From Lacibacter sp. H375 (GTDB lineage Bacteria > Bacteroidota > Bacteroidia > Chitinophagales > Chitinophagaceae), in assembly GCF_037892425.1 (NCBI RefSeq), contig NZ_JBBKTT010000001.1:3038001-3102000 (forward strand): a stretch of 64,000 bases of DNA. The letters are read 5' to 3'. Numbering within the stretch: the first letter of the stretch is position 1; each line of letters begins with the position of its first letter. Under the pieces are notes generated by a model, which was given only the letters and a program-made list of their open reading frames with translations, ran no database searches and was not told the DNA's origin. A program made the position numbers and the translations under genes. Below, piece by piece: positions 1-64,000 of the stretch.

Positions 1-1218
1 ATTGGATGGACAATAACGAATGAAAAATTCATGAACAAACTTCCATGGGTATCGTCTCTTAAACTCCGTGGTTCTTATGGTTTGGTAGGAAATGATAATG
101 TAGGTGATAATTTTCTGTATGTGACGCAGTGGGGCTATGGAGGACAAACCCGCATGGGTGATAACAATGCCGCCAGCCCGTATGTAAATTACAGAGAGAG
201 GACGATCGGCAACCCAAATGTACATTGGGAAACAGTGGCTAAGACAAATATCGGTTTAGACTTTTCAATATTCAGAGGACTTTTTGAAGGTACTGTTGAA
301 CTGTATAAAGATCATCGCACAGACGTTCTAATAAATGGTAACCAACGGGCAGTACCTGCCTATTACGGAGGTACTCCGCCAATTTCCAATCTTGGTGAGA
401 CAGTGGTAAAGGGATATGAAGTGGAACTCAAGTTTAATAAAAGGTTTAAAAGGAATATGCGCATATGGGTGAACACCGCAATGACCTACGCCAAGGATGA
501 GGTAATTGATCGGGACGATCCCCAATTGCTGGATGCATATCGTAAACAGGCGGGATACCAGATCGGGCAGGCGAGGTCTTATATTCGTACAGGGTACTAT
601 AATACATGGGATGAAGTGTACGGCAGCGGTATTTTAAATGAAAACGACAATAACAAAATGCCCGGGAACTTCAACCTCGTTGACTTTAATGGCGATGGAA
701 GAATTGATGAGGCGGATATTGTGCCATTCGCATACCCGGCGAGACCTCAAAATACATATACCGCTACTTTAGGTTTCGACTACAAGCGTTTAACCGTGAT
801 GATTCAATTCTATGCGGTAAATAATGTAACACGGGAACTCACTCAAACGAATTTCAATGCAAAGCTGAATTCTGTTTACAAGCAGGGAGATTATTGGTCA
901 AAAGATAATACCGATGCTCAATCTCCTTTACCCAGATGGAAATCGTTACGATCTAACAGCGCTTATGGAGATTTTTTCCTATATGATGGTTCTTATGTAC
1001 GTTTAAAGACAGCAGAAGTAGCTTATACTGTTGATCCGTTATGGTTAAAAAAGACAGGAATTCAATCGATGCGATTATTTATTAACGGAAACAATCTTTT
1101 TTTCTGGAGTAAAATGCCTGACGATCGTGAAGCAAACATCGGCAACGGCAATACTTCGGGACAGGGCGCTTATCCAACTGTTCGCCGCATCAATTTTGGT
1201 TTCAATCTTAGTTTATAA
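1..1218 (+). CDS. SusC/RagA-type TonB-dependent receptor, C-terminal part
   Basis: The reading frame is open from the first base, so this is the C-terminal ~405 residues of a gene that starts upstream of the window. It is the last part of a 22-strand outer-membrane beta-barrel: aromatic-rich alternating strands, a Ca-loop-like segment DFNGDGRIDEADI near residue 235, and the typical ending FGFNLSL. SusC proteins import oligosaccharides across the outer membrane using TonB energy, with a SusD lipoprotein as lid. The SusD partner follows 17 bp downstream, so the two form one transport complex. Substrate is inferred as xylan-derived oligosaccharide from the enzymes downstream. Plug and TonB box are not visible because they lie outside the window. 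Confidence 0.95.
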   Translation: MGWTITNEKFMNKLPWVSSLKLRGSYGLVGNDNVGDNFLYVTQWGYGGQTRMGDNNAASPYVNYRERTIGNPNVHWETVAKTNIGLDFSIFRGLFEGTVELYKDHRTDVLINGNQRAVPAYYGGTPPISNLGETVVKGYEVELKFNKRFKRNMRIWVNTAMTYAKDEVIDRDDPQLLDAYRKQAGYQIGQARSYIRTGYYNTWDEVYGSGILNENDNNKMPGNFNLVDFNGDGRIDEADIVPFAYPARPQNTYTATLGFDYKRLTVMIQFYAVNNVTRELTQTNFNAKLNSVYKQGDYWSKDNTDAQSPLPRWKSLRSNSAYGDFFLYDGSYVRLKTAEVAYTVDPLWLKKTGIQSMRLFINGNNLFFWSKMPDDREANIGNGNTSGQGAYPTVRRINFGFNLSL

Positions 1219-1235
1219 ACGATTAAAAGTTGAAT

Positions 1236-3089
1236 ATGAAAAAGTCAATAAAAATAACTTTATCTGTGGCTGTACTGTTCGCAGTTTTAGCAACAGTATC
1301 TTGTAAGCGATATCTCGACAGGCCATTGGAAGCCACAATCACGGAAAAAGATGTTTTTCTGAATTTCCGGAGTTTCCAGGGGTTTACCGAAGAGTTACAC
1401 AATTGCCTTCCTGATATGTCAAAGGCTACCTGGAACAGTGAGTGGAATACGGGAGATGATGTACTGTCAACTACGAATGCAAACTACAGGCTGAACGCTG
1501 AATTTGATAATGGTAATTACAGGGCCTGGCAAACCGGTGGTGGTGGCTGGGACAATAGCTGGCTCGACGATAATGGCGCCGGTGCCGATAATCTTGGGAA
1601 TAACCATCAACGTAAGGGACTATGGCCTTTAGCGTGGTATGGAATTCGAAAAGCAAACCTTGGCCTGGCTAATATCGATAAAATGGTGAATGCCACACAG
1701 GAAGAACGAGATGTTATTAAAGGACAGCTGTTGTTTTTCCGTGGGTTTTTCCATTTCCAGTTAATGAGCTTTTGGGGAGGGCTTCCTTATATTGATACAG
1801 TGCTGTCAAGCAGTGCAAAATTAGAGTTGCCAAGGCTCAACTATCGCCAGACATCTCTTAAGGCTGCGAAAGATTTCGAGGATGCTGCGGCCTTACTGCC
1901 CTCTAATTGGGACAATACGGCCGTTGGACAGTTGACCCTCGGAAATAACCAGCAGCGTATAACCAAAGTTGCGGCGCTTGGATTCAAGGGTAAAACTTTG
2001 TTGTATGCAGCGAGCCCTATGATGAATGAACAATCAACCGGTTCGGCCAGTTATGACCAGGCATTGTGCAAAGACGCTGCTGATGCTTTTGCCCGTGCTC
2101 TGAAAATTTCATCAGAACCTGGCGGTAGTGGAGAAGCTTATTATAAGTTAATACCATGGGCCAATTATACCGACATTCTTTTTACAATATCATCTTATGG
2201 AAAATACCCCGGTTATCCGGAGGTTATTGTTAGCCCGCCTGCTTATAGTCCGGGACCGGGCGGAGCATCCAGATGGTCACTAGTTAACATGTTTATACCC
2301 CCACCACTGGGCGGTGAAGCCGGTATATCATCACCTGCAGCTAACTATGTTAACTATTTTGGAATGGCGAACGGACTTCCCCTTGATGCAGCAGGGTCGG
2401 GCTACAATCCTGCAGATCCATGGACAGGCAGAGACCCTCGTTTTTATAAAGACATTACTTATGATGGTGTGCAAATGATCCGTGGTACCGGGAATGCCGC
2501 TTATAAATATGCCAATCTGTTTAATGGCGGCAACTTACGCATTGATGCCAGTGCAAGTCGCTCCGGATATCTCATTCGTCGATTTGTAACAGATGGCTGT
2601 AATAATACCGACAATGAATGGAACAATCTCAACATTATAATTCCCTATCTCCGTTTAGGAGATGTTTACCTCATGTATTCTGAGGCAGTATTGCATGGCT
2701 ATGGCACCCCTCAAAGCAGTGCTCCGGGTTATCTAACTGCAATAGAGGCTGTAAATAAAATCAGAACACGGGCAGGAGTTCCCGGGGTAGATGCGAGATA
2801 CACCGGCACTAAAGATGCTTTTATGGAAGAGCTTATGCGGGAACGGGCTGTTGAACTTGCTTTTGAAGGTTTGCGCTGGCATGATCTGCGCAGATGGAAG
2901 GTAGCCGATCAGAAAAAATATACTGAAAAAACTGTCATCGACTTTGACCGTGGACCAAACGGCAAGCCCATCAACCTTAGAGAAAGGGTGGTAGTTACAC
3001 GAGTGTTTGAAAAGAAACATAACTGGCTTCCATTACCAACTAACCAGGTAAATATTTATCCGGCCTTCGGGCAAAATCCGGGCTGGTAA
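1236..3089 (+). CDS. SusD/RagB family glycan-binding lipoprotein
   Basis: Surface lipoprotein that caps the SusC barrel and captures glycan. About 617 residues. The ATG at 1236 is chosen over an in-frame TTG two codons earlier because it starts directly with a lipoprotein signal (MKKSIKIT...) with lipobox ending at Cys23. The TPR-like SusD fold is indicated by the segment RGFFHFQLMSFWGGLPYIDT (about residues 170-190), by the late motif ERAVELAFEGLRWHDLRRWK, and by the NPGW ending, all typical of the family. It lies 17 bp after the partial SusC and 94 bp before the second SusC, consistent with co-transcription. The bound sugar cannot be read from sequence. Confidence 0.95.
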   Translation: MKKSIKITLSVAVLFAVLATVSCKRYLDRPLEATITEKDVFLNFRSFQGFTEELHNCLPDMSKATWNSEWNTGDDVLSTTNANYRLNAEFDNGNYRAWQTGGGGWDNSWLDDNGAGADNLGNNHQRKGLWPLAWYGIRKANLGLANIDKMVNATQEERDVIKGQLLFFRGFFHFQLMSFWGGLPYIDTVLSSSAKLELPRLNYRQTSLKAAKDFEDAAALLPSNWDNTAVGQLTLGNNQQRITKVAALGFKGKTLLYAASPMMNEQSTGSASYDQALCKDAADAFARALKISSEPGGSGEAYYKLIPWANYTDILFTISSYGKYPGYPEVIVSPPAYSPGPGGASRWSLVNMFIPPPLGGEAGISSPAANYVNYFGMANGLPLDAAGSGYNPADPWTGRDPRFYKDITYDGVQMIRGTGNAAYKYANLFNGGNLRIDASASRSGYLIRRFVTDGCNNTDNEWNNLNIIIPYLRLGDVYLMYSEAVLHGYGTPQSSAPGYLTAIEAVNKIRTRAGVPGVDARYTGTKDAFMEELMRERAVELAFEGLRWHDLRRWKVADQKKYTEKTVIDFDRGPNGKPINLRERVVVTRVFEKKHNWLPLPTNQVNIYPAFGQNPGW

Positions 3090-3183
3090 AGCGGTTGGTG
3101 GTACTACTGTCTGGATGAGCGAGTATTGAAATAAAAATTTCTAAGCCTTTAAAACGAAAGAAGTGAATTGTAAAACGAAATTA

Positions 3184-6100
3184 ATGAAGTGTATAAAAAT
3201 ATGCATGGCATACTGTGCTATTTTCCTGTGCTTTTCAACGGTATTAAAAGCACAGGAGGTGAGCCAGGTTACCGTCACGTCAATTGTGCACGATGAAAAA
3301 GGGGCGCCTGTTTCGGGGGTTCTTGTGGCGGGTAACGGAGGCAAAACCACAGCTTATACTGATAACACCGGTAAATTTTCAATCACGGTTCCGGCAAACT
3401 CTGTTGTGATACTAAACGCTAAAGGCTATAAAATGCTGACGTTGCGGGCTGCGGCAATACCTCCGAGAATCGGGATGGCGGCGGAGAGTGGAGAGAAAGA
3501 AGTTTACATGCCTTTTGGACAAATAGACAAACAGGATCTTCCCGGGGCCATAAGCGTACTTAACCCAGGAACCTATATCGACCGTGATTTTAGTCTTTCA
3601 GTTGAAGGCGGAATGAATGGCAGGGTAGCAGGTCTGTTATGGAGCAACAATATCTGGGGCATGGAAAATGCCATGGTTATGATCGATGGAGTTCGCCGTG
3701 AATTTTCGGATATCACTTTTAACGAAATACAACAGATATCTGTTTTAAAAGGAGTAAATGCTGCTGCCCTCTATGGTAGCCAGGCGGCCAAAGGCATTAT
3801 TTTCATTACCACAAAGAAAGGTGAAGCGAATACACCTAAAATAGGATTAAGAATTAATTCCGGAGTTGCATTGCCCAGTGATCTTCCCAGCTATCTGAAT
3901 TCGGCTGATTATATGAATTTATATAATGAAGCACGCCGTAATGATGGCCTCGCAGATTTTTTTACACAAGCTACTATTCAAAATCATCGCACTGGTAATT
4001 CATTTCGTTTCCCTAGTGTGGATTATTACTCATCACAATACCTGAAAAGATACCAGAATGCTACAAATGCGAACGCTGAATTTTCGGGTGGAAATAATAA
4101 TGCACGATTCTATTCAAACGTCGGTTTTGCAAACAGTTCAACGTTATTGAATTTAGGTGAGGGTAAAAATGAAAACGACAACCGTTTAAATGTAAGGGGT
4201 AATATTGACCTTAAACTCAATGATAAGATTTCAAGCTCGGTGTATGTTTCTGCCGTTTTTAGCGAAAGCCGCAGGGCACGTGGCAACTATTGGAGCAATG
4301 CGGCTACATTGTTGCCCAACAGGTTTAGCCCTCTAATTCCTATAGATTTAATATCTCCAAACGACAAAACTTCTCTTGGTTTAGTGGCTGCAAGCCGTAA
4401 CCTGATTGATGGTAGATACTTATTAGGCGGGTTACAAAGTTTTCAAACAAATCCGATAGCTGACTTGTATGTTGGCGGATATGATAAGAACATCAGGCGT
4501 ATATTCCAGGTAACCAATGAAATTAATGCCGATCTCAACTCGGTGTTACGGGGATTGTCTTTTCACACATTATTCAATTTAGATTATTCCAATTCCTACC
4601 TGCAGTCAATCAGCAACACTTATGCTGTGTACGATCCTATCTGGAGCGCTACTTCCGATTCTTTGTCTCTGACCACGGCTCGTAAATATGGAGAGGATGC
4701 CCGCCCAGGTACGCAAAATATCAATAATACGGCGCAAAGGCAGAACGTTGCTTTCTCCTCCTGGTTTGGTTATGACAGGACCATAAACAATGTTCATAAT
4801 GTTTCAGCTAAGTTGTTAGGTTATATGTCGAAAATTACGGTGAATGATATCTACCAGCAAATTACTAACTCCCATTTAGGATTACAGGTTGGCTACAACT
4901 ACAAACACAAGTATTGGGCCGACTTTACCGGCACTTATGCCAACTCAACACGGTTGCCGGAAGGTAACCGCACAGGTTTCTCTCCAAGCGGAAGCCTTGG
5001 ATGGTTACTTAGTTCGGAGAATTTCCTGGCGCATTCCAAGGTGGTCAATTATTTAAAGCTATCAGCATCTGCAGGTATTCTAAATACTGATCTTGATATG
5101 ACCAGAAACAACCTCGATGCTTTCTTTATTTATGATAATACGTACAACAGGGGCGCAGGTTATACATGGAATGATGGTTTAACGGGTTCTTCTAATCAGG
5201 CTACTACCGCTGCTTGGGGACCTAATCCTAACCTGTCATTTCCAAAGAGAAAAGAGGTGAATCTAAGTTTAGAAGGGTCTTTTTTCAATAATCTTATTTC
5301 GCTTCAGACTACTGTATTCAAAATGCAGATGGCAGGTCTTCCCACACAGCGTTTTTCACAGTATCCAAATTATCTCAGCACGTTCGTCCCCTACACAAAC
5401 TACAACACAAATCAGCGTAGCGGGTTCGACCTTATGTTGAATGTAAACAAGAAGGTTGGAAATGTAGAATTCAGCTTGGGAACAAATCTTACCTATGCTA
5501 ATTCAAAGGTTACAAAACGTGATGAACTTTTTCTCGATCCTTATCAAAACCGGGCAGGTAAACCTGTAGATGCAATCTTTGGGCTTGTAAGCAATGGCTT
5601 TTTCATGGATCAAAATGATATAAGCACCAGCCCCAGACAATTATTCGGTACAGCATTAACACCAGGGGATATTAAGTACAAAGATCAAAACGGAGATAAC
5701 ATTATTGATAGCCGGGATGAAGTGATGATCGGTCGTTTTATTGCGCCGTTCAGTTATGGAATTAACTTAAATATCACTTACAACGCTTTTAATTTGTTTG
5801 TACTTGGTACCGGAAATAATGGAGGATACGGTTTAACAAATAACAACTACTATTGGGTAAGCGGCGATCTCAAGTATTCGGAGGTTGTACTTAACAGGTG
5901 GACACAAGCCACAAAAACCACTGCCACATATCCACGCTTAAGTTCGCAGCAAAGCGCCAATAATTTCCGCAGTTCTGATTTTTGGTTGTACAACACAAAC
6001 CGTTTTAATCTCAGCAAGGTGCAGTTGACTTACAATCTTCCGAAAAAGGTATCGGCTAAATTATTTGTCAAAGATTTACTGGTCTATGTTTCCGGGGCCA

Positions 6101-6201
6101 ACTTGTACACGTTCGCTCAAAATCGTAAAATTTTGGAGTTGTCAATTGCCAGCACCCCTCAATTCAGAAATTATAACATAGGAATCAGGGCCAATTTTTA
6201 A
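3184..6201 (+). CDS. SusC/RagA-type TonB-dependent receptor with atypical plug
   Basis: Outer-membrane oligosaccharide importer, about 1005 residues. ATG 3184 gives a clean signal peptide ending LKAQE; an in-frame GTG at 3163 is the alternative. Order: carboxypeptidase-regulatory-like domain (about 27-100), TonB-box region, plug (about 110-195, with VMIDGVRR and ISVLKGVNAAALYGSQAA), then the barrel, ending YNIGIRANF. Two departures are visible. The usual VVVVGYG box is replaced by EVYMPFG, although the following QIDKQDLPGAISVL fits the family. The plug also lacks the IRIRG-type strand segment before the VIDG motif, so it is shorter than usual. A DQNGDNIIDSRDE Ca-like loop lies near residue 840. 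Its SusD starts 3 bp downstream. Confidence 0.93.
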   Translation: MKCIKICMAYCAIFLCFSTVLKAQEVSQVTVTSIVHDEKGAPVSGVLVAGNGGKTTAYTDNTGKFSITVPANSVVILNAKGYKMLTLRAAAIPPRIGMAAESGEKEVYMPFGQIDKQDLPGAISVLNPGTYIDRDFSLSVEGGMNGRVAGLLWSNNIWGMENAMVMIDGVRREFSDITFNEIQQISVLKGVNAAALYGSQAAKGIIFITTKKGEANTPKIGLRINSGVALPSDLPSYLNSADYMNLYNEARRNDGLADFFTQATIQNHRTGNSFRFPSVDYYSSQYLKRYQNATNANAEFSGGNNNARFYSNVGFANSSTLLNLGEGKNENDNRLNVRGNIDLKLNDKISSSVYVSAVFSESRRARGNYWSNAATLLPNRFSPLIPIDLISPNDKTSLGLVAASRNLIDGRYLLGGLQSFQTNPIADLYVGGYDKNIRRIFQVTNEINADLNSVLRGLSFHTLFNLDYSNSYLQSISNTYAVYDPIWSATSDSLSLTTARKYGEDARPGTQNINNTAQRQNVAFSSWFGYDRTINNVHNVSAKLLGYMSKITVNDIYQQITNSHLGLQVGYNYKHKYWADFTGTYANSTRLPEGNRTGFSPSGSLGWLLSSENFLAHSKVVNYLKLSASAGILNTDLDMTRNNLDAFFIYDNTYNRGAGYTWNDGLTGSSNQATTAAWGPNPNLSFPKRKEVNLSLEGSFFNNLISLQTTVFKMQMAGLPTQRFSQYPNYLSTFVPYTNYNTNQRSGFDLMLNVNKKVGNVEFSLGTNLTYANSKVTKRDELFLDPYQNRAGKPVDAIFGLVSNGFFMDQNDISTSPRQLFGTALTPGDIKYKDQNGDNIIDSRDEVMIGRFIAPFSYGINLNITYNAFNLFVLGTGNNGGYGLTNNNYYWVSGDLKYSEVVLNRWTQATKTTATYPRLSSQQSANNFRSSDFWLYNTNRFNLSKVQLTYNLPKKVSAKLFVKDLLVYVSGANLYTFAQNRKILELSIASTPQFRNYNIGIRANF

Positions 6202-6204
6202 AGT

Positions 6205-8007
6205 ATGATCTCCCATAAAAAAATGATAAACATGTGTAAAAAATTAATGCTACTTGTTATACTATGCATAGCGTTTGCGGGGTGTAAAAAAATACTTAAC
6301 CCCAATGACGATAATCACCGTTTGTTCGGAGAAATTTATGGTGACCCTTTTTTTGCAGAGGGGATACTGATGAATGCTTACACAAGGCTCCCCACGAATG
6401 GTTATTCTTTTAACGAAGTAGCTACTGACGATGCGGTAACGAATGATAAATTCAGTCCATTACTTAATATGGCAACCGGATCGTGGTCGGCAGCCAACAA
6501 CCCGGTTGATCAATGGAACAACTCATTTACAGCCATTCTGTATTTGAATCTTTTTCTTCGTGAGGTTGACAGTGTGAACTGGGCTCCTTCGAGTAAGAAT
6601 GTGCGCACTTTGTTTACAGACCGTTTGAAAGGAGAAAGTTATGGTTTACGGGCACTGTTTATGCTCAATCTTCTGCAGGCTCATGCAGGATACGCAGCAG
6701 GCGGAGAACTACTTGGCGTACCTATTATTACCGAAGCGCTTGATGCTAATTCTGATTTTAAAAAACCACGTAATACATTTGACCAGTGCATGCAGCAGAT
6801 AGCGGCTGATCTTGCTGAGGCAGACAAATATTTGCCTCTCGATTATGTCAACATTAGTTCCAATGCACAACTCCCGGCAAAGTACAGCAGCATGGTATTT
6901 GGAGACTATAACCGTGTGTTCGGCAATTTTAACAGGCAACGTATCTCCGGCCGGATTTTAAAAGCAATAAGAGCTAAAGCTGCACTACTTGCGGCAAGTC
7001 CGGCATATAATCCACAGTCTACTTCAACCAAATGGGAAAGTGCAGCAAATTTTGCGGGTGAAGTTCTTACGTTAAATGGAGGCATTTCCGGGTTAGATCC
7101 TCAGGGGGCAGTGTTTTACAGCCAAACTGCTGCTGTTCCCGGTAATACAACTGTTAATACAATTAATCTTGCGAATGGTATCGACCAAAAAGAAATGTTA
7201 TGGAGAGGTAATATTGTCAATACAAACAATTTAGAAAGAGACAATTTTCCACCTACTCTTTTTGGAAACGGCAGGGTAAACCCAACACAAAATCTTGTGG
7301 ATGCATTCCCCATGGCAAATGGTTATCCAATCACCGATCCTGCCAGCGGCTATGTTGCAACAAACCCTTATGCTAATCGTGATCCACGTTTGAGGAATTA
7401 TATTGTGTTTAATGGTAGTACGATGAAAAATTCTTCTACTTTCATTTGGACAAAAACTGATAATCCAACCAATGACGCTGTCAACTTTATTCCTACGTCA
7501 ACCAGAACAGGTTATTACATGAGAAAGCTGTTAAGGGAAGACGTCAATGCAAACCCTTCATCCCTTTCAACGCAGAAGCACTATCCTGTGCATATCAGGT
7601 ATACGGAGATGTTTTTAATTTATGCAGAAGCAGCAAACGAAGCATGGGGACCAGACGGGATGGGTACTTTCGGATTCTCGCCCCGAACTGTAATTGCTGC
7701 TATTCGTAAAAGAGCAGGAATTGCGCAGCCGGATAACTACCTGGCATCAATCTCCACCAAGGAAGACATGCGTAAATTAATTCGAAATGAAAGAAGACTT
7801 GAATTAAGTTTCGAAGGTTTCCGTTTCTGGGATCTGCGTCGCTGGAAAGAAAACCTCACTGAGCCGGCAAAAGGTGTAACGATCAATAATAATTTGTTTA
7901 CCATACAGGCTGTCGAAAACAGACAGTATACAGATAACATGTATCATGGACCTATTCCGTTAACCGAGGCTTTGAAAGCCAACCTTCAACAAAACAAAGG
8001 GTGGTAA
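6205..8007 (+). CDS. SusD/RagB family glycan-binding lipoprotein
   Basis: Second SusD, 600 residues from ATG 6205; in-frame ATGs at 6223 and 6232 are also possible and shorten only the n-region. Lipobox FAGC with Cys27. Family marks: GLRALFMLNLLQAHAGY (about 150-165), YTEMFLIYAEAANEAW (about 470), RNERRLELSFEGFRFWDLRR (about 530) and the ending NKGW. The 3-bp gap to the preceding SusC implies translational coupling and a dedicated SusCD pair. A second SusCD pair beside the first is a usual arrangement in xylan loci handling both simple and complex xylans (general knowledge of Bacteroides xylan PULs); the division of labour here is inference. Confidence 0.95.
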   Translation: MISHKKMINMCKKLMLLVILCIAFAGCKKILNPNDDNHRLFGEIYGDPFFAEGILMNAYTRLPTNGYSFNEVATDDAVTNDKFSPLLNMATGSWSAANNPVDQWNNSFTAILYLNLFLREVDSVNWAPSSKNVRTLFTDRLKGESYGLRALFMLNLLQAHAGYAAGGELLGVPIITEALDANSDFKKPRNTFDQCMQQIAADLAEADKYLPLDYVNISSNAQLPAKYSSMVFGDYNRVFGNFNRQRISGRILKAIRAKAALLAASPAYNPQSTSTKWESAANFAGEVLTLNGGISGLDPQGAVFYSQTAAVPGNTTVNTINLANGIDQKEMLWRGNIVNTNNLERDNFPPTLFGNGRVNPTQNLVDAFPMANGYPITDPASGYVATNPYANRDPRLRNYIVFNGSTMKNSSTFIWTKTDNPTNDAVNFIPTSTRTGYYMRKLLREDVNANPSSLSTQKHYPVHIRYTEMFLIYAEAANEAWGPDGMGTFGFSPRTVIAAIRKRAGIAQPDNYLASISTKEDMRKLIRNERRLELSFEGFRFWDLRRWKENLTEPAKGVTINNNLFTIQAVENRQYTDNMYHGPIPLTEALKANLQQNKGW

Positions 8008-8039
8008 CACCGATCTATCATTATTAATGCATAATAAAT

Positions 8040-9068
8040 ATGAAACGAGTTATTGTACTATCCTTTAGTTTATTTCTGGTACTTGCTGCCTGTAATAAAA
8101 AATGGGAGTTCCCGGATTATAAGTATACAACAGTGTATTTTCCCTATCAATCACCGGTAAGAACGATTGTGTTTGGAGAGGATATCATTGACAATACATT
8201 GGATAACCAACGCAAATGTTTAATCATGGCTGCGATGGGTGGTGTGTATGAAAACAAAAAAGACATCACTATAAATGTAGCGGTAGATAACACCTTAGCA
8301 CAAAGGCTTCGGTTTGGTTCTGCAAGCGGAAGTGATGTTATTGCCATGCCGGATAATTATTACGTATTGCCGCAAGAAAAAAAGATTTTTATCCCATCAG
8401 GTAAAGTAATGGGCGGCATTGAAGTGCAGTTAACAGATGCGTTTTTTGCAGATCCACGTGCAATAAGAAATACATTTGTTATTCCTTTGAAAATTCTTTC
8501 TGTTACCAATGCAGATTCTGTTTTGAGAGGCTCTTCCACAAAGACAACTCCTGATCCACGCTTTGCAGGCGATTGGGCTGTTGTTCCAAAAGATTATGTT
8601 CTGTATGCTGTTAAATACGTGAATCCTTTTCATGGTGCTTACTTACGCAGAGGTGTTGATGAAGTAAAGGGAAATAATGGCAATACAGCATTAGATACTA
8701 CGGTAGTCTATCACAAAACTTATGTTGAGCAAGACGAAGTGTGCAACCTCTTTACTAAGTCAATGACGCAAGACTCTATTTCCCTGAACGCTAAGAATAA
8801 AGGTAATATCAATGCGCCTTTTCAGTTAGTACTGAATTTTGATAATACCGGCAAGTGTACAGTTGCAGGACCGGCTTCAGCCAGCTACACGGTTTCCGGC
8901 AATGGCACATTTGTTAAAAAGGGCGATATGTGGGGTAATCAAAAACGAGATGTATTGCATCTGAAATATCAAGTCGATTTTGGAACAACAGTACACAACT
9001 TTACAGATACGTTGGTGCTGCGTGACAGGGGAGTAAAATTTGAAACGTTCGCTCCTGTCGTGTACTAA
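8040..9068 (+). CDS. DUF1735-type surface lipoprotein (candidate glycan-binding protein)
   Basis: A 342-residue lipoprotein (lipobox LAAC, Cys18). The N-terminal half has the BT_3987/DUF1735-like beta-sandwich pattern: TTVYFPYQSPVRTIVFGED, then ITINVAVDN and MPDNYYVLP, then IPSGKVMGGIEVQLTD. The C-terminal half (about 190-342) is a second beta-rich domain resembling those often paired with DUF1735. Proteins of this kind sit directly after SusD genes and act as surface glycan-binding proteins that feed the SusCD complex. It follows SusD by 32 bp and precedes the GH10 xylanase. No catalytic motif is seen. The role as binding protein rests on position and fold family, not on an identified sugar-binding site. 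Confidence 0.75.
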   Translation: MKRVIVLSFSLFLVLAACNKKWEFPDYKYTTVYFPYQSPVRTIVFGEDIIDNTLDNQRKCLIMAAMGGVYENKKDITINVAVDNTLAQRLRFGSASGSDVIAMPDNYYVLPQEKKIFIPSGKVMGGIEVQLTDAFFADPRAIRNTFVIPLKILSVTNADSVLRGSSTKTTPDPRFAGDWAVVPKDYVLYAVKYVNPFHGAYLRRGVDEVKGNNGNTALDTTVVYHKTYVEQDEVCNLFTKSMTQDSISLNAKNKGNINAPFQLVLNFDNTGKCTVAGPASASYTVSGNGTFVKKGDMWGNQKRDVLHLKYQVDFGTTVHNFTDTLVLRDRGVKFETFAPVVY

Positions 9069-9104
9069 AAAATATTCGAAAGCAGAATTAACAGATCCTT
9101 GTTT

Positions 9105-9123
9105 CTATTGCAAGGGGCAATAG
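9105..9123 (+). other. Hairpin in the xylanase leader
   Basis: A perfect 7-bp stem CTATTGC/GCAATAG with a 5-nt loop lies 58 bp before the chosen GH10 start. There is no T-run after it, so it is not a standard terminator. It may stabilise or process the mRNA between the transport and enzyme genes; that is inference. An alternative overlapping pairing CCTTG/CAAGG exists (9097-9101 with 9111-9115). Confidence 0.3.
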
Positions 9124-9181
9124 AGCGGTTGGCATTTTGCATATAAATTCTATTCAGAACAAAACAATTTCACAAAAAAGC

Positions 9182-10315
9182 ATGCGCACAAAGTATTTAA
9201 ATATTCTCTTCGTTGTTTTCGGCGGCATTACATTCTTGAATTGCAGCAGTGTTCAGAAAACAACAGGCGCATCAGGCACACCTTCGCTGAAAGCAGCTTT
9301 TAAAGATGATTTCTTCATCGGCACTGCATTGAATAATGCACAGATTGAAGAGAAAATTCCCGGTGCAGCTGTTTTAGTTCCCCAACAGTTTAATGCAGTT
9401 ACACCTGAGAATATCATGAAAGCTGAGGTGATGCACCCGGAATGGAACAGATATAATTTTGACCTTTCTGACAAACTGGTTGCTTATGCTAAAAAGCACA
9501 ATATTATTGTGAATGCGCATACGTTGATCTGGCATAGTCAATTGCCGCAATTTGTCCGTCGCATAAAAGATGCAGATTCAGTTCGTCTTTTTTTGAAAGA
9601 ACATATCAACACAATTGCTGGCAGGTACGAGGGTCAGGTGTATTCATGGGATGTAGTGAATGAAGCGTTGAATGAAGATGGCACCATGCGTAAATCTATT
9701 TTCCTTGACAAGTTGGGAGATGATTTTGTAACAGAAGCTTTTCGCCTGGCGCAAAATGCCGCACCCAAAACAAAGCTTTATTACAACGATTATAATATTG
9801 AACAACCTAAAAAAAGAGCAGGTGCTATAGCGCTCATTAAAAAAATACAAGCTGCAGGTGTACGCATCGATGGTGTGGGTATTCAAGGGCACTGGCATGT
9901 CAAAAACATTCCGTTGAAAGATATTGAGGAAAGTATTCTTGAGTTTTCTGCTTTGGGCATTGATGTCATGTTCACGGAACTTGATGTAAGTGTATTACCC
10001 AATCCACGTGATATAGTTGGTGCAGATGTTAATCAACGTGCCGAATACGAAGCAAAACTGAACCCGTATACTGCGGGGTTGCCAGATTCTGTGCAGACAT
10101 CGCTAGCCAAAGGGTATGAAGATATTTTCCGTTTGTTTTTAAAACACAAGAATAAGATCGGTCGTGTTACTTTTTGGGGTGTAGATGACGGGCAATCATG
10201 GCTGAATGGTTTTCCTATTCGTGGCAGAACCAATTATCCGCTACTCTTCGACAAAGAGTTTAAACCTAAGCCAGCTTACTATAAGGTGATGGAATTAAAA
10301 AACAAGAATAAATAA
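9182..10315 (+). CDS. GH10 endo-beta-1,4-xylanase, lipoprotein
   Basis: Cleaves internal beta-1,4 bonds of xylan; retaining mechanism. About 377 residues: one GH10 TIM barrel with no carbohydrate-binding module. ATG 9182 is preferred over an upstream in-frame TTG because it begins a lipoprotein signal with lipobox LNC (Cys21), predicting surface or periplasmic anchoring. Visible motifs: NAHTLIWHSQLP, acid/base Glu161 in WDVVNEA, YYNDYNIE, GIQGHWH, nucleophile Glu266 in TELDVSV, and FWGVDDGQSW. Being first after the transport genes and membrane-anchored, it fits the initial depolymerase. A second GH10 lies at 23.3 kb. Confidence 0.95.
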   Translation: MRTKYLNILFVVFGGITFLNCSSVQKTTGASGTPSLKAAFKDDFFIGTALNNAQIEEKIPGAAVLVPQQFNAVTPENIMKAEVMHPEWNRYNFDLSDKLVAYAKKHNIIVNAHTLIWHSQLPQFVRRIKDADSVRLFLKEHINTIAGRYEGQVYSWDVVNEALNEDGTMRKSIFLDKLGDDFVTEAFRLAQNAAPKTKLYYNDYNIEQPKKRAGAIALIKKIQAAGVRIDGVGIQGHWHVKNIPLKDIEESILEFSALGIDVMFTELDVSVLPNPRDIVGADVNQRAEYEAKLNPYTAGLPDSVQTSLAKGYEDIFRLFLKHKNKIGRVTFWGVDDGQSWLNGFPIRGRTNYPLLFDKEFKPKPAYYKVMELKNKNK

Positions 10316-10405
10316 ATCATTCGATATTTTATAGATCAGTGAGAGATGAACTCGACTATAAAGAAATATCTTTTCTCATATAGCAAATAGTAATCGTTAA
10401 ACAAC

Positions 10406-10430
10406 GTCCGCCGTTTCCACAGCGGACTTT
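10406..10430 (+). terminator. Possible weak terminator or attenuator hairpin
   Basis: A perfect 6-bp GC-rich stem GTCCGC/GCGGAC with a 10-nt loop, followed by only TTT. It sits in the 189-bp gap between GH10 and GH43 and could partly reduce transcription of the enzyme block relative to the SusCD block. The short T-run makes full termination unlikely. Confidence 0.35.
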
Positions 10431-10504
10431 CCATTGGTTACATTCTGATGGTGATTGTGTGAGTCGTTCGTTATCAAAATTGAAAAAAGCATAAACAGAA
10501 CAGT

Positions 10505-12478
10505 ATGAAATTGAGCGAATGTCGTGTTATAGGATTAATCAGTTTGTTTTTATTACATGTTGTGTTTGTATGTGGTCAGAAAGATGATCGTGATTCATCT
10601 GTTTATTACGATCAGGTTAAAACTTACGTTAATCCTGTATTACCCGGCGATCATCCCGATCCTACAATGTTGAAAGTAGGCGATGATTTTTATCATTGTG
10701 GTTCCAGTTTTCATTTTACGCCATACTTGCCCATCTATCATTCAAAAGACATGGTGCATTGGCAGGTCATCAGCAGGGTAGTTCCACCATCGAAAGGAAC
10801 ATGGGTAACAGATCGTCCGTCGGCAGGTATTTGGCAAGGTGCTATCACTTATTTCTATGGTTCTTACTGGATTTATTTTTCTGCAAACGGACAGTGGTTC
10901 AGTAAAGCTGATTCACCCGTTGGTCCATGGAGTGATGCTGTTGAAGTAAAAACAAACCCTGTTACAGGACCGTTGGGTTATGATAATTCCATTTTCGTTG
11001 ATGATGACGGCAAACCTTACATGGTAATTAAAAACGGGCAAAAGGTAAACCGCATTCAGGCGCTTGGCCGAGACGGGCAGTTAACCGACACCGTTATTAA
11101 TCTTGATTGGGTAAATGCAAAGTTGCAATACAGTTGGGCAGAAGGGCCTGTGATGTGCAAGCGCAATGGGTATTATTATTATTTCCCTGCAGGTGATGTT
11201 TCAGGGGGACAATATGTAATGAGAGGAAAATCATTAACAAGTGATTCAACACAATGGGAGCGGCTTGGCGAATTCTTTAAACCAATCAGTGATCCGAATG
11301 TCGGCTTTCGTCGTCCCAATCATATTTCTGCTCCAATACAATTAGCAGATGGAACATGGTGGACCATTGGACAGAGTTATGAAAGATATGGGAATGATGA
11401 TTGGTCTGGCAAGGGTCGGCAAAGTTCACTTTATCCTGTTATTTGGGAAGGTGATCGTCCATGGGGTATGGCACCAACAACACAACCAGTTGCAAAACCA
11501 AACCTTCCAAAATCAGGTATTGCATGGAGAAGTGTACACAGCGATTATTTTGAAAAAGATACACTTGGTTTATGGTGGCATTTCTTAACGAAGAACGATG
11601 CGGCAAATTTCTCGTTAAATACTAGAAAAGATTGGTTGCGTCTTACTCCTGATAGTGGCAGAACAAGTTTAGTGCAAAAGGAAACTGATCACTATTATTC
11701 GGCTGTAACAAAAGTTGATTTAAATGCATCTGCTACTGAGAATAAAGCTGGCCTTTTTTTATCAAACGGAAATCAAAAAGTATTTGTGCGGTTGTATACC
11801 GGCTATGATAATGGTAAACAGATCATTTTTGAATTTGATTCGGCAGTTCGCAAATTGCCAAATACGATTGGCAATACAGTTTGGTTAAAAGTTGAACGCA
11901 ACCTGCATAAGTTAAAAGGATATTTCAGCAGCAATGGGAAAGATTGGATTGCTGTTGGAGAACCAATCAGTACTGTTAATCTTGATAAAGTACAACCAAA
12001 TTATAACTCATGGGTGGGTACAAGTGTAGGTTTGTTTGCAGAGGGAAAGCCCGCCGATTTTGATTTCTTTATTTGTAAAGATGGTTTTTCAAAATTACCT
12101 GCTGTTGGTTACAGCAACTATTTTGGAACTGAGAAAACCGGAACAGTAACTGACGCTGCTGTTACAAATACGTCAACTAATGGCGGTTGGTTTATGCTGT
12201 CGGGAATTGAGTTAGGTAATGGAACAAACCAGGCAGCACAAATTGAGATCGTGGCATCGGCCATAAAAAATGGTAGTGTGGAAGTTTGGATCGATGATTT
12301 AAAGACAGGTAAATTAATAGCTACAGTGCCTGTTGCTTCAACCGGTAATAAAACCAATTGGAAAGCGTTTACGAAGTCACTTAAAAATATAAAAGGTAAA
12401 CACGATCTGTTTATCAAATTTCAAGCGGGAAGTGATCATTCTATTTTTATTAATAGTATTCGTTTCCTGAGCAGGTAA
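10505..12478 (+). CDS. GH43 beta-xylosidase/arabinofuranosidase with C-terminal CBM6-like domain
   Basis: Exported 657-residue enzyme (signal peptide ending FVCGQ). Order: five-bladed GH43 propeller (about 38-330), beta-sandwich of the GH43 C-terminal type (about 345-525), and a CBM6-like module (about 535-657, from YFGTEKTGT to SIRFLSR). Catalytic candidates: base Asp52 in DHPDPT, pKa-tuning Asp160 in YDNSIFVDDDG, acid Glu213 in WAEGPVM. The family removes xylose or arabinose from xylo-oligosaccharides or arabinoxylan by inversion; which of these cannot be decided here. It starts the enzyme section after a 189-bp gap. Four GH43 genes occur in the window, and this is the only one at this end of the locus. 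Confidence 0.9.
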   Translation: MKLSECRVIGLISLFLLHVVFVCGQKDDRDSSVYYDQVKTYVNPVLPGDHPDPTMLKVGDDFYHCGSSFHFTPYLPIYHSKDMVHWQVISRVVPPSKGTWVTDRPSAGIWQGAITYFYGSYWIYFSANGQWFSKADSPVGPWSDAVEVKTNPVTGPLGYDNSIFVDDDGKPYMVIKNGQKVNRIQALGRDGQLTDTVINLDWVNAKLQYSWAEGPVMCKRNGYYYYFPAGDVSGGQYVMRGKSLTSDSTQWERLGEFFKPISDPNVGFRRPNHISAPIQLADGTWWTIGQSYERYGNDDWSGKGRQSSLYPVIWEGDRPWGMAPTTQPVAKPNLPKSGIAWRSVHSDYFEKDTLGLWWHFLTKNDAANFSLNTRKDWLRLTPDSGRTSLVQKETDHYYSAVTKVDLNASATENKAGLFLSNGNQKVFVRLYTGYDNGKQIIFEFDSAVRKLPNTIGNTVWLKVERNLHKLKGYFSSNGKDWIAVGEPISTVNLDKVQPNYNSWVGTSVGLFAEGKPADFDFFICKDGFSKLPAVGYSNYFGTEKTGTVTDAAVTNTSTNGGWFMLSGIELGNGTNQAAQIEIVASAIKNGSVEVWIDDLKTGKLIATVPVASTGNKTNWKAFTKSLKNIKGKHDLFIKFQAGSDHSIFINSIRFLSR

Positions 12479-12548
12479 GTTTTAGAGTAATTGAGTAGAT
12501 TAGATCATTCGCAGTTCTGCTCAATTTCATTTAAAAAAACAGTTGGTC

Positions 12549-15011
12549 ATGAAGAATTTTCTGGCAGTCATTTTATTAGTGGTTTCTTCTGTTTGCTCAG
12601 CACAAAACAAAAATGATTTAAAACTTTGGTATAATACACCGGCAGGTAAAACATGGGAGAATGCTTTGCCAATAGGTAATGGAATATTAGGTGCCATGGT
12701 TTATGGCAATGTAACTACTGAAACAATTCAGTTGAATGAGCATACACTATGGAGCGGAGGCCCGAACAGGAATGATAATCCGCTTGCAAAGGATTCGTTA
12801 GCTGAAATACGCAGACTAATCTTTGAAGGCAAACAAAAAGAAGCAGAACGTTTAGCCAATAAAGTTATCATCAGTAAAAAATCGCATGGACAGATGTTTT
12901 TGCCTGCTGGTGAATTACAGCTTCGGTTTGAAGGTCACGATAACTACAGTAACTATTACCGTGAACTTGATATTGAAAAAGCAATTGCAAAAACAACTTA
13001 CAGTGTAAACGGGATCAACTATACACGAGAAGTAATAGCTTCTTTTCCTGATCGTGTCATAGTAATGCATCTAACCGCCAGTAAACCCAGCAGTATTTCA
13101 TTCACCGCTTTTTATTCATCTGTTCTTCCATATGCACAACGAAAGATCAATGCCGGAAAACAATTGACCATCGCCGGAACAACGGTTGATCATGAAGGTG
13201 TAAAAGGAATGCTTCGATACAAAGGCATTTCAGAAATAAAAACAGAGGGCGGTACTTCTACCGCAACAGATACATCCATCAATATCAAAAATGCAACAGC
13301 CGTTACCATCTATATTTCCATTGCTACCAGTTTTAATAACTATAATGATGTAAGCGGAAATGAAAACGAACGTGCGGCTACTTATCTCAACAAAGCAGTT
13401 GCAAAATCATTCTTACAGATCAAGCCATTGCATGTTGCAGCGTATAAAAAATATTTCAATCGTGTAAAGATCGATCTTGGAACAACGGATGCAGCAACTC
13501 ATCCAACCAATGAACGGTTGAAGAATTTTAATATCGCCAACGATCCGCAGTTTGTTGCATTGTATTATCAGTTTGGTCGTTACTTACTGATCTCTTCTTC
13601 GCAACCCGGCGGACAGCCTGCTAACCTGCAAGGTATCTGGAATAACAAAATCCGTCCACCATGGGACAGTAAGTATACCATTAACATCAATACTGAGATG
13701 AATTATTGGCCGGCAGAAAAAACAAATCTATCGGAGTTGCATGAGCCGTTGTTGCAGATGGTGAAAGAGTTATCAGTAACAGGTGTGCAAACAGCAAAAG
13801 ACATGTATGGTGCAAGAGGCTGGATGGCGCATCACAACACCGATATCTGGCGAGCAACAGGTGCAGTAGATGGCGCTTTCTGGGGCGCATGGGCCAATGG
13901 TGGAGGTTGGCTTAGTTTACATTTGTGGGAACATTATTTGTACAATGGGAATAGAACATTTCTGGCAACTGCATATCCAGTGTTAAAAGGAGCTGCGTTG
14001 TTTTATATTGATTTTTTAGTTGAGCATCCAACAAAAAAGTGGTTAGTGATGAACCCGGATATGTCGCCGGAGAATGCACCCAAAGCACATCAGGGTTCTT
14101 CGCTTGATGCAGGAACAACCATGACGAATCAGATTGTGTTTGATGTGTTCAGTTCAACGATACGTGCTGCAGAAATTTTAAAGAAGGACAACGCATTTGT
14201 TGATACGCTGAAAAAAATGCGAGCCCGTTTGGCGCCAATGCATATTGGTCAGCATGGACAGTTGCAGGAATGGCTGGATGATATTGATGATCCCAACGAT
14301 AAGCATCGGCATATTTCTCACCTGTATGGTTTGTTTCCATCGAACCAGATCTCAGCATACCGCACTCCGGAATTACATCATGCAGCAAAAATTACTTTGT
14401 TACATCGTGGTGATATTTCAACAGGATGGAGTATGGGTTGGAAAGTAAACTGGTGGGCAAAAATGCTTGATGGAGATCATGCGTTTCAACTCATCAAAAA
14501 TCAACTCACACCGGTTGGTACCAATGAAGGTGGCGGTGGTACATACAATAATCTGTTTGATGCGCATGCACCTTTCCAGATCGATGGAAATTTTGGCTGC
14601 ACATCAGGTATTACGGAAATGCTGATGCAAAGTGATGACGGTGCTATTCATTTGCTTCCAGCTTTACCCACCGTTTGGAAAAATGGCGGAAGCATTACCG
14701 GTTTACGTGCAAGAGGTGGTTTTGAAATTGTGCGGATGGAATGGAAAAACGGAAAGGTTGTAAAAGCAGTGATCAAATCAACCTTGGGTGGTAATTTGAG
14801 AGTGCGTGTACCTAATCAACTAAAAGCAGCCTGGGGTGCAGCATTCAAAAATGCTGTTGGCGAAAACAGCAATCCTTTTTATGCAACAGAACTAAGCAAA
14901 GAACCTGTAGTTTCTGAAAATGCAACTCTTGCACCAGTTGTGTTAAGTAAAACATTTTTATATGATATCACTACAAAACCAGGACAAATTGTAACAATGA
15001 CAACCGAATGA
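12549..15011 (+). CDS. GH95 alpha-L-fucosidase/alpha-L-galactosidase
   Basis: An 820-residue exported glycosidase (signal ending VCSAQ; ATG 12549 preferred over TTG 12543). Family features: N-terminal domain starting [20 protein letters not shown] with [12 protein letters not shown], then the (alpha/alpha)6 barrel. By comparison with characterised GH95, the residues that activate water are Asn379 and Asn381 in INTEMNYWP, the acid is Glu508 in MSPENAP, and Asp679 in QIDGNFG is the further conserved acid; this mapping is from memory of the family. In xylan loci GH95 members act as alpha-L-galactosidases on complex glucuronoarabinoxylan, so that activity is more likely here than fucosidase; inference from context. 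Confidence 0.9.
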
Positions 15012-15164
15012 ATTTAGAACCTGAAAGACTGTGTTGTGTAATATTTTCCGCTGTGGTTTTTTGGAAGTTTAAGATGGGTGGGCAGGGTAACTTGTAGCAG
15101 TTTAACAAACTTCAACCACCAACGAAAATTGCTTGACTTCTTCATAAACTGCCGCAACTGTTGC

Positions 15165-15178
15165 TGGCAAGCTTGCCA
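15165..15178. promoter_or_regulatory. 14-bp perfect palindrome upstream of the esterase run
   Basis: TGGCAAGCTTGCCA is a perfect 14-bp dyad 120 bp before the first esterase start, inside the 287-bp gap 15012-15298. That gap has no supported gene. Its size suggests an internal promoter, and the dyad could be an operator. A shorter ACCGG/CCGGT inverted repeat lies nearby at about 15210-15243. No bound regulator can be named. Confidence 0.3.
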
Positions 15179-15298
15179 CCTGACACAGTCTGTAAAGTCG
15201 AAAATTCATAACCGGCAGTCAAGCCGAGTGAAAACCTCCGGTATTGATCTATACGTGTTGATACTTACTCTGAATTTAAAACAAAGCAACATATAAAA

Positions 15299-16462
15299 AT
15301 GTCAATTAAATCAATTCGGCTGCTTGTTTTTTTTGCGGCAATTATTTCGGGTGTCTTCTATGCAACAGCACAACCACCACGTGGTCCTTTTGTAATTTCA
15401 CCACAGGTACATGCCGATAACACTGTAACATTCCGCTATCTGGCTCCTTCAGCTAAAGAAGTAAGATTGGGAGGTGGGCAGTTTGGTGCAGCTCAAGTAC
15501 CAATGATAAAAGATTCTATTGGCATCTGGAGTATAAAAGTAGGGCCAATAAAACCTGATATCTATCCTTACAGTTTTGTTGTTGATGGCGTAACAGTAAT
15601 GGATCCTGCCAATGTTTCTTTTTTTCCAAATGAACGGTTTAAAGCAAGTTTGGTTGATATTCCCGGCGAAACGCCATTGATTCATTCAATGAAAAATGTG
15701 CCGCATGGTACAGTAAGCTATGAGTATTATCCATCTGTTGAAGGTTCCACAGGATCGGTAGTAGTATACACACCACCGGGTTATGATCAAGCTGCCGGCA
15801 AAACATATCCTGTTTTTTATCTCATCAGCGGAACAACCGACACAGAAGAAACATTTTTTAAAGTAGGTAAAACAAATTTCATTCTCGATAACCTCATTGC
15901 AGAAGGAAAAGCTACGCCGATGATCGTTGTTATGCCTTATGGTAATCCTATGGCTCGTATTGCAGAACAAAAGAAACAGTCAAAGCCGGGCGATATTGTT
16001 GGAAGAGACAGTGAAGATGCGGTTACACGTGCAAAGCTGTTTGAAACAGATCTTGTAAGTAACCTTATTCCTTACATCGAAAAAAATTACCGCACCATCA
16101 GTAACAGGAACAGCAGAGCGATTGGTGGTTTTTCAAGAGGTGGCGGACAAACCTTACGAACAGCTTTCAGTAACACCGATAAGTTTTCATGGATCTGTTG
16201 TTACAGTGCTTACCTCTCTCCGCAAGAAATGGACAGCAGGTATAAAAGCCTGGTTGATAATCCGGCAAAAACAAATAAAGATTTGAAACTGCTTTGGGTA
16301 AGCGTTGGTAACGAAGATTTTTTATACAAATCAACTGTTGAGTTTATCGATTATTTAAAAGCAAAAAACATCAATCATAAAAGTCTAATCACTGGTGGAG
16401 GACATACGTGGATGAATGTGAAAGATTATGTGGCGCAAACAGTACCGTTACTTTTTAAATAA
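15299..16462 (+). CDS. CE1-type esterase with N-terminal E-set domain (esterase A)
   Basis: Exported 387-residue esterase; signal peptide ends YATAQ. An E-set/CBM48-like domain (about 30-125, with IYPYSFVVDGV) precedes an alpha/beta-hydrolase domain of the esterase D/CE1 type (about 130-387). Triad read from sequence: Ser279 in GGFSRGGG, Asp340 in GNEDFLY, His369 in GGHTWMN. Such enzymes remove acetyl or feruloyl groups from xylan. Oddity: where every other CE1 copy here has HG after the first core strand (YLLHG, YLIHG, YLQHG), this one has YLISG, so the conserved His beside the oxyanion hole is Ser. Next esterase starts 6 bp downstream. Confidence 0.85.
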   Translation: MSIKSIRLLVFFAAIISGVFYATAQPPRGPFVISPQVHADNTVTFRYLAPSAKEVRLGGGQFGAAQVPMIKDSIGIWSIKVGPIKPDIYPYSFVVDGVTVMDPANVSFFPNERFKASLVDIPGETPLIHSMKNVPHGTVSYEYYPSVEGSTGSVVVYTPPGYDQAAGKTYPVFYLISGTTDTEETFFKVGKTNFILDNLIAEGKATPMIVVMPYGNPMARIAEQKKQSKPGDIVGRDSEDAVTRAKLFETDLVSNLIPYIEKNYRTISNRNSRAIGGFSRGGGQTLRTAFSNTDKFSWICCYSAYLSPQEMDSRYKSLVDNPAKTNKDLKLLWVSVGNEDFLYKSTVEFIDYLKAKNINHKSLITGGGHTWMNVKDYVAQTVPLLFK

Positions 16463-17545
<1,083 letters not shown>

Positions 17546-17584
17546 ATCATAGCAAATACATTTAACCACTTTAAAACAGGTAGT

Positions 17585-18817
17585 ATGAAATTTAGATCAG
17601 TAGTTCTGTTGGCAGCTATACTCGTAGCCGGCAGTACAGGTTTTGCACAAACAACCATTATTGAAGATTTTAAACCATCCCCATTTAATCAACCTTTTCA
17701 GGCATACCCACAGGTAAACTCACAAGGTTATGCAAGATTTAGAATTCATGCACCCAATGCAGATAGTGTAAGAGTTAGTCTTGGTCTTGGTGGGCAAGGA
17801 GGAACAAAATTAGTAAAGGCAGACAGTGGCTATTTTATTGGAACTACTGCAGGCCCAATGGATGAAGGTTTTCATTATTACAGAGTAAACGTTGATGGAG
17901 CTACGTTTAATGATCCTGGTACCGGATTCTTTTATGGATCGCAACGCTGGGAAAGCGGCATTGAAATTCCTGCTAAAGACCAGGACATTTATGCATTGAA
18001 AGATGTACCGCATGGCAATATGCAGCACATCATTTTTCCATCGAAAAGTACTAACACGCAAAGAGCTGCAGTGGTATATACTCCTCCAGGCTATGAAAAG
18101 GATAATTCAAAATACCCTGTACTATACCTGCAACATGGCTGGGGCGAAAATGAAACTTCATGGGCTGTACAAGGAAAAACAAACCTCATCATGGATAACA
18201 TGATCGCATCAGGAAGAATAAAACCTTTCATTATTGTAATGACTTATGGTATGACGAATACCGGGATGCCAATAGGCCGCAGACCAACGCCACCACCTGC
18301 TCCGGCTGGTACAACAACAACTACTACTAATAATCCTGCGCCTCCCGCCGGAGGTGGAATGGGTGCACCAGGTAGGGTAGCTACAGGAATTACTGCTGGT
18401 GAAATAACAGGTGTAGGTGCATTTCAAACTGTATTACTCGATGAATTAATTCCGTATGTCGATGCACACTTCCGCACAAAAGCCAACAGAGATAACAGGG
18501 CTATGGCGGGTTTATCGATGGGTGGTTTTGAAACACATACTATCACATTGGCCAAGCCGGAAGTATTTGGTTATTGGGGATTGTTAAGTGGTGGCAATTA
18601 TACACCTGCGCAACTGGAAGGTAAAATGAAACCAAAATATATTTTCATTTCATACGGAAGTAAAGAAACCCGTGGTGCTGAAGCATTACCTAAAGTAGAA
18701 GCAGATTTAAAAGCTGCTGGCTACAAAGTGGCCACTTATGTTTCGCCGGGCACAGCACATGAATTTCAAAGCTGGCGGAGAAGTTTATACGAAATGGCAC
18801 CATCTCTTTTTAAATAA
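17585..18817 (+). CDS. CE1-type esterase with Pro/Thr-rich insert (esterase C)
   Basis: A 410-residue exported esterase (signal ending GFAQ) with E-set domain (about 35-135) and CE1 hydrolase domain (about 140-410). Nucleophile Ser311 in GLSMGGF, His392 in GTAHEFQSW. Two oddities. A low-complexity insert of about 40 residues, rich in Pro, Thr, Gly and Ala with a run of six Thr, lies at about 233-275, between the first strand-helix units and the nucleophile. And where the paralogues carry the triad Asp (NEDF, TEDF, KEDM), this protein reads SKETRG, so Glu361 would have to serve. It may be a slower or differently specific enzyme. Confidence 0.85.
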   Translation: MKFRSVVLLAAILVAGSTGFAQTTIIEDFKPSPFNQPFQAYPQVNSQGYARFRIHAPNADSVRVSLGLGGQGGTKLVKADSGYFIGTTAGPMDEGFHYYRVNVDGATFNDPGTGFFYGSQRWESGIEIPAKDQDIYALKDVPHGNMQHIIFPSKSTNTQRAAVVYTPPGYEKDNSKYPVLYLQHGWGENETSWAVQGKTNLIMDNMIASGRIKPFIIVMTYGMTNTGMPIGRRPTPPPAPAGTTTTTTNNPAPPAGGGMGAPGRVATGITAGEITGVGAFQTVLLDELIPYVDAHFRTKANRDNRAMAGLSMGGFETHTITLAKPEVFGYWGLLSGGNYTPAQLEGKMKPKYIFISYGSKETRGAEALPKVEADLKAAGYKVATYVSPGTAHEFQSWRRSLYEMAPSLFK

Positions 18818-18836
18818 GATAATAAGCTTCCTGTAA

Positions 18837-22075
<3,239 letters not shown>

Positions 22076-22397
22076 TTATCAGTACGAGGTGAAGTTTAAA
22101 AGTAGAAGCAGATAGATATTGTATTATTTCAGAATAAAGCAGAGCTGTCATTACCGTATCGTCCAACGGTATTGTTAACTAAAAACCATTGCTTACAACC
22201 TGAGATCAAACAATATAAAGTTGCAGGTTAATTATCTGTTCAGGCAAAAGAAATAATACTCATTGCCGTACATGTTGACTCTCCCGTGCAGAGGATTTAT
22301 GTGAGGTAGAGCCCATCGGAAAAAAATAGAATTGCAGCATCTTATAATTAAAAGCAAAAGAGTGATACCTGTATTGTCAAATTTTCAAATTGTAAAA
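22076..22397. other. 322-bp intergenic region, no gene seen
   Basis: No supported coding frame; the in-frame extension back to a TTG at 22332 adds a tail without a signal peptide and is not used. Two short inverted repeats are visible: TACCGT/ACGGTA (22152-22157 with 22166-22171) and AACCTG/CAGGTT (22197-22202 with 22224-22229). Neither has a T-run, so no clear terminator. The size suggests a promoter for the next block (hydrolase, GH10, esterase F), but I could not identify a convincing -33/-7 pair. Confidence 0.4.
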
Positions 22398-23288
22398 ATG
22401 AAAGCAAGCAAAACCTGTTTGATGATATGCCTGCTCTTTTCATTCACAGTGCGTGCACAGGAAATTGTTGAACTGTATCCCGGTTCAATCCCCAATGCAA
22501 AGAAATCTGAAAAGAAAGAAACCTTCAACGGAGGAATGTTTCGTGCTGTGACAAAGCCAACACTGGAAATCTATCTGCCAGAAAAAGAGAAAGCAACAGG
22601 AACGGCTTTAATTATCATTCCAGGTGGTGGATACAGTGTGGTTGTTTACCAGGGAGAAGGAATTGCTACAGCAAAACAATTTGCAAGTAAAGGCATCGCT
22701 GCTTTTGTATTGAAATACCGATTGCCGGATGACTCCATGATGTTGAATAAAACAATTGGTCCCTTGCAGGATGCACAGCAAGCCATCAAATTCGTTCGGG
22801 AAAACGCATCGAAGTGGGGAGTTGACACAAACAAAGTGGGTGTTATTGGGTTTTCTGCGGGTGGTCATTTGGCTTCCACGGCAGCAACTCATTTCCAAAA
22901 ACCGGTGATTGAAAACATAAGCAATACTAATCTGCGGCCCGACTTTCAGATTGTTGTTTATCCGGTCATCAGTATGCAGGACAGCTTAACGCATCGAGAC
23001 TCCAGAAACAAATTGCTTGGAAATAATCCATCGAAAGAACTTATCAACCAATATTCAAATGAATGGCAGGTTACCAGCAAAACACCACCCGCTTACATCA
23101 CTCACGCAGCCGACGATAAAGTAGTGGATGTAGATAACAGCATTGCCTATTTTGAAAGTTTAAGACATCAGAATGTTGCTGTTGAAATGCACGTTTATCC
23201 AAAAGGCGGGCATGGCTTTATCTTCCGGCAACCGGATTGGATAGAGCCTTTACTTCTGTGGATGAAGAAAAATAATTGGATAAATTAA
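22398..23288 (+). CDS. BD-FAE-like alpha/beta hydrolase, probable hemicellulose esterase
   Basis: A 296-residue exported alpha/beta hydrolase. ATG 22398 is chosen because it starts the signal peptide (ending TVRAQ). Fold marks: oxyanion segment IIPGGGYSVVVYQGEG, nucleophile Ser153 in GFSAGGHLAS, acid Asp239 in HAADDKVVDVDNS, His272 in GGHGF. This is the dienelactone-hydrolase/BD-FAE group, distinct from the CE1 copies, with members acting as acetyl-xylan or feruloyl esterases. Adjacent to GH10 (28 bp), so most likely de-acetylates xylan; exact ester unknown. Confidence 0.85.
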   Translation: MKASKTCLMICLLFSFTVRAQEIVELYPGSIPNAKKSEKKETFNGGMFRAVTKPTLEIYLPEKEKATGTALIIIPGGGYSVVVYQGEGIATAKQFASKGIAAFVLKYRLPDDSMMLNKTIGPLQDAQQAIKFVRENASKWGVDTNKVGVIGFSAGGHLASTAATHFQKPVIENISNTNLRPDFQIVVYPVISMQDSLTHRDSRNKLLGNNPSKELINQYSNEWQVTSKTPPAYITHAADDKVVDVDNSIAYFESLRHQNVAVEMHVYPKGGHGFIFRQPDWIEPLLLWMKKNNWIN

Positions 23289-23316
23289 AACAAGCACCCG
23301 AGCACTTTTCACTAAA

Positions 23317-24447
23317 ATGGAAAAAATGTCTATAAACAAAATCACAAGTATTCTTTTTGCTGTTTCTATCGTCGTCATTTTTAGCTATTGCAGCAGCAAA
23401 TTGAGCCAGTCATCGCCAAACCAGGTAAAAGGATTAAAGGATTATTACAAAGATTATTTTTTGATGGGTGTTGCTGTTACTCCCCGTCAGTTGCAGGGCG
23501 AAGACTCGGCTTTAATCGTTAATCATTTCAATAGTGTAACAGCCGAAAACGCTATGAAGATGGGGCCAATTCATCCAGGCGAAAACGAATACTATTGGAA
23601 AGATGCCGATGCCATCGCTGATTTTGCTAAAAAACATGGATTGAAGATGCGTGGTCATACCTTATTGTGGCATGCCCAGGCTCCCGCATGGATGTTTAAA
23701 GATGCGGATGGTAAAGAAGTATCGAAGGAAGTTTTATCACAGCGGTTAAAAGAACACATAACCACGGTAGTTAACCGGTATAAAGACCGCATTTATGGTT
23801 GGGATGTAGTTAACGAAGCAATTGATGATAATGATACAGTTTTCTACCGCAAAACACAATGGCTAAAAATATTTGGTAGCGAAGAGTTTATTGCCAAAGC
23901 ATTTGAGTATGCGCATGCTGCCGACCCTAAGGCCGTTCTCTTTTACAATGACTACAACACAGAAAATCCAAAGAAGAGAGAGAAGATTTATCAGATGGTT
24001 AAAAAACTAAAAGAGTCTGGTATTCCAATTCATGGTGTGGGTTTGCAGGGGCATTGGTCTATCAATAATCCGTCAAGAGAAGAATTGGAAAAATCAATAC
24101 AGATGTTTTCTTCACTGGGCTTGCAAGTACAAGTAACCGAGCTGGATGTGTCGGTGTATGGAGGCAGGCAAGGCGGACAATTAATTCAGGGTCAGCGTAG
24201 AGATACCACCACCAGCTTTACTCCTGAAATGGAAGAACCACAACGGGAAAAATACAAAATGGTGTTTGATGTTTTTCGCCAGTACAAAGAAAAGTTAACC
24301 GGTATAACCTTTTGGAATTTAAGCGACCGTTATACCTGGCTGGATGGCAGGGGAAGGAAAAATTATCCCTTGTTATTTGATATAAACCGTCAACCCAAAA
24401 AAGTGTATTGGGATGTGGTGAATTTCACGCAGGAAAAAAGCAAGTAA
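23317..24447 (+). CDS. GH10 endo-beta-1,4-xylanase, lipoprotein (second copy)
   Basis: A 376-residue GH10 barrel with lipoprotein signal (lipobox SYC, Cys25). Motifs: RGHTLLWHAQAPAW, acid/base Glu167 in WDVVNEA, YNDYNTENP, GVGLQGHWS, nucleophile Glu275 in TELDVSV, FWNLSDRYTWLDG. It differs from the first GH10 in the stretch after the nucleophile (a longer Gly/Gln/Thr-rich loop, about 278-305), which may change subsite contacts. Two anchored GH10 enzymes in one locus suggests different xylan classes or positions. Flanked by esterase genes on both sides. Confidence 0.95.
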   Translation: MEKMSINKITSILFAVSIVVIFSYCSSKLSQSSPNQVKGLKDYYKDYFLMGVAVTPRQLQGEDSALIVNHFNSVTAENAMKMGPIHPGENEYYWKDADAIADFAKKHGLKMRGHTLLWHAQAPAWMFKDADGKEVSKEVLSQRLKEHITTVVNRYKDRIYGWDVVNEAIDDNDTVFYRKTQWLKIFGSEEFIAKAFEYAHAADPKAVLFYNDYNTENPKKREKIYQMVKKLKESGIPIHGVGLQGHWSINNPSREELEKSIQMFSSLGLQVQVTELDVSVYGGRQGGQLIQGQRRDTTTSFTPEMEEPQREKYKMVFDVFRQYKEKLTGITFWNLSDRYTWLDGRGRKNYPLLFDINRQPKKVYWDVVNFTQEKSK

Positions 24448-24480
24448 TGAACCAATGATTGTATCAGGAAAGTAAATTGA

Positions 24481-25662
<1,182 letters not shown>

Positions 25663-25734
25663 GAACAATGCAAGTCTTTCTTACCATACCCACCTGAATC
25701 TCTAATTGATAAACCATAAAACAACGATTGCTTT

Positions 25735-27987
25735 ATGATCCTGAAACGATTGTCAGCCAAACTCAGCATTGCAGTTGTTGCATTGCTGTTGTTGTCTTTT
25801 TATATCGGTTGTAATTCGGGGGCATCCACGTATAACCATACTACATGGTCGCAATATGGTGGCGGTCCCGATCAGTCGAAATATTTCGATGCATCTGAAA
25901 TTACGAAAGATAATGTGGGGCAGTTGCAGATTGCGTGGATGTATAACTCTCAGGACAGTATGTCTTACTTTTTCAGTCCTGTTGTTGTGGACAGCATGAT
26001 GTATTTGATGGCGAAAAATTTTTCACTGGTTGCAGTGAATGTGCATACGGGTAAAGAAGTTTGGATCCACACGAAGCTGATGGGTTTATCAAGAAGAGGC
26101 ATCAACTACTGGGAGAGTAGTGATAAAAAAGACAAACGACTCGTCTTTACATTGAATAATTCGTTGCAGGCGATCGATGCGGTTACAGGAAAAAGTATTC
26201 TGAGTTTTGGCGATAGTGGTTATGTTGATCTGCGGCAGGGCCTTGATCGTGATCCTTCTTCCATCAGGCGAATGCAATCCATGATGCCCGGCATTATTTA
26301 CAACGATCTTGTTATACTTGGCTCTGCTCCCGGCGAAAATTATTTTTCACCACCGGGTCATATAAGAGCTTACAACGTAGTTACAGGAAAATTAGAATGG
26401 ACCTTTCATACCATCCCCCATCCCGGTGAATTTGGATACGATACCTGGCCAAAAGATGCTTACAAATATGCAGGTGCTGTAAATGTGTGGAGTGAAATGT
26501 CAGTAGATGAAAAAAGAGGCATTGTGTATCTCCCGCTGGGTTCTCCCACGTATGATTATTATGGTGCCGATCGCATTGGTGCCAATCTGTTCGGCAATAG
26601 TTTAGTGGCACTTGATGCAAAAACAGGAAAACGCATCTGGCACTACCAAACGGTGCATCACGATCTGTGGGATTATGATCTTGCTTCCGCACCGCAGTTG
26701 CTAACGGTAAAGAACAATGGCAAAGAGGTCGATGCAGTTGCGGTGGCTACCAAGCATGGTTTTATGTTTGTGTTCGACAGAGTAACAGGTGATCCATTTT
26801 TCCCAATCGATGAAAAACCATTCCCTGCCAGTGAAATGCCGGGCGAACAGGCATGGCCCACACAACCCATTTCTTCACTACCGGATTTTACAAGGCACAC
26901 TGTAACAAAGGAAACACTCAATCCATTTTTTCCTGACAGTATTAAACAGCAATGGCACAAGCGTCTTGATTCGTCAAAGTCCGGTTTGTATCTTCCTCCA
27001 TCAGACAAATATGAAACGGTAATGATGCCGGGTGCATTGGGAGGTGCCAACTATGGTAATACAGGTTCCAATCCCGGCAAAGGAATCATGTATGTGATGA
27101 CACAGGAATATGCTTCCACTTACAAACTCAAAAAAGTGCTCCCTCCTTCAGCGAATTTGTCGAACGATGAGGTAAAACGTGTGAAAGCATTTTACACTGC
27201 TACTTGTAAAACCTGTCATGGTGCCAATATGGAAGGAGGTCTTGCACCATCATTGGTAAACGCAGGCCAGCGTATTTTTTATGATGAGTTTAAAGGTATT
27301 GTGCTGAATGGTCGTGGACAGATGCCGGGATTTGTGCATGTAGATGAGCAAACAATTACTGCCTTGTATCGCTATCTCGGAGGAAACCCTGCACGACCAA
27401 ATTTCTTCAGAAGAATGGATACCACTTCAAAAGTAAGTGGACCAGTAGTTGCATCAGGTGGTGCTAAAATAAAACCAGATGCAAACCGTAGTGCTCCCAT
27501 GTTTGATTATCCGGAAGGAGTAGATCATCCGGTTGATCGCTATACAACTGATTATGGGTTAGACTGGATGGGATTGTTATCACCTCCCTGGTCATCATTG
27601 GTTGCTTATGATCTCAATACCGGCACCATCAAATGGAGAAAACCTATTGGTGAAGATTCACTTTACAGCAAAGGCGATAAAACAACCGGCGCACCTAGTG
27701 GTGTTTTACGAAAAGGAATGGTAGTTACATCAACAGGAATTGTATTCGCTACTGCAAAAGGTGGTAAGCTCTACGCATTTGATGCAGACAATGGAACTGT
27801 TTTATGGGAAACAACATTGAGTCATGAAACCAATGGACAACCGATCATGTTTACAAAAAATGGTAAGCAATATTTAGTCGTAAATGCAACGGGCACATTT
27901 GCGAAAGACAGCTATAATCATGCTGCCAAACCCGGTGCTATTCCAAGAGGTTATCTGGTTTATGCATTACCCGACATGAAAAAATAA
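25735..27987 (+). CDS. PQQ-type quinoprotein dehydrogenase with inserted cytochrome c domain, lipoprotein
   Basis: A 750-residue lipoprotein (Cys26 in YIGC). It has the beta-propeller of PQQ-dependent dehydrogenases of the glucose-dehydrogenase-like group: WSQYGGGPDQSKYFD, VALDAKTGKRIWHYQ, HHDLWDYDLA, LVAYDLNTGTIKWR. A c-type haem site CKTCH (Cys491, Cys494, His495) sits in a domain of about 80 residues inserted between late blades, with a candidate axial Met in GRGQMPGF. Expected reaction: periplasmic oxidation of a sugar or alcohol, electrons passing from PQQ to the internal haem. No PQQ biosynthesis genes are visible. Within a xylan locus the substrate could be xylose, a released oligosaccharide or a lignin-like alcohol; undetermined. 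Confidence 0.85.
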   Translation: MILKRLSAKLSIAVVALLLLSFYIGCNSGASTYNHTTWSQYGGGPDQSKYFDASEITKDNVGQLQIAWMYNSQDSMSYFFSPVVVDSMMYLMAKNFSLVAVNVHTGKEVWIHTKLMGLSRRGINYWESSDKKDKRLVFTLNNSLQAIDAVTGKSILSFGDSGYVDLRQGLDRDPSSIRRMQSMMPGIIYNDLVILGSAPGENYFSPPGHIRAYNVVTGKLEWTFHTIPHPGEFGYDTWPKDAYKYAGAVNVWSEMSVDEKRGIVYLPLGSPTYDYYGADRIGANLFGNSLVALDAKTGKRIWHYQTVHHDLWDYDLASAPQLLTVKNNGKEVDAVAVATKHGFMFVFDRVTGDPFFPIDEKPFPASEMPGEQAWPTQPISSLPDFTRHTVTKETLNPFFPDSIKQQWHKRLDSSKSGLYLPPSDKYETVMMPGALGGANYGNTGSNPGKGIMYVMTQEYASTYKLKKVLPPSANLSNDEVKRVKAFYTATCKTCHGANMEGGLAPSLVNAGQRIFYDEFKGIVLNGRGQMPGFVHVDEQTITALYRYLGGNPARPNFFRRMDTTSKVSGPVVASGGAKIKPDANRSAPMFDYPEGVDHPVDRYTTDYGLDWMGLLSPPWSSLVAYDLNTGTIKWRKPIGEDSLYSKGDKTTGAPSGVLRKGMVVTSTGIVFATAKGGKLYAFDADNGTVLWETTLSHETNGQPIMFTKNGKQYLVVNATGTFAKDSYNHAAKPGAIPRGYLVYALPDMKK

Positions 27988-28031
27988 AAAAACTGTTCTG
28001 CATATTATGAACTGTTAAACAAGCAAGCAAC

Positions 28032-29243
28032 ATGAAAAAATTATTCATCCCTTTCGTTATACTCGCAGCACTTCACACAGTTGCGCAACCACTTCAGCAA
28101 CGAATTGTTTTGAATGATCCGGCAAAATACAGGATGTTATCTGCCGTGCATGCCGGTGCAGGTGAAATGGGATTTACACAATTGATCGGTCGTACAGAAC
28201 TGTCAACAAATTTTCTTTATCTGCATGCAGGTACTATAAAAGCGAAATCTGGGATCGGCCACCATTTTCATCACGGTATAGAAGAAATGTATGTACTGCT
28301 TAATGGCGAAGCACAATTCACCATCAATGGCCGTACATCAAAAATAAAAGCTCCTGCTGTAGTGCCCTGCAAAGCAGGCGATTCACATGCGATTTACAAC
28401 GCATCAAACGAACCTGTGCGTTGGTTGAATTTTGCAGTGAGTCAACAAAAAGGAAAATCGGATGCATTTGATTTGGGAGATAGCCGTGTTGGCGCATCAC
28501 TTGATCCCATACCTGTTTTTGTTTCGGGTAAGCTGGAAAAGCAGCCAACCAATAATCAGAATGTGCCGCCCGGTTTTAAACCTTCCATGAGCAGACGGGT
28601 TTTTGGTCCGGATATTTTTTCAACCAACTGGAACCATGTTGATCACATTATAATTCCGGCCGACAGTTCAGTAACTCGTCAACTCAACGGCATTGAAGAA
28701 GTGTATTATGTAATAAAAGGAAAAGGAACTGTTAGTTTGAATAGTCAAAATGCAACAGTAAAACAAGATGATTCGTTCTTCGGCTCTCTTGGTGAAAAAA
28801 CAATCATTACAAACAATAATAAAGAAGACCTTGAAATATTGGTGATTGGAATTGCTGCATCTAAGCAGGATCATTTGACTATCAATAATCCATTGATCAA
28901 ACCCAAAGCAATGGCTTTGCAAATGGAATTTGTTGTGCCGAAAGAAAATGCAGAAGCGTTTGAAAAAATGTACTACTCCATTTATGTTCCTGCGATGAAA
29001 GTTCAAACCGGTTATCTCGGATCAAAATTGCTTCGGCTGTTTCCTGAAAACAGATCAAAGGAAATCCAAGCTGAACCTACAACCTACAATTACCAGATAC
29101 AAATTTCATTTGATACAGAAGAGAACCGCAGAAAATGGGTGGCAAGTAAACAACACGATATTGCCTGGCCTGCAGCATCCGGTTTGGCCACACAATTCAA
29201 GTGGAAAGGTTATGATGTAATGGGCGATGATGAGCAACGATAA
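28032..29243 (+). CDS. Exported double-cupin protein with C-terminal ABM-like domain
   Basis: A 403-residue protein with a signal peptide (ending HTVAQ). Cupin 1 (about 45-145) has a full metal motif: HHFHHGIEEMYVLLNGEA and a later His in DSHAIYN. Cupin 2 (about 180-280) keeps GIEEVYYVIKGKG but has TRQLN where the paired His should be, so it likely binds no metal. The last ~115 residues (from MALQMEFVVPKENAEAFEKM) resemble ABM-type ferredoxin-like folds. No exact family known to me has this order. It follows the PQQ dehydrogenase by 44 bp and precedes the beta-helix gene by 9 bp, so a joint oxidative role is plausible; reaction unknown. Confidence 0.75.
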   Translation: MKKLFIPFVILAALHTVAQPLQQRIVLNDPAKYRMLSAVHAGAGEMGFTQLIGRTELSTNFLYLHAGTIKAKSGIGHHFHHGIEEMYVLLNGEAQFTINGRTSKIKAPAVVPCKAGDSHAIYNASNEPVRWLNFAVSQQKGKSDAFDLGDSRVGASLDPIPVFVSGKLEKQPTNNQNVPPGFKPSMSRRVFGPDIFSTNWNHVDHIIIPADSSVTRQLNGIEEVYYVIKGKGTVSLNSQNATVKQDDSFFGSLGEKTIITNNNKEDLEILVIGIAASKQDHLTINNPLIKPKAMALQMEFVVPKENAEAFEKMYYSIYVPAMKVQTGYLGSKLLRLFPENRSKEIQAEPTTYNYQIQISFDTEENRRKWVASKQHDIAWPAASGLATQFKWKGYDVMGDDEQR

Positions 29244-29252
29244 ATAATGTAA

Positions 29253-30905
29253 ATGTTTTTTCGATCACCTGTCATATTAATCAGTGTGCATTTGTGTGTT
29301 GCTGTGATCAGCAGTAACGCACAGGACATGCAACCAACTTCATCACTCGTTTATCCGGGTGTTGATGGTAAGCTGTTGTATGTGGCTGATAGTATCGGAA
29401 ATGTGATACCAGATTTTTCCAACGCAGGTTACAAAGGCGGAGGTGTTCGTATTCCGTATGTGGCAGTGAAAGTAACTGTGTGGCCCGTGCAAGGTGATAA
29501 TTCAGAATTGATACAAGCAGCAATTGATCGTGTTGCTGCAATGCCGGTTGATGCAAGTGGTTTCAGAGGAGCAGTGCTGCTGAAGATGGGCATTTATCAT
29601 CTTGCAAAACCCATTTACATCCGTGCATCGGGCATTGTACTTCGTGGAGAAGGAATGAGTGATCTTGGTACAATCCTCATTGGTAAAACAAGTGAACAAA
29701 CGCAGGGGCCTGGTTTTCGTCAACCCGCACTCATTAATGTAACAGGTACTGCAGGTGCTGTGGAAGCAGGTGAACCAAAACAACTGATCTCTGATCAGTA
29801 TGTTCCGGTTGGTGCAAAAACGTTCAATGTTGGTTCAGCAAAAGGATTCAAGGTGGGCAACAAAATTCTTGTTCGCAGATATGGTAACGAAGAATGGATC
29901 AAAGAACTTGGACAGGATACATTATCTGTTGGGCGATTCCGTTGGAAACCTTTCACCATAACATACGATCGGGTGATCACTGCCATCAATGGAAATACAA
30001 TAACAATTGATGCACCTGTTTTTTGTGCTATCGAAACAAAGTGGGGCGGTGGTGATATTGTGAAGTATATCGATACCGGTCGCATTGAACAGGTTGGCAT
30101 TGAAAACTTGAGAGCTATCTCTGAATACAATCCATCAGTTAGAAGAAAAGATTACGGGAATATGGATCGAGGATCATATGACGGGCCTGGTTCAAAATAT
30201 GAAGGTGATGAATACTACGCAGACGAAAATCACTATTTCAATTGTATCAATTTCAGCAATACAAAAAATGCATGGGTGCGAAATATCAGTGCCTTACATT
30301 TTGGCAGCAGCGTTGTACTTACAACAGCAGGTACCAAATGGATCACGGTGCAGGATTGTGAATCAAGAGAACCCGTTTCCATGCGTGCAGGTGCAAGAAG
30401 GTTTACCTATCAACTTAATGGGCAGTTGAGTTTGGTACAGCGATGTTATTCGCAAAAAGGGCGTCACTCGTTTGTAATGCAAACATCTTCGTCCAGTGGT
30501 AATGTATTCTTCAATTGCGAAGCAACACAACCCTACTCTTCCAGTGAGCCGCATGCAAACTGGGTAAATGGTGCATTGTATGATAATGTAAAAGCTCCGC
30601 TTACTGCAAGGTTCTGGAAAGATATCAGCATTGGTTGGGCAGGTGCAAATATTGTATTCTGGAATTGCGAAGGCGATTTTTTGATTCAACAACCACCAAC
30701 AGCACAGAATTATTCCATTGGTCACAAAGGTGTTGCATCTGTAATTTTTAACAGGTCACTGCAGGATCTTTCCAAACCAAATGGTTATGTGGAATGGATG
30801 GATCAACATGTAGCACCACGGAGTCTTTACTTAACACAACTCAAAGAACGGCTGGGCGCAACTGCTGTAAAAAATATCGGGAAAGATGAAGAAAGCTTTG
30901 ACTAG
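29253..30905 (+). CDS. Exported right-handed beta-helix protein (pectate-lyase-like fold)
   Basis: A 550-residue protein with signal peptide (ending SSNAQ). It shows the start of the pectate-lyase-superfamily fold: DNSELIQAAIDRVAAMP, GAVLLKMGIYHLAKPIYI, SGIVLRGEGMSD. Repeating short strands follow with N-rich turns (NISALHFGSSVVL, WITVQDCESREP, NVFFNCEAT). It is therefore a parallel beta-helix carbohydrate-active or carbohydrate-binding protein. I cannot assign a lyase or hydrolase family: no diagnostic Lys/Arg/Asp catalytic set is evident. It is tightly packed between two cupin proteins (9 and 43 bp), which is an unusual setting. Confidence 0.65.
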   Translation: MFFRSPVILISVHLCVAVISSNAQDMQPTSSLVYPGVDGKLLYVADSIGNVIPDFSNAGYKGGGVRIPYVAVKVTVWPVQGDNSELIQAAIDRVAAMPVDASGFRGAVLLKMGIYHLAKPIYIRASGIVLRGEGMSDLGTILIGKTSEQTQGPGFRQPALINVTGTAGAVEAGEPKQLISDQYVPVGAKTFNVGSAKGFKVGNKILVRRYGNEEWIKELGQDTLSVGRFRWKPFTITYDRVITAINGNTITIDAPVFCAIETKWGGGDIVKYIDTGRIEQVGIENLRAISEYNPSVRRKDYGNMDRGSYDGPGSKYEGDEYYADENHYFNCINFSNTKNAWVRNISALHFGSSVVLTTAGTKWITVQDCESREPVSMRAGARRFTYQLNGQLSLVQRCYSQKGRHSFVMQTSSSSGNVFFNCEATQPYSSSEPHANWVNGALYDNVKAPLTARFWKDISIGWAGANIVFWNCEGDFLIQQPPTAQNYSIGHKGVASVIFNRSLQDLSKPNGYVEWMDQHVAPRSLYLTQLKERLGATAVKNIGKDEESFD

Positions 30906-30948
30906 AAAACGAAACAGACAATCATAAAAAAAAATAAACGAACGAATC

Positions 30949-32886
30949 ATGCTGTTAAACTCATTCAAATCGATTTTACATATAAGCGCATTGTTGCTTT
31001 TTTCCTTTAGTTTTTCCAACTGCAACTCTGTACCCGAAGCAGCCTGGGAAAAAACAAACAATGAACTGATCAAACAGCATCAACTCAAGAGACGTACAAT
31101 AGACGGCTTACCTGCTTCAATAGTTGAATCGAATATTGAACCTGCGAAAGTGGCCAGCCTCGATAAGTTAGACAGTATAGTGTTGCATACAGGTGTATCT
31201 GCAAAAATTTTCTGGGGTGCAGGAAATATGGTGAGTGTGTTGCAGCTTCAACCACATGCAGTCATCCCTGAAGAGGTGTTAACTGCCGACCGGTTTTTAT
31301 TTATCCTGGAAGGATCTGCTGGTTATGTTGTCAATGGCACTGCGCTGTCGATGTTTTCACAAAAAAGGGAAAGCCCCGATGGCACACATAGCGGCACGCC
31401 GAGAACAGATTTTGTGTATTCAGAAAAAGGAACAAAATCTGCAATTAAAGCAGGTTCTTCAGGAGCAAGGCTGTTGGAAGTGTACAGCCCGTTGCGTGCC
31501 GACTATCTGAAAAAAGCGGGTGTTACAAATGCACCCACAGAAATTCCTGATATAAAAAATGTGATGCAGCCGAATATTACTGCTAACCAAGTCTATGATC
31601 TGTATAATCTGCAACTCACCACACTTACAGCCGATGCACATTCACGGATATTATCAGGCAGAAATATGCAGTTAAGTTTTATATCGATGGATCCGGGTTC
31701 TGTGTTTCCGCATCATATACATCCTGAAGAACAATTGATGTTTGTACTGAGAGGCGAATGCCGTGAAATCTTATTGGATGGCGAACAGGAAATGAAAACA
31801 AATAACATGGTGCGCATTCCAGGTAACATGGTGCACGGTGCGAAGATTAGCGAATTGGGTTGCGATGCATTGGATATATTCTGGCCTGCGAGAGAAGATT
31901 ATCTTGAAAAAGAAAAAGCAAGAATTACAGCTTATCATGAAATTATTCCTGCTGATGCAAAGCCGGAGTTACTGGTTGATGGTAAAAATACAAAGCCTGA
32001 ATTATTTTTTACTGAAGGACCGAAATGGATGAACGGAAAGGTTTATCTATCCAATATGTTCTTTGATCAAAATTGGGGTGCAAATCCTAAGAAAAGTTCA
32101 ACAGTTGAACTCGATCCCAACGGAACTTACCGGAATATTTCGGAAGGAAAAATGCAAACAAACGGATTGTATCCTTACAAAAACGGTAACCTCATTGTTT
32201 GTGATATGATGGGCCACCGGGTTGTGGAAATGACCACGAAGGGCGAAGTGGTAAGAGTATTGGCAGATAAATATGAAGGCAAATCAATTGACGGACCCAA
32301 TGATGTGATCACCGATGCAAAAGGCGGCTTTTATTTTACCGATCCGCAGTTTACCATGGAGCCAACAAAATTTCAACCCGGCCGTGCAGTGTATTATGTT
32401 TCTAATGAAGGAAAAATAACAAGGCTTGTGCAGCCAAATGAATTTGCTATGCCCAATGGAATACTGTTATCACCCGATGGCAAAACACTTTACATCAACA
32501 ACTGCTATGATAATGAATCGTGGTATCCTGTTAACAGCGAAAAGGATAATCATATCTGGGCATATGATGTGAATGCCGACGGCAGCATCAGTAACGGAAG
32601 AAAATTTGCCACGTTATTCCTTACCGAAAATGTATTGGATCGAAAAGGAAAATCATCCAGTGCTGATGGTATGGCCATTGATACAGATGGAAATCTTTAT
32701 GTGGCTACTTACTACGGTGTACAGATTTTTAATAAAAGAGGAGAGTTCGTTGGCATGATCAATCTTCCTTCCTTCCCGGTGAGTTTATGTTTTGGAGATG
32801 CCGATCTCAAAACGTTGTACATAGTCAGCTACAGTAAAGTGTACAAGATTAAAACAAACAAAAAAGGATTTGTTCAGTATTTATAA
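30949..32886 (+). CDS. Lipoprotein fusing two cupins to an SMP-30/gluconolactonase-type propeller
   Basis: A 645-residue lipoprotein (lipobox SNC, Cys25). Cupin 1 (about 55-175) lacks a clear His pair. Cupin 2 (about 205-315) has a canonical site: His255/256 and His258 in FPHHIHPEE, His296 in MVHGAK. Residues about 325-645 form a six-bladed SMP-30-type propeller with the expected metal and substrate motifs: TEGPKW, GPNDVITD, MPNGILLSPDG, SADGMAIDTDGNLY. Lactonases of this fold open aldono-lactones, exactly the product of PQQ aldose dehydrogenases, one of which is encoded 3 kb upstream. Function as lactonase is inference from fold plus context. Confidence 0.8.
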   Translation: MLLNSFKSILHISALLLFSFSFSNCNSVPEAAWEKTNNELIKQHQLKRRTIDGLPASIVESNIEPAKVASLDKLDSIVLHTGVSAKIFWGAGNMVSVLQLQPHAVIPEEVLTADRFLFILEGSAGYVVNGTALSMFSQKRESPDGTHSGTPRTDFVYSEKGTKSAIKAGSSGARLLEVYSPLRADYLKKAGVTNAPTEIPDIKNVMQPNITANQVYDLYNLQLTTLTADAHSRILSGRNMQLSFISMDPGSVFPHHIHPEEQLMFVLRGECREILLDGEQEMKTNNMVRIPGNMVHGAKISELGCDALDIFWPAREDYLEKEKARITAYHEIIPADAKPELLVDGKNTKPELFFTEGPKWMNGKVYLSNMFFDQNWGANPKKSSTVELDPNGTYRNISEGKMQTNGLYPYKNGNLIVCDMMGHRVVEMTTKGEVVRVLADKYEGKSIDGPNDVITDAKGGFYFTDPQFTMEPTKFQPGRAVYYVSNEGKITRLVQPNEFAMPNGILLSPDGKTLYINNCYDNESWYPVNSEKDNHIWAYDVNADGSISNGRKFATLFLTENVLDRKGKSSSADGMAIDTDGNLYVATYYGVQIFNKRGEFVGMINLPSFPVSLCFGDADLKTLYIVSYSKVYKIKTNKKGFVQYL

Positions 32887-32898
32887 ACTATAAAATAA

Positions 32899-33765
<867 letters not shown>

Positions 33766-33822
33766 ACACATCCTTCGGGTTTGTACAATGTAAACAAACA
33801 AATTAAATGTAAAATCAAAAAA

Positions 33823-34776
33823 ATGAAAAAGCTACTTACACTTGCAATAGCAGCAATAGGGTCAACAACTGCCTTTGCACAAAATCCCATCATCAAACAC
33901 ATTTTTACTGCAGATCCTTCGCCCATTGTGCACAAGGGTACTTTGTATTTATACACAGGTCATGATACAGCATCTGTAACTGCTACCAATTATAAAATGC
34001 CTGATTGGCATGTGTTTTCTACAACAGACATGAAGAACTGGAAAGATCATGGTGTACAGCTTTCGCCACATACTTTTTCATGGGCTACCGGCGATGCCTA
34101 TGCAGCACAGTGTATTGAGCGTGATGGCAAATTTTATTGGTTTGTTTCAACTTTTCATAAAAAAGACAGTGTAAGTAACGGTGGTGCAGCAATTGGTGTT
34201 GCTGTATCCGATAAACCAACAGGACCATTTAAAGATGCAATTGGAAAAGCACTCGTGATCAACGAAATGACGACGGATAAGAAACATTCATGGGATGATA
34301 TTGATCCTACTGTAATGATTGATGATGATGGGCAGGCTTATATGTATTGGGGTAACGGAAGTTGTAAATGGGTAAAGCTGAAAAAAAATATGATTGAGAT
34401 CGATGGACCAATTAATATAGTTGCTATTAAAAATTTCATCGAAGGCCCATGGGTATACAAACGTAAAGGGTTTTATTATTTGGTATATGCAAGTGCGGGC
34501 ACCAAACCTGAAATGATCGAATACTGTATGGCCCCTAGTCCAACAGGGCCTTGGGAATACAAAGGTATTATACAGGAAAATGTACCGAACAGTTTTACTA
34601 CACATCCTGGTATCATTGATTACAAAGGCAAGTCGTATTTCTTTTATCACAATGGCACATTGCCTACCGGGGGCAGTTACAGGCGCTCCATTTGTGTAGA
34701 CTATATGTATTACAATGAAGATGGAACCATTCAGAAGATCATTCAAACAACAGAAGGGGTGAAGCCAATCAAGTAA
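33823..34776 (+). CDS. GH43 single-domain beta-xylosidase/arabinofuranosidase
   Basis: A 317-residue exported propeller enzyme. ATG 33823 gives the signal peptide (ending TAFAQ); the in-frame TTG at 33781 adds 14 residues without function. Catalytic candidates: Asp31 in TADPSPI, Asp161 in DIDPTVMIDDDG, Glu207 in FIEGPWV. It lacks any carbohydrate-binding module, unlike the first GH43. Its start (HIFTADPSPIVHKG) resembles the fourth GH43 at 36.4 kb, so the two are probably related subfamily members. It should release xylose or arabinose from small oligosaccharides. Confidence 0.9.
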   Translation: MKKLLTLAIAAIGSTTAFAQNPIIKHIFTADPSPIVHKGTLYLYTGHDTASVTATNYKMPDWHVFSTTDMKNWKDHGVQLSPHTFSWATGDAYAAQCIERDGKFYWFVSTFHKKDSVSNGGAAIGVAVSDKPTGPFKDAIGKALVINEMTTDKKHSWDDIDPTVMIDDDGQAYMYWGNGSCKWVKLKKNMIEIDGPINIVAIKNFIEGPWVYKRKGFYYLVYASAGTKPEMIEYCMAPSPTGPWEYKGIIQENVPNSFTTHPGIIDYKGKSYFFYHNGTLPTGGSYRRSICVDYMYYNEDGTIQKIIQTTEGVKPIK

Positions 34777-34824
34777 TATAATTCGTTATTTAAAAATATC
34801 TTTCGGAACAAATTACCAGTTTAA

Positions 34825-36402
34825 ATGATCAAGAAATTCATTTTTGTTTTTGGAATTATCAGTTGCCTCAGTCAGAATAATGTTGCACAAACAAAACTGG
34901 CTGCCAATCCAGTCATCCATGCTGATGTTCCTGATTTGTCAATGATACGAGTAGGCAATAACTATTACATGAGCAGCACCACCATGCACATGAGTCCTGG
35001 AGTGCCGATTATGAAATCTACTGATCTCATCAACTGGAAACTCATTGGCTATGCGTATGATACCTTGGTGAATAATGATGAAATGAATCTTGTAAACGGA
35101 AAATCTACTTATGGTCGTGGTTCATGGGCCAGCAGCATCCGCTATCACAAGGGTACATACTATGTTTCAACCTTTGCTGCTACAAGCGGCAAAACACATA
35201 TCTACAGTACAAAGAATATTGAGAAAGGTCCGTGGAAAGAAATTACGTTCCGTCCTGATCTTCACGATCATTCCTTGTACTTCGATGATGATGGTAAAGC
35301 GTACATGATCTATGGCAACAGAAAATTAACACTCGTTGAATTAAAAGATGATCTGACTGGCCTGAAAGAAAACGGCATCAAACAGGTGATCATTGAAGAT
35401 GCAACACAACCCAGTCAAAGCGTTGGACAAAGTGGTTTAGGCGAAGGTTCGCAACTCTTCAAAGCAAATGGTATGTACTATCTGTTCAACATTACTTGGC
35501 CAAGGGGCGGCATGCGTACAGTAGTGATTCATCGTGCAAAAAGACTTACCGGTCCATGGGAAGGCAGAATTGCATTACAGGATCTGGGAGTTGCGCAGGG
35601 TGGATTAATCGATATGCCTGATGGCCGATGGTTTTCTTATCTGTTTCGTGATAACGGAGCAGTAGGTCGTATTCCATATTTAGTCCCTGTCAAGTGGGAA
35701 GATGGCTGGCCGGTGTTAGGAGAAAACGGAAAGGTACCGGCAACACTTAACCTACCGGCAAGCAAAGGTTTGATTCCGGGTATTGTTGTTTCTGATGAGT
35801 TCACTCGCAAAAAAGGTGACGCTGCTTTGCCACTCGCCTGGCAATGGAATCATAATCCTGACAATCGTTTTTGGTCGGTTACTGCACGCAAAGGTTTTCT
35901 TCGTCTTACAACCGGCAGAGTTGACAGCAGCTTTCTTTCAGCAAGAAATTCGCTAACGCAACGTACCATCGGTCCTTTTTGTACTGGTGTTACCGCTTTA
36001 GATGTATCAAACATGAAAGATGGTGATGTTGCAGGCTTTGCTTTGTTGCAAAAAAATTATGGATTGGTTGCTGTGCGTGTAACAGGTACTGCTAAAGAGC
36101 TGGTGATGATCAACGCAAGCTCAGGCAAAGCAGAAGAAGTACAACGTATTACTTTTACACAAGCAACTGTCTACTTTAAAGCAGAATGCAATTTTACCAA
36201 CCGCAAAGATGTTGCTGATTTCTTTTACAGTACAGATGGAAAGAACTGGATAAAGTTTGGTACAACGTTAAAGATGTCGTACACGCTTCCGCATTTTATG
36301 GGTTACCGTTTCACGTTGTTCAATTACGCAACCAAAGAAAAGGGAGGCTTTGTAGATTTTGATTATTTCAGAATCAATGATACGATTTCCAAACCGAAAT
36401 AA
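34825..36402 (+). CDS. GH43 with C-terminal beta-sandwich, probable arabinofuranosidase/xylosidase
   Basis: A 525-residue exported enzyme (signal ending NNVAQ). Propeller about 27-310; GH43-type C-terminal sandwich about 330-525 (VVSDEFTRKKGDAALPLAWQ, then FVDFDYFRI). Catalytic candidates: Asp37 in ADVPDLSM, Asp148 in HDHSLYFDDDG, Glu207 in GEGSQLF. The wording STTMHMSPGVPIMKSTDLINW is typical of the larger GH43 beta-xylosidase/arabinofuranosidase group with this accessory domain. It lies between two other GH43 genes at 46-48 bp spacing, so all three are one transcription unit. Confidence 0.9.
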   Translation: MIKKFIFVFGIISCLSQNNVAQTKLAANPVIHADVPDLSMIRVGNNYYMSSTTMHMSPGVPIMKSTDLINWKLIGYAYDTLVNNDEMNLVNGKSTYGRGSWASSIRYHKGTYYVSTFAATSGKTHIYSTKNIEKGPWKEITFRPDLHDHSLYFDDDGKAYMIYGNRKLTLVELKDDLTGLKENGIKQVIIEDATQPSQSVGQSGLGEGSQLFKANGMYYLFNITWPRGGMRTVVIHRAKRLTGPWEGRIALQDLGVAQGGLIDMPDGRWFSYLFRDNGAVGRIPYLVPVKWEDGWPVLGENGKVPATLNLPASKGLIPGIVVSDEFTRKKGDAALPLAWQWNHNPDNRFWSVTARKGFLRLTTGRVDSSFLSARNSLTQRTIGPFCTGVTALDVSNMKDGDVAGFALLQKNYGLVAVRVTGTAKELVMINASSGKAEEVQRITFTQATVYFKAECNFTNRKDVADFFYSTDGKNWIKFGTTLKMSYTLPHFMGYRFTLFNYATKEKGGFVDFDYFRINDTISKPK

Positions 36403-36448
36403 TCATGAATCCAAATGGATCATCATAGTTAAAATTAATAATACTGAA

Positions 36449-37798
36449 ATGAAAAAATTAAAGAAAGCGATTTTTGTTTGTGTGATTTTATTAATTGCTG
36501 CAAACGGACTGTTTGCCCAAAATCCTTTTATCAGAGATCAATTTACTGCAGACCCATCTGCCAGGGTTTTTGGTAACAGAGTGTATGTCTATCCGTCGCA
36601 CGACATACTTGCAAAGGAAGGTAAAGGACGTGTTGGGTGGTTTTGTATGGAAGATTACCATGTGTTTTCATCGGATAATCTTACAGATTGGACTGATCAT
36701 GGTATGATCGTAACACAAAATAAAGTGCCGTGGGTTCGTCCGGATAGTTACAGCATGTGGGCGCCGGATTGCATTGAGCGGAATGGCAAGTACTACTTCT
36801 ATTTTCCAACAGCGGCAAAAGATACGGTGGCACATGGCAGAGGATTTACAATAGGTGTTGCTGTTGCTGATAAGCCCGAAGGACCCTATGTTCCGCAAGC
36901 AACACCTATTGCAGGCGTAAGAGGAATTGATCCGAATGTTTTTATTGATAAAGACGGGCAGGCTTATCTCTACTGGTCGGCAGGAAATATTTATGGCGCC
37001 AAATTAAAATCAAATATGCTGGAGCTGGATTCGGAAGTGAAAATATTAGGTGAACTGCCAACAAAAGGTTTGAAAGAAGGTCCGTATGTATTTGAACGGA
37101 ATGGTATTTACTATATGACCTATCCGCATGTTGAAAATAAAACCGAACGACTGGAGTATGCAATTGGCAATAATCCCTTAGGACCCTTTAAAATAGTTGG
37201 TGCTATCATGGATGAATCGCCAAGCGGTTGCTGGACAAATCATCATTCGATTATCCAGTTTAAAAATCAATGGTATCTTTTTTATCATGATAAAGATTAT
37301 TCACCAAGGTTTGATAAAGCACGTTCAATCAGAATAGATAGTCTTTCATTTAATGCCGATGGAACAATCAGGAAAGTAATACCAACTTTGCGAGGTGTAG
37401 GAATAACAAAAGCAACCTCTCAAATTCAAATCGACAGGTTTACGCAGTTAAGTACAGATGGAGCATCCATTACGTTTCTTGATTCGATGAATACATTTAA
37501 GGGATGGGAAACAGTTTTTGCTAAACCGGGGGCATGGTCGCAATACAATAGTGTTGACTTTGGGAAAAAACAATTAAAAACAGTAACTGTAAATGCAAGA
37601 TCTGAAGAAGACGGCATATTGCAGATACGCATTAATAGTGTAAACGGACCTGTAATTGCAGAAATAGCAATACCCAAAAGTAACGAGTGGAAATTGATAC
37701 AGGCGCCGGTATTGAAGTATCAATCAGGAATTAAAAATCTGTTTGTGACATTAAAGAGTGGTACACATACAGGAATAGACTGGATAAGTTTTAAATAG
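36449..37798 (+). CDS. GH43-CBM6 arabinoxylan-active enzyme
   Basis: A 449-residue exported enzyme; ATG 36449 starts the signal peptide (ending GLFAQ), so the frame continuing back into the preceding gene is ignored. GH43 propeller about 25-315 with Asp35 in TADPSAR, Asp161 in GIDPNVFIDKDG, Glu210 in KEGPYV. The last ~120 residues are a CBM6-like module (SQIQIDRFTQLS to GIDWISFK). This order matches arabinoxylan arabinofuranohydrolases, although xylosidase activity is possible. It is the last gene of the locus, followed by two hairpins including a strong terminator. Confidence 0.9.
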   Translation: MKKLKKAIFVCVILLIAANGLFAQNPFIRDQFTADPSARVFGNRVYVYPSHDILAKEGKGRVGWFCMEDYHVFSSDNLTDWTDHGMIVTQNKVPWVRPDSYSMWAPDCIERNGKYYFYFPTAAKDTVAHGRGFTIGVAVADKPEGPYVPQATPIAGVRGIDPNVFIDKDGQAYLYWSAGNIYGAKLKSNMLELDSEVKILGELPTKGLKEGPYVFERNGIYYMTYPHVENKTERLEYAIGNNPLGPFKIVGAIMDESPSGCWTNHHSIIQFKNQWYLFYHDKDYSPRFDKARSIRIDSLSFNADGTIRKVIPTLRGVGITKATSQIQIDRFTQLSTDGASITFLDSMNTFKGWETVFAKPGAWSQYNSVDFGKKQLKTVTVNARSEEDGILQIRINSVNGPVIAEIAIPKSNEWKLIQAPVLKYQSGIKNLFVTLKSGTHTGIDWISFK

Positions 37799-37849
37799 AT
37801 CAAAAAACGCACTATCGCTGTTAACTGCGTGCGATGGCGCTAAAAAATA

Positions 37850-37876
37850 TTGCGGGTTTTTAGTTTGATCCCGCAA
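37850..37876 (+). other. Hairpin after the last GH43 gene
   Basis: Perfect 7-bp inverted repeat TTGCGGG/CCCGCAA with a 13-nt T-rich loop, 51 bp after the stop codon. No T-run follows, so it may be an mRNA-stabilising 3' structure ahead of the true terminator. Confidence 0.35.
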
Positions 37877-37918
37877 CGAGATCAGTCTGAATTGACTGAG
37901 TTTTGAAACAGTACGAAG

Positions 37919-37944
37919 GCCGCTTTTAAGCGGCTTTCTTTTTT
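37919..37944 (+). terminator. Rho-independent terminator of the xylan locus
   Basis: GC-rich stem GCCGCT/AGCGGC with a 4-nt loop, followed directly by TTTCTTTTTT. Classic intrinsic terminator on the plus strand, closing the long co-oriented gene run before the AraC-type regulator. Confidence 0.85.
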
Positions 37945-38058
37945 AAAGTTAGTTTTTTCAACTATTGACCGTATGACAACACAAGAGAAAATTAATTGTT
38001 CCCTCCTTCAAGTTTAGGTAATGATGGATTATCTTATGTTTCTTAACTTGCTCCAGAG

Positions 38059-38982
38059 ATGGCAACAAGGCAACAAGTTAAAAAACAGGAAGGCTTCGAA
38101 GGGCAACGGATGATCGTACTACCAAGAAAGATCGAAAAGGATTTTCTGTTACGTGATGCGGTTACCCGTCAGGTATTTATTACAGATATTGGTTATTACC
38201 CAAAGGCCCGTTATCACTATGTACATCGAAAAAACGGAGCCGATCAGCACATCTTCATTTATTGTACGCAAGGTAAAGGCTGGGTCGAATTCAACAGGAA
38301 GCGTGTCATCCTTTCGCCTTCGCAATTTGTTATTATTCCTGCTAACGCAGCACATAAATATGGAGCCGATGAAAAAGATCCCTGGTCGATCTACTGGTTT
38401 CATTTCAAAGGAAAATTAGCCACGGAATTTGTAGATCTTATTTTTCAAAAAGTAAAAACACAGCATTCTCATATTGTTCATGCAGAAAACAAGATCAGGC
38501 TATTTGAGGCAATGTACAGCAATCTTGAAAAAGGCTATAGTGCCGTTAATCTGCGTTTTGTTAATATGACGCTCTATCATTTTCTCTCATCACTGTTGTA
38601 CGAAGATAAATTCAGTTATGAAACGCCGAAAAGGGAAAATGATTTAATCGCAGCGGTAGTTGCACATATGCAGCAAAACATCGACAGCATTTTTACACTG
38701 AATGAATTTGCTGCTTTTGCAAACCTTTCTTCATCGCATTTTTCCGCTTTGTTCAAAACGGGGACGGGGTATCCGCCGATGGAATACTTTAATCAATTAA
38801 AGATTCAGAAAGCCTGTCAGTTATTATTGTTCTCCGATAAGTCGGTAAAGGAAATTGCACATGAATTGGGTATTGCTGATCCCTATTACTTTTCAAGATT
38901 GTTTACCAAGCTGATGGAGGTGTCACCTTCGGAATACAGGAGCAGGAAAAGACAATTGGAGGTTTTCTCCCACAAAAAGTAA
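38059..38982 (+). CDS. AraC-family transcriptional regulator
   Basis: A 307-residue cytoplasmic regulator with no signal peptide. An AraC-type cupin sensor domain (about 45-180: HIFIYCTQGKGWVEF, IIPANAAHKYGAD, WSIYWFHFKG) is followed by a double helix-turn-helix domain (about 205-300: IDSIFTLNEFAAFANLSSSHFSALFKTGTG, then SVKEIAHELGIADPYYFSRLFTKLM, and PSEYR). Such proteins sense a sugar or small metabolite and activate nearby operons. It sits between the xylan locus terminator and the cytochrome block, so either could be its target. No hybrid two-component or SARP-type regulator of the usual PUL kind is visible in the window, which makes this the best local candidate. Confidence 0.93.
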   Translation: MATRQQVKKQEGFEGQRMIVLPRKIEKDFLLRDAVTRQVFITDIGYYPKARYHYVHRKNGADQHIFIYCTQGKGWVEFNRKRVILSPSQFVIIPANAAHKYGADEKDPWSIYWFHFKGKLATEFVDLIFQKVKTQHSHIVHAENKIRLFEAMYSNLEKGYSAVNLRFVNMTLYHFLSSLLYEDKFSYETPKRENDLIAAVVAHMQQNIDSIFTLNEFAAFANLSSSHFSALFKTGTGYPPMEYFNQLKIQKACQLLLFSDKSVKEIAHELGIADPYYFSRLFTKLMEVSPSEYRSRKRQLEVFSHKK

Positions 38983-39139
38983 ATGTTGTGGTTTGGAGAG
39001 AATCAGAAGATTGTCCATCATAATCAGCAATAAATACATGGTATCTCTGGTTGAAATCAGGATATTTGAATACAGGACGAACCTGTATTTGTGTGGCCGG
39101 TTCAGTTTTTAAGTTCAATCAACGTTTGCTTTCGTCACC

Positions 39140-41908
39140 ATGTCAAATCTTTTTCGTAAAAAATACTTACTTATTACAACTTCATTGGTTGTATTGATCG
39201 CTGTTGTTGCGTTCATGTTTAAAGACAATCGGCACATTGATTACAATACTGATGTAAAACCCATCCTCAATAAAAAATGTATTTCCTGCCACGGTGGTGT
39301 AAAGAAGCAGGGCGGTTTCAGTTTACTCTTCAGAGAAGAAGCATTGGCCGAAACAAAAAGCGGTAAGCCTGCTATTATTCCCGGTGATCCTGATGCAAGT
39401 GAAATGATCAGAAGGTTGACGCTGAAAGATGAAGAAGAGCGCATGCCTTATAAAGAACATCCTCTTGCTGAAGAAGAAATCAATGTGCTGCGTACATGGA
39501 TTAAACAGGGAGCCAAGTGGGGAACACATTGGGCATATGCAACAGTGGAAGAACAGGAAGTGCCCAAAGGCAAACGTCGCTTCTTTCGTTTGCTGCCTGC
39601 AAAGAAAAACGAATGGGTGCTGAATGATGTTGACTATTTCGTATATGATAAACTGAACGAACAAAAACTGACTCCTTCAGCAGAAGCAGATAAAGCAACA
39701 TTATTACGTCGTGTAAGTTTGGATATAACAGGTCTTCCTCCATCAGAAAAAATCGCACAGCAGTTTTTGAATGATTCCACTGCAGGTTCGTATGAACACT
39801 TAGTAGATAGTTTATTGGCTTCGCCGCAATACGGCGAACGCTGGACATCGATGTGGCTGGACATGGCCCGTTATGCCGATACAAAAGGTTATGAGCGTGA
39901 TGGCTATCGCTCCATCTGGCGTTACCGTGATTGGTTGATACAATCTTTCAATGAAGACAAGCCGTACAATACATTTTTAATTGAGCAAGTGGCAGGCGAT
40001 CTGCTGCCCAACCCAACAGATGCACAGTATATTGCCACTGCCTTTCACCGTAACACCATGACGAATGATGAAGGAGGTACAGATAATGAAGAGTATCGAA
40101 CAGCTGCTGTAATGGATCGGGTGAACACTACCTGGGAAACGCTGATGGGTACAACATTCGCCTGTGTGCAATGCCACAGTCATCCGTATGATCCGTTTAA
40201 GCATGAAGAGTATTACCAGTTTCTTGCGTTCTTCAATAACACACGTGATGAGGACACGTACGAAGAGTATCCTGTGTTGCGTGAATATAAAAATGCAGAC
40301 AGTTTAAAGTTTGAAAAGCTGAGTGCATGGCTGCAGCAACATGTATCGAAAGAAAAAAAAGCAGAGATCATCCGTTTTCTTAAAACAGGACAACCGGTTA
40401 TTAACTCTGTGGTGTGCGATGCATTTACCAACAGTGCGTTGGCCGATACCAAATGGTTGTCGCTAAGAAATAACGGAAGTACTCGCATTAAAAAAGTTGA
40501 TCTGCATACAAAAGATCAATTGCTGTTTCGTTATGCAACCGGTGTTGAAGGGGGTGTGTGGACGATTCATCTTGATAGTGCGAATGGTAAAGTGATTGCA
40601 AGTGTTCCATTGAAAACAACAAAAGGTTGGGCTGTTGCAAATACATCATTACCCGTTACCGAAGGCGTGCATGATATTTGGTTGACTTATAAAAATCCCA
40701 ACCTGAAGAAGCCTGAAGATAACGGTGCCAACTTTAGCTGGTTTTATTTCACACAAACATTTCCCGGTAAAGAACAACCCGGCTACGATTCTGCTAAACA
40801 GCATTACATCGATCTCATCAGTTCGACACAATACACTTCTACACCCATCATGGTTGATGGCGCAAACAGTTTTGCACGAACAACACATGTATTTGAACGT
40901 GGCAACTGGATGGTGAAAGGAGCTGAAGTAAAACCCGGCGTACCGCACACGTTGAATGCAATGCCTGCCAATTCACCTGCAAACCGTTTAGGATTGGCTA
41001 TGTGGTTAACAGATAAAAAGAATCCGTTGGTTTCACGCACCGTTGTAAACCGCATATGGGAACAATTGTTTGGTCATGGTCTTGCAGAAACATTGGAAGA
41101 CATGGGTACACAAGGCATTCCGCCAACACACCAACAATTGCTCGATCATTTATCGTGGCAGCTGATGCATAAGTATAACTGGAGTTTAAAAATACTCATT
41201 AAGGAAATTGTATTATCAGCAACATATCGTCAAAGTTCCATTGCATCAAAAGAGTTGATTGAAAAAGATCCAACCAATAAATGGTATGCAAGAGGTCCAC
41301 GTGTGCGACTCTCCGCAGAACAATTACGAGACCAGGCGTTGGCAGTAAGTGGCTTGCTGAGTTCAAAAATGTTTGGCAACAGTGTTATGCCTTACCAGCC
41401 ACAAGGCATCTGGCTCACACCGTATAACGGAGAGAAATGGAAAATGAGCGATGGTGAAGATAAATACCGCCGTGCCGTATACACCTTCTGGAAACGCAGT
41501 GCTCCTTATCCGTTTATGATGATGTTTGATGGCGCTGCACGCAATGTTTGTGTGGCACGACGCATTAATACCAACACACCGTTGCAGGCCTTGGTTACAT
41601 TGAACGATTCTTCTTATATCGATATGGCCAGAAACTTTGCATACGAATTAAAACGTGACGGATTAAAGGATGCAACACTGCAGATCAGTAAAGGATATGA
41701 ACGAATGATGTACAAACCCATCAGCAAAGAAAAATTAAAAGCGCTGGCCGATCTGTACACACAATCATTGCAAACATTCAATAAAGATAAACTGAAGGCA
41801 TGTGAAGTAATTGGCATGGACAGTAAACACAATAATCCTGAAACAGCAGCATTGGTAGTGGTAATGAACGCCATGCTTAACCTGGACGAATGGATCACAA
41901 AAAATTAA
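39140..41908 (+). CDS. PSCyt1-PSCyt2-PSD1 protein with two haem sites and an inserted CBM6-like domain
   Basis: A 922-residue exported or anchored protein (N-terminal hydrophobic segment about 10-27). Order: PSCyt1 (about 33-125; haem motif CISCH, Cys47/Cys50/His51), PSCyt2/DUF1549 (about 155-365; second haem motif CVQCH, Cys342/Cys345/His346, followed by SHPYDPFKHEEYY), a beta-rich insert (about 425-545; VHDIWLTYKNPN, resembling CBM6), then PSD1/DUF1553 (about 615-880; SRTVVNRIWEQLFGHGL, ATYRQSS). The family is abundant in Planctomycetes; its reaction is unknown to me, but redox chemistry on a carbohydrate is implied by haems plus a sugar-binding-like module. It forms a tight pair with the DUF1501 gene (17 bp). 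Confidence 0.88.
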   Translation: MSNLFRKKYLLITTSLVVLIAVVAFMFKDNRHIDYNTDVKPILNKKCISCHGGVKKQGGFSLLFREEALAETKSGKPAIIPGDPDASEMIRRLTLKDEEERMPYKEHPLAEEEINVLRTWIKQGAKWGTHWAYATVEEQEVPKGKRRFFRLLPAKKNEWVLNDVDYFVYDKLNEQKLTPSAEADKATLLRRVSLDITGLPPSEKIAQQFLNDSTAGSYEHLVDSLLASPQYGERWTSMWLDMARYADTKGYERDGYRSIWRYRDWLIQSFNEDKPYNTFLIEQVAGDLLPNPTDAQYIATAFHRNTMTNDEGGTDNEEYRTAAVMDRVNTTWETLMGTTFACVQCHSHPYDPFKHEEYYQFLAFFNNTRDEDTYEEYPVLREYKNADSLKFEKLSAWLQQHVSKEKKAEIIRFLKTGQPVINSVVCDAFTNSALADTKWLSLRNNGSTRIKKVDLHTKDQLLFRYATGVEGGVWTIHLDSANGKVIASVPLKTTKGWAVANTSLPVTEGVHDIWLTYKNPNLKKPEDNGANFSWFYFTQTFPGKEQPGYDSAKQHYIDLISSTQYTSTPIMVDGANSFARTTHVFERGNWMVKGAEVKPGVPHTLNAMPANSPANRLGLAMWLTDKKNPLVSRTVVNRIWEQLFGHGLAETLEDMGTQGIPPTHQQLLDHLSWQLMHKYNWSLKILIKEIVLSATYRQSSIASKELIEKDPTNKWYARGPRVRLSAEQLRDQALAVSGLLSSKMFGNSVMPYQPQGIWLTPYNGEKWKMSDGEDKYRRAVYTFWKRSAPYPFMMMFDGAARNVCVARRINTNTPLQALVTLNDSSYIDMARNFAYELKRDGLKDATLQISKGYERMMYKPISKEKLKALADLYTQSLQTFNKDKLKACEVIGMDSKHNNPETAALVVVMNAMLNLDEWITKN

Positions 41909-41925
41909 TTCTGTAAACGTATACT

Positions 41926-43434
41926 ATGACACGTAACGAATTAAATAACGAACGTCTTGCTGCAGAAGCAAAACAAAAAGAACTGCAGTTCTTTACCCGT
42001 CGGCATTTCTTAAAAGAAAGCGCCATGGGTTTTGGTGCATTGGCGTTGGGATCACTGCTGGGCAGTTGCGGCAACAATATGGGTATGGCTTCATCGCCTG
42101 TATTTGATGCGGCACATCCATTGGCTCCACGCATGCCGTTCTTTCCTGCAAAAGCAAGATCGGTTATTTACCTGCACATGGCAGGTGCACCATCGCAACT
42201 GGAATTATTTGATTATAAACCTGAGCTGGCGAAACTGAACGGACAGGATTGTCCGCCTTCTTTACTCGAAGGAAAAAAGTTTGCCTTCATTCGTGGTGTG
42301 CCGAAAATGTTAGGGCCGCAGGCAAACTTTAAACAGCATGGCAAGAGTGGTTTGTGGGTGAGCGATTACCTGCCGCATTTTTCTACGATTGTTGATGATG
42401 TGTCGATCATTAAATCAGTTACAACCGATCAGTTTAATCATGCACCTGCACAATTGCTGATGCATACGGGTAGTGCACGGTTAGGCCGGCCAAGTATTGG
42501 CAGTTGGGTGACGTATGGTTTAGGAACAGAAAATCAAAATCTGCCCGGCTTTGTGGTGTTAACATCGGGTGGTAATAATCCCGATGCTGGCAAGAGTGTT
42601 TGGGGCAGTGGATTTTTACCAAGTGTCTACCAAGGTGTGCAATGCAGAAGCGAAGGTGATCCTGTTTTGTTCATCAACGATCCGCAAGGTGTTGATCGTG
42701 ATTTACGCAAAGCTTCGATCGATGCTATTAATAAAGTGAACCAGGAACAATACAAGGAGTTCAATGATCCTGAAATTCTTTCACGCATTTCGCAATACGA
42801 GATGGCGTACAAGATGCAGATCTCAGTTCCGGAAGTGATGAATATTAATGATGAGCCAGAATACATTCGTGAAATGTATGGCGCACAACCGGGTAAAGGA
42901 AGTTTTGCCAACAATGTGTTGCTTGCACGTAAGCTGGTAGAGAAAGGTGTACGCTTTGTTCAGTTGTTCGATTGGGGATGGGATACACATGGTACCAGTG
43001 CAGATGGTGCCGTTGATATTGGCCTAATCAATAAATGCAGACAAGTTGATAAAGCAATGACAGCTTTGATACTTGATTTGAAACAACGTGGACTGTTAGA
43101 CGAAACGCTGGTAGTTTGGGGAGGTGAATTTGGCCGCACACCGATGCAGGAAAACCGTGATGGAAAAGAAATGCCGTTCAAAGGAAGAGATCATCATGCA
43201 GAAGCATTCAGTATGTGGATGGCCGGTGGTGGTATTAAAGGTGGTACAACTTATGGCGAAACAGATGAGATTGGTTACACTATTACAAGTGGTAAAACAG
43301 AAGCATTCGATATACAGGCAACTATTTTAAATCAACTTGGTTTTGACCATGAAAAATTTACGTACGATTTCCAGGGCCGACCATTCCGCTTAACAGATGT
43401 GAGCGGAAAAGTGATCACCGATATTCTTGCTTAA
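41926..43434 (+). CDS. DUF1501 family protein, Tat-exported
   Basis: A 502-residue protein of the DUF1501 family, related in fold to alkaline-phosphatase/sulfatase-type enzymes. A twin-arginine signal is visible (RRHFLKE, Arg25-Arg26), with a lipobox-like LLGSC ending at Cys48, so it is probably folded with a cofactor before export and then anchored. Motifs: YLHMAGAPSQLELFDYKP, FDWGWDTHGT, VVWGGEFGRTP, GRDHHAEAFSMWMAGGGIKGG. The His/Asp-rich segments suggest metal binding. DUF1501 genes are habitual partners of PSD1 cytochrome genes, as here. The reaction is not established; hydrolysis of a sulfate or phosphate ester is only a fold-based guess. Confidence 0.88.
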   Translation: MTRNELNNERLAAEAKQKELQFFTRRHFLKESAMGFGALALGSLLGSCGNNMGMASSPVFDAAHPLAPRMPFFPAKARSVIYLHMAGAPSQLELFDYKPELAKLNGQDCPPSLLEGKKFAFIRGVPKMLGPQANFKQHGKSGLWVSDYLPHFSTIVDDVSIIKSVTTDQFNHAPAQLLMHTGSARLGRPSIGSWVTYGLGTENQNLPGFVVLTSGGNNPDAGKSVWGSGFLPSVYQGVQCRSEGDPVLFINDPQGVDRDLRKASIDAINKVNQEQYKEFNDPEILSRISQYEMAYKMQISVPEVMNINDEPEYIREMYGAQPGKGSFANNVLLARKLVEKGVRFVQLFDWGWDTHGTSADGAVDIGLINKCRQVDKAMTALILDLKQRGLLDETLVVWGGEFGRTPMQENRDGKEMPFKGRDHHAEAFSMWMAGGGIKGGTTYGETDEIGYTITSGKTEAFDIQATILNQLGFDHEKFTYDFQGRPFRLTDVSGKVITDILA

Positions 43435-43461
43435 TCACATTCAAGACAACCAATCATTACA

Positions 43462-44397
43462 ATGAATCAAGACCGTCGCAACTTTCTTAAATCAACTTCA
43501 TCTGCAACAGCTGCAGCAATGCTGGCACCTTTTGCAGCAATGGCTGAAACAGAAAAACCATTATTCCCTTCAAATGATCAATTCAAATTACTGTTCATGC
43601 AAACAAGCTGGGGCTTTGCAGGTAACATTGAAGCTTTTTGTGCAGCTACAAAAAAAGAAGGGTATGATGGCATTGAAGTTTGGTGGCCTGCTGATGATAA
43701 AAAAGCACAGGATGAATTGTTTGCTGCATTAAAGAAACACAATTTGCAAGTTGGATTTTTATGTGGTGGTTCGCAAAGCAACTGGCAGGAACATTTGGCA
43801 ACATTCAAAAAAAATCTGGATGCTGCAACAAGTAACAGCATTCAAAAACCGGTGTATATCAATTGTCATTCGGGTAGAGATTATTTTACGTTCGATCAGA
43901 ACCAGCAATTCATCAGCTACAGCACGCAAAAGAATAAAGAAACAGGTATTCCTATATATCATGAAACACATCGTGGAAGGATGTTGTTTGCTGCACACAT
44001 CACAAGGCAGTTCATTGAAAAAAATCCTGCGTTGCGTTTAACACTTGATATATCGCATTGGTGTAATGTGCATGAAAGTTTATTGGCCGATCAGAAAGAG
44101 ACAGTTGATCTGGCGTTGACAAGAGTGGGACATATTCATTCACGTGTTGGTCACCAGGAAGGGCCACAGGTAAACGATCCACGTGCGCCTGAATGGGAAG
44201 CAACCGTAAAGCAACATCTTGCGTGGTGGGATAAAGTGATTGAACGTAAAAAAGCAAACGGCGAACAGATGACGATCTTAACAGAGTTTGGTCCGCCGAA
44301 TTACATGCCAACATTGCCTTACACAAGACAGCCGCTGGCAGATCAATGGGCGATCAATGTGTACATGATGCAGATGTTGAAGAAAAGATATGAATGA
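43462..44397 (+). CDS. Tat-exported TIM-barrel protein (xylose isomerase-like / sugar-phosphate isomerase family)
   Basis: A 311-residue protein with a twin-arginine signal (DRRNFLKST, then an Ala-rich h-region ending AMAE). The body is an AP-endonuclease-2/xylose-isomerase-like TIM barrel: KKEGYDGIEVWWPADD, YINCHSGRDYFTFDQ, YHETHRGRMLFA, LTLDISHWCNVHE, HIHSRVGHQEGPQVNDPR, TILTEFGPPNYMP. The His/Glu/Asp residues in these segments are the usual metal ligands. Being exported it cannot act on cytoplasmic sugar phosphates, so an isomerase or lyase reaction on an extracytoplasmic sugar (perhaps an oxidised one) is more likely; inference. It follows DUF1501 by 27 bp. Confidence 0.85.
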   Translation: MNQDRRNFLKSTSSATAAAMLAPFAAMAETEKPLFPSNDQFKLLFMQTSWGFAGNIEAFCAATKKEGYDGIEVWWPADDKKAQDELFAALKKHNLQVGFLCGGSQSNWQEHLATFKKNLDAATSNSIQKPVYINCHSGRDYFTFDQNQQFISYSTQKNKETGIPIYHETHRGRMLFAAHITRQFIEKNPALRLTLDISHWCNVHESLLADQKETVDLALTRVGHIHSRVGHQEGPQVNDPRAPEWEATVKQHLAWWDKVIERKKANGEQMTILTEFGPPNYMPTLPYTRQPLADQWAINVYMMQMLKKRYE

Positions 44398-44489
44398 GAT
44401 GATTAGTGCGGTTTCGTCTGACGAGCAACCTTTGAAGAATAAATTAATAAACAGATTTAGTTAAAGTAAAATACTCGCAGCTTTCTATC

Positions 44490-45884
44490 ATGCTTTTAAC
44501 TGTATCAGAATTTCTTGGTCGTTTTCATCCGGTGCTGGTGCATTTGCCAATCGGTATTTTATTGATTGCAGCTGTATTTTATGTACTGTCGATGCGTGAA
44601 CAATACAAGGCTTTGCAACAGGCAACAACAGTTGCGTTGTTGCTGGGCATGTTGAGTGCTGTCGGCTCCTGCATCAGCGGTTACTTGTTATCCATCAGCG
44701 GCGATTATGAAGCCGATATAGTTAGTACACATAAATGGATGGGCTTTGCTGTTGCTGCTGTTGCCATTGTATCATACTTTCTGCATACAAGAAAAAACAA
44801 TGCTGTAAAGTGGATGATCGGGTTAATGACGTTGCTTATTTTTATTACAGGGCATTCAGGTGGTTCACTTACACATGGTTCCGATTATCTTACTAAATCA
44901 ATCACTACTCCTGCAGCAAAAACAGAACTTAAACCTATAGGCAATGTGCAGGAAGCTGTAATGTACAAAGATGTAGTGCAGCCTATTTTGGAAGAAAAAT
45001 GTTACAGCTGCCACAATGAAACTAAACAAAAAGGAAAACTCCGGCTCGATGGCCCTGAATGGATCAGCAAAGGTGGGAAGCAGGGTGAAGTAGTGATTAC
45101 CGGCAATGCTGATGAAAGCGAACTCATCAAACGACTCCTGTTACCCAAGCAGCATGAAGACCACATGCCGCCGAAAGAAAAACCACAATTAAAAGAAAAA
45201 GAAATAGCATTGCTGCATTGGTGGATCAACTCTGGTTTATCATTCGATAAAAAAGTAAAAGACCTTGCACAAACAGAAAAAATAAAACCATTGCTGTTGA
45301 GTTTGCAATCTGCAGTAAATAATGAAATAAAAGCAAAACCACAAATCCCAGAGGCCCCGGTTGAAAAAGCCGATGCTGCTGCCATAAAAAAACTGGCGGA
45401 AAGGGGAGTGGTAGTGTTGCCTGTTGCACAAAACAGTAATTATCTGCTGGCAAATTTTGTAACACTACAGAATTTAAAAGAAGAAGACATCAAACTCTTA
45501 TTGTCAGTAAAAGAACAACTTGTTTGGGTAAAGTTCGCTAACCAACCGATAAATGATGCAATGCTTTCTATCATTGCAGAATGCAAAGCGATTACCCGAT
45601 TAGATATCAGTTATACAAAAATCACTGACAAAGGATTTACGTATCTGCAAGAATTGACCAACCTGCAATCACTTAACCTGGTTGGCACAGCCGTTACAAC
45701 AAACGGATTGATGCAATTAAAGAATAATAAAGAGTTACAGGCGGTTTACATCTATCAATCATCGGTTGACAAAAAAACAGTAGTCTCTTTAAAAACAAGT
45801 CTTCCTAACGTAACCATTGATACAGGCGGCTATAGTGTGCCAACACTGGCAGGCGATACGACGGTATTTACTAAGCCCAAATAA
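44490..45884 (+). CDS. DUF2231 membrane domain fused to PSCyt1 cytochrome and leucine-rich repeats
   Basis: A 464-residue inner-membrane protein. DUF2231 domain with four hydrophobic helices (about 10-130; FLGRFHPVLVHLPIGILLIA is the hallmark). A periplasmic PSCyt1 domain follows (about 155-250; haem motif CYSCH, Cys171/Cys174/His175; HMPPKEKPQL). A linker and an LRR-like domain complete it (about 290-440; ITRLDISYTKITDKGFTYL, LQSLNLVGTAVTTNGLM). It could tether electron transfer from the soluble cytochrome/DUF1501 set to the membrane. It closes the cytochrome block 92 bp after the TIM-barrel gene. Confidence 0.85.
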   Translation: MLLTVSEFLGRFHPVLVHLPIGILLIAAVFYVLSMREQYKALQQATTVALLLGMLSAVGSCISGYLLSISGDYEADIVSTHKWMGFAVAAVAIVSYFLHTRKNNAVKWMIGLMTLLIFITGHSGGSLTHGSDYLTKSITTPAAKTELKPIGNVQEAVMYKDVVQPILEEKCYSCHNETKQKGKLRLDGPEWISKGGKQGEVVITGNADESELIKRLLLPKQHEDHMPPKEKPQLKEKEIALLHWWINSGLSFDKKVKDLAQTEKIKPLLLSLQSAVNNEIKAKPQIPEAPVEKADAAAIKKLAERGVVVLPVAQNSNYLLANFVTLQNLKEEDIKLLLSVKEQLVWVKFANQPINDAMLSIIAECKAITRLDISYTKITDKGFTYLQELTNLQSLNLVGTAVTTNGLMQLKNNKELQAVYIYQSSVDKKTVVSLKTSLPNVTIDTGGYSVPTLAGDTTVFTKPK

Positions 45885-45908
45885 TGATCTTGTGTAACTG
45901 GAGTACAT

Positions 45909-45939
45909 AAAAAAGAAAAGCCACCCGAAGGCGACTTTT
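45909..45939 (-). terminator. Terminator of the tRNA-Ala gene
   Basis: Read on the minus strand: AAAAGTCGCC, TTCG tetraloop, GGTGGCTTTT, then CTTTTTT. Two G-U pairs are possible only in the minus-strand RNA (the plus strand would have A-C mismatches), so the element is directional and belongs to the tRNA, 8 bp after its 3' end. Confidence 0.8.
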
Positions 45940-45945
45940 AAAGCT

Positions 45946-46020
<75 letters not shown>

Positions 46021-46118
46021 GATGGGCAGCAAATATAGCAGTTTTTGTAAAAGAAAATCATTCGCTGTTTTGCGCTTATCTTGCGCTAACGATTGTATTT
46101 TTCTAAAATTTTAGCTGT

Positions 46119-47744
46119 ATGGATATTCAGTTCAATAAGAATGATGATGTGATGAAATTGTCGCTCACCGAAATGCGGAAACGTCTGCAAAAGATTTATG
46201 AAGGCGGCGGTAAAAAATCAATAGAAAAACAAAGGGAGCGAAATAAACTCACTGCACGTGAACGTATCGACTATTTAAAGGACGCTGATAAACCATTTAT
46301 TGAAATCGGTGCTTTTGCCGGTTATGAAATGTATGCTGAGCAAGGTGGCTGTCCCGCAGGTGGTACTGTAGCCGGTATTGGTTATGTAAGCGGACGGCAA
46401 TGTGTGATCGTAGCAAATGATCAAACTGTAAAAGCAGGGGCATGGTTTCCTATCAGCGGAAAAAAGAATTTACGATTGCAGGAAATAGCAATGGATAATC
46501 GTTTACCAGTAATTTATTTGGTTGATAGTGCTGGTGTCTTTCTGCCCATGCAGGATGAAATTTTTCCCGATAAAGAACATTTTGGACGCATCTTCCGCAA
46601 TAATGCAAGGATGAGTGCAATGGGAATTACACAGATTGCTGCGGTGATGGGTGCATGTGTTGCAGGTGGTGCTTACTTACCTATTATGAGCGATGAAACG
46701 TTAATGGTGGAGGGTAACGGTTCTATCTTTTTAGCTGGCCCTTATTTGGTGAAAGCTGCCATTGGTGAAGATATTGATGCCGAAACACTCGGTGGTGCTG
46801 CAACTCATACCGAGATATCAGGCATCGCTGATTACAAATTCAAAACAGAAGAAGAATGTTTGGATGAAGTAAAGAAGCTGATGAACAAGTTGGGTGCAAA
46901 AAAGAAAGCAGGATTCGATCGGATTGCTTCGAAACCACCAAAAAAAGATCCACAGCAGTTGTATGGTTTGTTTCCCGCCGATGGTAAAACCTATGATATG
47001 CTGGAAATTATTGAACGCATTGTTGACGACAGCGACTTTGACCAGTTTAAACAGGATTACGGTAAAACCATTCTCTGCGGTTATGCACGCATTGATGGCT
47101 GGGCAGTTGGTATTGTCGCTAATCAACGCACCATTGTAAAGAATAAGAAAAACGAAATGCAGTTAGGTGGCGTGATCTATAATGACAGTGCTGATAAAGC
47201 TGCCCGATTTATTCTCAACTGTAATCAAAAGAAAATACCATTGGTGTTTTTGCAGGATGTAACCGGCTTTATGGTGGGGAGCAGAAGTGAACATAGCGGT
47301 ATTATAAAAGACGGTGCAAAAATGGTAAATGCCGTGGCGAACAGTGTTGTGCCGAAGATCACCATTGTTATTGGCAACTCGTATGGAGCCGGTAATTATG
47401 CAATGTGCGGCAAGGCATATGATCCCCGATTTATTTATGCATGGCCAACTGCAAAAATTGCTGTGATGGGTGGAGACCAGGCAGCAAAAACTTTATTGCA
47501 GATACAGGTGGCGGCTATGAAAGCAAAAGGTAAAGAAGTAACCGCAGAGGAAGAAAAGAAATTGCTGGATGAAATAAAAGGCAGGTACGAAACACAAACA
47601 ACGCCTTATTATGCAGCCGCACGTTTATGGGTTGATGAAATTATTGATCCGGTTGAAACAAGGAAAGTGATCAGTGAAGGAATTCATGCAGCCAATCATA
47701 ATCCTGATATGGATGATTTGAGGGTGGGTGTGTTCCAGGTGTGA
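46119..47744 (+). CDS. Acyl-CoA carboxylase beta (carboxyltransferase) subunit
   Basis: A 541-residue cytoplasmic carboxyltransferase of the propionyl/methylcrotonyl-CoA carboxylase beta type. Both crotonase-like halves are present: N-terminal (KLTARERIDYLKD, GGTVAGIGYVSGRQC, VYLVDSAGVFLPMQDEIFPD with biotin/acyl-CoA-facing GACVAGGAYLP) and C-terminal (PLVFLQDVTGFMVGS, VIGNSYGAGNYAMCG, YAWPTAKIAVMGGDQAA). DSAGVFLPMQ with FGRIFRN resembles methylcrotonyl-CoA carboxylase beta more than propionyl. It transfers carboxyl from carboxybiotin to the acyl-CoA; the biotin-carboxylase partner is not in the window. Single-gene unit, ending at a bidirectional terminator. Confidence 0.93.
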   Translation: MDIQFNKNDDVMKLSLTEMRKRLQKIYEGGGKKSIEKQRERNKLTARERIDYLKDADKPFIEIGAFAGYEMYAEQGGCPAGGTVAGIGYVSGRQCVIVANDQTVKAGAWFPISGKKNLRLQEIAMDNRLPVIYLVDSAGVFLPMQDEIFPDKEHFGRIFRNNARMSAMGITQIAAVMGACVAGGAYLPIMSDETLMVEGNGSIFLAGPYLVKAAIGEDIDAETLGGAATHTEISGIADYKFKTEEECLDEVKKLMNKLGAKKKAGFDRIASKPPKKDPQQLYGLFPADGKTYDMLEIIERIVDDSDFDQFKQDYGKTILCGYARIDGWAVGIVANQRTIVKNKKNEMQLGGVIYNDSADKAARFILNCNQKKIPLVFLQDVTGFMVGSRSEHSGIIKDGAKMVNAVANSVVPKITIVIGNSYGAGNYAMCGKAYDPRFIYAWPTAKIAVMGGDQAAKTLLQIQVAAMKAKGKEVTAEEEKKLLDEIKGRYETQTTPYYAAARLWVDEIIDPVETRKVISEGIHAANHNPDMDDLRVGVFQV

Positions 47745-47757
47745 TGACTTCGTCGGT

Positions 47758-47773
47758 ACGGCCCTTAGGCCGT
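47758..47773 (+). other. Short hairpin after the carboxylase gene
   Basis: Perfect 6-bp stem ACGGCC/GGCCGT with CTTA loop, 13 bp after the stop; flanking CGTC (47751) and GACG (47776) can extend it across an internal loop. No T-run follows. The real terminator lies 47 bp further on. Confidence 0.3.
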
Positions 47774-47819
47774 CGGACGTATGTATAAGGATAATGCGAA
47801 CTAAGGCATTGACAAAATA

Positions 47820-47847
47820 AAAAGCTCCATCTTATGATGGAGCTTTT
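47820..47847. terminator. Bidirectional terminator between convergent genes
   Basis: Perfect 12-bp stem AAAAGCTCCATC/GATGGAGCTTTT with TTAT loop. The A-run and T-run flanks let it terminate both the carboxylase gene (plus) and the DUF6580 gene (minus), whose stop codon lies 23 bp away. Confidence 0.9.
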
Positions 47848-47870
47848 CTTATAAGATCAATAGCTGTTGC

Positions 47871-48431
47871 TTACGCCTTCGCCGTTTTCAATTCGTTTGA
47901 ATTCAACAATGCATAACCACCAAAGAACATGGTGCAGAATACAACTGTCGCATAAATGCTGCCAGTGTAAAATGGAATACCATCAGTCAATGTAAGCATC
48001 AATCCTTCCATTGTTTTCGGATGACGGAGCCCGCCACCACCAAGCCACACAAGGGAATTACTTACAAAGAAATAAACAGTAGGTCCGGCTAAAGCGCCCA
48101 AACCAATTTGCCATACCTTCTTTTGGTTAATGAAGAAACCAATTACAGTTAATCCTGCAAATAAAATATAGTTCGTGAGCTGGCCGCCATAAAAACCTTT
48201 GATGGACGAAAGACCTGCGCTGTACAAAACCTGGTACAACGCATCGCTGATAAACATGCTGAGGATAGGTAATGCAAATGCATATTTTTTATCCTTGATC
48301 ATTGAACCCGCAAACAATGCAATGGCGATTTGCGGTGCAAAACCCAACGGACGGTTTGGCAAAATGCGGTAAAGAGCAGCAACAACAACCAGTGCTAATA
48401 ATGTAAAAACGAATGTTTTATTCAACTTCAT
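47871..48431 (-). CDS. DUF6580-family membrane protein
   Basis: A 186-residue protein with five to six hydrophobic helices. The start at 48431 (MKLNKTFVFTLL) is preferred; a longer frame back to 48506 adds a polar, Lys/Arg-rich tail not suited to this family. Visible segments: ALYRILPNRPLGFAPQIAIALFAG, ALPILSMFISDALYQ, GGQLTNYILFAGLTVIGF, LAGPTVYFFVSNSLVWL, and GIPFYTGSIYATVVFC. The Asn/Asp-containing helices resemble ECF-transporter substrate-binding (S) components, so a small-solute uptake role is possible. Substrate unknown. Divergent from yraN. Confidence 0.8.
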   Translation of the reverse strand: MKLNKTFVFTLLALVVVAALYRILPNRPLGFAPQIAIALFAGSMIKDKKYAFALPILSMFISDALYQVLYSAGLSSIKGFYGGQLTNYILFAGLTVIGFFINQKKVWQIGLGALAGPTVYFFVSNSLVWLGGGGLRHPKTMEGLMLTLTDGIPFYTGSIYATVVFCTMFFGGYALLNSNELKTAKA

Positions 48432-48540
48432 AATAACCAATATTGAACAGCAAAAGTAACTAAAAACAACTCCCGACCGTTCATTTTTTCTTGGGCTTTT
48501 TCCCAATATGTGGATAAGCCATAAACCTTAATTTTAGCTT

Positions 48541-48894
48541 ATGGCAAAACACCTTGAAACGGGCAGGCAGGGAGAGGAGTTAGCAGCCGAATGGTTGCTG
48601 GCACAGGGTTTTGTGATAATGCACAGGAACTGGAAGCACTCTTATTTTGAATTAGATGTTGTTGCCTCGAAAGATAATATCCTGCACTTTATTGAGGTAA
48701 AAACGAGAACAACTGATACATACGGCCACCCGGAAGAAGGCGTTACGGCCAAAAAACTGGAGCGACTAATGAATGCGGGTGAAGAATTTCTACATCAATA
48801 TCCTGAATGGAAAAGGATACAATACAACATACTGAGCATTCGTCTGCATAGATATAAAGCGCCGGAGTATTTCTTTTTGGAAGATATTAGTTGA
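48541..48894 (+). CDS. yraN: YraN/UPF0102 family nuclease-like protein
   Basis: A 117-residue small protein with the UPF0102 pattern: GRQGEELAAEWLLAQGF, then ELDVVASKDNILHFIEVKTR (the D...ExK core of a restriction-endonuclease-like fold), then a C-terminal RIQYNILSIRL. The family is near universal in bacteria and is suspected to act in DNA processing or repair; its exact role is unsettled. It is divergent from the DUF6580 gene (109 bp between starts) and convergent with purB. Confidence 0.93.
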   Translation: MAKHLETGRQGEELAAEWLLAQGFVIMHRNWKHSYFELDVVASKDNILHFIEVKTRTTDTYGHPEEGVTAKKLERLMNAGEEFLHQYPEWKRIQYNILSIRLHRYKAPEYFFLEDIS

Positions 48895-48916
48895 GAAAGG
48901 CTCAAGAAACAGAGAA

Positions 48917-48996
48917 AAGGTACAAGGCGTAAGAAATAAACAAGGCACAAGGTTCAAGTTTTACTCTTGTGCCTTGTGCCCTGTACCTTGAAACTT
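48917..48996. repeat. Heptanucleotide-repeat palindrome, probable bidirectional terminator
   Basis: The left arm is a run of 7-nt units of AAGGNNC type (AAGGTAC, AAGGCGT, AAGAAAT, then after a 4-nt break AAGGCAC, AAGGTTC). The right arm is the same pattern inverted: TACTCTT, GTGCCTT, GTGCCCT, GTACCTT, GAAACTT in unbroken 7-nt steps. The arms pair through a perfect 12-bp stem (48940-48951 with 48966-48977). It fills the gap between convergent yraN and purB, so it can terminate both. The heptad periodicity is not needed for a terminator. Confidence 0.8.
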
Positions 48997-48999
48997 CGT

Positions 49000-50346
49000 T
49001 TAATATTTTGGATTAACTCCGGTATAATTATAAGGGGTAATTGCACTCAATTCTTTCTTCACCTCAGCGCTTACTTTCAAACCTTTGATAAACGCCTGCA
49101 TTGATTTTTGGGTAATAGCAGCATTACCTCTTGTTAATTCTTTCAATGCTTCGTATGGGTTTGGATAATTCTCCCGACGGAGAATTGTTTGTATTGCTTC
49201 GGCAACTACAGCCCAGTTATTTTCAAGGTCAAGTTTGATCTTATCTTCATTCAACAAGAGTTTATTTAACCCTTTATCAATTGATTTCAGTGAAAGGATG
49301 GAATGTGCAAACGGAACACCGAGGTTACGTAACACTGTTGAATCGGTAAGGTCACGTTGCAATCTTGATACAGGAAGTTTGGCTGATAAATGTTCGAACA
49401 AGGCATTGGCGATACCAAGATTACCTTCAGCATTTTCAAAATCGATTGGGTTTACCTTATGTGGCATAGCGCTGCTGCCAACTTCGCCTTTTTTGATCTT
49501 TTGTTTGAAGTAATCCATAGACACATAGGTCCAGATATCTCTGCAAAGATCAATGAGAATGGTGTTGATGCGTTTGATGCTGTCCATCTGCGCAGCAAGA
49601 TTATCGTAATGTTCAATCTGTGTAGTGTATTGCTGACGTTGCAGTCCAAGTTTTGTTTCAACAAATTCGTTACCGAATTTCACCCAGTCTTTCTTTGGGA
49701 AGGCAACATAATGTGCATTGAAGTTGCCGGTAGCACCGCCAAACTTTGCTGATGTGGGCAAGGCAGATAATTGTTGCAATTGATTTTCGAGGCGCTCAAC
49801 AAATACCATGATCTCTTTTCCGAGTTTGGTAGGCGATGCAGCTTGGCCGTGTGTTCGTGCAAGCAATGGAATGTTCTTCCATTCTTTTGCAAAACCTTTC
49901 AACTTTAAGATCAATGTTGATATTGATGGTAACAGCTCATTTTCCAATGCTTCTTTCCATGATAATGGAATGGAGGTATTGTTGATGTCTTGCGACGTAA
50001 GACCAAAATGGATCCACTCTTTCAGGTCATTTAAGTTGAGCGATTCGAGTTCACGTTTCAGAAAATATTCAACTGCTTTTACATCGTGGTTGGTAATGCT
50101 TTCAAGATTCTTGATCTCTTGCGCCTGAGCCACGGTAAAATTCGTCACCACATCTTTTAATGCCTGTTGCTGTTTTGGCGTGAGTTTAAAGAATTTCTTT
50201 TCAGACAGAAACAGGAAGTATTCGATCTCTACCAGTACACGGTAACGGATAAGTGCAAATTCTGAGAAATAAGCATCGAGTTGATGCAATTGATTACGAT
50301 AACGTCCGTCGACCGGGGAAATAGCTGTGAGATTTTGAAGTTCCAT
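49000..50346 (-). CDS. purB: Adenylosuccinate lyase
   Basis: A 448-residue fumarase/aspartase-superfamily enzyme that removes fumarate from SAICAR and adenylosuccinate in purine synthesis; cytoplasmic homotetramer. Motifs: N-terminal LTAISPVDGRYRNQL, TNHDVKAVEYFLKREL, HFGLTSQDINNT, LARTHGQAASPTKLGKE, and the signature loop GSSAMPHKVNPIDFENAEG. The N-terminal wording and length match the E. coli PurB type rather than the shorter Bacillus type. Divergent from mqnA across 152 bp that must hold both promoters; I see no clear motif there. Confidence 0.97.
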   Translation of the reverse strand: MELQNLTAISPVDGRYRNQLHQLDAYFSEFALIRYRVLVEIEYFLFLSEKKFFKLTPKQQQALKDVVTNFTVAQAQEIKNLESITNHDVKAVEYFLKRELESLNLNDLKEWIHFGLTSQDINNTSIPLSWKEALENELLPSISTLILKLKGFAKEWKNIPLLARTHGQAASPTKLGKEIMVFVERLENQLQQLSALPTSAKFGGATGNFNAHYVAFPKKDWVKFGNEFVETKLGLQRQQYTTQIEHYDNLAAQMDSIKRINTILIDLCRDIWTYVSMDYFKQKIKKGEVGSSAMPHKVNPIDFENAEGNLGIANALFEHLSAKLPVSRLQRDLTDSTVLRNLGVPFAHSILSLKSIDKGLNKLLLNEDKIKLDLENNWAVVAEAIQTILRRENYPNPYEALKELTRGNAAITQKSMQAFIKGLKVSAEVKKELSAITPYNYTGVNPKY

Positions 50347-50498
50347 GAAATTGATTACAGTTTGTAGTTAATTAGTTGGCTGAAGTATTGCTGCGTATTG
50401 TTGTTGCCGTACAAGTGAGTGACACAACCAAAGTTCAATAGCAGCAAACAGCCTGCCCACCAAAAAATCCTTTTCTTTGCAGCGCAAAAGTAAATGAA

Positions 50499-51239
50499 TT
50501 GAAGAAGATAAAAGTTGGTGCTGTCAGTTATTTAAACACAAAACCCATGATGTATGGTATGCAGAACGATGCGTTTCTGCAGGATCATGAACTGGTGCCC
50601 GATTATCCGTCGAAAGTGGCTGATATGTTGAAGTCTGGTGTGGTGGATGTGGCGTTGGTACCGGTTGCGTTATTACACGAATTGCCCGAATATCATATTG
50701 TGAGTGATTATTGTATCGCTTCTGACTTTGAAGTGGCTTCGGTTTGTTTGTTCAGCGAAGTGCCGGTGCATGAACTAACTACTGTTTATCTCGATTACCA
50801 AAGCCGCACTTCGGTGGCATTGGCCAAATTGCTGATGAAAGAATTTTGGGGTATTTCTCCACAATTGATCGATGCAAAAGATGAAAGTTATCGTACAAAA
50901 ATAGAAGGCACAACAGGTGCTGTGGTTATTGGCGACAGGGCTTTGGAACAACGGCGGCTTTCTACCTATATCTATGACCTTGCTGCGGAATGGCAAGCGA
51001 TGACACATCTGCCTTTTGTGTTTGCGGTGTGGGTTAGTCTGAAACCGATGAGTAAAGAATGGATCGATCGTTTTAACGCCGCCAATGCAGTTGGTTTTAC
51101 TGTGATCGATGAAATTGCTGAACAGCAGAAATATCCTGCGTACGATCTGCGTAAATATTATACACATAACATCAGTTATTTACTGGATGACGAGAAGCGG
51201 AAGGGGATGCAAAAATTCCTCGAGTTTTTAAATGCGTAA
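50499..51239 (+). CDS. mqnA: Chorismate dehydratase of the futalosine menaquinone pathway
   Basis: A 246-residue periplasmic-binding-protein-like enzyme without signal peptide that converts chorismate to 3-enolpyruvylbenzoate, the entry step of the futalosine route to menaquinone. Family marks: IKVGAVSYLNTKPMMYGM, DYPSKVADMLKSGVVDVALVPVALLHE, DYCIASDFEVASVCLFS, VYLDYQSRTSVALAKLL, GAVVIGDRAL, LPFVFAVWV. The start must be TTG at 50499: no in-frame ATG precedes the conserved N-terminus, and the nearby ATG (50494) is out of frame. The kinase gene begins within its last codons (8-bp overlap) if its first ATG is used. Confidence 0.93.
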   Translation: MKKIKVGAVSYLNTKPMMYGMQNDAFLQDHELVPDYPSKVADMLKSGVVDVALVPVALLHELPEYHIVSDYCIASDFEVASVCLFSEVPVHELTTVYLDYQSRTSVALAKLLMKEFWGISPQLIDAKDESYRTKIEGTTGAVVIGDRALEQRRLSTYIYDLAAEWQAMTHLPFVFAVWVSLKPMSKEWIDRFNAANAVGFTVIDEIAEQQKYPAYDLRKYYTHNISYLLDDEKRKGMQKFLEFLNA

Positions 51240-54231
51240 AGTTTTATTTTTAAGTATGCCTGTTAACCGGATGCATTACATTCTCCGTTTTTGTTTCGTA
51301 TTCCTGTTCATTTGCTTAACAGTGCTTCTTCATGCACAGCAGTTACGGTACCAGTTTAAGAATTACACACCTTCGGATGGATTGCCCAGTTCGGAAACGT
51401 ACCAGGTTATGCAGGATGCAAATCATTACATGTGGTTTGCCACCGATCACGGTGTGTGCAGGTATAATGGGTATGAATTTGAAACGTTCAACTTGCCTGA
51501 TAATTCTATTATGGGTTTGTATGAAGACTGGAAGAGGCGAATATGGGCATTCACATTCTCGGGTCGTTTGTTTTATTATGAGAATGGGAGGTTTGAGGAT
51601 TACAAGTGGAACAATAAGTTGGTTACAGCAATAAGGCCGGGAGTTATTCAAGCTTTATATGTTGATAGTAGTGACAGGGTGCATATTTCATCTTCCGGGC
51701 CTTACTATGTAACTATTGATAAAAATGGCATATTGACCAGGGAAATCGAACTAAGCTCGGTTGGGAAATTTGAGGTTTTTGAAACTAAAGAACCGGATTT
51801 TTTTGTAAGAGTTGTTGCTTACCCAGAAAAGCTTCAAAGTTTACTTTATCTTAAAAGTGACTCAAAAAGTGAGTTTAAGATTGTGCTTAAAGAAAAAAAT
51901 CTAGTTCTTAAAATTCCTCACCTAATACAGCATGAACGATGTCGTTTAAAACGTCTCTCTGATGGCCGGTTAATTTTGTACACAAAGGACAGTTATACAA
52001 TCATTAGAGCTGCTAATGATTATAATTATGTAAAAACCACATATACTATTGATGACATCGAAGAAATTGATGGCAGTCTTTTTCAGGCAACTGAGGAAGG
52101 GGTGCATGTTTTAAACAGAAAAGGTGAAGTGGTTGAGAAGTATCTTGAAGGGATGCATGTCACTTCGCTGGAACGTGATTATGAAGGAGGTGTTTGGGCT
52201 ACGACACTAACTAACGGCGTTTTTTATCTTAACCATTTCCGAATTAAGCATCTTGCGTATGATAGTGTTATTGTAAATAAAAGAATCAATATATTATACC
52301 GATTAAGTGATGCGTCAATATTGGCTGGAGTTCATGGTAATGAGGTAATTAGATTTAAACCGAGTTATTTTTTCAGAAGTACCAGAGTTGAACTAAAGGA
52401 CGTAGTTTCATTTTACGAATTGAACCCATCATTGGTTTTGGTTGGAGGTCCGGTTGGCTGGTATAATTCAAAATTATGGACCATAACCAAGCCTGATAAA
52501 GGCGACTCTATCACCTACCTGCAAATACCCAACAACTCAAATTTCACCATTAAGGATAGTTTTTTATATAGCGGACTCGCAACGTCGGTATATGAATATA
52601 AGATTGGGGATTTTAAGGAACCTGTCAATTTCTATTCTTTGAAAGAGGTATTCAGGGCTTCCAAGATGTTTCTGGAAAACGATGGAAACATACTTGTTGG
52701 TAATCACTTTGGGCTTTGGCGTTATCGTTCAGGATTTATATCAGCTTACGATTCAACGAAGAAAATACTTAGTTCCCGAATTACAGATATTGCATACTAT
52801 CAAAATAAGTTCCTGTGTCTTTCCACAAGGGGGAATGGAATGTTACTGATGGTGAATGACAGTATTTACCAGGTAAAGCATGCTGACGGGTTAGTAAGTG
52901 ATAACATCAGAAGGATATATATTGATTCAAATGATATTTGGCTTGCTTCAAACAATGGGGTGTCAATTGTATCGATCAATTCTTTGCGGCCATTTCGATA
53001 TACTGTCAGAAATATCACCGTTCAGGATGGGCTCCTCTCTAATGAGATTAATTCAATTATTAAAGATGGTAAAAATGTAGTACTTGCATCAAATAACGGC
53101 ATTTCATTTATAAATAGAGAAGCAGTTATGTCAAAGAAAGTACTCGGGCTTCCTTTGTATATCGAAGAAATTAAAGTGAATAATTTATTAGCGGCTGCTG
53201 ATGAACTGATGAAGCTGAGCTTTCGTAAGAGAAGTCTCTATATCAGCTATGAGGCATTGAACTACAGTGCCAACGGGAAAAATAATTATCGGTACAGATT
53301 ATTAGGGTACGATACTAACTGGATAAATACAAATAATCGTGAGATCCAGTTCAATCCTTTGCCATATGGTGAATATCGCCTGCAGATTCAGGCAAAACGT
53401 GAATACGATCAATGGGATAATGCTGTAAGCTCTCTTGAACTCGCCATTAGTTGCAAGCCGCCTTTTTGGGCGAGTGGTTGGTTTTGGATTTTAGTTTTTG
53501 TATTTACGTTACTCTCTGTTTTTCTTTTTTTTCGACACAGGATCGCTTTAATTAAAAAACGGCAAGCAGAGAATGAAGCATTACAACGTAAGATCAGCGA
53601 ATCGGAACAGATGGCGCTACGAGCTCAAATGAACCCTCATTTCATTTTCAATAGTCTTAATTCTATCCAGCAATATGTTATTGATAGCGATGTGAAAGGA
53701 GCTAATAACTTTATCTCTGGCTTTTCAAAACTGATCCGTCAAACACTTGAATTTTCATCGAAGGAATACGTCACATTGGATGAGGAAATAAGCTATCTCT
53801 CAACTTATCTTGATCTAGAGAAAGCAAGGATGGAAGGAGGATTTGTCTATAACGTAAACGTGCAAACGCAGAATCCGGCGTCTCAGCTTGAGATACCTCC
53901 ATTGCTGTTACAGCCATATGTGGAAAATGCGCTACGGCATGGTATCAGGTATCTTAAGGGAGTTGATGGCGTAATTTTGCTATCATTTATTGAGCATCCC
54001 GAGTTACTTGAATGTATCATTGAAGATAATGGCATTGGCAGGGTAAAGGCTATGGAGTTAAAAGCAGTTAACCCAATCGAGTACCAATCACGTGGAATGT
54101 CATTAACCGCTGAGCGTATAGCTCTCTTAAATGAGGGGCTGACAAGAAAAATTGAAGTTATTATTGAAGACCTGAAAGACAGTGAAGGAAAAGCGTCAGG
54201 CACCAGGATAAGAGTGTTGTTTCCAGTTTAA
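51232..54231 (+). CDS. LytS-type sensor histidine kinase with extracytoplasmic propeller
   Basis: Up to 999 residues; later in-frame ATGs at 51256 and 51271 are possible, the last giving a compact signal peptide ending LLHAQQ. Order: two-component-regulator propeller repeats (about 40-640; TPSDGLPSSETYQVMQD, MWFATDHGVCRYNG, VWATTLTNGVFYL, IWLASNNGVSIV), a Y_Y_Y domain (about 655-740), one transmembrane helix (about 748-768), and a His_kinase/HATPase module with phospho-acceptor His803 in QMNPHFIFNSLNS, then PPLLLQPYVENALRHGI and EDNGIG. It senses an external signal and phosphorylates the LytTR regulator encoded 118 bp downstream. Confidence 0.93.
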   Translation: MRKVLFLSMPVNRMHYILRFCFVFLFICLTVLLHAQQLRYQFKNYTPSDGLPSSETYQVMQDANHYMWFATDHGVCRYNGYEFETFNLPDNSIMGLYEDWKRRIWAFTFSGRLFYYENGRFEDYKWNNKLVTAIRPGVIQALYVDSSDRVHISSSGPYYVTIDKNGILTREIELSSVGKFEVFETKEPDFFVRVVAYPEKLQSLLYLKSDSKSEFKIVLKEKNLVLKIPHLIQHERCRLKRLSDGRLILYTKDSYTIIRAANDYNYVKTTYTIDDIEEIDGSLFQATEEGVHVLNRKGEVVEKYLEGMHVTSLERDYEGGVWATTLTNGVFYLNHFRIKHLAYDSVIVNKRINILYRLSDASILAGVHGNEVIRFKPSYFFRSTRVELKDVVSFYELNPSLVLVGGPVGWYNSKLWTITKPDKGDSITYLQIPNNSNFTIKDSFLYSGLATSVYEYKIGDFKEPVNFYSLKEVFRASKMFLENDGNILVGNHFGLWRYRSGFISAYDSTKKILSSRITDIAYYQNKFLCLSTRGNGMLLMVNDSIYQVKHADGLVSDNIRRIYIDSNDIWLASNNGVSIVSINSLRPFRYTVRNITVQDGLLSNEINSIIKDGKNVVLASNNGISFINREAVMSKKVLGLPLYIEEIKVNNLLAAADELMKLSFRKRSLYISYEALNYSANGKNNYRYRLLGYDTNWINTNNREIQFNPLPYGEYRLQIQAKREYDQWDNAVSSLELAISCKPPFWASGWFWILVFVFTLLSVFLFFRHRIALIKKRQAENEALQRKISESEQMALRAQMNPHFIFNSLNSIQQYVIDSDVKGANNFISGFSKLIRQTLEFSSKEYVTLDEEISYLSTYLDLEKARMEGGFVYNVNVQTQNPASQLEIPPLLLQPYVENALRHGIRYLKGVDGVILLSFIEHPELLECIIEDNGIGRVKAMELKAVNPIEYQSRGMSLTAERIALLNEGLTRKIEVIIEDLKDSEGKASGTRIRVLFPV

Positions 54232-54349
54232 TATAGTTTAAGAGATCTTTATAAAGCTAAGAGTGCAATTATTCATTAGATTTACTCTTGGCAAATTTTT
54301 GGGTATGGAAAAAGCCATTTTCCCGCATCAAACAAAAAATTAGTTGCAA

Positions 54350-55099
54350 ATGGTGAAAGTATTAACGGTTGATGATGAACCAAAGAATTTAAGGATCATT
54401 AAAGAGTTGCTGCGAGTATATTGCCCCAATGCTGCACATGTAGGCGAAGCGGATAATATTGAAACTGCACGTCAGCTCATCAACGAATTACAGCCTGACC
54501 TTGTTTTGCTTGATATTGAAATGCCACATGGTAATGCATTCGACCTGCTTAATAAAATAATGCCCGTAAATTTCGAAATTGTATTTGTTACAGCATTTGA
54601 TTCTTATACACTCAAAGCTTTCAAATATTCAGCACTTGATTATATTCTCAAGCCTGTTAATATTGATGAACTAAAAGCCGTAATAGCGAAAGCTGACCAA
54701 AGGGTTCACGAAAAAAATATAAATCAGCAACTAAGTTTTTTACTTCAGAATATGAGGCAGCCTTCTGCATCATTACATAAAATTGCGATACCGACTTTTA
54801 AAGATCAGTTGGAATTTATAGAAACAGATTCAATTCTTTATTGTGAGGCAAGCGGAGCTTATACCTTCATTTTCACCGAAGGAGGGCATAAGCTGGTTTC
54901 GGCTAAAAGCCTGAAAGAATACGAAGAAATGTTGCCTGAAAGTGTCTTCTTCCGGCTCCACCATTCGCACCTCATTAATCTTAATAAAGTAAAGAAATAC
55001 CACAAGGGACGTGGAGGTGAGGTGGAAATGGACAATGGCGTTTTCCTGGAGGTGGCTACCCGCCGCAAAGATGAATTTCTGAAGCGGATAGGCTATTAA
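54350..55099 (+). CDS. LytTR-family response regulator
   Basis: About 250 residues; ATG 54350 preferred over an in-frame TTG two codons earlier. Receiver domain (about 1-120): acidic pocket VDDEP, phospho-acceptor Asp55 in LLDIEMP, Thr in FVTAFDS, Lys101 in ILKPVN. LytTR DNA-binding domain (about 145-248): DQLEFIETDSILYCEASGAY, FFRLHHSHLINLNKVKKYHKG, VEVATRRKDEFL-type ending. Cognate partner of the kinase upstream. LytTR domains bind direct repeats of a 9-bp motif at about 20-bp spacing; such a pair is present at 58922-58950. Confidence 0.95.
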   Translation: MVKVLTVDDEPKNLRIIKELLRVYCPNAAHVGEADNIETARQLINELQPDLVLLDIEMPHGNAFDLLNKIMPVNFEIVFVTAFDSYTLKAFKYSALDYILKPVNIDELKAVIAKADQRVHEKNINQQLSFLLQNMRQPSASLHKIAIPTFKDQLEFIETDSILYCEASGAYTFIFTEGGHKLVSAKSLKEYEEMLPESVFFRLHHSHLINLNKVKKYHKGRGGEVEMDNGVFLEVATRRKDEFLKRIGY

Positions 55100-55113
55100 A
55101 TCAACATATTTAC

Positions 55114-55122
55114 ACAGTTATT
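55114..55122 (+). promoter_or_regulatory. Single LytTR-consensus-like site after the regulator
   Basis: ACAGTTATT, identical to the two repeats at 58.9 kb, 14 bp after the regulator stop codon. No partner 20 bp away on either side, so it may be chance or a lone weak site. Confidence 0.25.
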
Positions 55123-55247
55123 TAGGTATCTGCACGTGTACCAAGTAAACGCTGTTTGTTCCACATTTTCATAAGATTAGGTTTAGCTTCGCATTACCTA
55201 TAACTTAATGGCCGTTGTTTAACCTCCTGTGAAAAACCCTATACTTT

Positions 55248-58200
55248 TCACCTTACAAGCGTTACAATTCCGCTTCTTTTAATTAATCCGCAGGCATTTT
55301 TTGCGTTGATGGTATAGGTATAAACTCCCGGAGTTTGCGCTACAGCTTTGAAATTTCCATTCCAGCAACTAGCAGGATCAGTGGTGTAAAAGACCCTTTC
55401 GCCCCACCTGTTATAAATGCTGAATGCAAGTTCAGTTACAGTCCCCCAGTTTTTTATGCCGAAGCAATCATTTATACCATCATTGTTTGGTGTAAATGCA
55501 TTTGGCATTAAATAGTTTCCGGAATTAGAAGCCGTTACTAAAACGGTGACACTATCAATATTGCTGCAGCCATTTATATCTTTTCCTGTTACAACGTAGT
55601 TCGTTGTTATTATTGGTGAGGCAATGGGATTTTGAATCAATGCATTGTTCAATGTGCCGGAAGGCATCCATGCATATTGAATAGCTCCGGTAACATTCAA
55701 CTGGCAGCTGGCATTGCTGCAATCAACATCGTTCGATTTTGATGTTGTGAGTACTGGCAATGGGTTAACGGCAACTGTTGTAGTTAATGTTTCAGATATA
55801 TTACATAGCGTATCCCTGATAGTAACATTATAGTCGGTTGTGCTTATTGGATGGGCAATTGTATTAGCAAGATTGCTGTTAGATAGTGAAGATGATGGGC
55901 TCCAGCTATAAATATCTCCACCTGTTGCTATTAGTTGCACACTATCTCCTATACAAACTGATGTGGTTGGGCTAATGCTGAAGGTATTTGGTTGTCTTAC
56001 ATCTACATGCACTGAATCAGTGTTGCTGCAATTGTCGGCATTCATTACAGTCACATTGTAAGTTGTGCCAACTGATGGTGTGGCAACAGGATTAGCAATG
56101 GCGGGATTGTTTAATGTGTTGCCGGGCAACCAAACATAAGAAGAACCACCGCCAGCGGTTAATTGTATGCTACTGCCACTGCAGATCAATGTATCGTTCG
56201 GAATAGTTATAGTTGGTTTAGGTTTAACGGTAACTGTAATACTGTCTTTAGCTGTGCAGCCAAAACTGTTTGTTCCTGTAACAATATATTCTGTGGTTGC
56301 AGAAGGAGAAGCAACAGGATTTGAAATAACTGTATTAGAAAGTCCTGTTGCAGGCGACCATTGGTAATTTAAAGCACCTGAAGTATTTATTTGTATGGTT
56401 GAACCAATACAAATAGCAGAGTCAGAACTGGTGTTAATCAGCGGAGTGTCAACAGTGATTTTTACACTGTCTCTTGAAATGATTACAGGAGAGAATGAGA
56501 TATCATCTAAAGCAAAATCATTACCATTTGAATTTGTATTTTTATTAATTATTGAAATAGTAGCAGATGTTGAATTGCCTGAATTCCAGGTTGTGTAAAA
56601 CTGATTCCAAGTACAGGGAGGTAGGCTTGCATTAATAAGTTTGCCAATGCTGTTACCGTTAATAGCAAATGACAGCTGTGCTGGATTGGGAGTTGATAAG
56701 GAAGAAATCCAAGTTGAAAACACATAGTTTGTATTAGGGGTCACATTTACAGTTGTTTTCCAGACTTCTGCCTTAGAAGTTGGAGAACCATTTACTAATA
56801 ACATATTCCCATTGCCTGTTGTATTGTCTGTACACGGAAAATGTGCAAAGTACCATGTAGCAGGATTGTTACCAACATAGTACTCGCCCTCTTTTGTGTT
56901 GTTTTGGGTGAATTGGTACTGAGAAGTGAAGCCGTTGTTGCCTGAACTAAAATTTCCGTTTGTAACTAAATTGATACCACCTCTCTCTGTTGTTAAGTAG
57001 TAGGTTATGTTTTGCGTTGTTGAACTTATAGGGTTCTGATCGCTTGAATTACTTAAGAAATTTGTAGGCGACCAACAATAAGAAAGGGCAGGAGATGCAA
57101 GCAGTCGTTTAGTGTTGCCAAGACAGATTGTTGTGTCGCTAGTAAGTATTAACTGATGATCGCTCTTGATTGACACATTAATTGTTTTGGTGATAGTATC
57201 GTAGCAGGTTTGATACTTACGAATCAATAAAACAGTATAATTCCCGGCTGTTGTATATGTGTGAGATATTAATGGGGAGTTTTTTATGATTGTACCATCA
57301 CCAAGATTCCATGCAATACTGTCATATGAAGTAAGGGAAGTTTCATATTGTATTGTATATGGAGAACACGGATTTCGTATAATTGAGAAATCGAAGCCTT
57401 CTAGTCCGCAACTATTCAAATTGCAACTGTCGGTACTAAACATACAAGAGTCGTTGCTAGAATTGATTGCTGCATTGCCAATAAGTGAGCCATTCCAACT
57501 GTTGTTTCCTTGTTTATTTAATAAATTTTCAAATGTATAATAGGCAAGTAGGCCAGTTTGTGTTGTTGGATTTGGAATTGGCGAATTCATATATGCTTTT
57601 ATTTCTGTCTGCGTCCGTGCTACATTCCAGATACGTACTTCGTTAATAAATCCATTCATATTCTCAGGTGTTCCCGTTGTGCTGGGCGCATAATCACCAA
57701 TAGTCGTTATCCAATTATTAAGTATTAAATTCCCTGTAGCTGGTATTTCTTTCAACAGAAAGCCATTTCTGTAAAATTTCAATGAACTGCCGTTGTAAGT
57801 CATTGCCACGTGATAGGTCTTGTTAAGTTCAATTTCACAAACAGGGGGTGTTTGAAAAAAACCATTGGTTGTAGTGATCTCTGCATTATTTGGTCGTAAT
57901 AAATAATTACAGTCACTTGGTTTGTCATGTTTCGAAACTAAATCACCAGCATACAGATAGCCGCCGGTATATGGTGAAATTCTGTTAAAGCTTGCTTCGA
58001 TTGTCAATTGGCTGCCGCTAATATCCAGATCGCCGATTTTTACCGCATCACCTGGATTAGTTGTTTTGAGCCAATTATTACATGGTATTTGACAGGTGCC
58101 GGCAATAGCCATTGCCTCGTCGGCATTTAAAACACGGTTGTAAATTCTTACCTCATCCATCTTGCCTTTATACCAGTCTCCAAATGAATCTCCTTTTTTC

Positions 58201-58793
58201 CCAAATGAAATTTTTGAACTTCCATCTTTTAAAATAAATTTTGTTTGCGACAGGTCAGATGATTCAAGAATGCCATTTACATATAGTTTCCATACTCCAT
58301 TTTTGTAAGTGGATATGATGTTATACCAACATGGGTTATAGGAAAGTGTTGTGTTGCTATTAAGAATATGATTGTATGCATACCCACTCATAGCCTTATA
58401 GTTAAATAGATATACGCCATAGTTCCACAACGATAGAGTAAAATCCGGGTGTGCCGGTGCTTTAACTACTAATGCTTCTGCTGGCCATGTATAACCTTGA
58501 TCAGGTAACACCCAAACAGAAATAGAAAAAGAATCTTGTGGAGCAAAATTATACAGACTAGAGAAAGGTAATTGTATATATGAATTTGTTCCGTTGAAAT
58601 AATAAGCGCTATTTACATTGCCATTTTTGTCCGTTGTAATAGTCGCATTATTCACAGTGCCGTTTATATTATTGCCACTTATGTCATTTGCGTTTCCGGA
58701 AAAAGGGTAGTGTGCAATAAGTCCCTGCGTAAGATTTATCTGCGATAAAGCAGTATTGGAAAACAACAGGAAGAAGATCAGATAGGACTTCAT
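55248..58793 (-). CDS. Large T9SS-secreted surface protein with LamG, PKD and type B sorting domain
   Basis: An 1181-residue secreted protein (signal ending TALSQ). Two LamG/concanavalin-like domains (about 20-230 and 245-425; GLIAHYPFSGNANDISGNNING, KMDEVRIYNRVLNADE, and FINEVRIWNVARTQTEI). A PKD-like domain follows (about 450-545), then a carbohydrate-binding-like jelly roll (about 605-765), then Ig-like repeats with recurring NPIASP, NPVASP and NPVATP turns (about 775-1090). It ends with a gliding-motility type B domain (about 1097-1181; MPNAFTPNNDGINDCF, YNRWGERVFYT, PGVYTYTINAKN). Likely an adhesin exported by T9SS and attached to the surface. Not an enzyme as far as I can see. Confidence 0.9.
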   Translation of the reverse strand: MKSYLIFFLLFSNTALSQINLTQGLIAHYPFSGNANDISGNNINGTVNNATITTDKNGNVNSAYYFNGTNSYIQLPFSSLYNFAPQDSFSISVWVLPDQGYTWPAEALVVKAPAHPDFTLSLWNYGVYLFNYKAMSGYAYNHILNSNTTLSYNPCWYNIISTYKNGVWKLYVNGILESSDLSQTKFILKDGSSKISFGKKGDSFGDWYKGKMDEVRIYNRVLNADEAMAIAGTCQIPCNNWLKTTNPGDAVKIGDLDISGSQLTIEASFNRISPYTGGYLYAGDLVSKHDKPSDCNYLLRPNNAEITTTNGFFQTPPVCEIELNKTYHVAMTYNGSSLKFYRNGFLLKEIPATGNLILNNWITTIGDYAPSTTGTPENMNGFINEVRIWNVARTQTEIKAYMNSPIPNPTTQTGLLAYYTFENLLNKQGNNSWNGSLIGNAAINSSNDSCMFSTDSCNLNSCGLEGFDFSIIRNPCSPYTIQYETSLTSYDSIAWNLGDGTIIKNSPLISHTYTTAGNYTVLLIRKYQTCYDTITKTINVSIKSDHQLILTSDTTICLGNTKRLLASPALSYCWSPTNFLSNSSDQNPISSTTQNITYYLTTERGGINLVTNGNFSSGNNGFTSQYQFTQNNTKEGEYYVGNNPATWYFAHFPCTDNTTGNGNMLLVNGSPTSKAEVWKTTVNVTPNTNYVFSTWISSLSTPNPAQLSFAINGNSIGKLINASLPPCTWNQFYTTWNSGNSTSATISIINKNTNSNGNDFALDDISFSPVIISRDSVKITVDTPLINTSSDSAICIGSTIQINTSGALNYQWSPATGLSNTVISNPVASPSATTEYIVTGTNSFGCTAKDSITVTVKPKPTITIPNDTLICSGSSIQLTAGGGSSYVWLPGNTLNNPAIANPVATPSVGTTYNVTVMNADNCSNTDSVHVDVRQPNTFSISPTTSVCIGDSVQLIATGGDIYSWSPSSSLSNSNLANTIAHPISTTDYNVTIRDTLCNISETLTTTVAVNPLPVLTTSKSNDVDCSNASCQLNVTGAIQYAWMPSGTLNNALIQNPIASPIITTNYVVTGKDINGCSNIDSVTVLVTASNSGNYLMPNAFTPNNDGINDCFGIKNWGTVTELAFSIYNRWGERVFYTTDPASCWNGNFKAVAQTPGVYTYTINAKNACGLIKRSGIVTLVR

Positions 58794-58921
58794 TAAAAAA
58801 TCATTTTAAAATTTTGCGAGGTTGACACCAATGGAATTGATTGGCTTAGAGATTATTTTCAGTCTAAAATAGTAATTAATTAATGCAAATAGGTTGCAAT
58901 TAGGTAAGTTAAATGCAAAAC

Positions 58922-58950
58922 ACAGTTATTGTAATTATTGCACAGTTATT
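58922..58950 (+). promoter_or_regulatory. Tandem LytTR-type binding repeats
   Basis: Two identical 9-bp direct repeats ACAGTTATT at 58922-58930 and 58942-58950, exactly 20 bp apart (11-bp spacer), each preceded by C. Both fit the LytTR recognition pattern [TA][AC][CA]GTTN[AT][TG] known for AgrA-type regulators. They lie in the 262-bp gap between the divergent LamG protein and collagen-like lipoprotein genes, about 33 bp before a TATATTTA element (58983-58990) that resembles the Bacteroidota -7 box TAnnTTTG with one mismatch. Probable target of the LytTR regulator encoded 4 kb away. Confidence 0.65.
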
Positions 58951-59055
58951 AAACAAGTATTAACGTAAGTGCATTAATATTCTATATTTAGCTTGCTCTT
59001 TAATACAGAAATTTAAAGTATGCAATTACAAAAAATTTAATTAAACCAATTGTTT

Positions 59056-59622
59056 ATGAAAAAAAATGTTTTCTTTCTTTTTAGTATTTGTCTGTTGTCG
59101 TTTCTAATTTCAAGTTGTAAAGGTGATACAGGGCCTATCGGTCCAGCCGGACCAATAGGCCCAACTGGAGCTCCTGGTGCTACCGGCGCTACCGGTGCAA
59201 CGGGCGCAACAGGATCTGCAAATGTTATTTATTCAAATTGGATTAACGTGACATTTTCAAATACAGGACCTTTTTGGGAAGGCACTTTAAATGCCGCAGG
59301 AATTACACAAACTGTAATGGACAGAGGTGTTGTGAATGTATATCTTAAAAATCAGGATGGGTTAGTTTTTCAATTAAATTATGTAACATCCGGAGGTAAC
59401 TATATTCATTACTTTTTAACACCTGGCTTAATTACGATACGCTCAAATTACAATGCTACTTATCCCTATCGTTATATAATTATTCCTGGTAGTGTGTCAG
59501 GTGGTAGATTTACAAGCGGCCCAGCTGTAGGTTATTCTCTAGATCAAATCAAACGAATGACTTACGAACAGATATCTAATCTGTTTAGTATCCCAGCCGA
59601 AGGATCTAGCGATAAAAAGTAA
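59056..59622 (+). CDS. Collagen-like repeat lipoprotein
   Basis: About 188 residues; ATG 59056 preferred over an in-frame TTG at 59050. Lipobox ISSC (Cys21), then a perfect Gly-X-Y stretch of about ten triplets (GDTGPIGPAGPIGPTGAPG followed by GAT repeats), then a beta-rich C-terminal domain (about 57-175) with no recognised motif. Short collagen-like lipoproteins of this kind are frequent in Bacteroidota, with unknown function, probably displayed on the surface. It diverges from the LamG protein gene and shares its upstream region with the tandem LytTR sites. Confidence 0.88.
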   Translation: MKKNVFFLFSICLLSFLISSCKGDTGPIGPAGPIGPTGAPGATGATGATGATGSANVIYSNWINVTFSNTGPFWEGTLNAAGITQTVMDRGVVNVYLKNQDGLVFQLNYVTSGGNYIHYFLTPGLITIRSNYNATYPYRYIIIPGSVSGGRFTSGPAVGYSLDQIKRMTYEQISNLFSIPAEGSSDKK

Positions 59623-59645
59623 ATTTTGATTAGTTGTTGTTATAA

Positions 59646-59682
59646 AAAAAGCAATAAGTCTGTCTCTGGCTCATTGCTTTTT
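59646..59682. terminator. Bidirectional terminator
   Basis: Perfect 10-bp stem AAAAAGCAAT/ATTGCTTTTT with a 17-nt loop between the convergent collagen-like lipoprotein and FkbM genes; A- and T-runs serve both directions. Confidence 0.8.
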
Positions 59683-59695
59683 CTATTTAATAATC

Positions 59696-60688
59696 TTATT
59701 TGAATGCATAAAGCATACCTGCTTCTGAAATAATAGTTCCGTCTACTGTGGTAATTGGGGATAACAGTACTTTAAAATTGTGTTCTTTTAAATTTTTCAC
59801 TAGTGAATCAGGCCCTTTATGATGCCACTCCATTAAAAAAGCAGAAACTTTATTAAGATATCCGCATTCTTTCAGTCTGTCCACAATATTGTATTCCTCT
59901 CCTTCGCAGTCTACTTTCAAAACCAACATATCATTATCTGTGATTTGTTCTTTTTCGATTACTTCTTTTAGGATATCCTTGATGTCTTTAAGTTCAATTT
60001 CGATACTTTGCTCTTTTTTAGTTTGAAATTGATGAAGCTCAATAAACTCCTGGTTTGTACTTGCTTCCATTGATCCACCCTCAAATAACGGGACAGTTAA
60101 TAATGTGTTTTTATTACTGACACCGTAATTTGCTATTTGTATTTTGTCCTTAATCAGGGGATTAATTCTGAAGTTTTGTTTTGCTTCTTCAATTGTTGAC
60201 GTAAATGGCTCAAAAGAATAAACTTTGGCTACATTCTGCTTTGATGCAAAAAACAGACTTGCAAGACCTGCATTCATCCCTATATCCAGGACTACATTTC
60301 TTCTATTTGACGTATGATAGTCATACATTTTTCTGCATATTATTTCATAGAAATTGCCAGCGTTTGATTCGCTGTTAATGTGAAAGGATACTCCCTCGGC
60401 AGTAAGTATTATGCCTTTTTCAGTTTTTTGAATATCATCAGCATGCGAATTATTAAATATCTCAATTATATAGTGTAGCGAAGTCTTAAAACAGCTGTTA
60501 ATAGTAGCTATCTCAATTCTCGAATTTGACCTCGTAAAAATCAGGTGATTACCCTCTCTTCTTACTTGTGTGCATCTTTTTGGCGGCACATTATTATTTG
60601 AAAGGTTAAATGCTAATGCGGCATTTTTATATTTCGTCAGGTAGTAAAAAAAGAAAATCAACTTGCTACAAATTCTGGCTATTTTCAT
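59696..60688 (-). CDS. FkbM family methyltransferase
   Basis: A 330-residue protein. The C-terminal two-thirds are an SAM-dependent methyltransferase of the FkbM type: SAM loop VVLDIGMNAGLASLFFA (about residue 131-147), acidic strand end YSFEPF, and LKVDCEGEEYNI (about 254-265). The N-terminal third (about 1-110) is a less conserved region with a hydrophobic start. FkbM enzymes O-methylate sugars or hydroxyls, often on surface glycans. It lies 9 bp after the GT9-like gene on the same strand, so methylation of a surface-polysaccharide sugar is likely. Exact acceptor unknown. Confidence 0.88.
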   Translation of the reverse strand: MKIARICSKLIFFFYYLTKYKNAALAFNLSNNNVPPKRCTQVRREGNHLIFTRSNSRIEIATINSCFKTSLHYIIEIFNNSHADDIQKTEKGIILTAEGVSFHINSESNAGNFYEIICRKMYDYHTSNRRNVVLDIGMNAGLASLFFASKQNVAKVYSFEPFTSTIEEAKQNFRINPLIKDKIQIANYGVSNKNTLLTVPLFEGGSMEASTNQEFIELHQFQTKKEQSIEIELKDIKDILKEVIEKEQITDNDMLVLKVDCEGEEYNIVDRLKECGYLNKVSAFLMEWHHKGPDSLVKNLKEHNFKVLLSPITTVDGTIISEAGMLYAFK

Positions 60689-60697
60689 CTTGTATTT

Positions 60698-61594
60698 TTA
60701 TAAAATTGTTTTAAAGGATTGATGATTTAGTGTTTTCACAATTTTCTCAAACGGCCCCTGGTAAACAAAATCATACGCATCTTTTCCTTCAGGAATCACA
60801 TTCGGGCATTCGAAACAAACTTCTAACACACGTTTTACTTTCAAAGCTTCGGCTAACGAAAAAGGAGCTGATTGATTACCGATAAAGAATTTGCATCCGG
60901 CAATTACCTGTGCAAGTTCAAGAAAGTTTTGAACGGGTTTGTATTTCAATGTTGGGATCGATTGTTTCAGATCTTCATATTCTTCTTTCAATCCAACAAA
61001 AGTAAGGTTAGGGTAGTTGTTGAGAAATTGATAACTGATACCCGGTGCCCTGTAACGAAAACTGCGGGCAATCACGATCTCATCAGAAAATGATCTGTCC
61101 GGCTCAACTGTTAACCAGGGTTTTCCAAGATCGGCAGTAATACCATACATATGAAAATACCAGCGGCAGATATGATTGGTATTATAATCAAACGGGAAGT
61201 TTCTGAATTCATCGAGGTCGTAATCGATCTTTTGATCAGTCAATACATCACAAACAGCAAACTCCGGTTGTGAAAGCAAAAGCGGAGCAATCATCTCCAC
61301 ACTTTTCTCCGTAAGGATCTTTCCTTCATTTGCATGCTTCATGCTTTTCTTGTACAGCGATTTCTGATTGATCTGTAAATGAAGATGGATCTTTTTATCG
61401 CCAGCCAATGCCTTCATGGCGGGGATGGCATAAATGATATCTCCTACTAATCCAAAATGTTTGAAGTGAACAGCGGTTGGCTCAGTTGCAGGATACAGAT
61501 CGGGCTGTTTTACATTGGAAATCGCTTTTGTAAATAGTTTTCGTTTTGCCTCCTGTTTAAATACCGCAATGTAGAGCCGCTCTAAAATATTCAT
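60698..61594 (-). CDS. Glycosyltransferase family 9-like protein
   Basis: A 298-residue cytoplasmic protein with GT-B marks of the heptosyltransferase/GT9 group: KHFGLVGDIIYAIPAMKAL (about 44-62) and FIGNQSAPFSLAEALKVKRVLE (about 238-259), the nucleotide-sugar-binding part where family members read GNDSGPxHLAAA. The usual Asp/Gly are replaced (NQSAPFSL), and the protein is about 40 residues shorter than typical heptosyltransferases, so donor specificity may differ. It is transcribed together with the FkbM gene and diverges from the acyltransferase gene. Confidence 0.75.
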   Translation of the reverse strand: MNILERLYIAVFKQEAKRKLFTKAISNVKQPDLYPATEPTAVHFKHFGLVGDIIYAIPAMKALAGDKKIHLHLQINQKSLYKKSMKHANEGKILTEKSVEMIAPLLLSQPEFAVCDVLTDQKIDYDLDEFRNFPFDYNTNHICRWYFHMYGITADLGKPWLTVEPDRSFSDEIVIARSFRYRAPGISYQFLNNYPNLTFVGLKEEYEDLKQSIPTLKYKPVQNFLELAQVIAGCKFFIGNQSAPFSLAEALKVKRVLEVCFECPNVIPEGKDAYDFVYQGPFEKIVKTLNHQSFKTIL

Positions 61595-61750
61595 ACGCTG
61601 TTTTCTGTGCGCCTCAAAAGTAGCTATTTTACGGCATTGTAATCAGCAGTCCTCCATGTGATTAATGGGAAATGTATTACCTTGCCAGCCTGTGAATCGG
61701 CCAATAATCAGGCTTTTGCAGATAACACAATCAAGAAACGACCGTCTTCT

Positions 61751-62344
61751 ATGCTCAGGAAAATAGGCTTATTATTTTACTACCTGTTTCGCTATCCTGT
61801 TTACAAATTGATGCTGGGCAAGATCGGTTCTTCATCTCGTATGATAGCTCCGACAATTACAGGTCACAGTCGCATTTTTATTGGTTCAAAAGTTTACATC
61901 AACGATAAAGCATGGCTTGCCTGTGAGCCATTAACAGGCGATGCAAATGCTGCACTTAAAATTGGAGATGGAACATACATCGGCCGCTTCAGTCATATTT
62001 ACGCCACTTCAAAAATTGAAATAGGCCGGAAGGTGCTGATGGCGGATAAGGTTTATCTCAGTGATAATTTGCATGGTTATGAAAATGTAGAGTTGCCTGT
62101 TATTGATCAGCAAATTCGTCAAACAAACCCTGTGATCATAAAAGATGGTGCATGGTTGGGCGAAAATGTTTGTGTGATTGGGGCAAGTGTTGGCAAGAAC
62201 AGCGTGATTGGTTCTAATTCAGTTGTAACAAAAGACATTCCTGATTATTGTGTGGCGGTTGGCAGCCCTGCTGTTGTCATCAAGCGCTATAATTTTGATA
62301 CGAAACAGTGGTGCAAAACAGATAAAGAAGGACAATTTATTTAA
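61751..62344 (+). CDS. Left-handed beta-helix acyltransferase
   Basis: About 197 residues from ATG 61751; an in-frame GTG at 61658 would add 31 polar residues. A short hydrophobic N-terminus is followed by hexapeptide-repeat turns (IFIGSKVYI, LKIGDGTYIGRFSHIYA, IEIGRKVLMADKVYL). The WLGENVCVIGASVGKNSVIGSNSVVTKDIPDYCVAVGSPAVVI stretch that closes it is typical of the sugar O-acetyltransferase group (about 150-185). It would acetylate a sugar of a surface polysaccharide. Its stop codon abuts the epimerase start with no gap, so translation is coupled. Confidence 0.88.
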   Translation: MLRKIGLLFYYLFRYPVYKLMLGKIGSSSRMIAPTITGHSRIFIGSKVYINDKAWLACEPLTGDANAALKIGDGTYIGRFSHIYATSKIEIGRKVLMADKVYLSDNLHGYENVELPVIDQQIRQTNPVIIKDGAWLGENVCVIGASVGKNSVIGSNSVVTKDIPDYCVAVGSPAVVIKRYNFDTKQWCKTDKEGQFI

Positions 62345-63487
62345 ATGAGTAAACGTAAAGTTTTAATTACCGGAGGCGCCGGTTTCATTGGGTCGAACCT
62401 TGCATTGCAATTACTGCAGCATGGGTATGAAGTAACGGTGCTGGATAACCTCTCCGAACAGATACACGGTGCAGATGCTGAAACCACTTCTCCTTTATGC
62501 CGGTCGATAAAAAATAAGGTTCACTTCATTAAAGGAACAGTTACCTCTGTTGATGATTGGAATAAAGCAATTGCTGATAATGAAGTAATAGTACACCTGG
62601 CTGCTGAAACAGGTACCGGTCAATCGATGTACCAGGTAAGCAAGTATGTGGATGTAAATATTGGTGGCACAGCTATTATGCTCGATCTGCTGGCCAATAA
62701 CAAAACCAACGTAAAGAAAGTAGTGATCGCTTCTTCACGTGCTATTTATGGTGAGGGAAAATATATCTCGAAAGAGCTGGGTGTTGTTTATCCTGAACAT
62801 CGTACAGCTGCGTTGATGGATGCAGGTAATTTTGACGTAACCTATCCGGGGGCAACAAGCCCGTTACAATTAACAGCTACTGATGAAGAATCAAAAATTC
62901 ACCCTTCATCAGTGTATGGAATTACAAAGTATAACCAGGAGCAAATGGTGATGACGGTTTGTTCATCTATTGGTATTGCAGCTGTTGCTTTCCGCTACCA
63001 GAATGTTTATGGTCCGGGGCAATCATTAAGCAATCCATACACAGGCATCCTTTCTATATTTTCTACTTTGATCAAGAATAACAAGCCCATCAATATTTTC
63101 GAAGACGGGAAAGAGAGTCGTGATTTCGTATTTATTGATGATGTAGTGAAAGCAACCTTTCTTGGTATTGAAAAAGACGAAGCAAACGGCCAGGTATTCA
63201 ATGTAGGAACAGGCGTTGCTACAACAGTTGAGGAAGTGGCTTCTTTGTTGGTTGAATATTACAATGTGCAGGTTCCGCTGCAGGTAAGTGGTAATTATCG
63301 TTTAGGCGATATTCGCCATAACTATGCTGACATCAGTAAGATCGAACGTTCACTTGGTTTTAAACCTTCCGTTGATTTTAAAACCGGCTTAAAGAAATTT
63401 ACTGACTGGGTGAATGGGCAAGAGGTACAAAGCAGCAAGTACGAAGAGTCGATACGTGAGATGAAATCAAAAGGATTAATGAAATGA
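62345..63487 (+). CDS. NAD-dependent epimerase/dehydratase (extended SDR)
   Basis: A 380-residue extended short-chain dehydrogenase. Dinucleotide loop GGAGFIGSNLALQL at the N-terminus, VHLAAETGTGQSM (about 82-94), catalytic Ser in ASSRAIYG, and Tyr-Lys of YGITKYNQEQ (about 197-206), followed by RYQNVYGPGQSLSNPYTG and RDFVFIDDVVKATFLG. Sugar-nucleotide 4-epimerases and dehydratases share these marks; the substrate cannot be decided. Directly follows the acyltransferase and precedes a GT2 gene, so it supplies an activated sugar for a surface glycan. Confidence 0.9.
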   Translation: MSKRKVLITGGAGFIGSNLALQLLQHGYEVTVLDNLSEQIHGADAETTSPLCRSIKNKVHFIKGTVTSVDDWNKAIADNEVIVHLAAETGTGQSMYQVSKYVDVNIGGTAIMLDLLANNKTNVKKVVIASSRAIYGEGKYISKELGVVYPEHRTAALMDAGNFDVTYPGATSPLQLTATDEESKIHPSSVYGITKYNQEQMVMTVCSSIGIAAVAFRYQNVYGPGQSLSNPYTGILSIFSTLIKNNKPINIFEDGKESRDFVFIDDVVKATFLGIEKDEANGQVFNVGTGVATTVEEVASLLVEYYNVQVPLQVSGNYRLGDIRHNYADISKIERSLGFKPSVDFKTGLKKFTDWVNGQEVQSSKYEESIREMKSKGLMK

Positions 63488-63588
63488 GCCATAAAAATTA
63501 ACGAGCAAATTATATAAACCTGCGAAGTTCATTTTTATGGCGAATAACATGCGGCCAAAAAATAATTTTAAAAAAAACGCATGAAATA

Positions 63589-64000
63589 ATGGCTATGGCG
63601 AAGATTGGTTTAGTTACAGTGCTGTTCAAAAGTGATGAAGTGCTCGATGGATTTTTTAAAAGTGTTTCAAAGCAAACGCATAAAGATTACATCCTGTATC
63701 TCGTTGATAATTCTGTGAATGATCAATCGAACAAAGTTATTGCTGATTGTCTTGCGGCATATCCCATCTCTGCTTATAAGCACATTAAGAATACAGACAA
63801 TGTTGGTGTTGCCAAAGGAAATAATATTGGTATTGAAGCTGCATTAAAGGATGGCTGTACACATGTTCTCATCCTGAATAATGATATTGAAATAGAACAG
63901 GAAACAGCTTTTGCTTCACAATTGGAGATGATTGACAAAGGGGAGAAGATCATCGTTCCCAAAATATATTACCCCGACAGAACTATCTGGATGGCTGGAG
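63589..64000 (+). CDS. Glycosyltransferase family 2, N-terminal part
   Basis: Frame open to the window end, so the gene is cut. It starts at ATG 63589 (MAMAKIGLVTVLFKSDEVL); the next ATG at 63595 is equally possible, whereas an ATG at 63581 stops after one codon. About 137 residues are visible with the GT-A pattern: short loop after strand 1, LVDNSVNDQSN, NVGVAKGNNIGIEAAL, and the DxD-like LNNDIEIE. This wording is typical of rhamnosyltransferase-like GT2 enzymes that extend surface polysaccharides. It lies 101 bp after the epimerase gene. Confidence 0.88.
   Translation, partial: MAMAKIGLVTVLFKSDEVLDGFFKSVSKQTHKDYILYLVDNSVNDQSNKVIADCLAAYPISAYKHIKNTDNVGVAKGNNIGIEAALKDGCTHVLILNNDIEIEQETAFASQLEMIDKGEKIIVPKIYYPDRTIWMAG

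Follow-up and report, generated by a model that had tools for sequence, protein, structure and literature searches.

Why does a xylan locus of a member of the Bacteroidota, otherwise stocked with hydrolytic enzymes, carry a tight group of four genes that look suited to oxidation? Polysaccharide loci in this phylum are usually described as hydrolyse-and-import systems. The group lies at 25735-32886 of the window, by which we mean the whole stretch of DNA that was analysed, 64,000 nt of Lacibacter sp. H375 (NZ_JBBKTT010000001.1, 3,038,001-3,102,000, forward strand); coordinates below follow window numbering and all features given for the window are on the + strand. Judging from sequence, the encoded enzymes probably convert released sugars, by oxidation outside the cell, into sugar acids, and we lean towards the reading that the set serves as the front end, outside the cytoplasm, of a Weimberg-type pathway that is oxidative and non-phosphorylative and is tied here to xylan use.

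The gene set and its surroundings

The four open reading frames are separated by 44, 9 and 43 bp, in keeping with the gaps of 9-44 bp and the adjacency given in a preliminary description of this DNA. That description had also called the proteins exported, and Sec-like or lipoprotein-like signals were found in all four by a home-made rule of hydrophobicity and motifs, which also passes the AraC regulator, a cytoplasmic protein. The embedding of the set in a xylan locus is equally clear, as Pfam matches around it comprise two SusD proteins, one SusC-like protein, two GH10, four GH43, GH8 and GH95 proteins, five PF00756 (CE1-type) esterases and a SASA esterase, that is, the combination of a SusC/SusD pair with glycoside hydrolases that we take to define a PUL. 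Upstream are the SusC-like/SusD pair (3163..8007; Plug and SusD families), a first GH10 protein (9137..10315; PF00331, 332.7 bits), three consecutive CE1-type esterases (15299..18817; PF00756 in each), a GH8 protein (18837..20126; PF01270, 89 bits), a double esterase, CE1d (20153..22075; PF00756), a further GH10 protein (23317..24447; PF00331, 352.4 bits) and, directly before the set, a CE1-type esterase with a CBM48-like domain (24535..25662; PF00756, 80.5 bits). Directly downstream comes a SASA-type carbohydrate esterase (32917..33765; PF03629, 112.7 bits), followed by three GH43 proteins (33781..37798; PF04616 in each) and an AraC-type regulator at the end of the locus (38059..38982; HTH_18, 75 bits, and AraC_binding).

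A haem domain inserted into a PQQ-type dehydrogenase

The first gene (25735..27987; 750 aa) encodes a PQQ-type dehydrogenase with a GDH-like propeller that matches PF01011 at 532 bits (cut-off 26.7). The best stretch of that match covers residues 38-468 and a PQQ_2 match covers residues 621-718; since Cytochrome_CBB3 (479-548) falls between them, the haem c domain interrupts the propeller, and the PQQ propeller with an internal haem that had been described is thereby upheld. E201, T272, D310, K340, the haem c motif CXXCH (C491, C494 and H495) and the candidate Met ligand M530 are invariant in all 21 aligned sequences, the window's included, so that both the haem and the likely PQQ-site residues are kept. 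In the PDB sequence comparison E201 and D310 align with 1yiq and 1kv9, and we take them to be the cofactor-site Glu and the catalytic Asp. These two quinohaemoprotein alcohol dehydrogenases also have the propeller and a haem c in common with the window protein, but their haem domain is C-terminal whereas that of the window protein sits within the propeller. The protein also carries a lipobox-like Cys26.

What does this enzyme oxidise? Its closest PDB sequences are the quinohaemoprotein alcohol dehydrogenases, which counts against a sugar, as does its score against the curated membrane glucose dehydrogenase family TIGR03074, with which it has the propeller in common (343.2 bits, cut-off 832.65; NCBIfam). 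One could envisage that the set handles aromatics, oxidising ferulate-type or lignin-linked alcohols, with the double cupin as a dioxygenase and the SMP-30 domain opening an aromatic-derived lactone. The alcohol dehydrogenase matches would suit such a role, as would the five PF00756 esterases of the locus (CE1, possibly feruloyl) and RraA-like partners found near related loci, which are members of an aldolase family. We nevertheless regard it as decidedly unlikely, for the top NCBIfam model of the dehydrogenase is of the glucose/quinate/shikimate type, albeit below its cut-off, and the partners are sugar-acid dehydratase-like, the enolase-type one being below its cut-offs.

The double cupin (28032..29243; 403 aa), which matches Cupin_2 at 60.5 bits and is predicted to be exported, bears on the same question. 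Its predicted model (pLDDT 74.3) is closest to bicupins, and the fold neighbours include quercetin and salicylate dioxygenases, as the aromatic role would have it, but the list is unspecific, and seed proteins, oxalate decarboxylase and pirin appear in it too. In its first cupin all 26 aligned sequences keep H78, H80, E84/E85 and H119. The preliminary description had named it a cupin-ABM protein, and this stands in part: the C-terminal alpha/beta domain of the model has a beta-alpha-beta order compatible with ABM, but a Pfam ABM match is absent, the single sub-threshold hit being DUF4286 (18.6 bits, cut-off 25.8).

The cupin-lactonase fusion and the predicted beta-helix protein

The last gene (30949..32886; 645 aa) encodes a predicted lipoprotein in which two KdgF/CelOCE-like cupins precede an SMP-30 lactonase propeller, and the reported fusion of cupins to such a lactonase is borne out by matches to SGL (124.3 bits, cut-off 26.3) and Cupin_2 (39.1 bits). 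E356, N451, N503 and D573, presumably the Glu/Asn/Asn/Asp metal residues of SMP-30, occur in 50 of 50 sequences, the window's included. The protein thus has the entire SGL domain and the four conserved metal residues of the SMP-30/gluconolactonase family (3e5z), from which it differs in being fused to two cupins and predicted to be lipid-anchored.

The second cupin has H296 in 50 of 50 sequences and H256, H258 and Q262 in 49, the sequence that lacks the three in the alignment being that of locus L141; we take these residues to be the three-His-one-Gln site of KdgF/CelOCE-type cupins. KdgF (5fq0) and the cellulose oxidative enzyme CelOCE (9bwf) have the same His-x-His-x3-Gln ... His pattern, whereas the window cupin is the second copy of a duplicated cupin joined to a lactonase. 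Cupins with different reactions have the His/His/Gln/His site in common. CelOCE cleaves oxidatively at chain ends to give an aldonolactone, and a CelOCE-like fused cupin could accordingly act on xylan or cello-oligosaccharide ends, with the fused lactonase opening the product. The match to 9bwf (E 1.5e-8, site residues aligned) is better than that to KdgF (E about 5e-4), but 4e2g, whose title names no function, outscores 9bwf, KdgF and other cupins match as well, and the site is incomplete in L141; oxidative chain cleavage therefore seems to us very improbable.

The protein between the two cupin genes (29253..30905; 550 aa; predicted exported) had been called a beta-helix. The nearest folds to its low-confidence model (pLDDT 65.5) are right-handed beta-helices, and the call holds to that extent, but a Pfam match is absent at E 0.001, with sub-threshold matches alone at E 10. 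Foldseek gave beta-helix tailspikes and lyases, polysaccharide lyases among them, with query TM no higher than 0.35 among the rows listed. Might the set then handle uronates, a lyase-like beta-helix freeing (unsaturated) uronates that a KdgF-like cupin opens and that dehydrogenase and lactonase turn into an aldarate-type acid? The lyase folds, the nearest NCBIfam model (a hyaluronate lyase), the retained site and KdgF match of the second cupin, and several loci in which the fusion adjoins the beta-helix gene and the dehydrogenase was not seen are all compatible with it. Nonetheless, the protein scores 50.3 bits against the BT_3328 lyase model (NF058554), whose cut-off is 1100, both 4e2g and 9bwf outscore KdgF, and an alpha-glucuronidase family is absent among the Pfam-scanned locus proteins (the scan left out the protein at 22332-23288). 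We consider uronate handling unlikely.

Recurrence of the set

That the four genes keep company elsewhere, as the preliminary description would have it, is evident within the family. The fusion, the double cupin and the beta-helix protein (orthologues of the last being full length with at least 65% identity) occur in the same seven of 294 genomes, the double cupin in one further genome, and the eight best dehydrogenase genomes are those seven plus the eighth with a double cupin. As the first three fall in the same seven genomes, the set is more than a chance association. At least one partner lies within about 10 kb of the fusion in 46 of 52 named loci and at least two in 31; for the 37 loci with full flanks the numbers are 35 and 29. 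The dehydrogenase gene immediately precedes the double cupin gene in 24 of the 26 loci that hold both.

The link to xylan is looser, as a xylan-type relative lies near the fusion in 20 of 52 loci, which counts against it. Could the set be a stand-alone extracytoplasmic pathway for another sugar or sugar acid, recruited to several polysaccharide loci and to the xylan locus incidentally? In four loci (L128, L103, L115 and L117) the fusion, with or without partners, stands by eye among seemingly housekeeping genes, and RraA-like or enolase-type partners lie near it in 31 of 52. On the other hand, the window, the same-genus genome G160 and other family genomes have the set in or beside xylan-type loci with CE1, GH43 and GH10, and CE1d, of all genes of the xylan locus the one most frequently found near the fusion elsewhere, is there in 17 of 52 loci. 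We thus find a merely incidental association improbable.

Candidate genes for the fate of the sugar acid

If the set supplies an aldonate to a Weimberg-type route, genes for the later steps should be close at hand. IlvD and FAH relatives, both dehydratase relatives, are present at 65% identity or more in all eight genomes with the dehydrogenase, and in six of the seven other than the window's the Weimberg-type genes (IlvD) lie on the same contig as the dehydrogenase, at a distance of about 35 kb or less, the seventh (G048) being so fragmented that the distance is not readable there. In locus L105 the order is dehydrogenase, double cupin, beta-helix, FAH and fusion, with gaps of 37 and 32 bp around FAH; ALDH and double cupin are 27 bp apart in L109 and 26 bp apart in G227; in L133 ALDH, preceded by FAH, is 153 bp from the fusion; and in G172 FAH is followed, as the ORF listed next, by a xylose isomerase. 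Such nearness, together with the recurrence of the set and its invariant site residues, is why oxidation first and uptake of the acid afterwards fits.

The window's own genome is less obliging, and here the evidence counts against the link. Its IlvD is at C1:815618 and the window starts at C1:3038001, so that 2.2 Mb separate the aldonate genes from the set. This second locus has its own lactonase and a Gfo/Idh protein with a Tat motif that resembles D-xylose 1-dehydrogenase (154.7 bits, cut-off 350). Its IlvD scores 897 bits against PRK06131 (cut-off 539) and 849.6 against L-arabinonate dehydratase (cut-off 882), the best family of its ALDH is ketoglutaric-semialdehyde dehydrogenase, below the cut-off, and the best PDB match of its FAH is 2-keto-3-deoxy-D-arabinonate dehydratase (E 6e-55); enolase-type dehydratase, RraA and BASS genes are also there. 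Further points on the same side are that FAH occurs in 100 of 294 genomes, 93 of them without the full set, and the enolase-type dehydratase in 43, 36 of them without it. A GntP symporter, the expected importer of the acid, is found in four of ten FAH loci, exactly the four with the Gfo/Idh protein, and in G027 and G289, with two FAH loci each, it is at the one farther from the set. Finally, a xylose isomerase scores above cut-off in all eight genomes, so oxidation is not required for xylose use. The proposal of the preliminary description that sugars may be oxidised and then taken up is thus supported in part, by the recurring set, the conserved sites and the nearby Weimberg-type genes; the set is not confined to xylan loci, though, and GntP pairs with the other dehydrogenase.

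A probable compartmentalised pathway

How might the parts work together? The PQQ-type dehydrogenase would oxidise at C1 a released aldose, which is most probably D-xylose but could be L-arabinose or a short xylo-oligosaccharide, and would feed electrons into the respiratory chain through its own haem c. The lactone would then be opened by the SMP-30 part of the membrane-anchored fusion, the aldonate would be taken up, and the IlvD-type dehydratase, the KdaraD-like dehydratase and the semialdehyde dehydrogenase would turn it into 2-ketoglutarate by the Weimberg route. Isomerase- or mutarotase-like help and the trimming of glycans are perhaps the part played by the double cupin, the two cupins of the fusion and the beta-helix protein. 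The lactonase accounts for neither the cupins nor the beta-helix protein, a point against our explanation. PQQ would be acquired from the environment. A further point against is that, in searches run without a positive control, pqqC was matched in none of the eight genomes and pqqE was above cut-off in none, with sub-threshold matches in all eight, as in 14 of 14 controls.

The closest precedent is the compartmentalised Weimberg pathway of Pseudomonas taiwanensis VLB120, in which periplasmic PQQ-dependent Gcd is described as making xylonolactone and GntP was shown to be able to carry xylonate (PMC11252243). On balance we think it probable that the window encodes the front end of a pathway of this Pseudomonas-like kind, but one assembled from different components and set in a Bacteroidota PUL. 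Alike are the extracytoplasmic PQQ-type dehydrogenase, lactone opening, and dehydration and the semialdehyde route inside the cell; different are that Gcd delivers to ubiquinone (PMC11252243) whereas the window dehydrogenase carries haem c, that the lactonase here is a predicted lipoprotein joined to two cupins and the dehydratase a KdaraD-like FAH protein, that the genes lie in or near xylan PULs with an extra double cupin and beta-helix, and that the search of the eight genomes gave no PQQ synthesis genes and GntP is tied to another dehydrogenase. The combination of a PQQ-type enzyme with undetected synthesis genes also resembles PqqU-dependent PQQ scavenging as described in Bacteroidota (PMC12124388).

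If the front-end reading is true, recurring extracellular sugar oxidation would call for changed models of the flow of carbon and energy from xylan, scavenged PQQ and electrons passed directly to respiration would link xylan use to PQQ from neighbours, and the haem-carrying dehydrogenase and the cupin-lactonase fusion would be new enzymes for sugar-acid production.

Could the entire route from aldose to 2-keto acid also run outside the cytoplasm, beside the cytoplasmic IlvD/FAH/ALDH route? The aldonate would come from the dehydrogenase and the cupin-lactonase lipoprotein and would be converted to a 2-keto-3-deoxy acid by a Tat-exported enolase-superfamily dehydratase, Sec-exported RraA-like proteins would cleave this, and a BASS/PanS-like carrier would import the keto acid. 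We hold this bolder scheme to be possible, if rather doubtful. It is suggested by the export signals of the dehydratase and aldolase-like partners, which make it directly testable whether sugar acids can be broken down outside the cytoplasm. Also on its side are the enolase-type or RraA partners in 31 of 52 loci and the dehydratase, RraA and BASS genes of the second locus. By the home-made export rule, signal-like cores are present in 17 of 17 RraA1 and 17 of 17 RraA2 proteins, and the RRxF motif is present in all 17 enolase-type dehydratases, only four of which pass the hydrophobic-core limit.

Recurrence of the gene set

Four adjacent genes with gaps of 9-44 bp had been described inside a xylan locus, and this arrangement is present: all on the + strand, a PQQ-type dehydrogenase (25735-27987; PF01011 and a CBB3-type cytochrome) is followed after 44 bp by a double cupin (28032-29243), 9 bp later by a beta-helix protein (29253-30905) and, after another 43 bp, by a cupin-lactonase fusion (30949-32886; SGL and Cupin_2). 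The flanking locus encodes SusC/SusD proteins, two GH10, four GH43, one GH8 and one GH95 enzyme, five PF00756 esterases and a SASA esterase. A recent foreign origin of the module was considered, and G+C gave no clear signal of one (0.418 for the module, 0.409 and 0.400 for the left and right parts of the locus, 0.396 for the rest); a defence role was set aside, as none of the four proteins had a PADLOC match. Just past the xylan locus, at 39140-45884, four genes in a row make up a cytochrome set of planctomycete type; they encode a PSCyt1/DUF1549/DUF1553 protein, a DUF1501 protein with a Tat-signal match, a TIM-barrel protein whose Tat-signal match is near threshold, and a DUF2231-PSCyt1 protein.

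The set is real and recurring. Among 294 genomes, a draw from one family that was searched with E-value cut-offs unequal between proteins, the fusion occurs in seven (E 1e-60), spanning six genera, the double cupin in eight (E 1e-20), and a full-length beta-helix protein with at least 65% identity in seven, relatives of any kind at E 0.001 being found in 82. The window's own genome (G000), one of the same genus (G160) and five others (G027, G048, G077, G172, G227) are common to all three, the eighth cupin genome being G289; ignoring kinship, the chance of two random sets of seven in 294 coinciding is 2.9e-14. The dehydrogenase family is wide (101/294 at E 1e-100), its best eight genomes are the same eight as for the double cupin, all with at least 65% identity, and the next genome stands at 57%. 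Gene order in G160 is that of the window, the four genes are spread over ~14-63 kb of one contig in G027, G227, G077 and G172, and they are split over two contigs in G048.

A contig scan of genomes yielded 52 fusion-bearing loci, with 54-79% identity over the best segment. All are labelled Bacteroidota apart from an Aminicenantes MAG and a Williamsia MAG (L147), which carries the set and is probably mislabelled. With ORFs of the fetched stretches called by a longest-ORF rule, a 45% identity floor and a reach of ~10 kb, the dehydrogenase was found near 30 of the 52 fusions, the double cupin near 28 and the beta-helix gene near 24. Co-occurrence across Bacteroidota is seen both in the seven family genomes sharing three genes and in the 46 of 52 loci with at least one partner; at least two partners are present in 31, all three in five, and none in six (L097, L108, L114, L116, L118, L140). 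Full flanks are present at 37 loci, of which 35 have at least one partner and 29 at least two. In 24 of the 26 loci that hold both dehydrogenase and double cupin, the former lies directly ahead of the latter in the same orientation, and one locus (L105) keeps the window order except for an inserted FAH gene, which separates the beta-helix gene from the fusion with gaps of 37 and 32 bp. Divergence was correlated between dehydrogenase and double cupin (Mantel r 0.88, n=26), double cupin and fusion (0.74, n=27), fusion and beta-helix (0.68, n=22), dehydrogenase and fusion (0.35, n=30) and enolase-type dehydratase and fusion (0.37, n=17), all five p values lying at the floor of 0.001, a pattern that shared species phylogeny alone could explain.

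Is the set, then, a device for xylan? A role in xylan only is too narrow, because a xylan-type esterase or hydrolase (SASA excluded) lies near just 20 of the 52 fusions and some loci sit, judged by eye, amid housekeeping-like genes. An RraA-like protein or enolase-type dehydratase is near 31 of the 52. Otherwise unassigned neighbours formed five clusters, in 8, 6, 5, 4 and 4 of the 52 loci, which by eye are two esterase-like and one each DUF1080-like, SnoaL-like and dehydrogenase-like. In L128, L103, L115 and L117 it is the set or its fusion/beta-helix half that appears by eye amid housekeeping-like genes, and L115 has three beta-helix genes in tandem.

Properties of the four proteins

The dehydrogenase agrees with the PQQ propeller and internal haem first ascribed to it: the PF01011 match (532 bits) is followed by the CBB3-type cytochrome at residues 479-548 and then a second propeller piece, and because the cytochrome match stands between the two pieces the haem domain is inserted within the propeller. 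Residues E201 and D310 align with the Glu and Asp, respectively, of the cofactor site in solved quinohaemoprotein alcohol dehydrogenases. In all 21 aligned dehydrogenases, namely the window protein and 20 of the 29 locus proteins that were eligible, E201, T272, D310, K340, C491, C494, H495 and M530 are invariant.

Both the SGL and the Cupin_2 domains were matched in the fourth protein, as anticipated for cupins fused to an SMP-30-type lactonase. Its E356, N451, N503 and D573, presumably the SMP-30 metal residues, are invariant in 50/50 aligned sequences (the window and 49 of 52 loci; L132, L138 and L145 failed a coverage or identity filter), as are H296 of cupin 2 and Cys25 at a lipobox-like place, while H256, H258 and Q262 of cupin 2 occur in 49/50, the exception being L141. 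PDB matches of cupin 2 included 4e2g at E 2.7e-13, 9bwf, which is the cellulose oxidative enzyme, at 1.5e-8, and KdgF 5fq0 at ~5e-4.

As modelled, the folds of the double cupin and beta-helix proteins do not point to a reaction for either. The double cupin has H78, H80, E84, E85 and H119 invariant in 26/26 sequences (the window and 25 of 26 locus proteins), and its structure model (pLDDT 74.3) matches many kinds of bicupin; the ABM domain proposed for its C-terminus had no match by sequence. The beta-helix protein matched no Pfam family at E 0.001, and the profile of its alignment (the window and 29/29 locus proteins) touched a single PDB chain, the 'putative pectin lyase' 7chu, over 58 residues (E 0.00027). 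Its model is poor in the C-terminal part (mean pLDDT 65.5), and among the best 50 Foldseek matches listed beta-helix tailspikes and a capsule lyase came on top and GH28-type and epimerase structures lower, with query TM of 0.35 or less. Assignment as a BT_3328 lyase fell below the cut-off, and a phage-type beta-helix was rejected, one PHROG having matched 5/30 members at E 0.0056 or weaker and the window protein not at all. Elsewhere in the same genome (L149, C1:2486001-2506000, ORF 10693-13668) a 991-aa protein has an N-terminal part related to the window beta-helix and a C-terminal DUF6298 (836.5 bits), and by eye SusC/D-like genes adjoin it.

A predicted oxidative sugar-acid pathway

Most likely the set forms the entry part of a predicted sugar-acid pathway of the oxidative kind. 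Larger clusters with the set in relatives contain, in varying membership, SusC/D, an AraC regulator, a gluconokinase-like FGGY kinase, a BASS carrier, an enolase-superfamily dehydratase, RraA-like proteins, stand-alone SGL lactonases, IlvD, FAH and ALDH. IlvD is at most ~35 kb from the dehydrogenase in G160, G027, G172, G227, G077 and G289, and the distance between ALDH and the double cupin is 26 bp in G227 and 27 bp in L109. FAH is found in 7/7 set-bearing genomes and 93/287 others (Fisher p 4.6e-4, kinship ignored), the enolase-type dehydratase in 7/7 and 36/287 (p 9.2e-7, kinship ignored). The acid pathway is more widespread than the set, which among the 294 genomes occurs only alongside it.

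In the window's own genome the aldonate genes lie at ~C1:792-823 kb, 2.2 Mb from the window. There IlvD scored 897.1 bits for PRK06131 (cut-off 539) and 849.6 for L-arabinonate dehydratase, missing the cut-off of 882; GntP exceeded its cut-off (495.2 against 292.75), and FAH matched 2-keto-3-deoxy-D-arabinonate dehydratase 2q18 at E 6e-55. Best assignments under their cut-offs were ketoglutaric-semialdehyde dehydrogenase for ALDH (125.2 bits; 770), galactonate dehydratase for the enolase-type protein (244.6; 311), gluconokinase for FGGY (437.4; 648.55), PanS for the BASS protein (236.8; 400) and D-xylose 1-dehydrogenase Gfo6 for a Tat-motif Gfo/Idh protein (154.7; 350). This second locus (C1:790001-830000) as a whole holds Gfo/Idh, enolase-type dehydratase, RraA, BASS, FGGY, SusC/D, ALDH, IlvD, SGL, FAH, GH10 and GntP genes.

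IlvD, SGL, FAH, GntP and GH10 occur together in 4/10 FAH loci (G000, G160, one in G289 and one in G027), and the Gfo/Idh protein is in exactly those four with GntP; GntP therefore goes with the Gfo/Idh dehydrogenase rather than with the PQQ genes. The pairing may represent another sugar-oxidising system, of NAD(P) type. It counts against the set as front end of the acid pathway, whereas the direct adjacency of FAH and ALDH to set genes in some loci counts for it, and we weigh the two as equal.

According to PMC11252243, in pseudomonads a periplasmic PQQ enzyme, Gcd, forms xylonolactone, which opens spontaneously or through a lactonase, and xylonate is then taken up, GntP and one further carrier being sufficient for this. 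By analogy, the set and the aldonate genes would run alike with different parts, a sugar being oxidised outside, its lactone opened and the acid taken up. No description of this four-gene set was found among the titles and opening lines of abstracts listed in a literature short of most subscription papers, a result that does not prove absence; the set would be a variant, with different parts, of a known kind of sugar-acid pathway.

Xylose isomerase is over the cut-off in 8/8 genomes, which argues against a simple xylose role. In G172 one copy of the isomerase (C3:87990-89288) is the next listed ORF after the FAH of the aldonate cluster, which points to xylose there yet also supplies a non-oxidative route. 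As for the cofactor, pqqE reached its cut-off in 0/8 genomes, with sub-threshold matches in 8/8 and in 14/14 controls, and pqqC had no match in the eight genomes or any control, a result that does not show absence; PMC12124388 reports PQQ synthesis genes absent from the 206 PqqU-bearing Bacteroidota found there.

Predicted export signals

By a simple home-made rule (hydrophobic core, motifs), all four proteins of the set carry signals, a core being found in 26/29 dehydrogenases (lipobox-like in 20), 26/26 double cupins, 27/29 beta-helix proteins and 48/49 fusions. Among enolase-type dehydratases an RRxF motif is present in 17/17, with just 4/17 passing the core limit, and RraA1 and RraA2 each pass the rule in 17/17. 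Own-genome IlvD, FAH, ALDH and FGGY fail it; the AraC regulator barely passes, so the rule can err. Sugar-acid breakdown outside the cytoplasm is suggested because the dehydratase and RraA carry these rule-predicted signals and align with 2qq6 (over the dehydratase's length, E 1.8e-95) and 5x15 (Arg-Asp pair included), respectively, and we consider it rather improbable. In four Allomuricauda loci (L129, L130, L131, L142) the RraA-like and enolase-type pair is accompanied by a second, more distant gene of each type.
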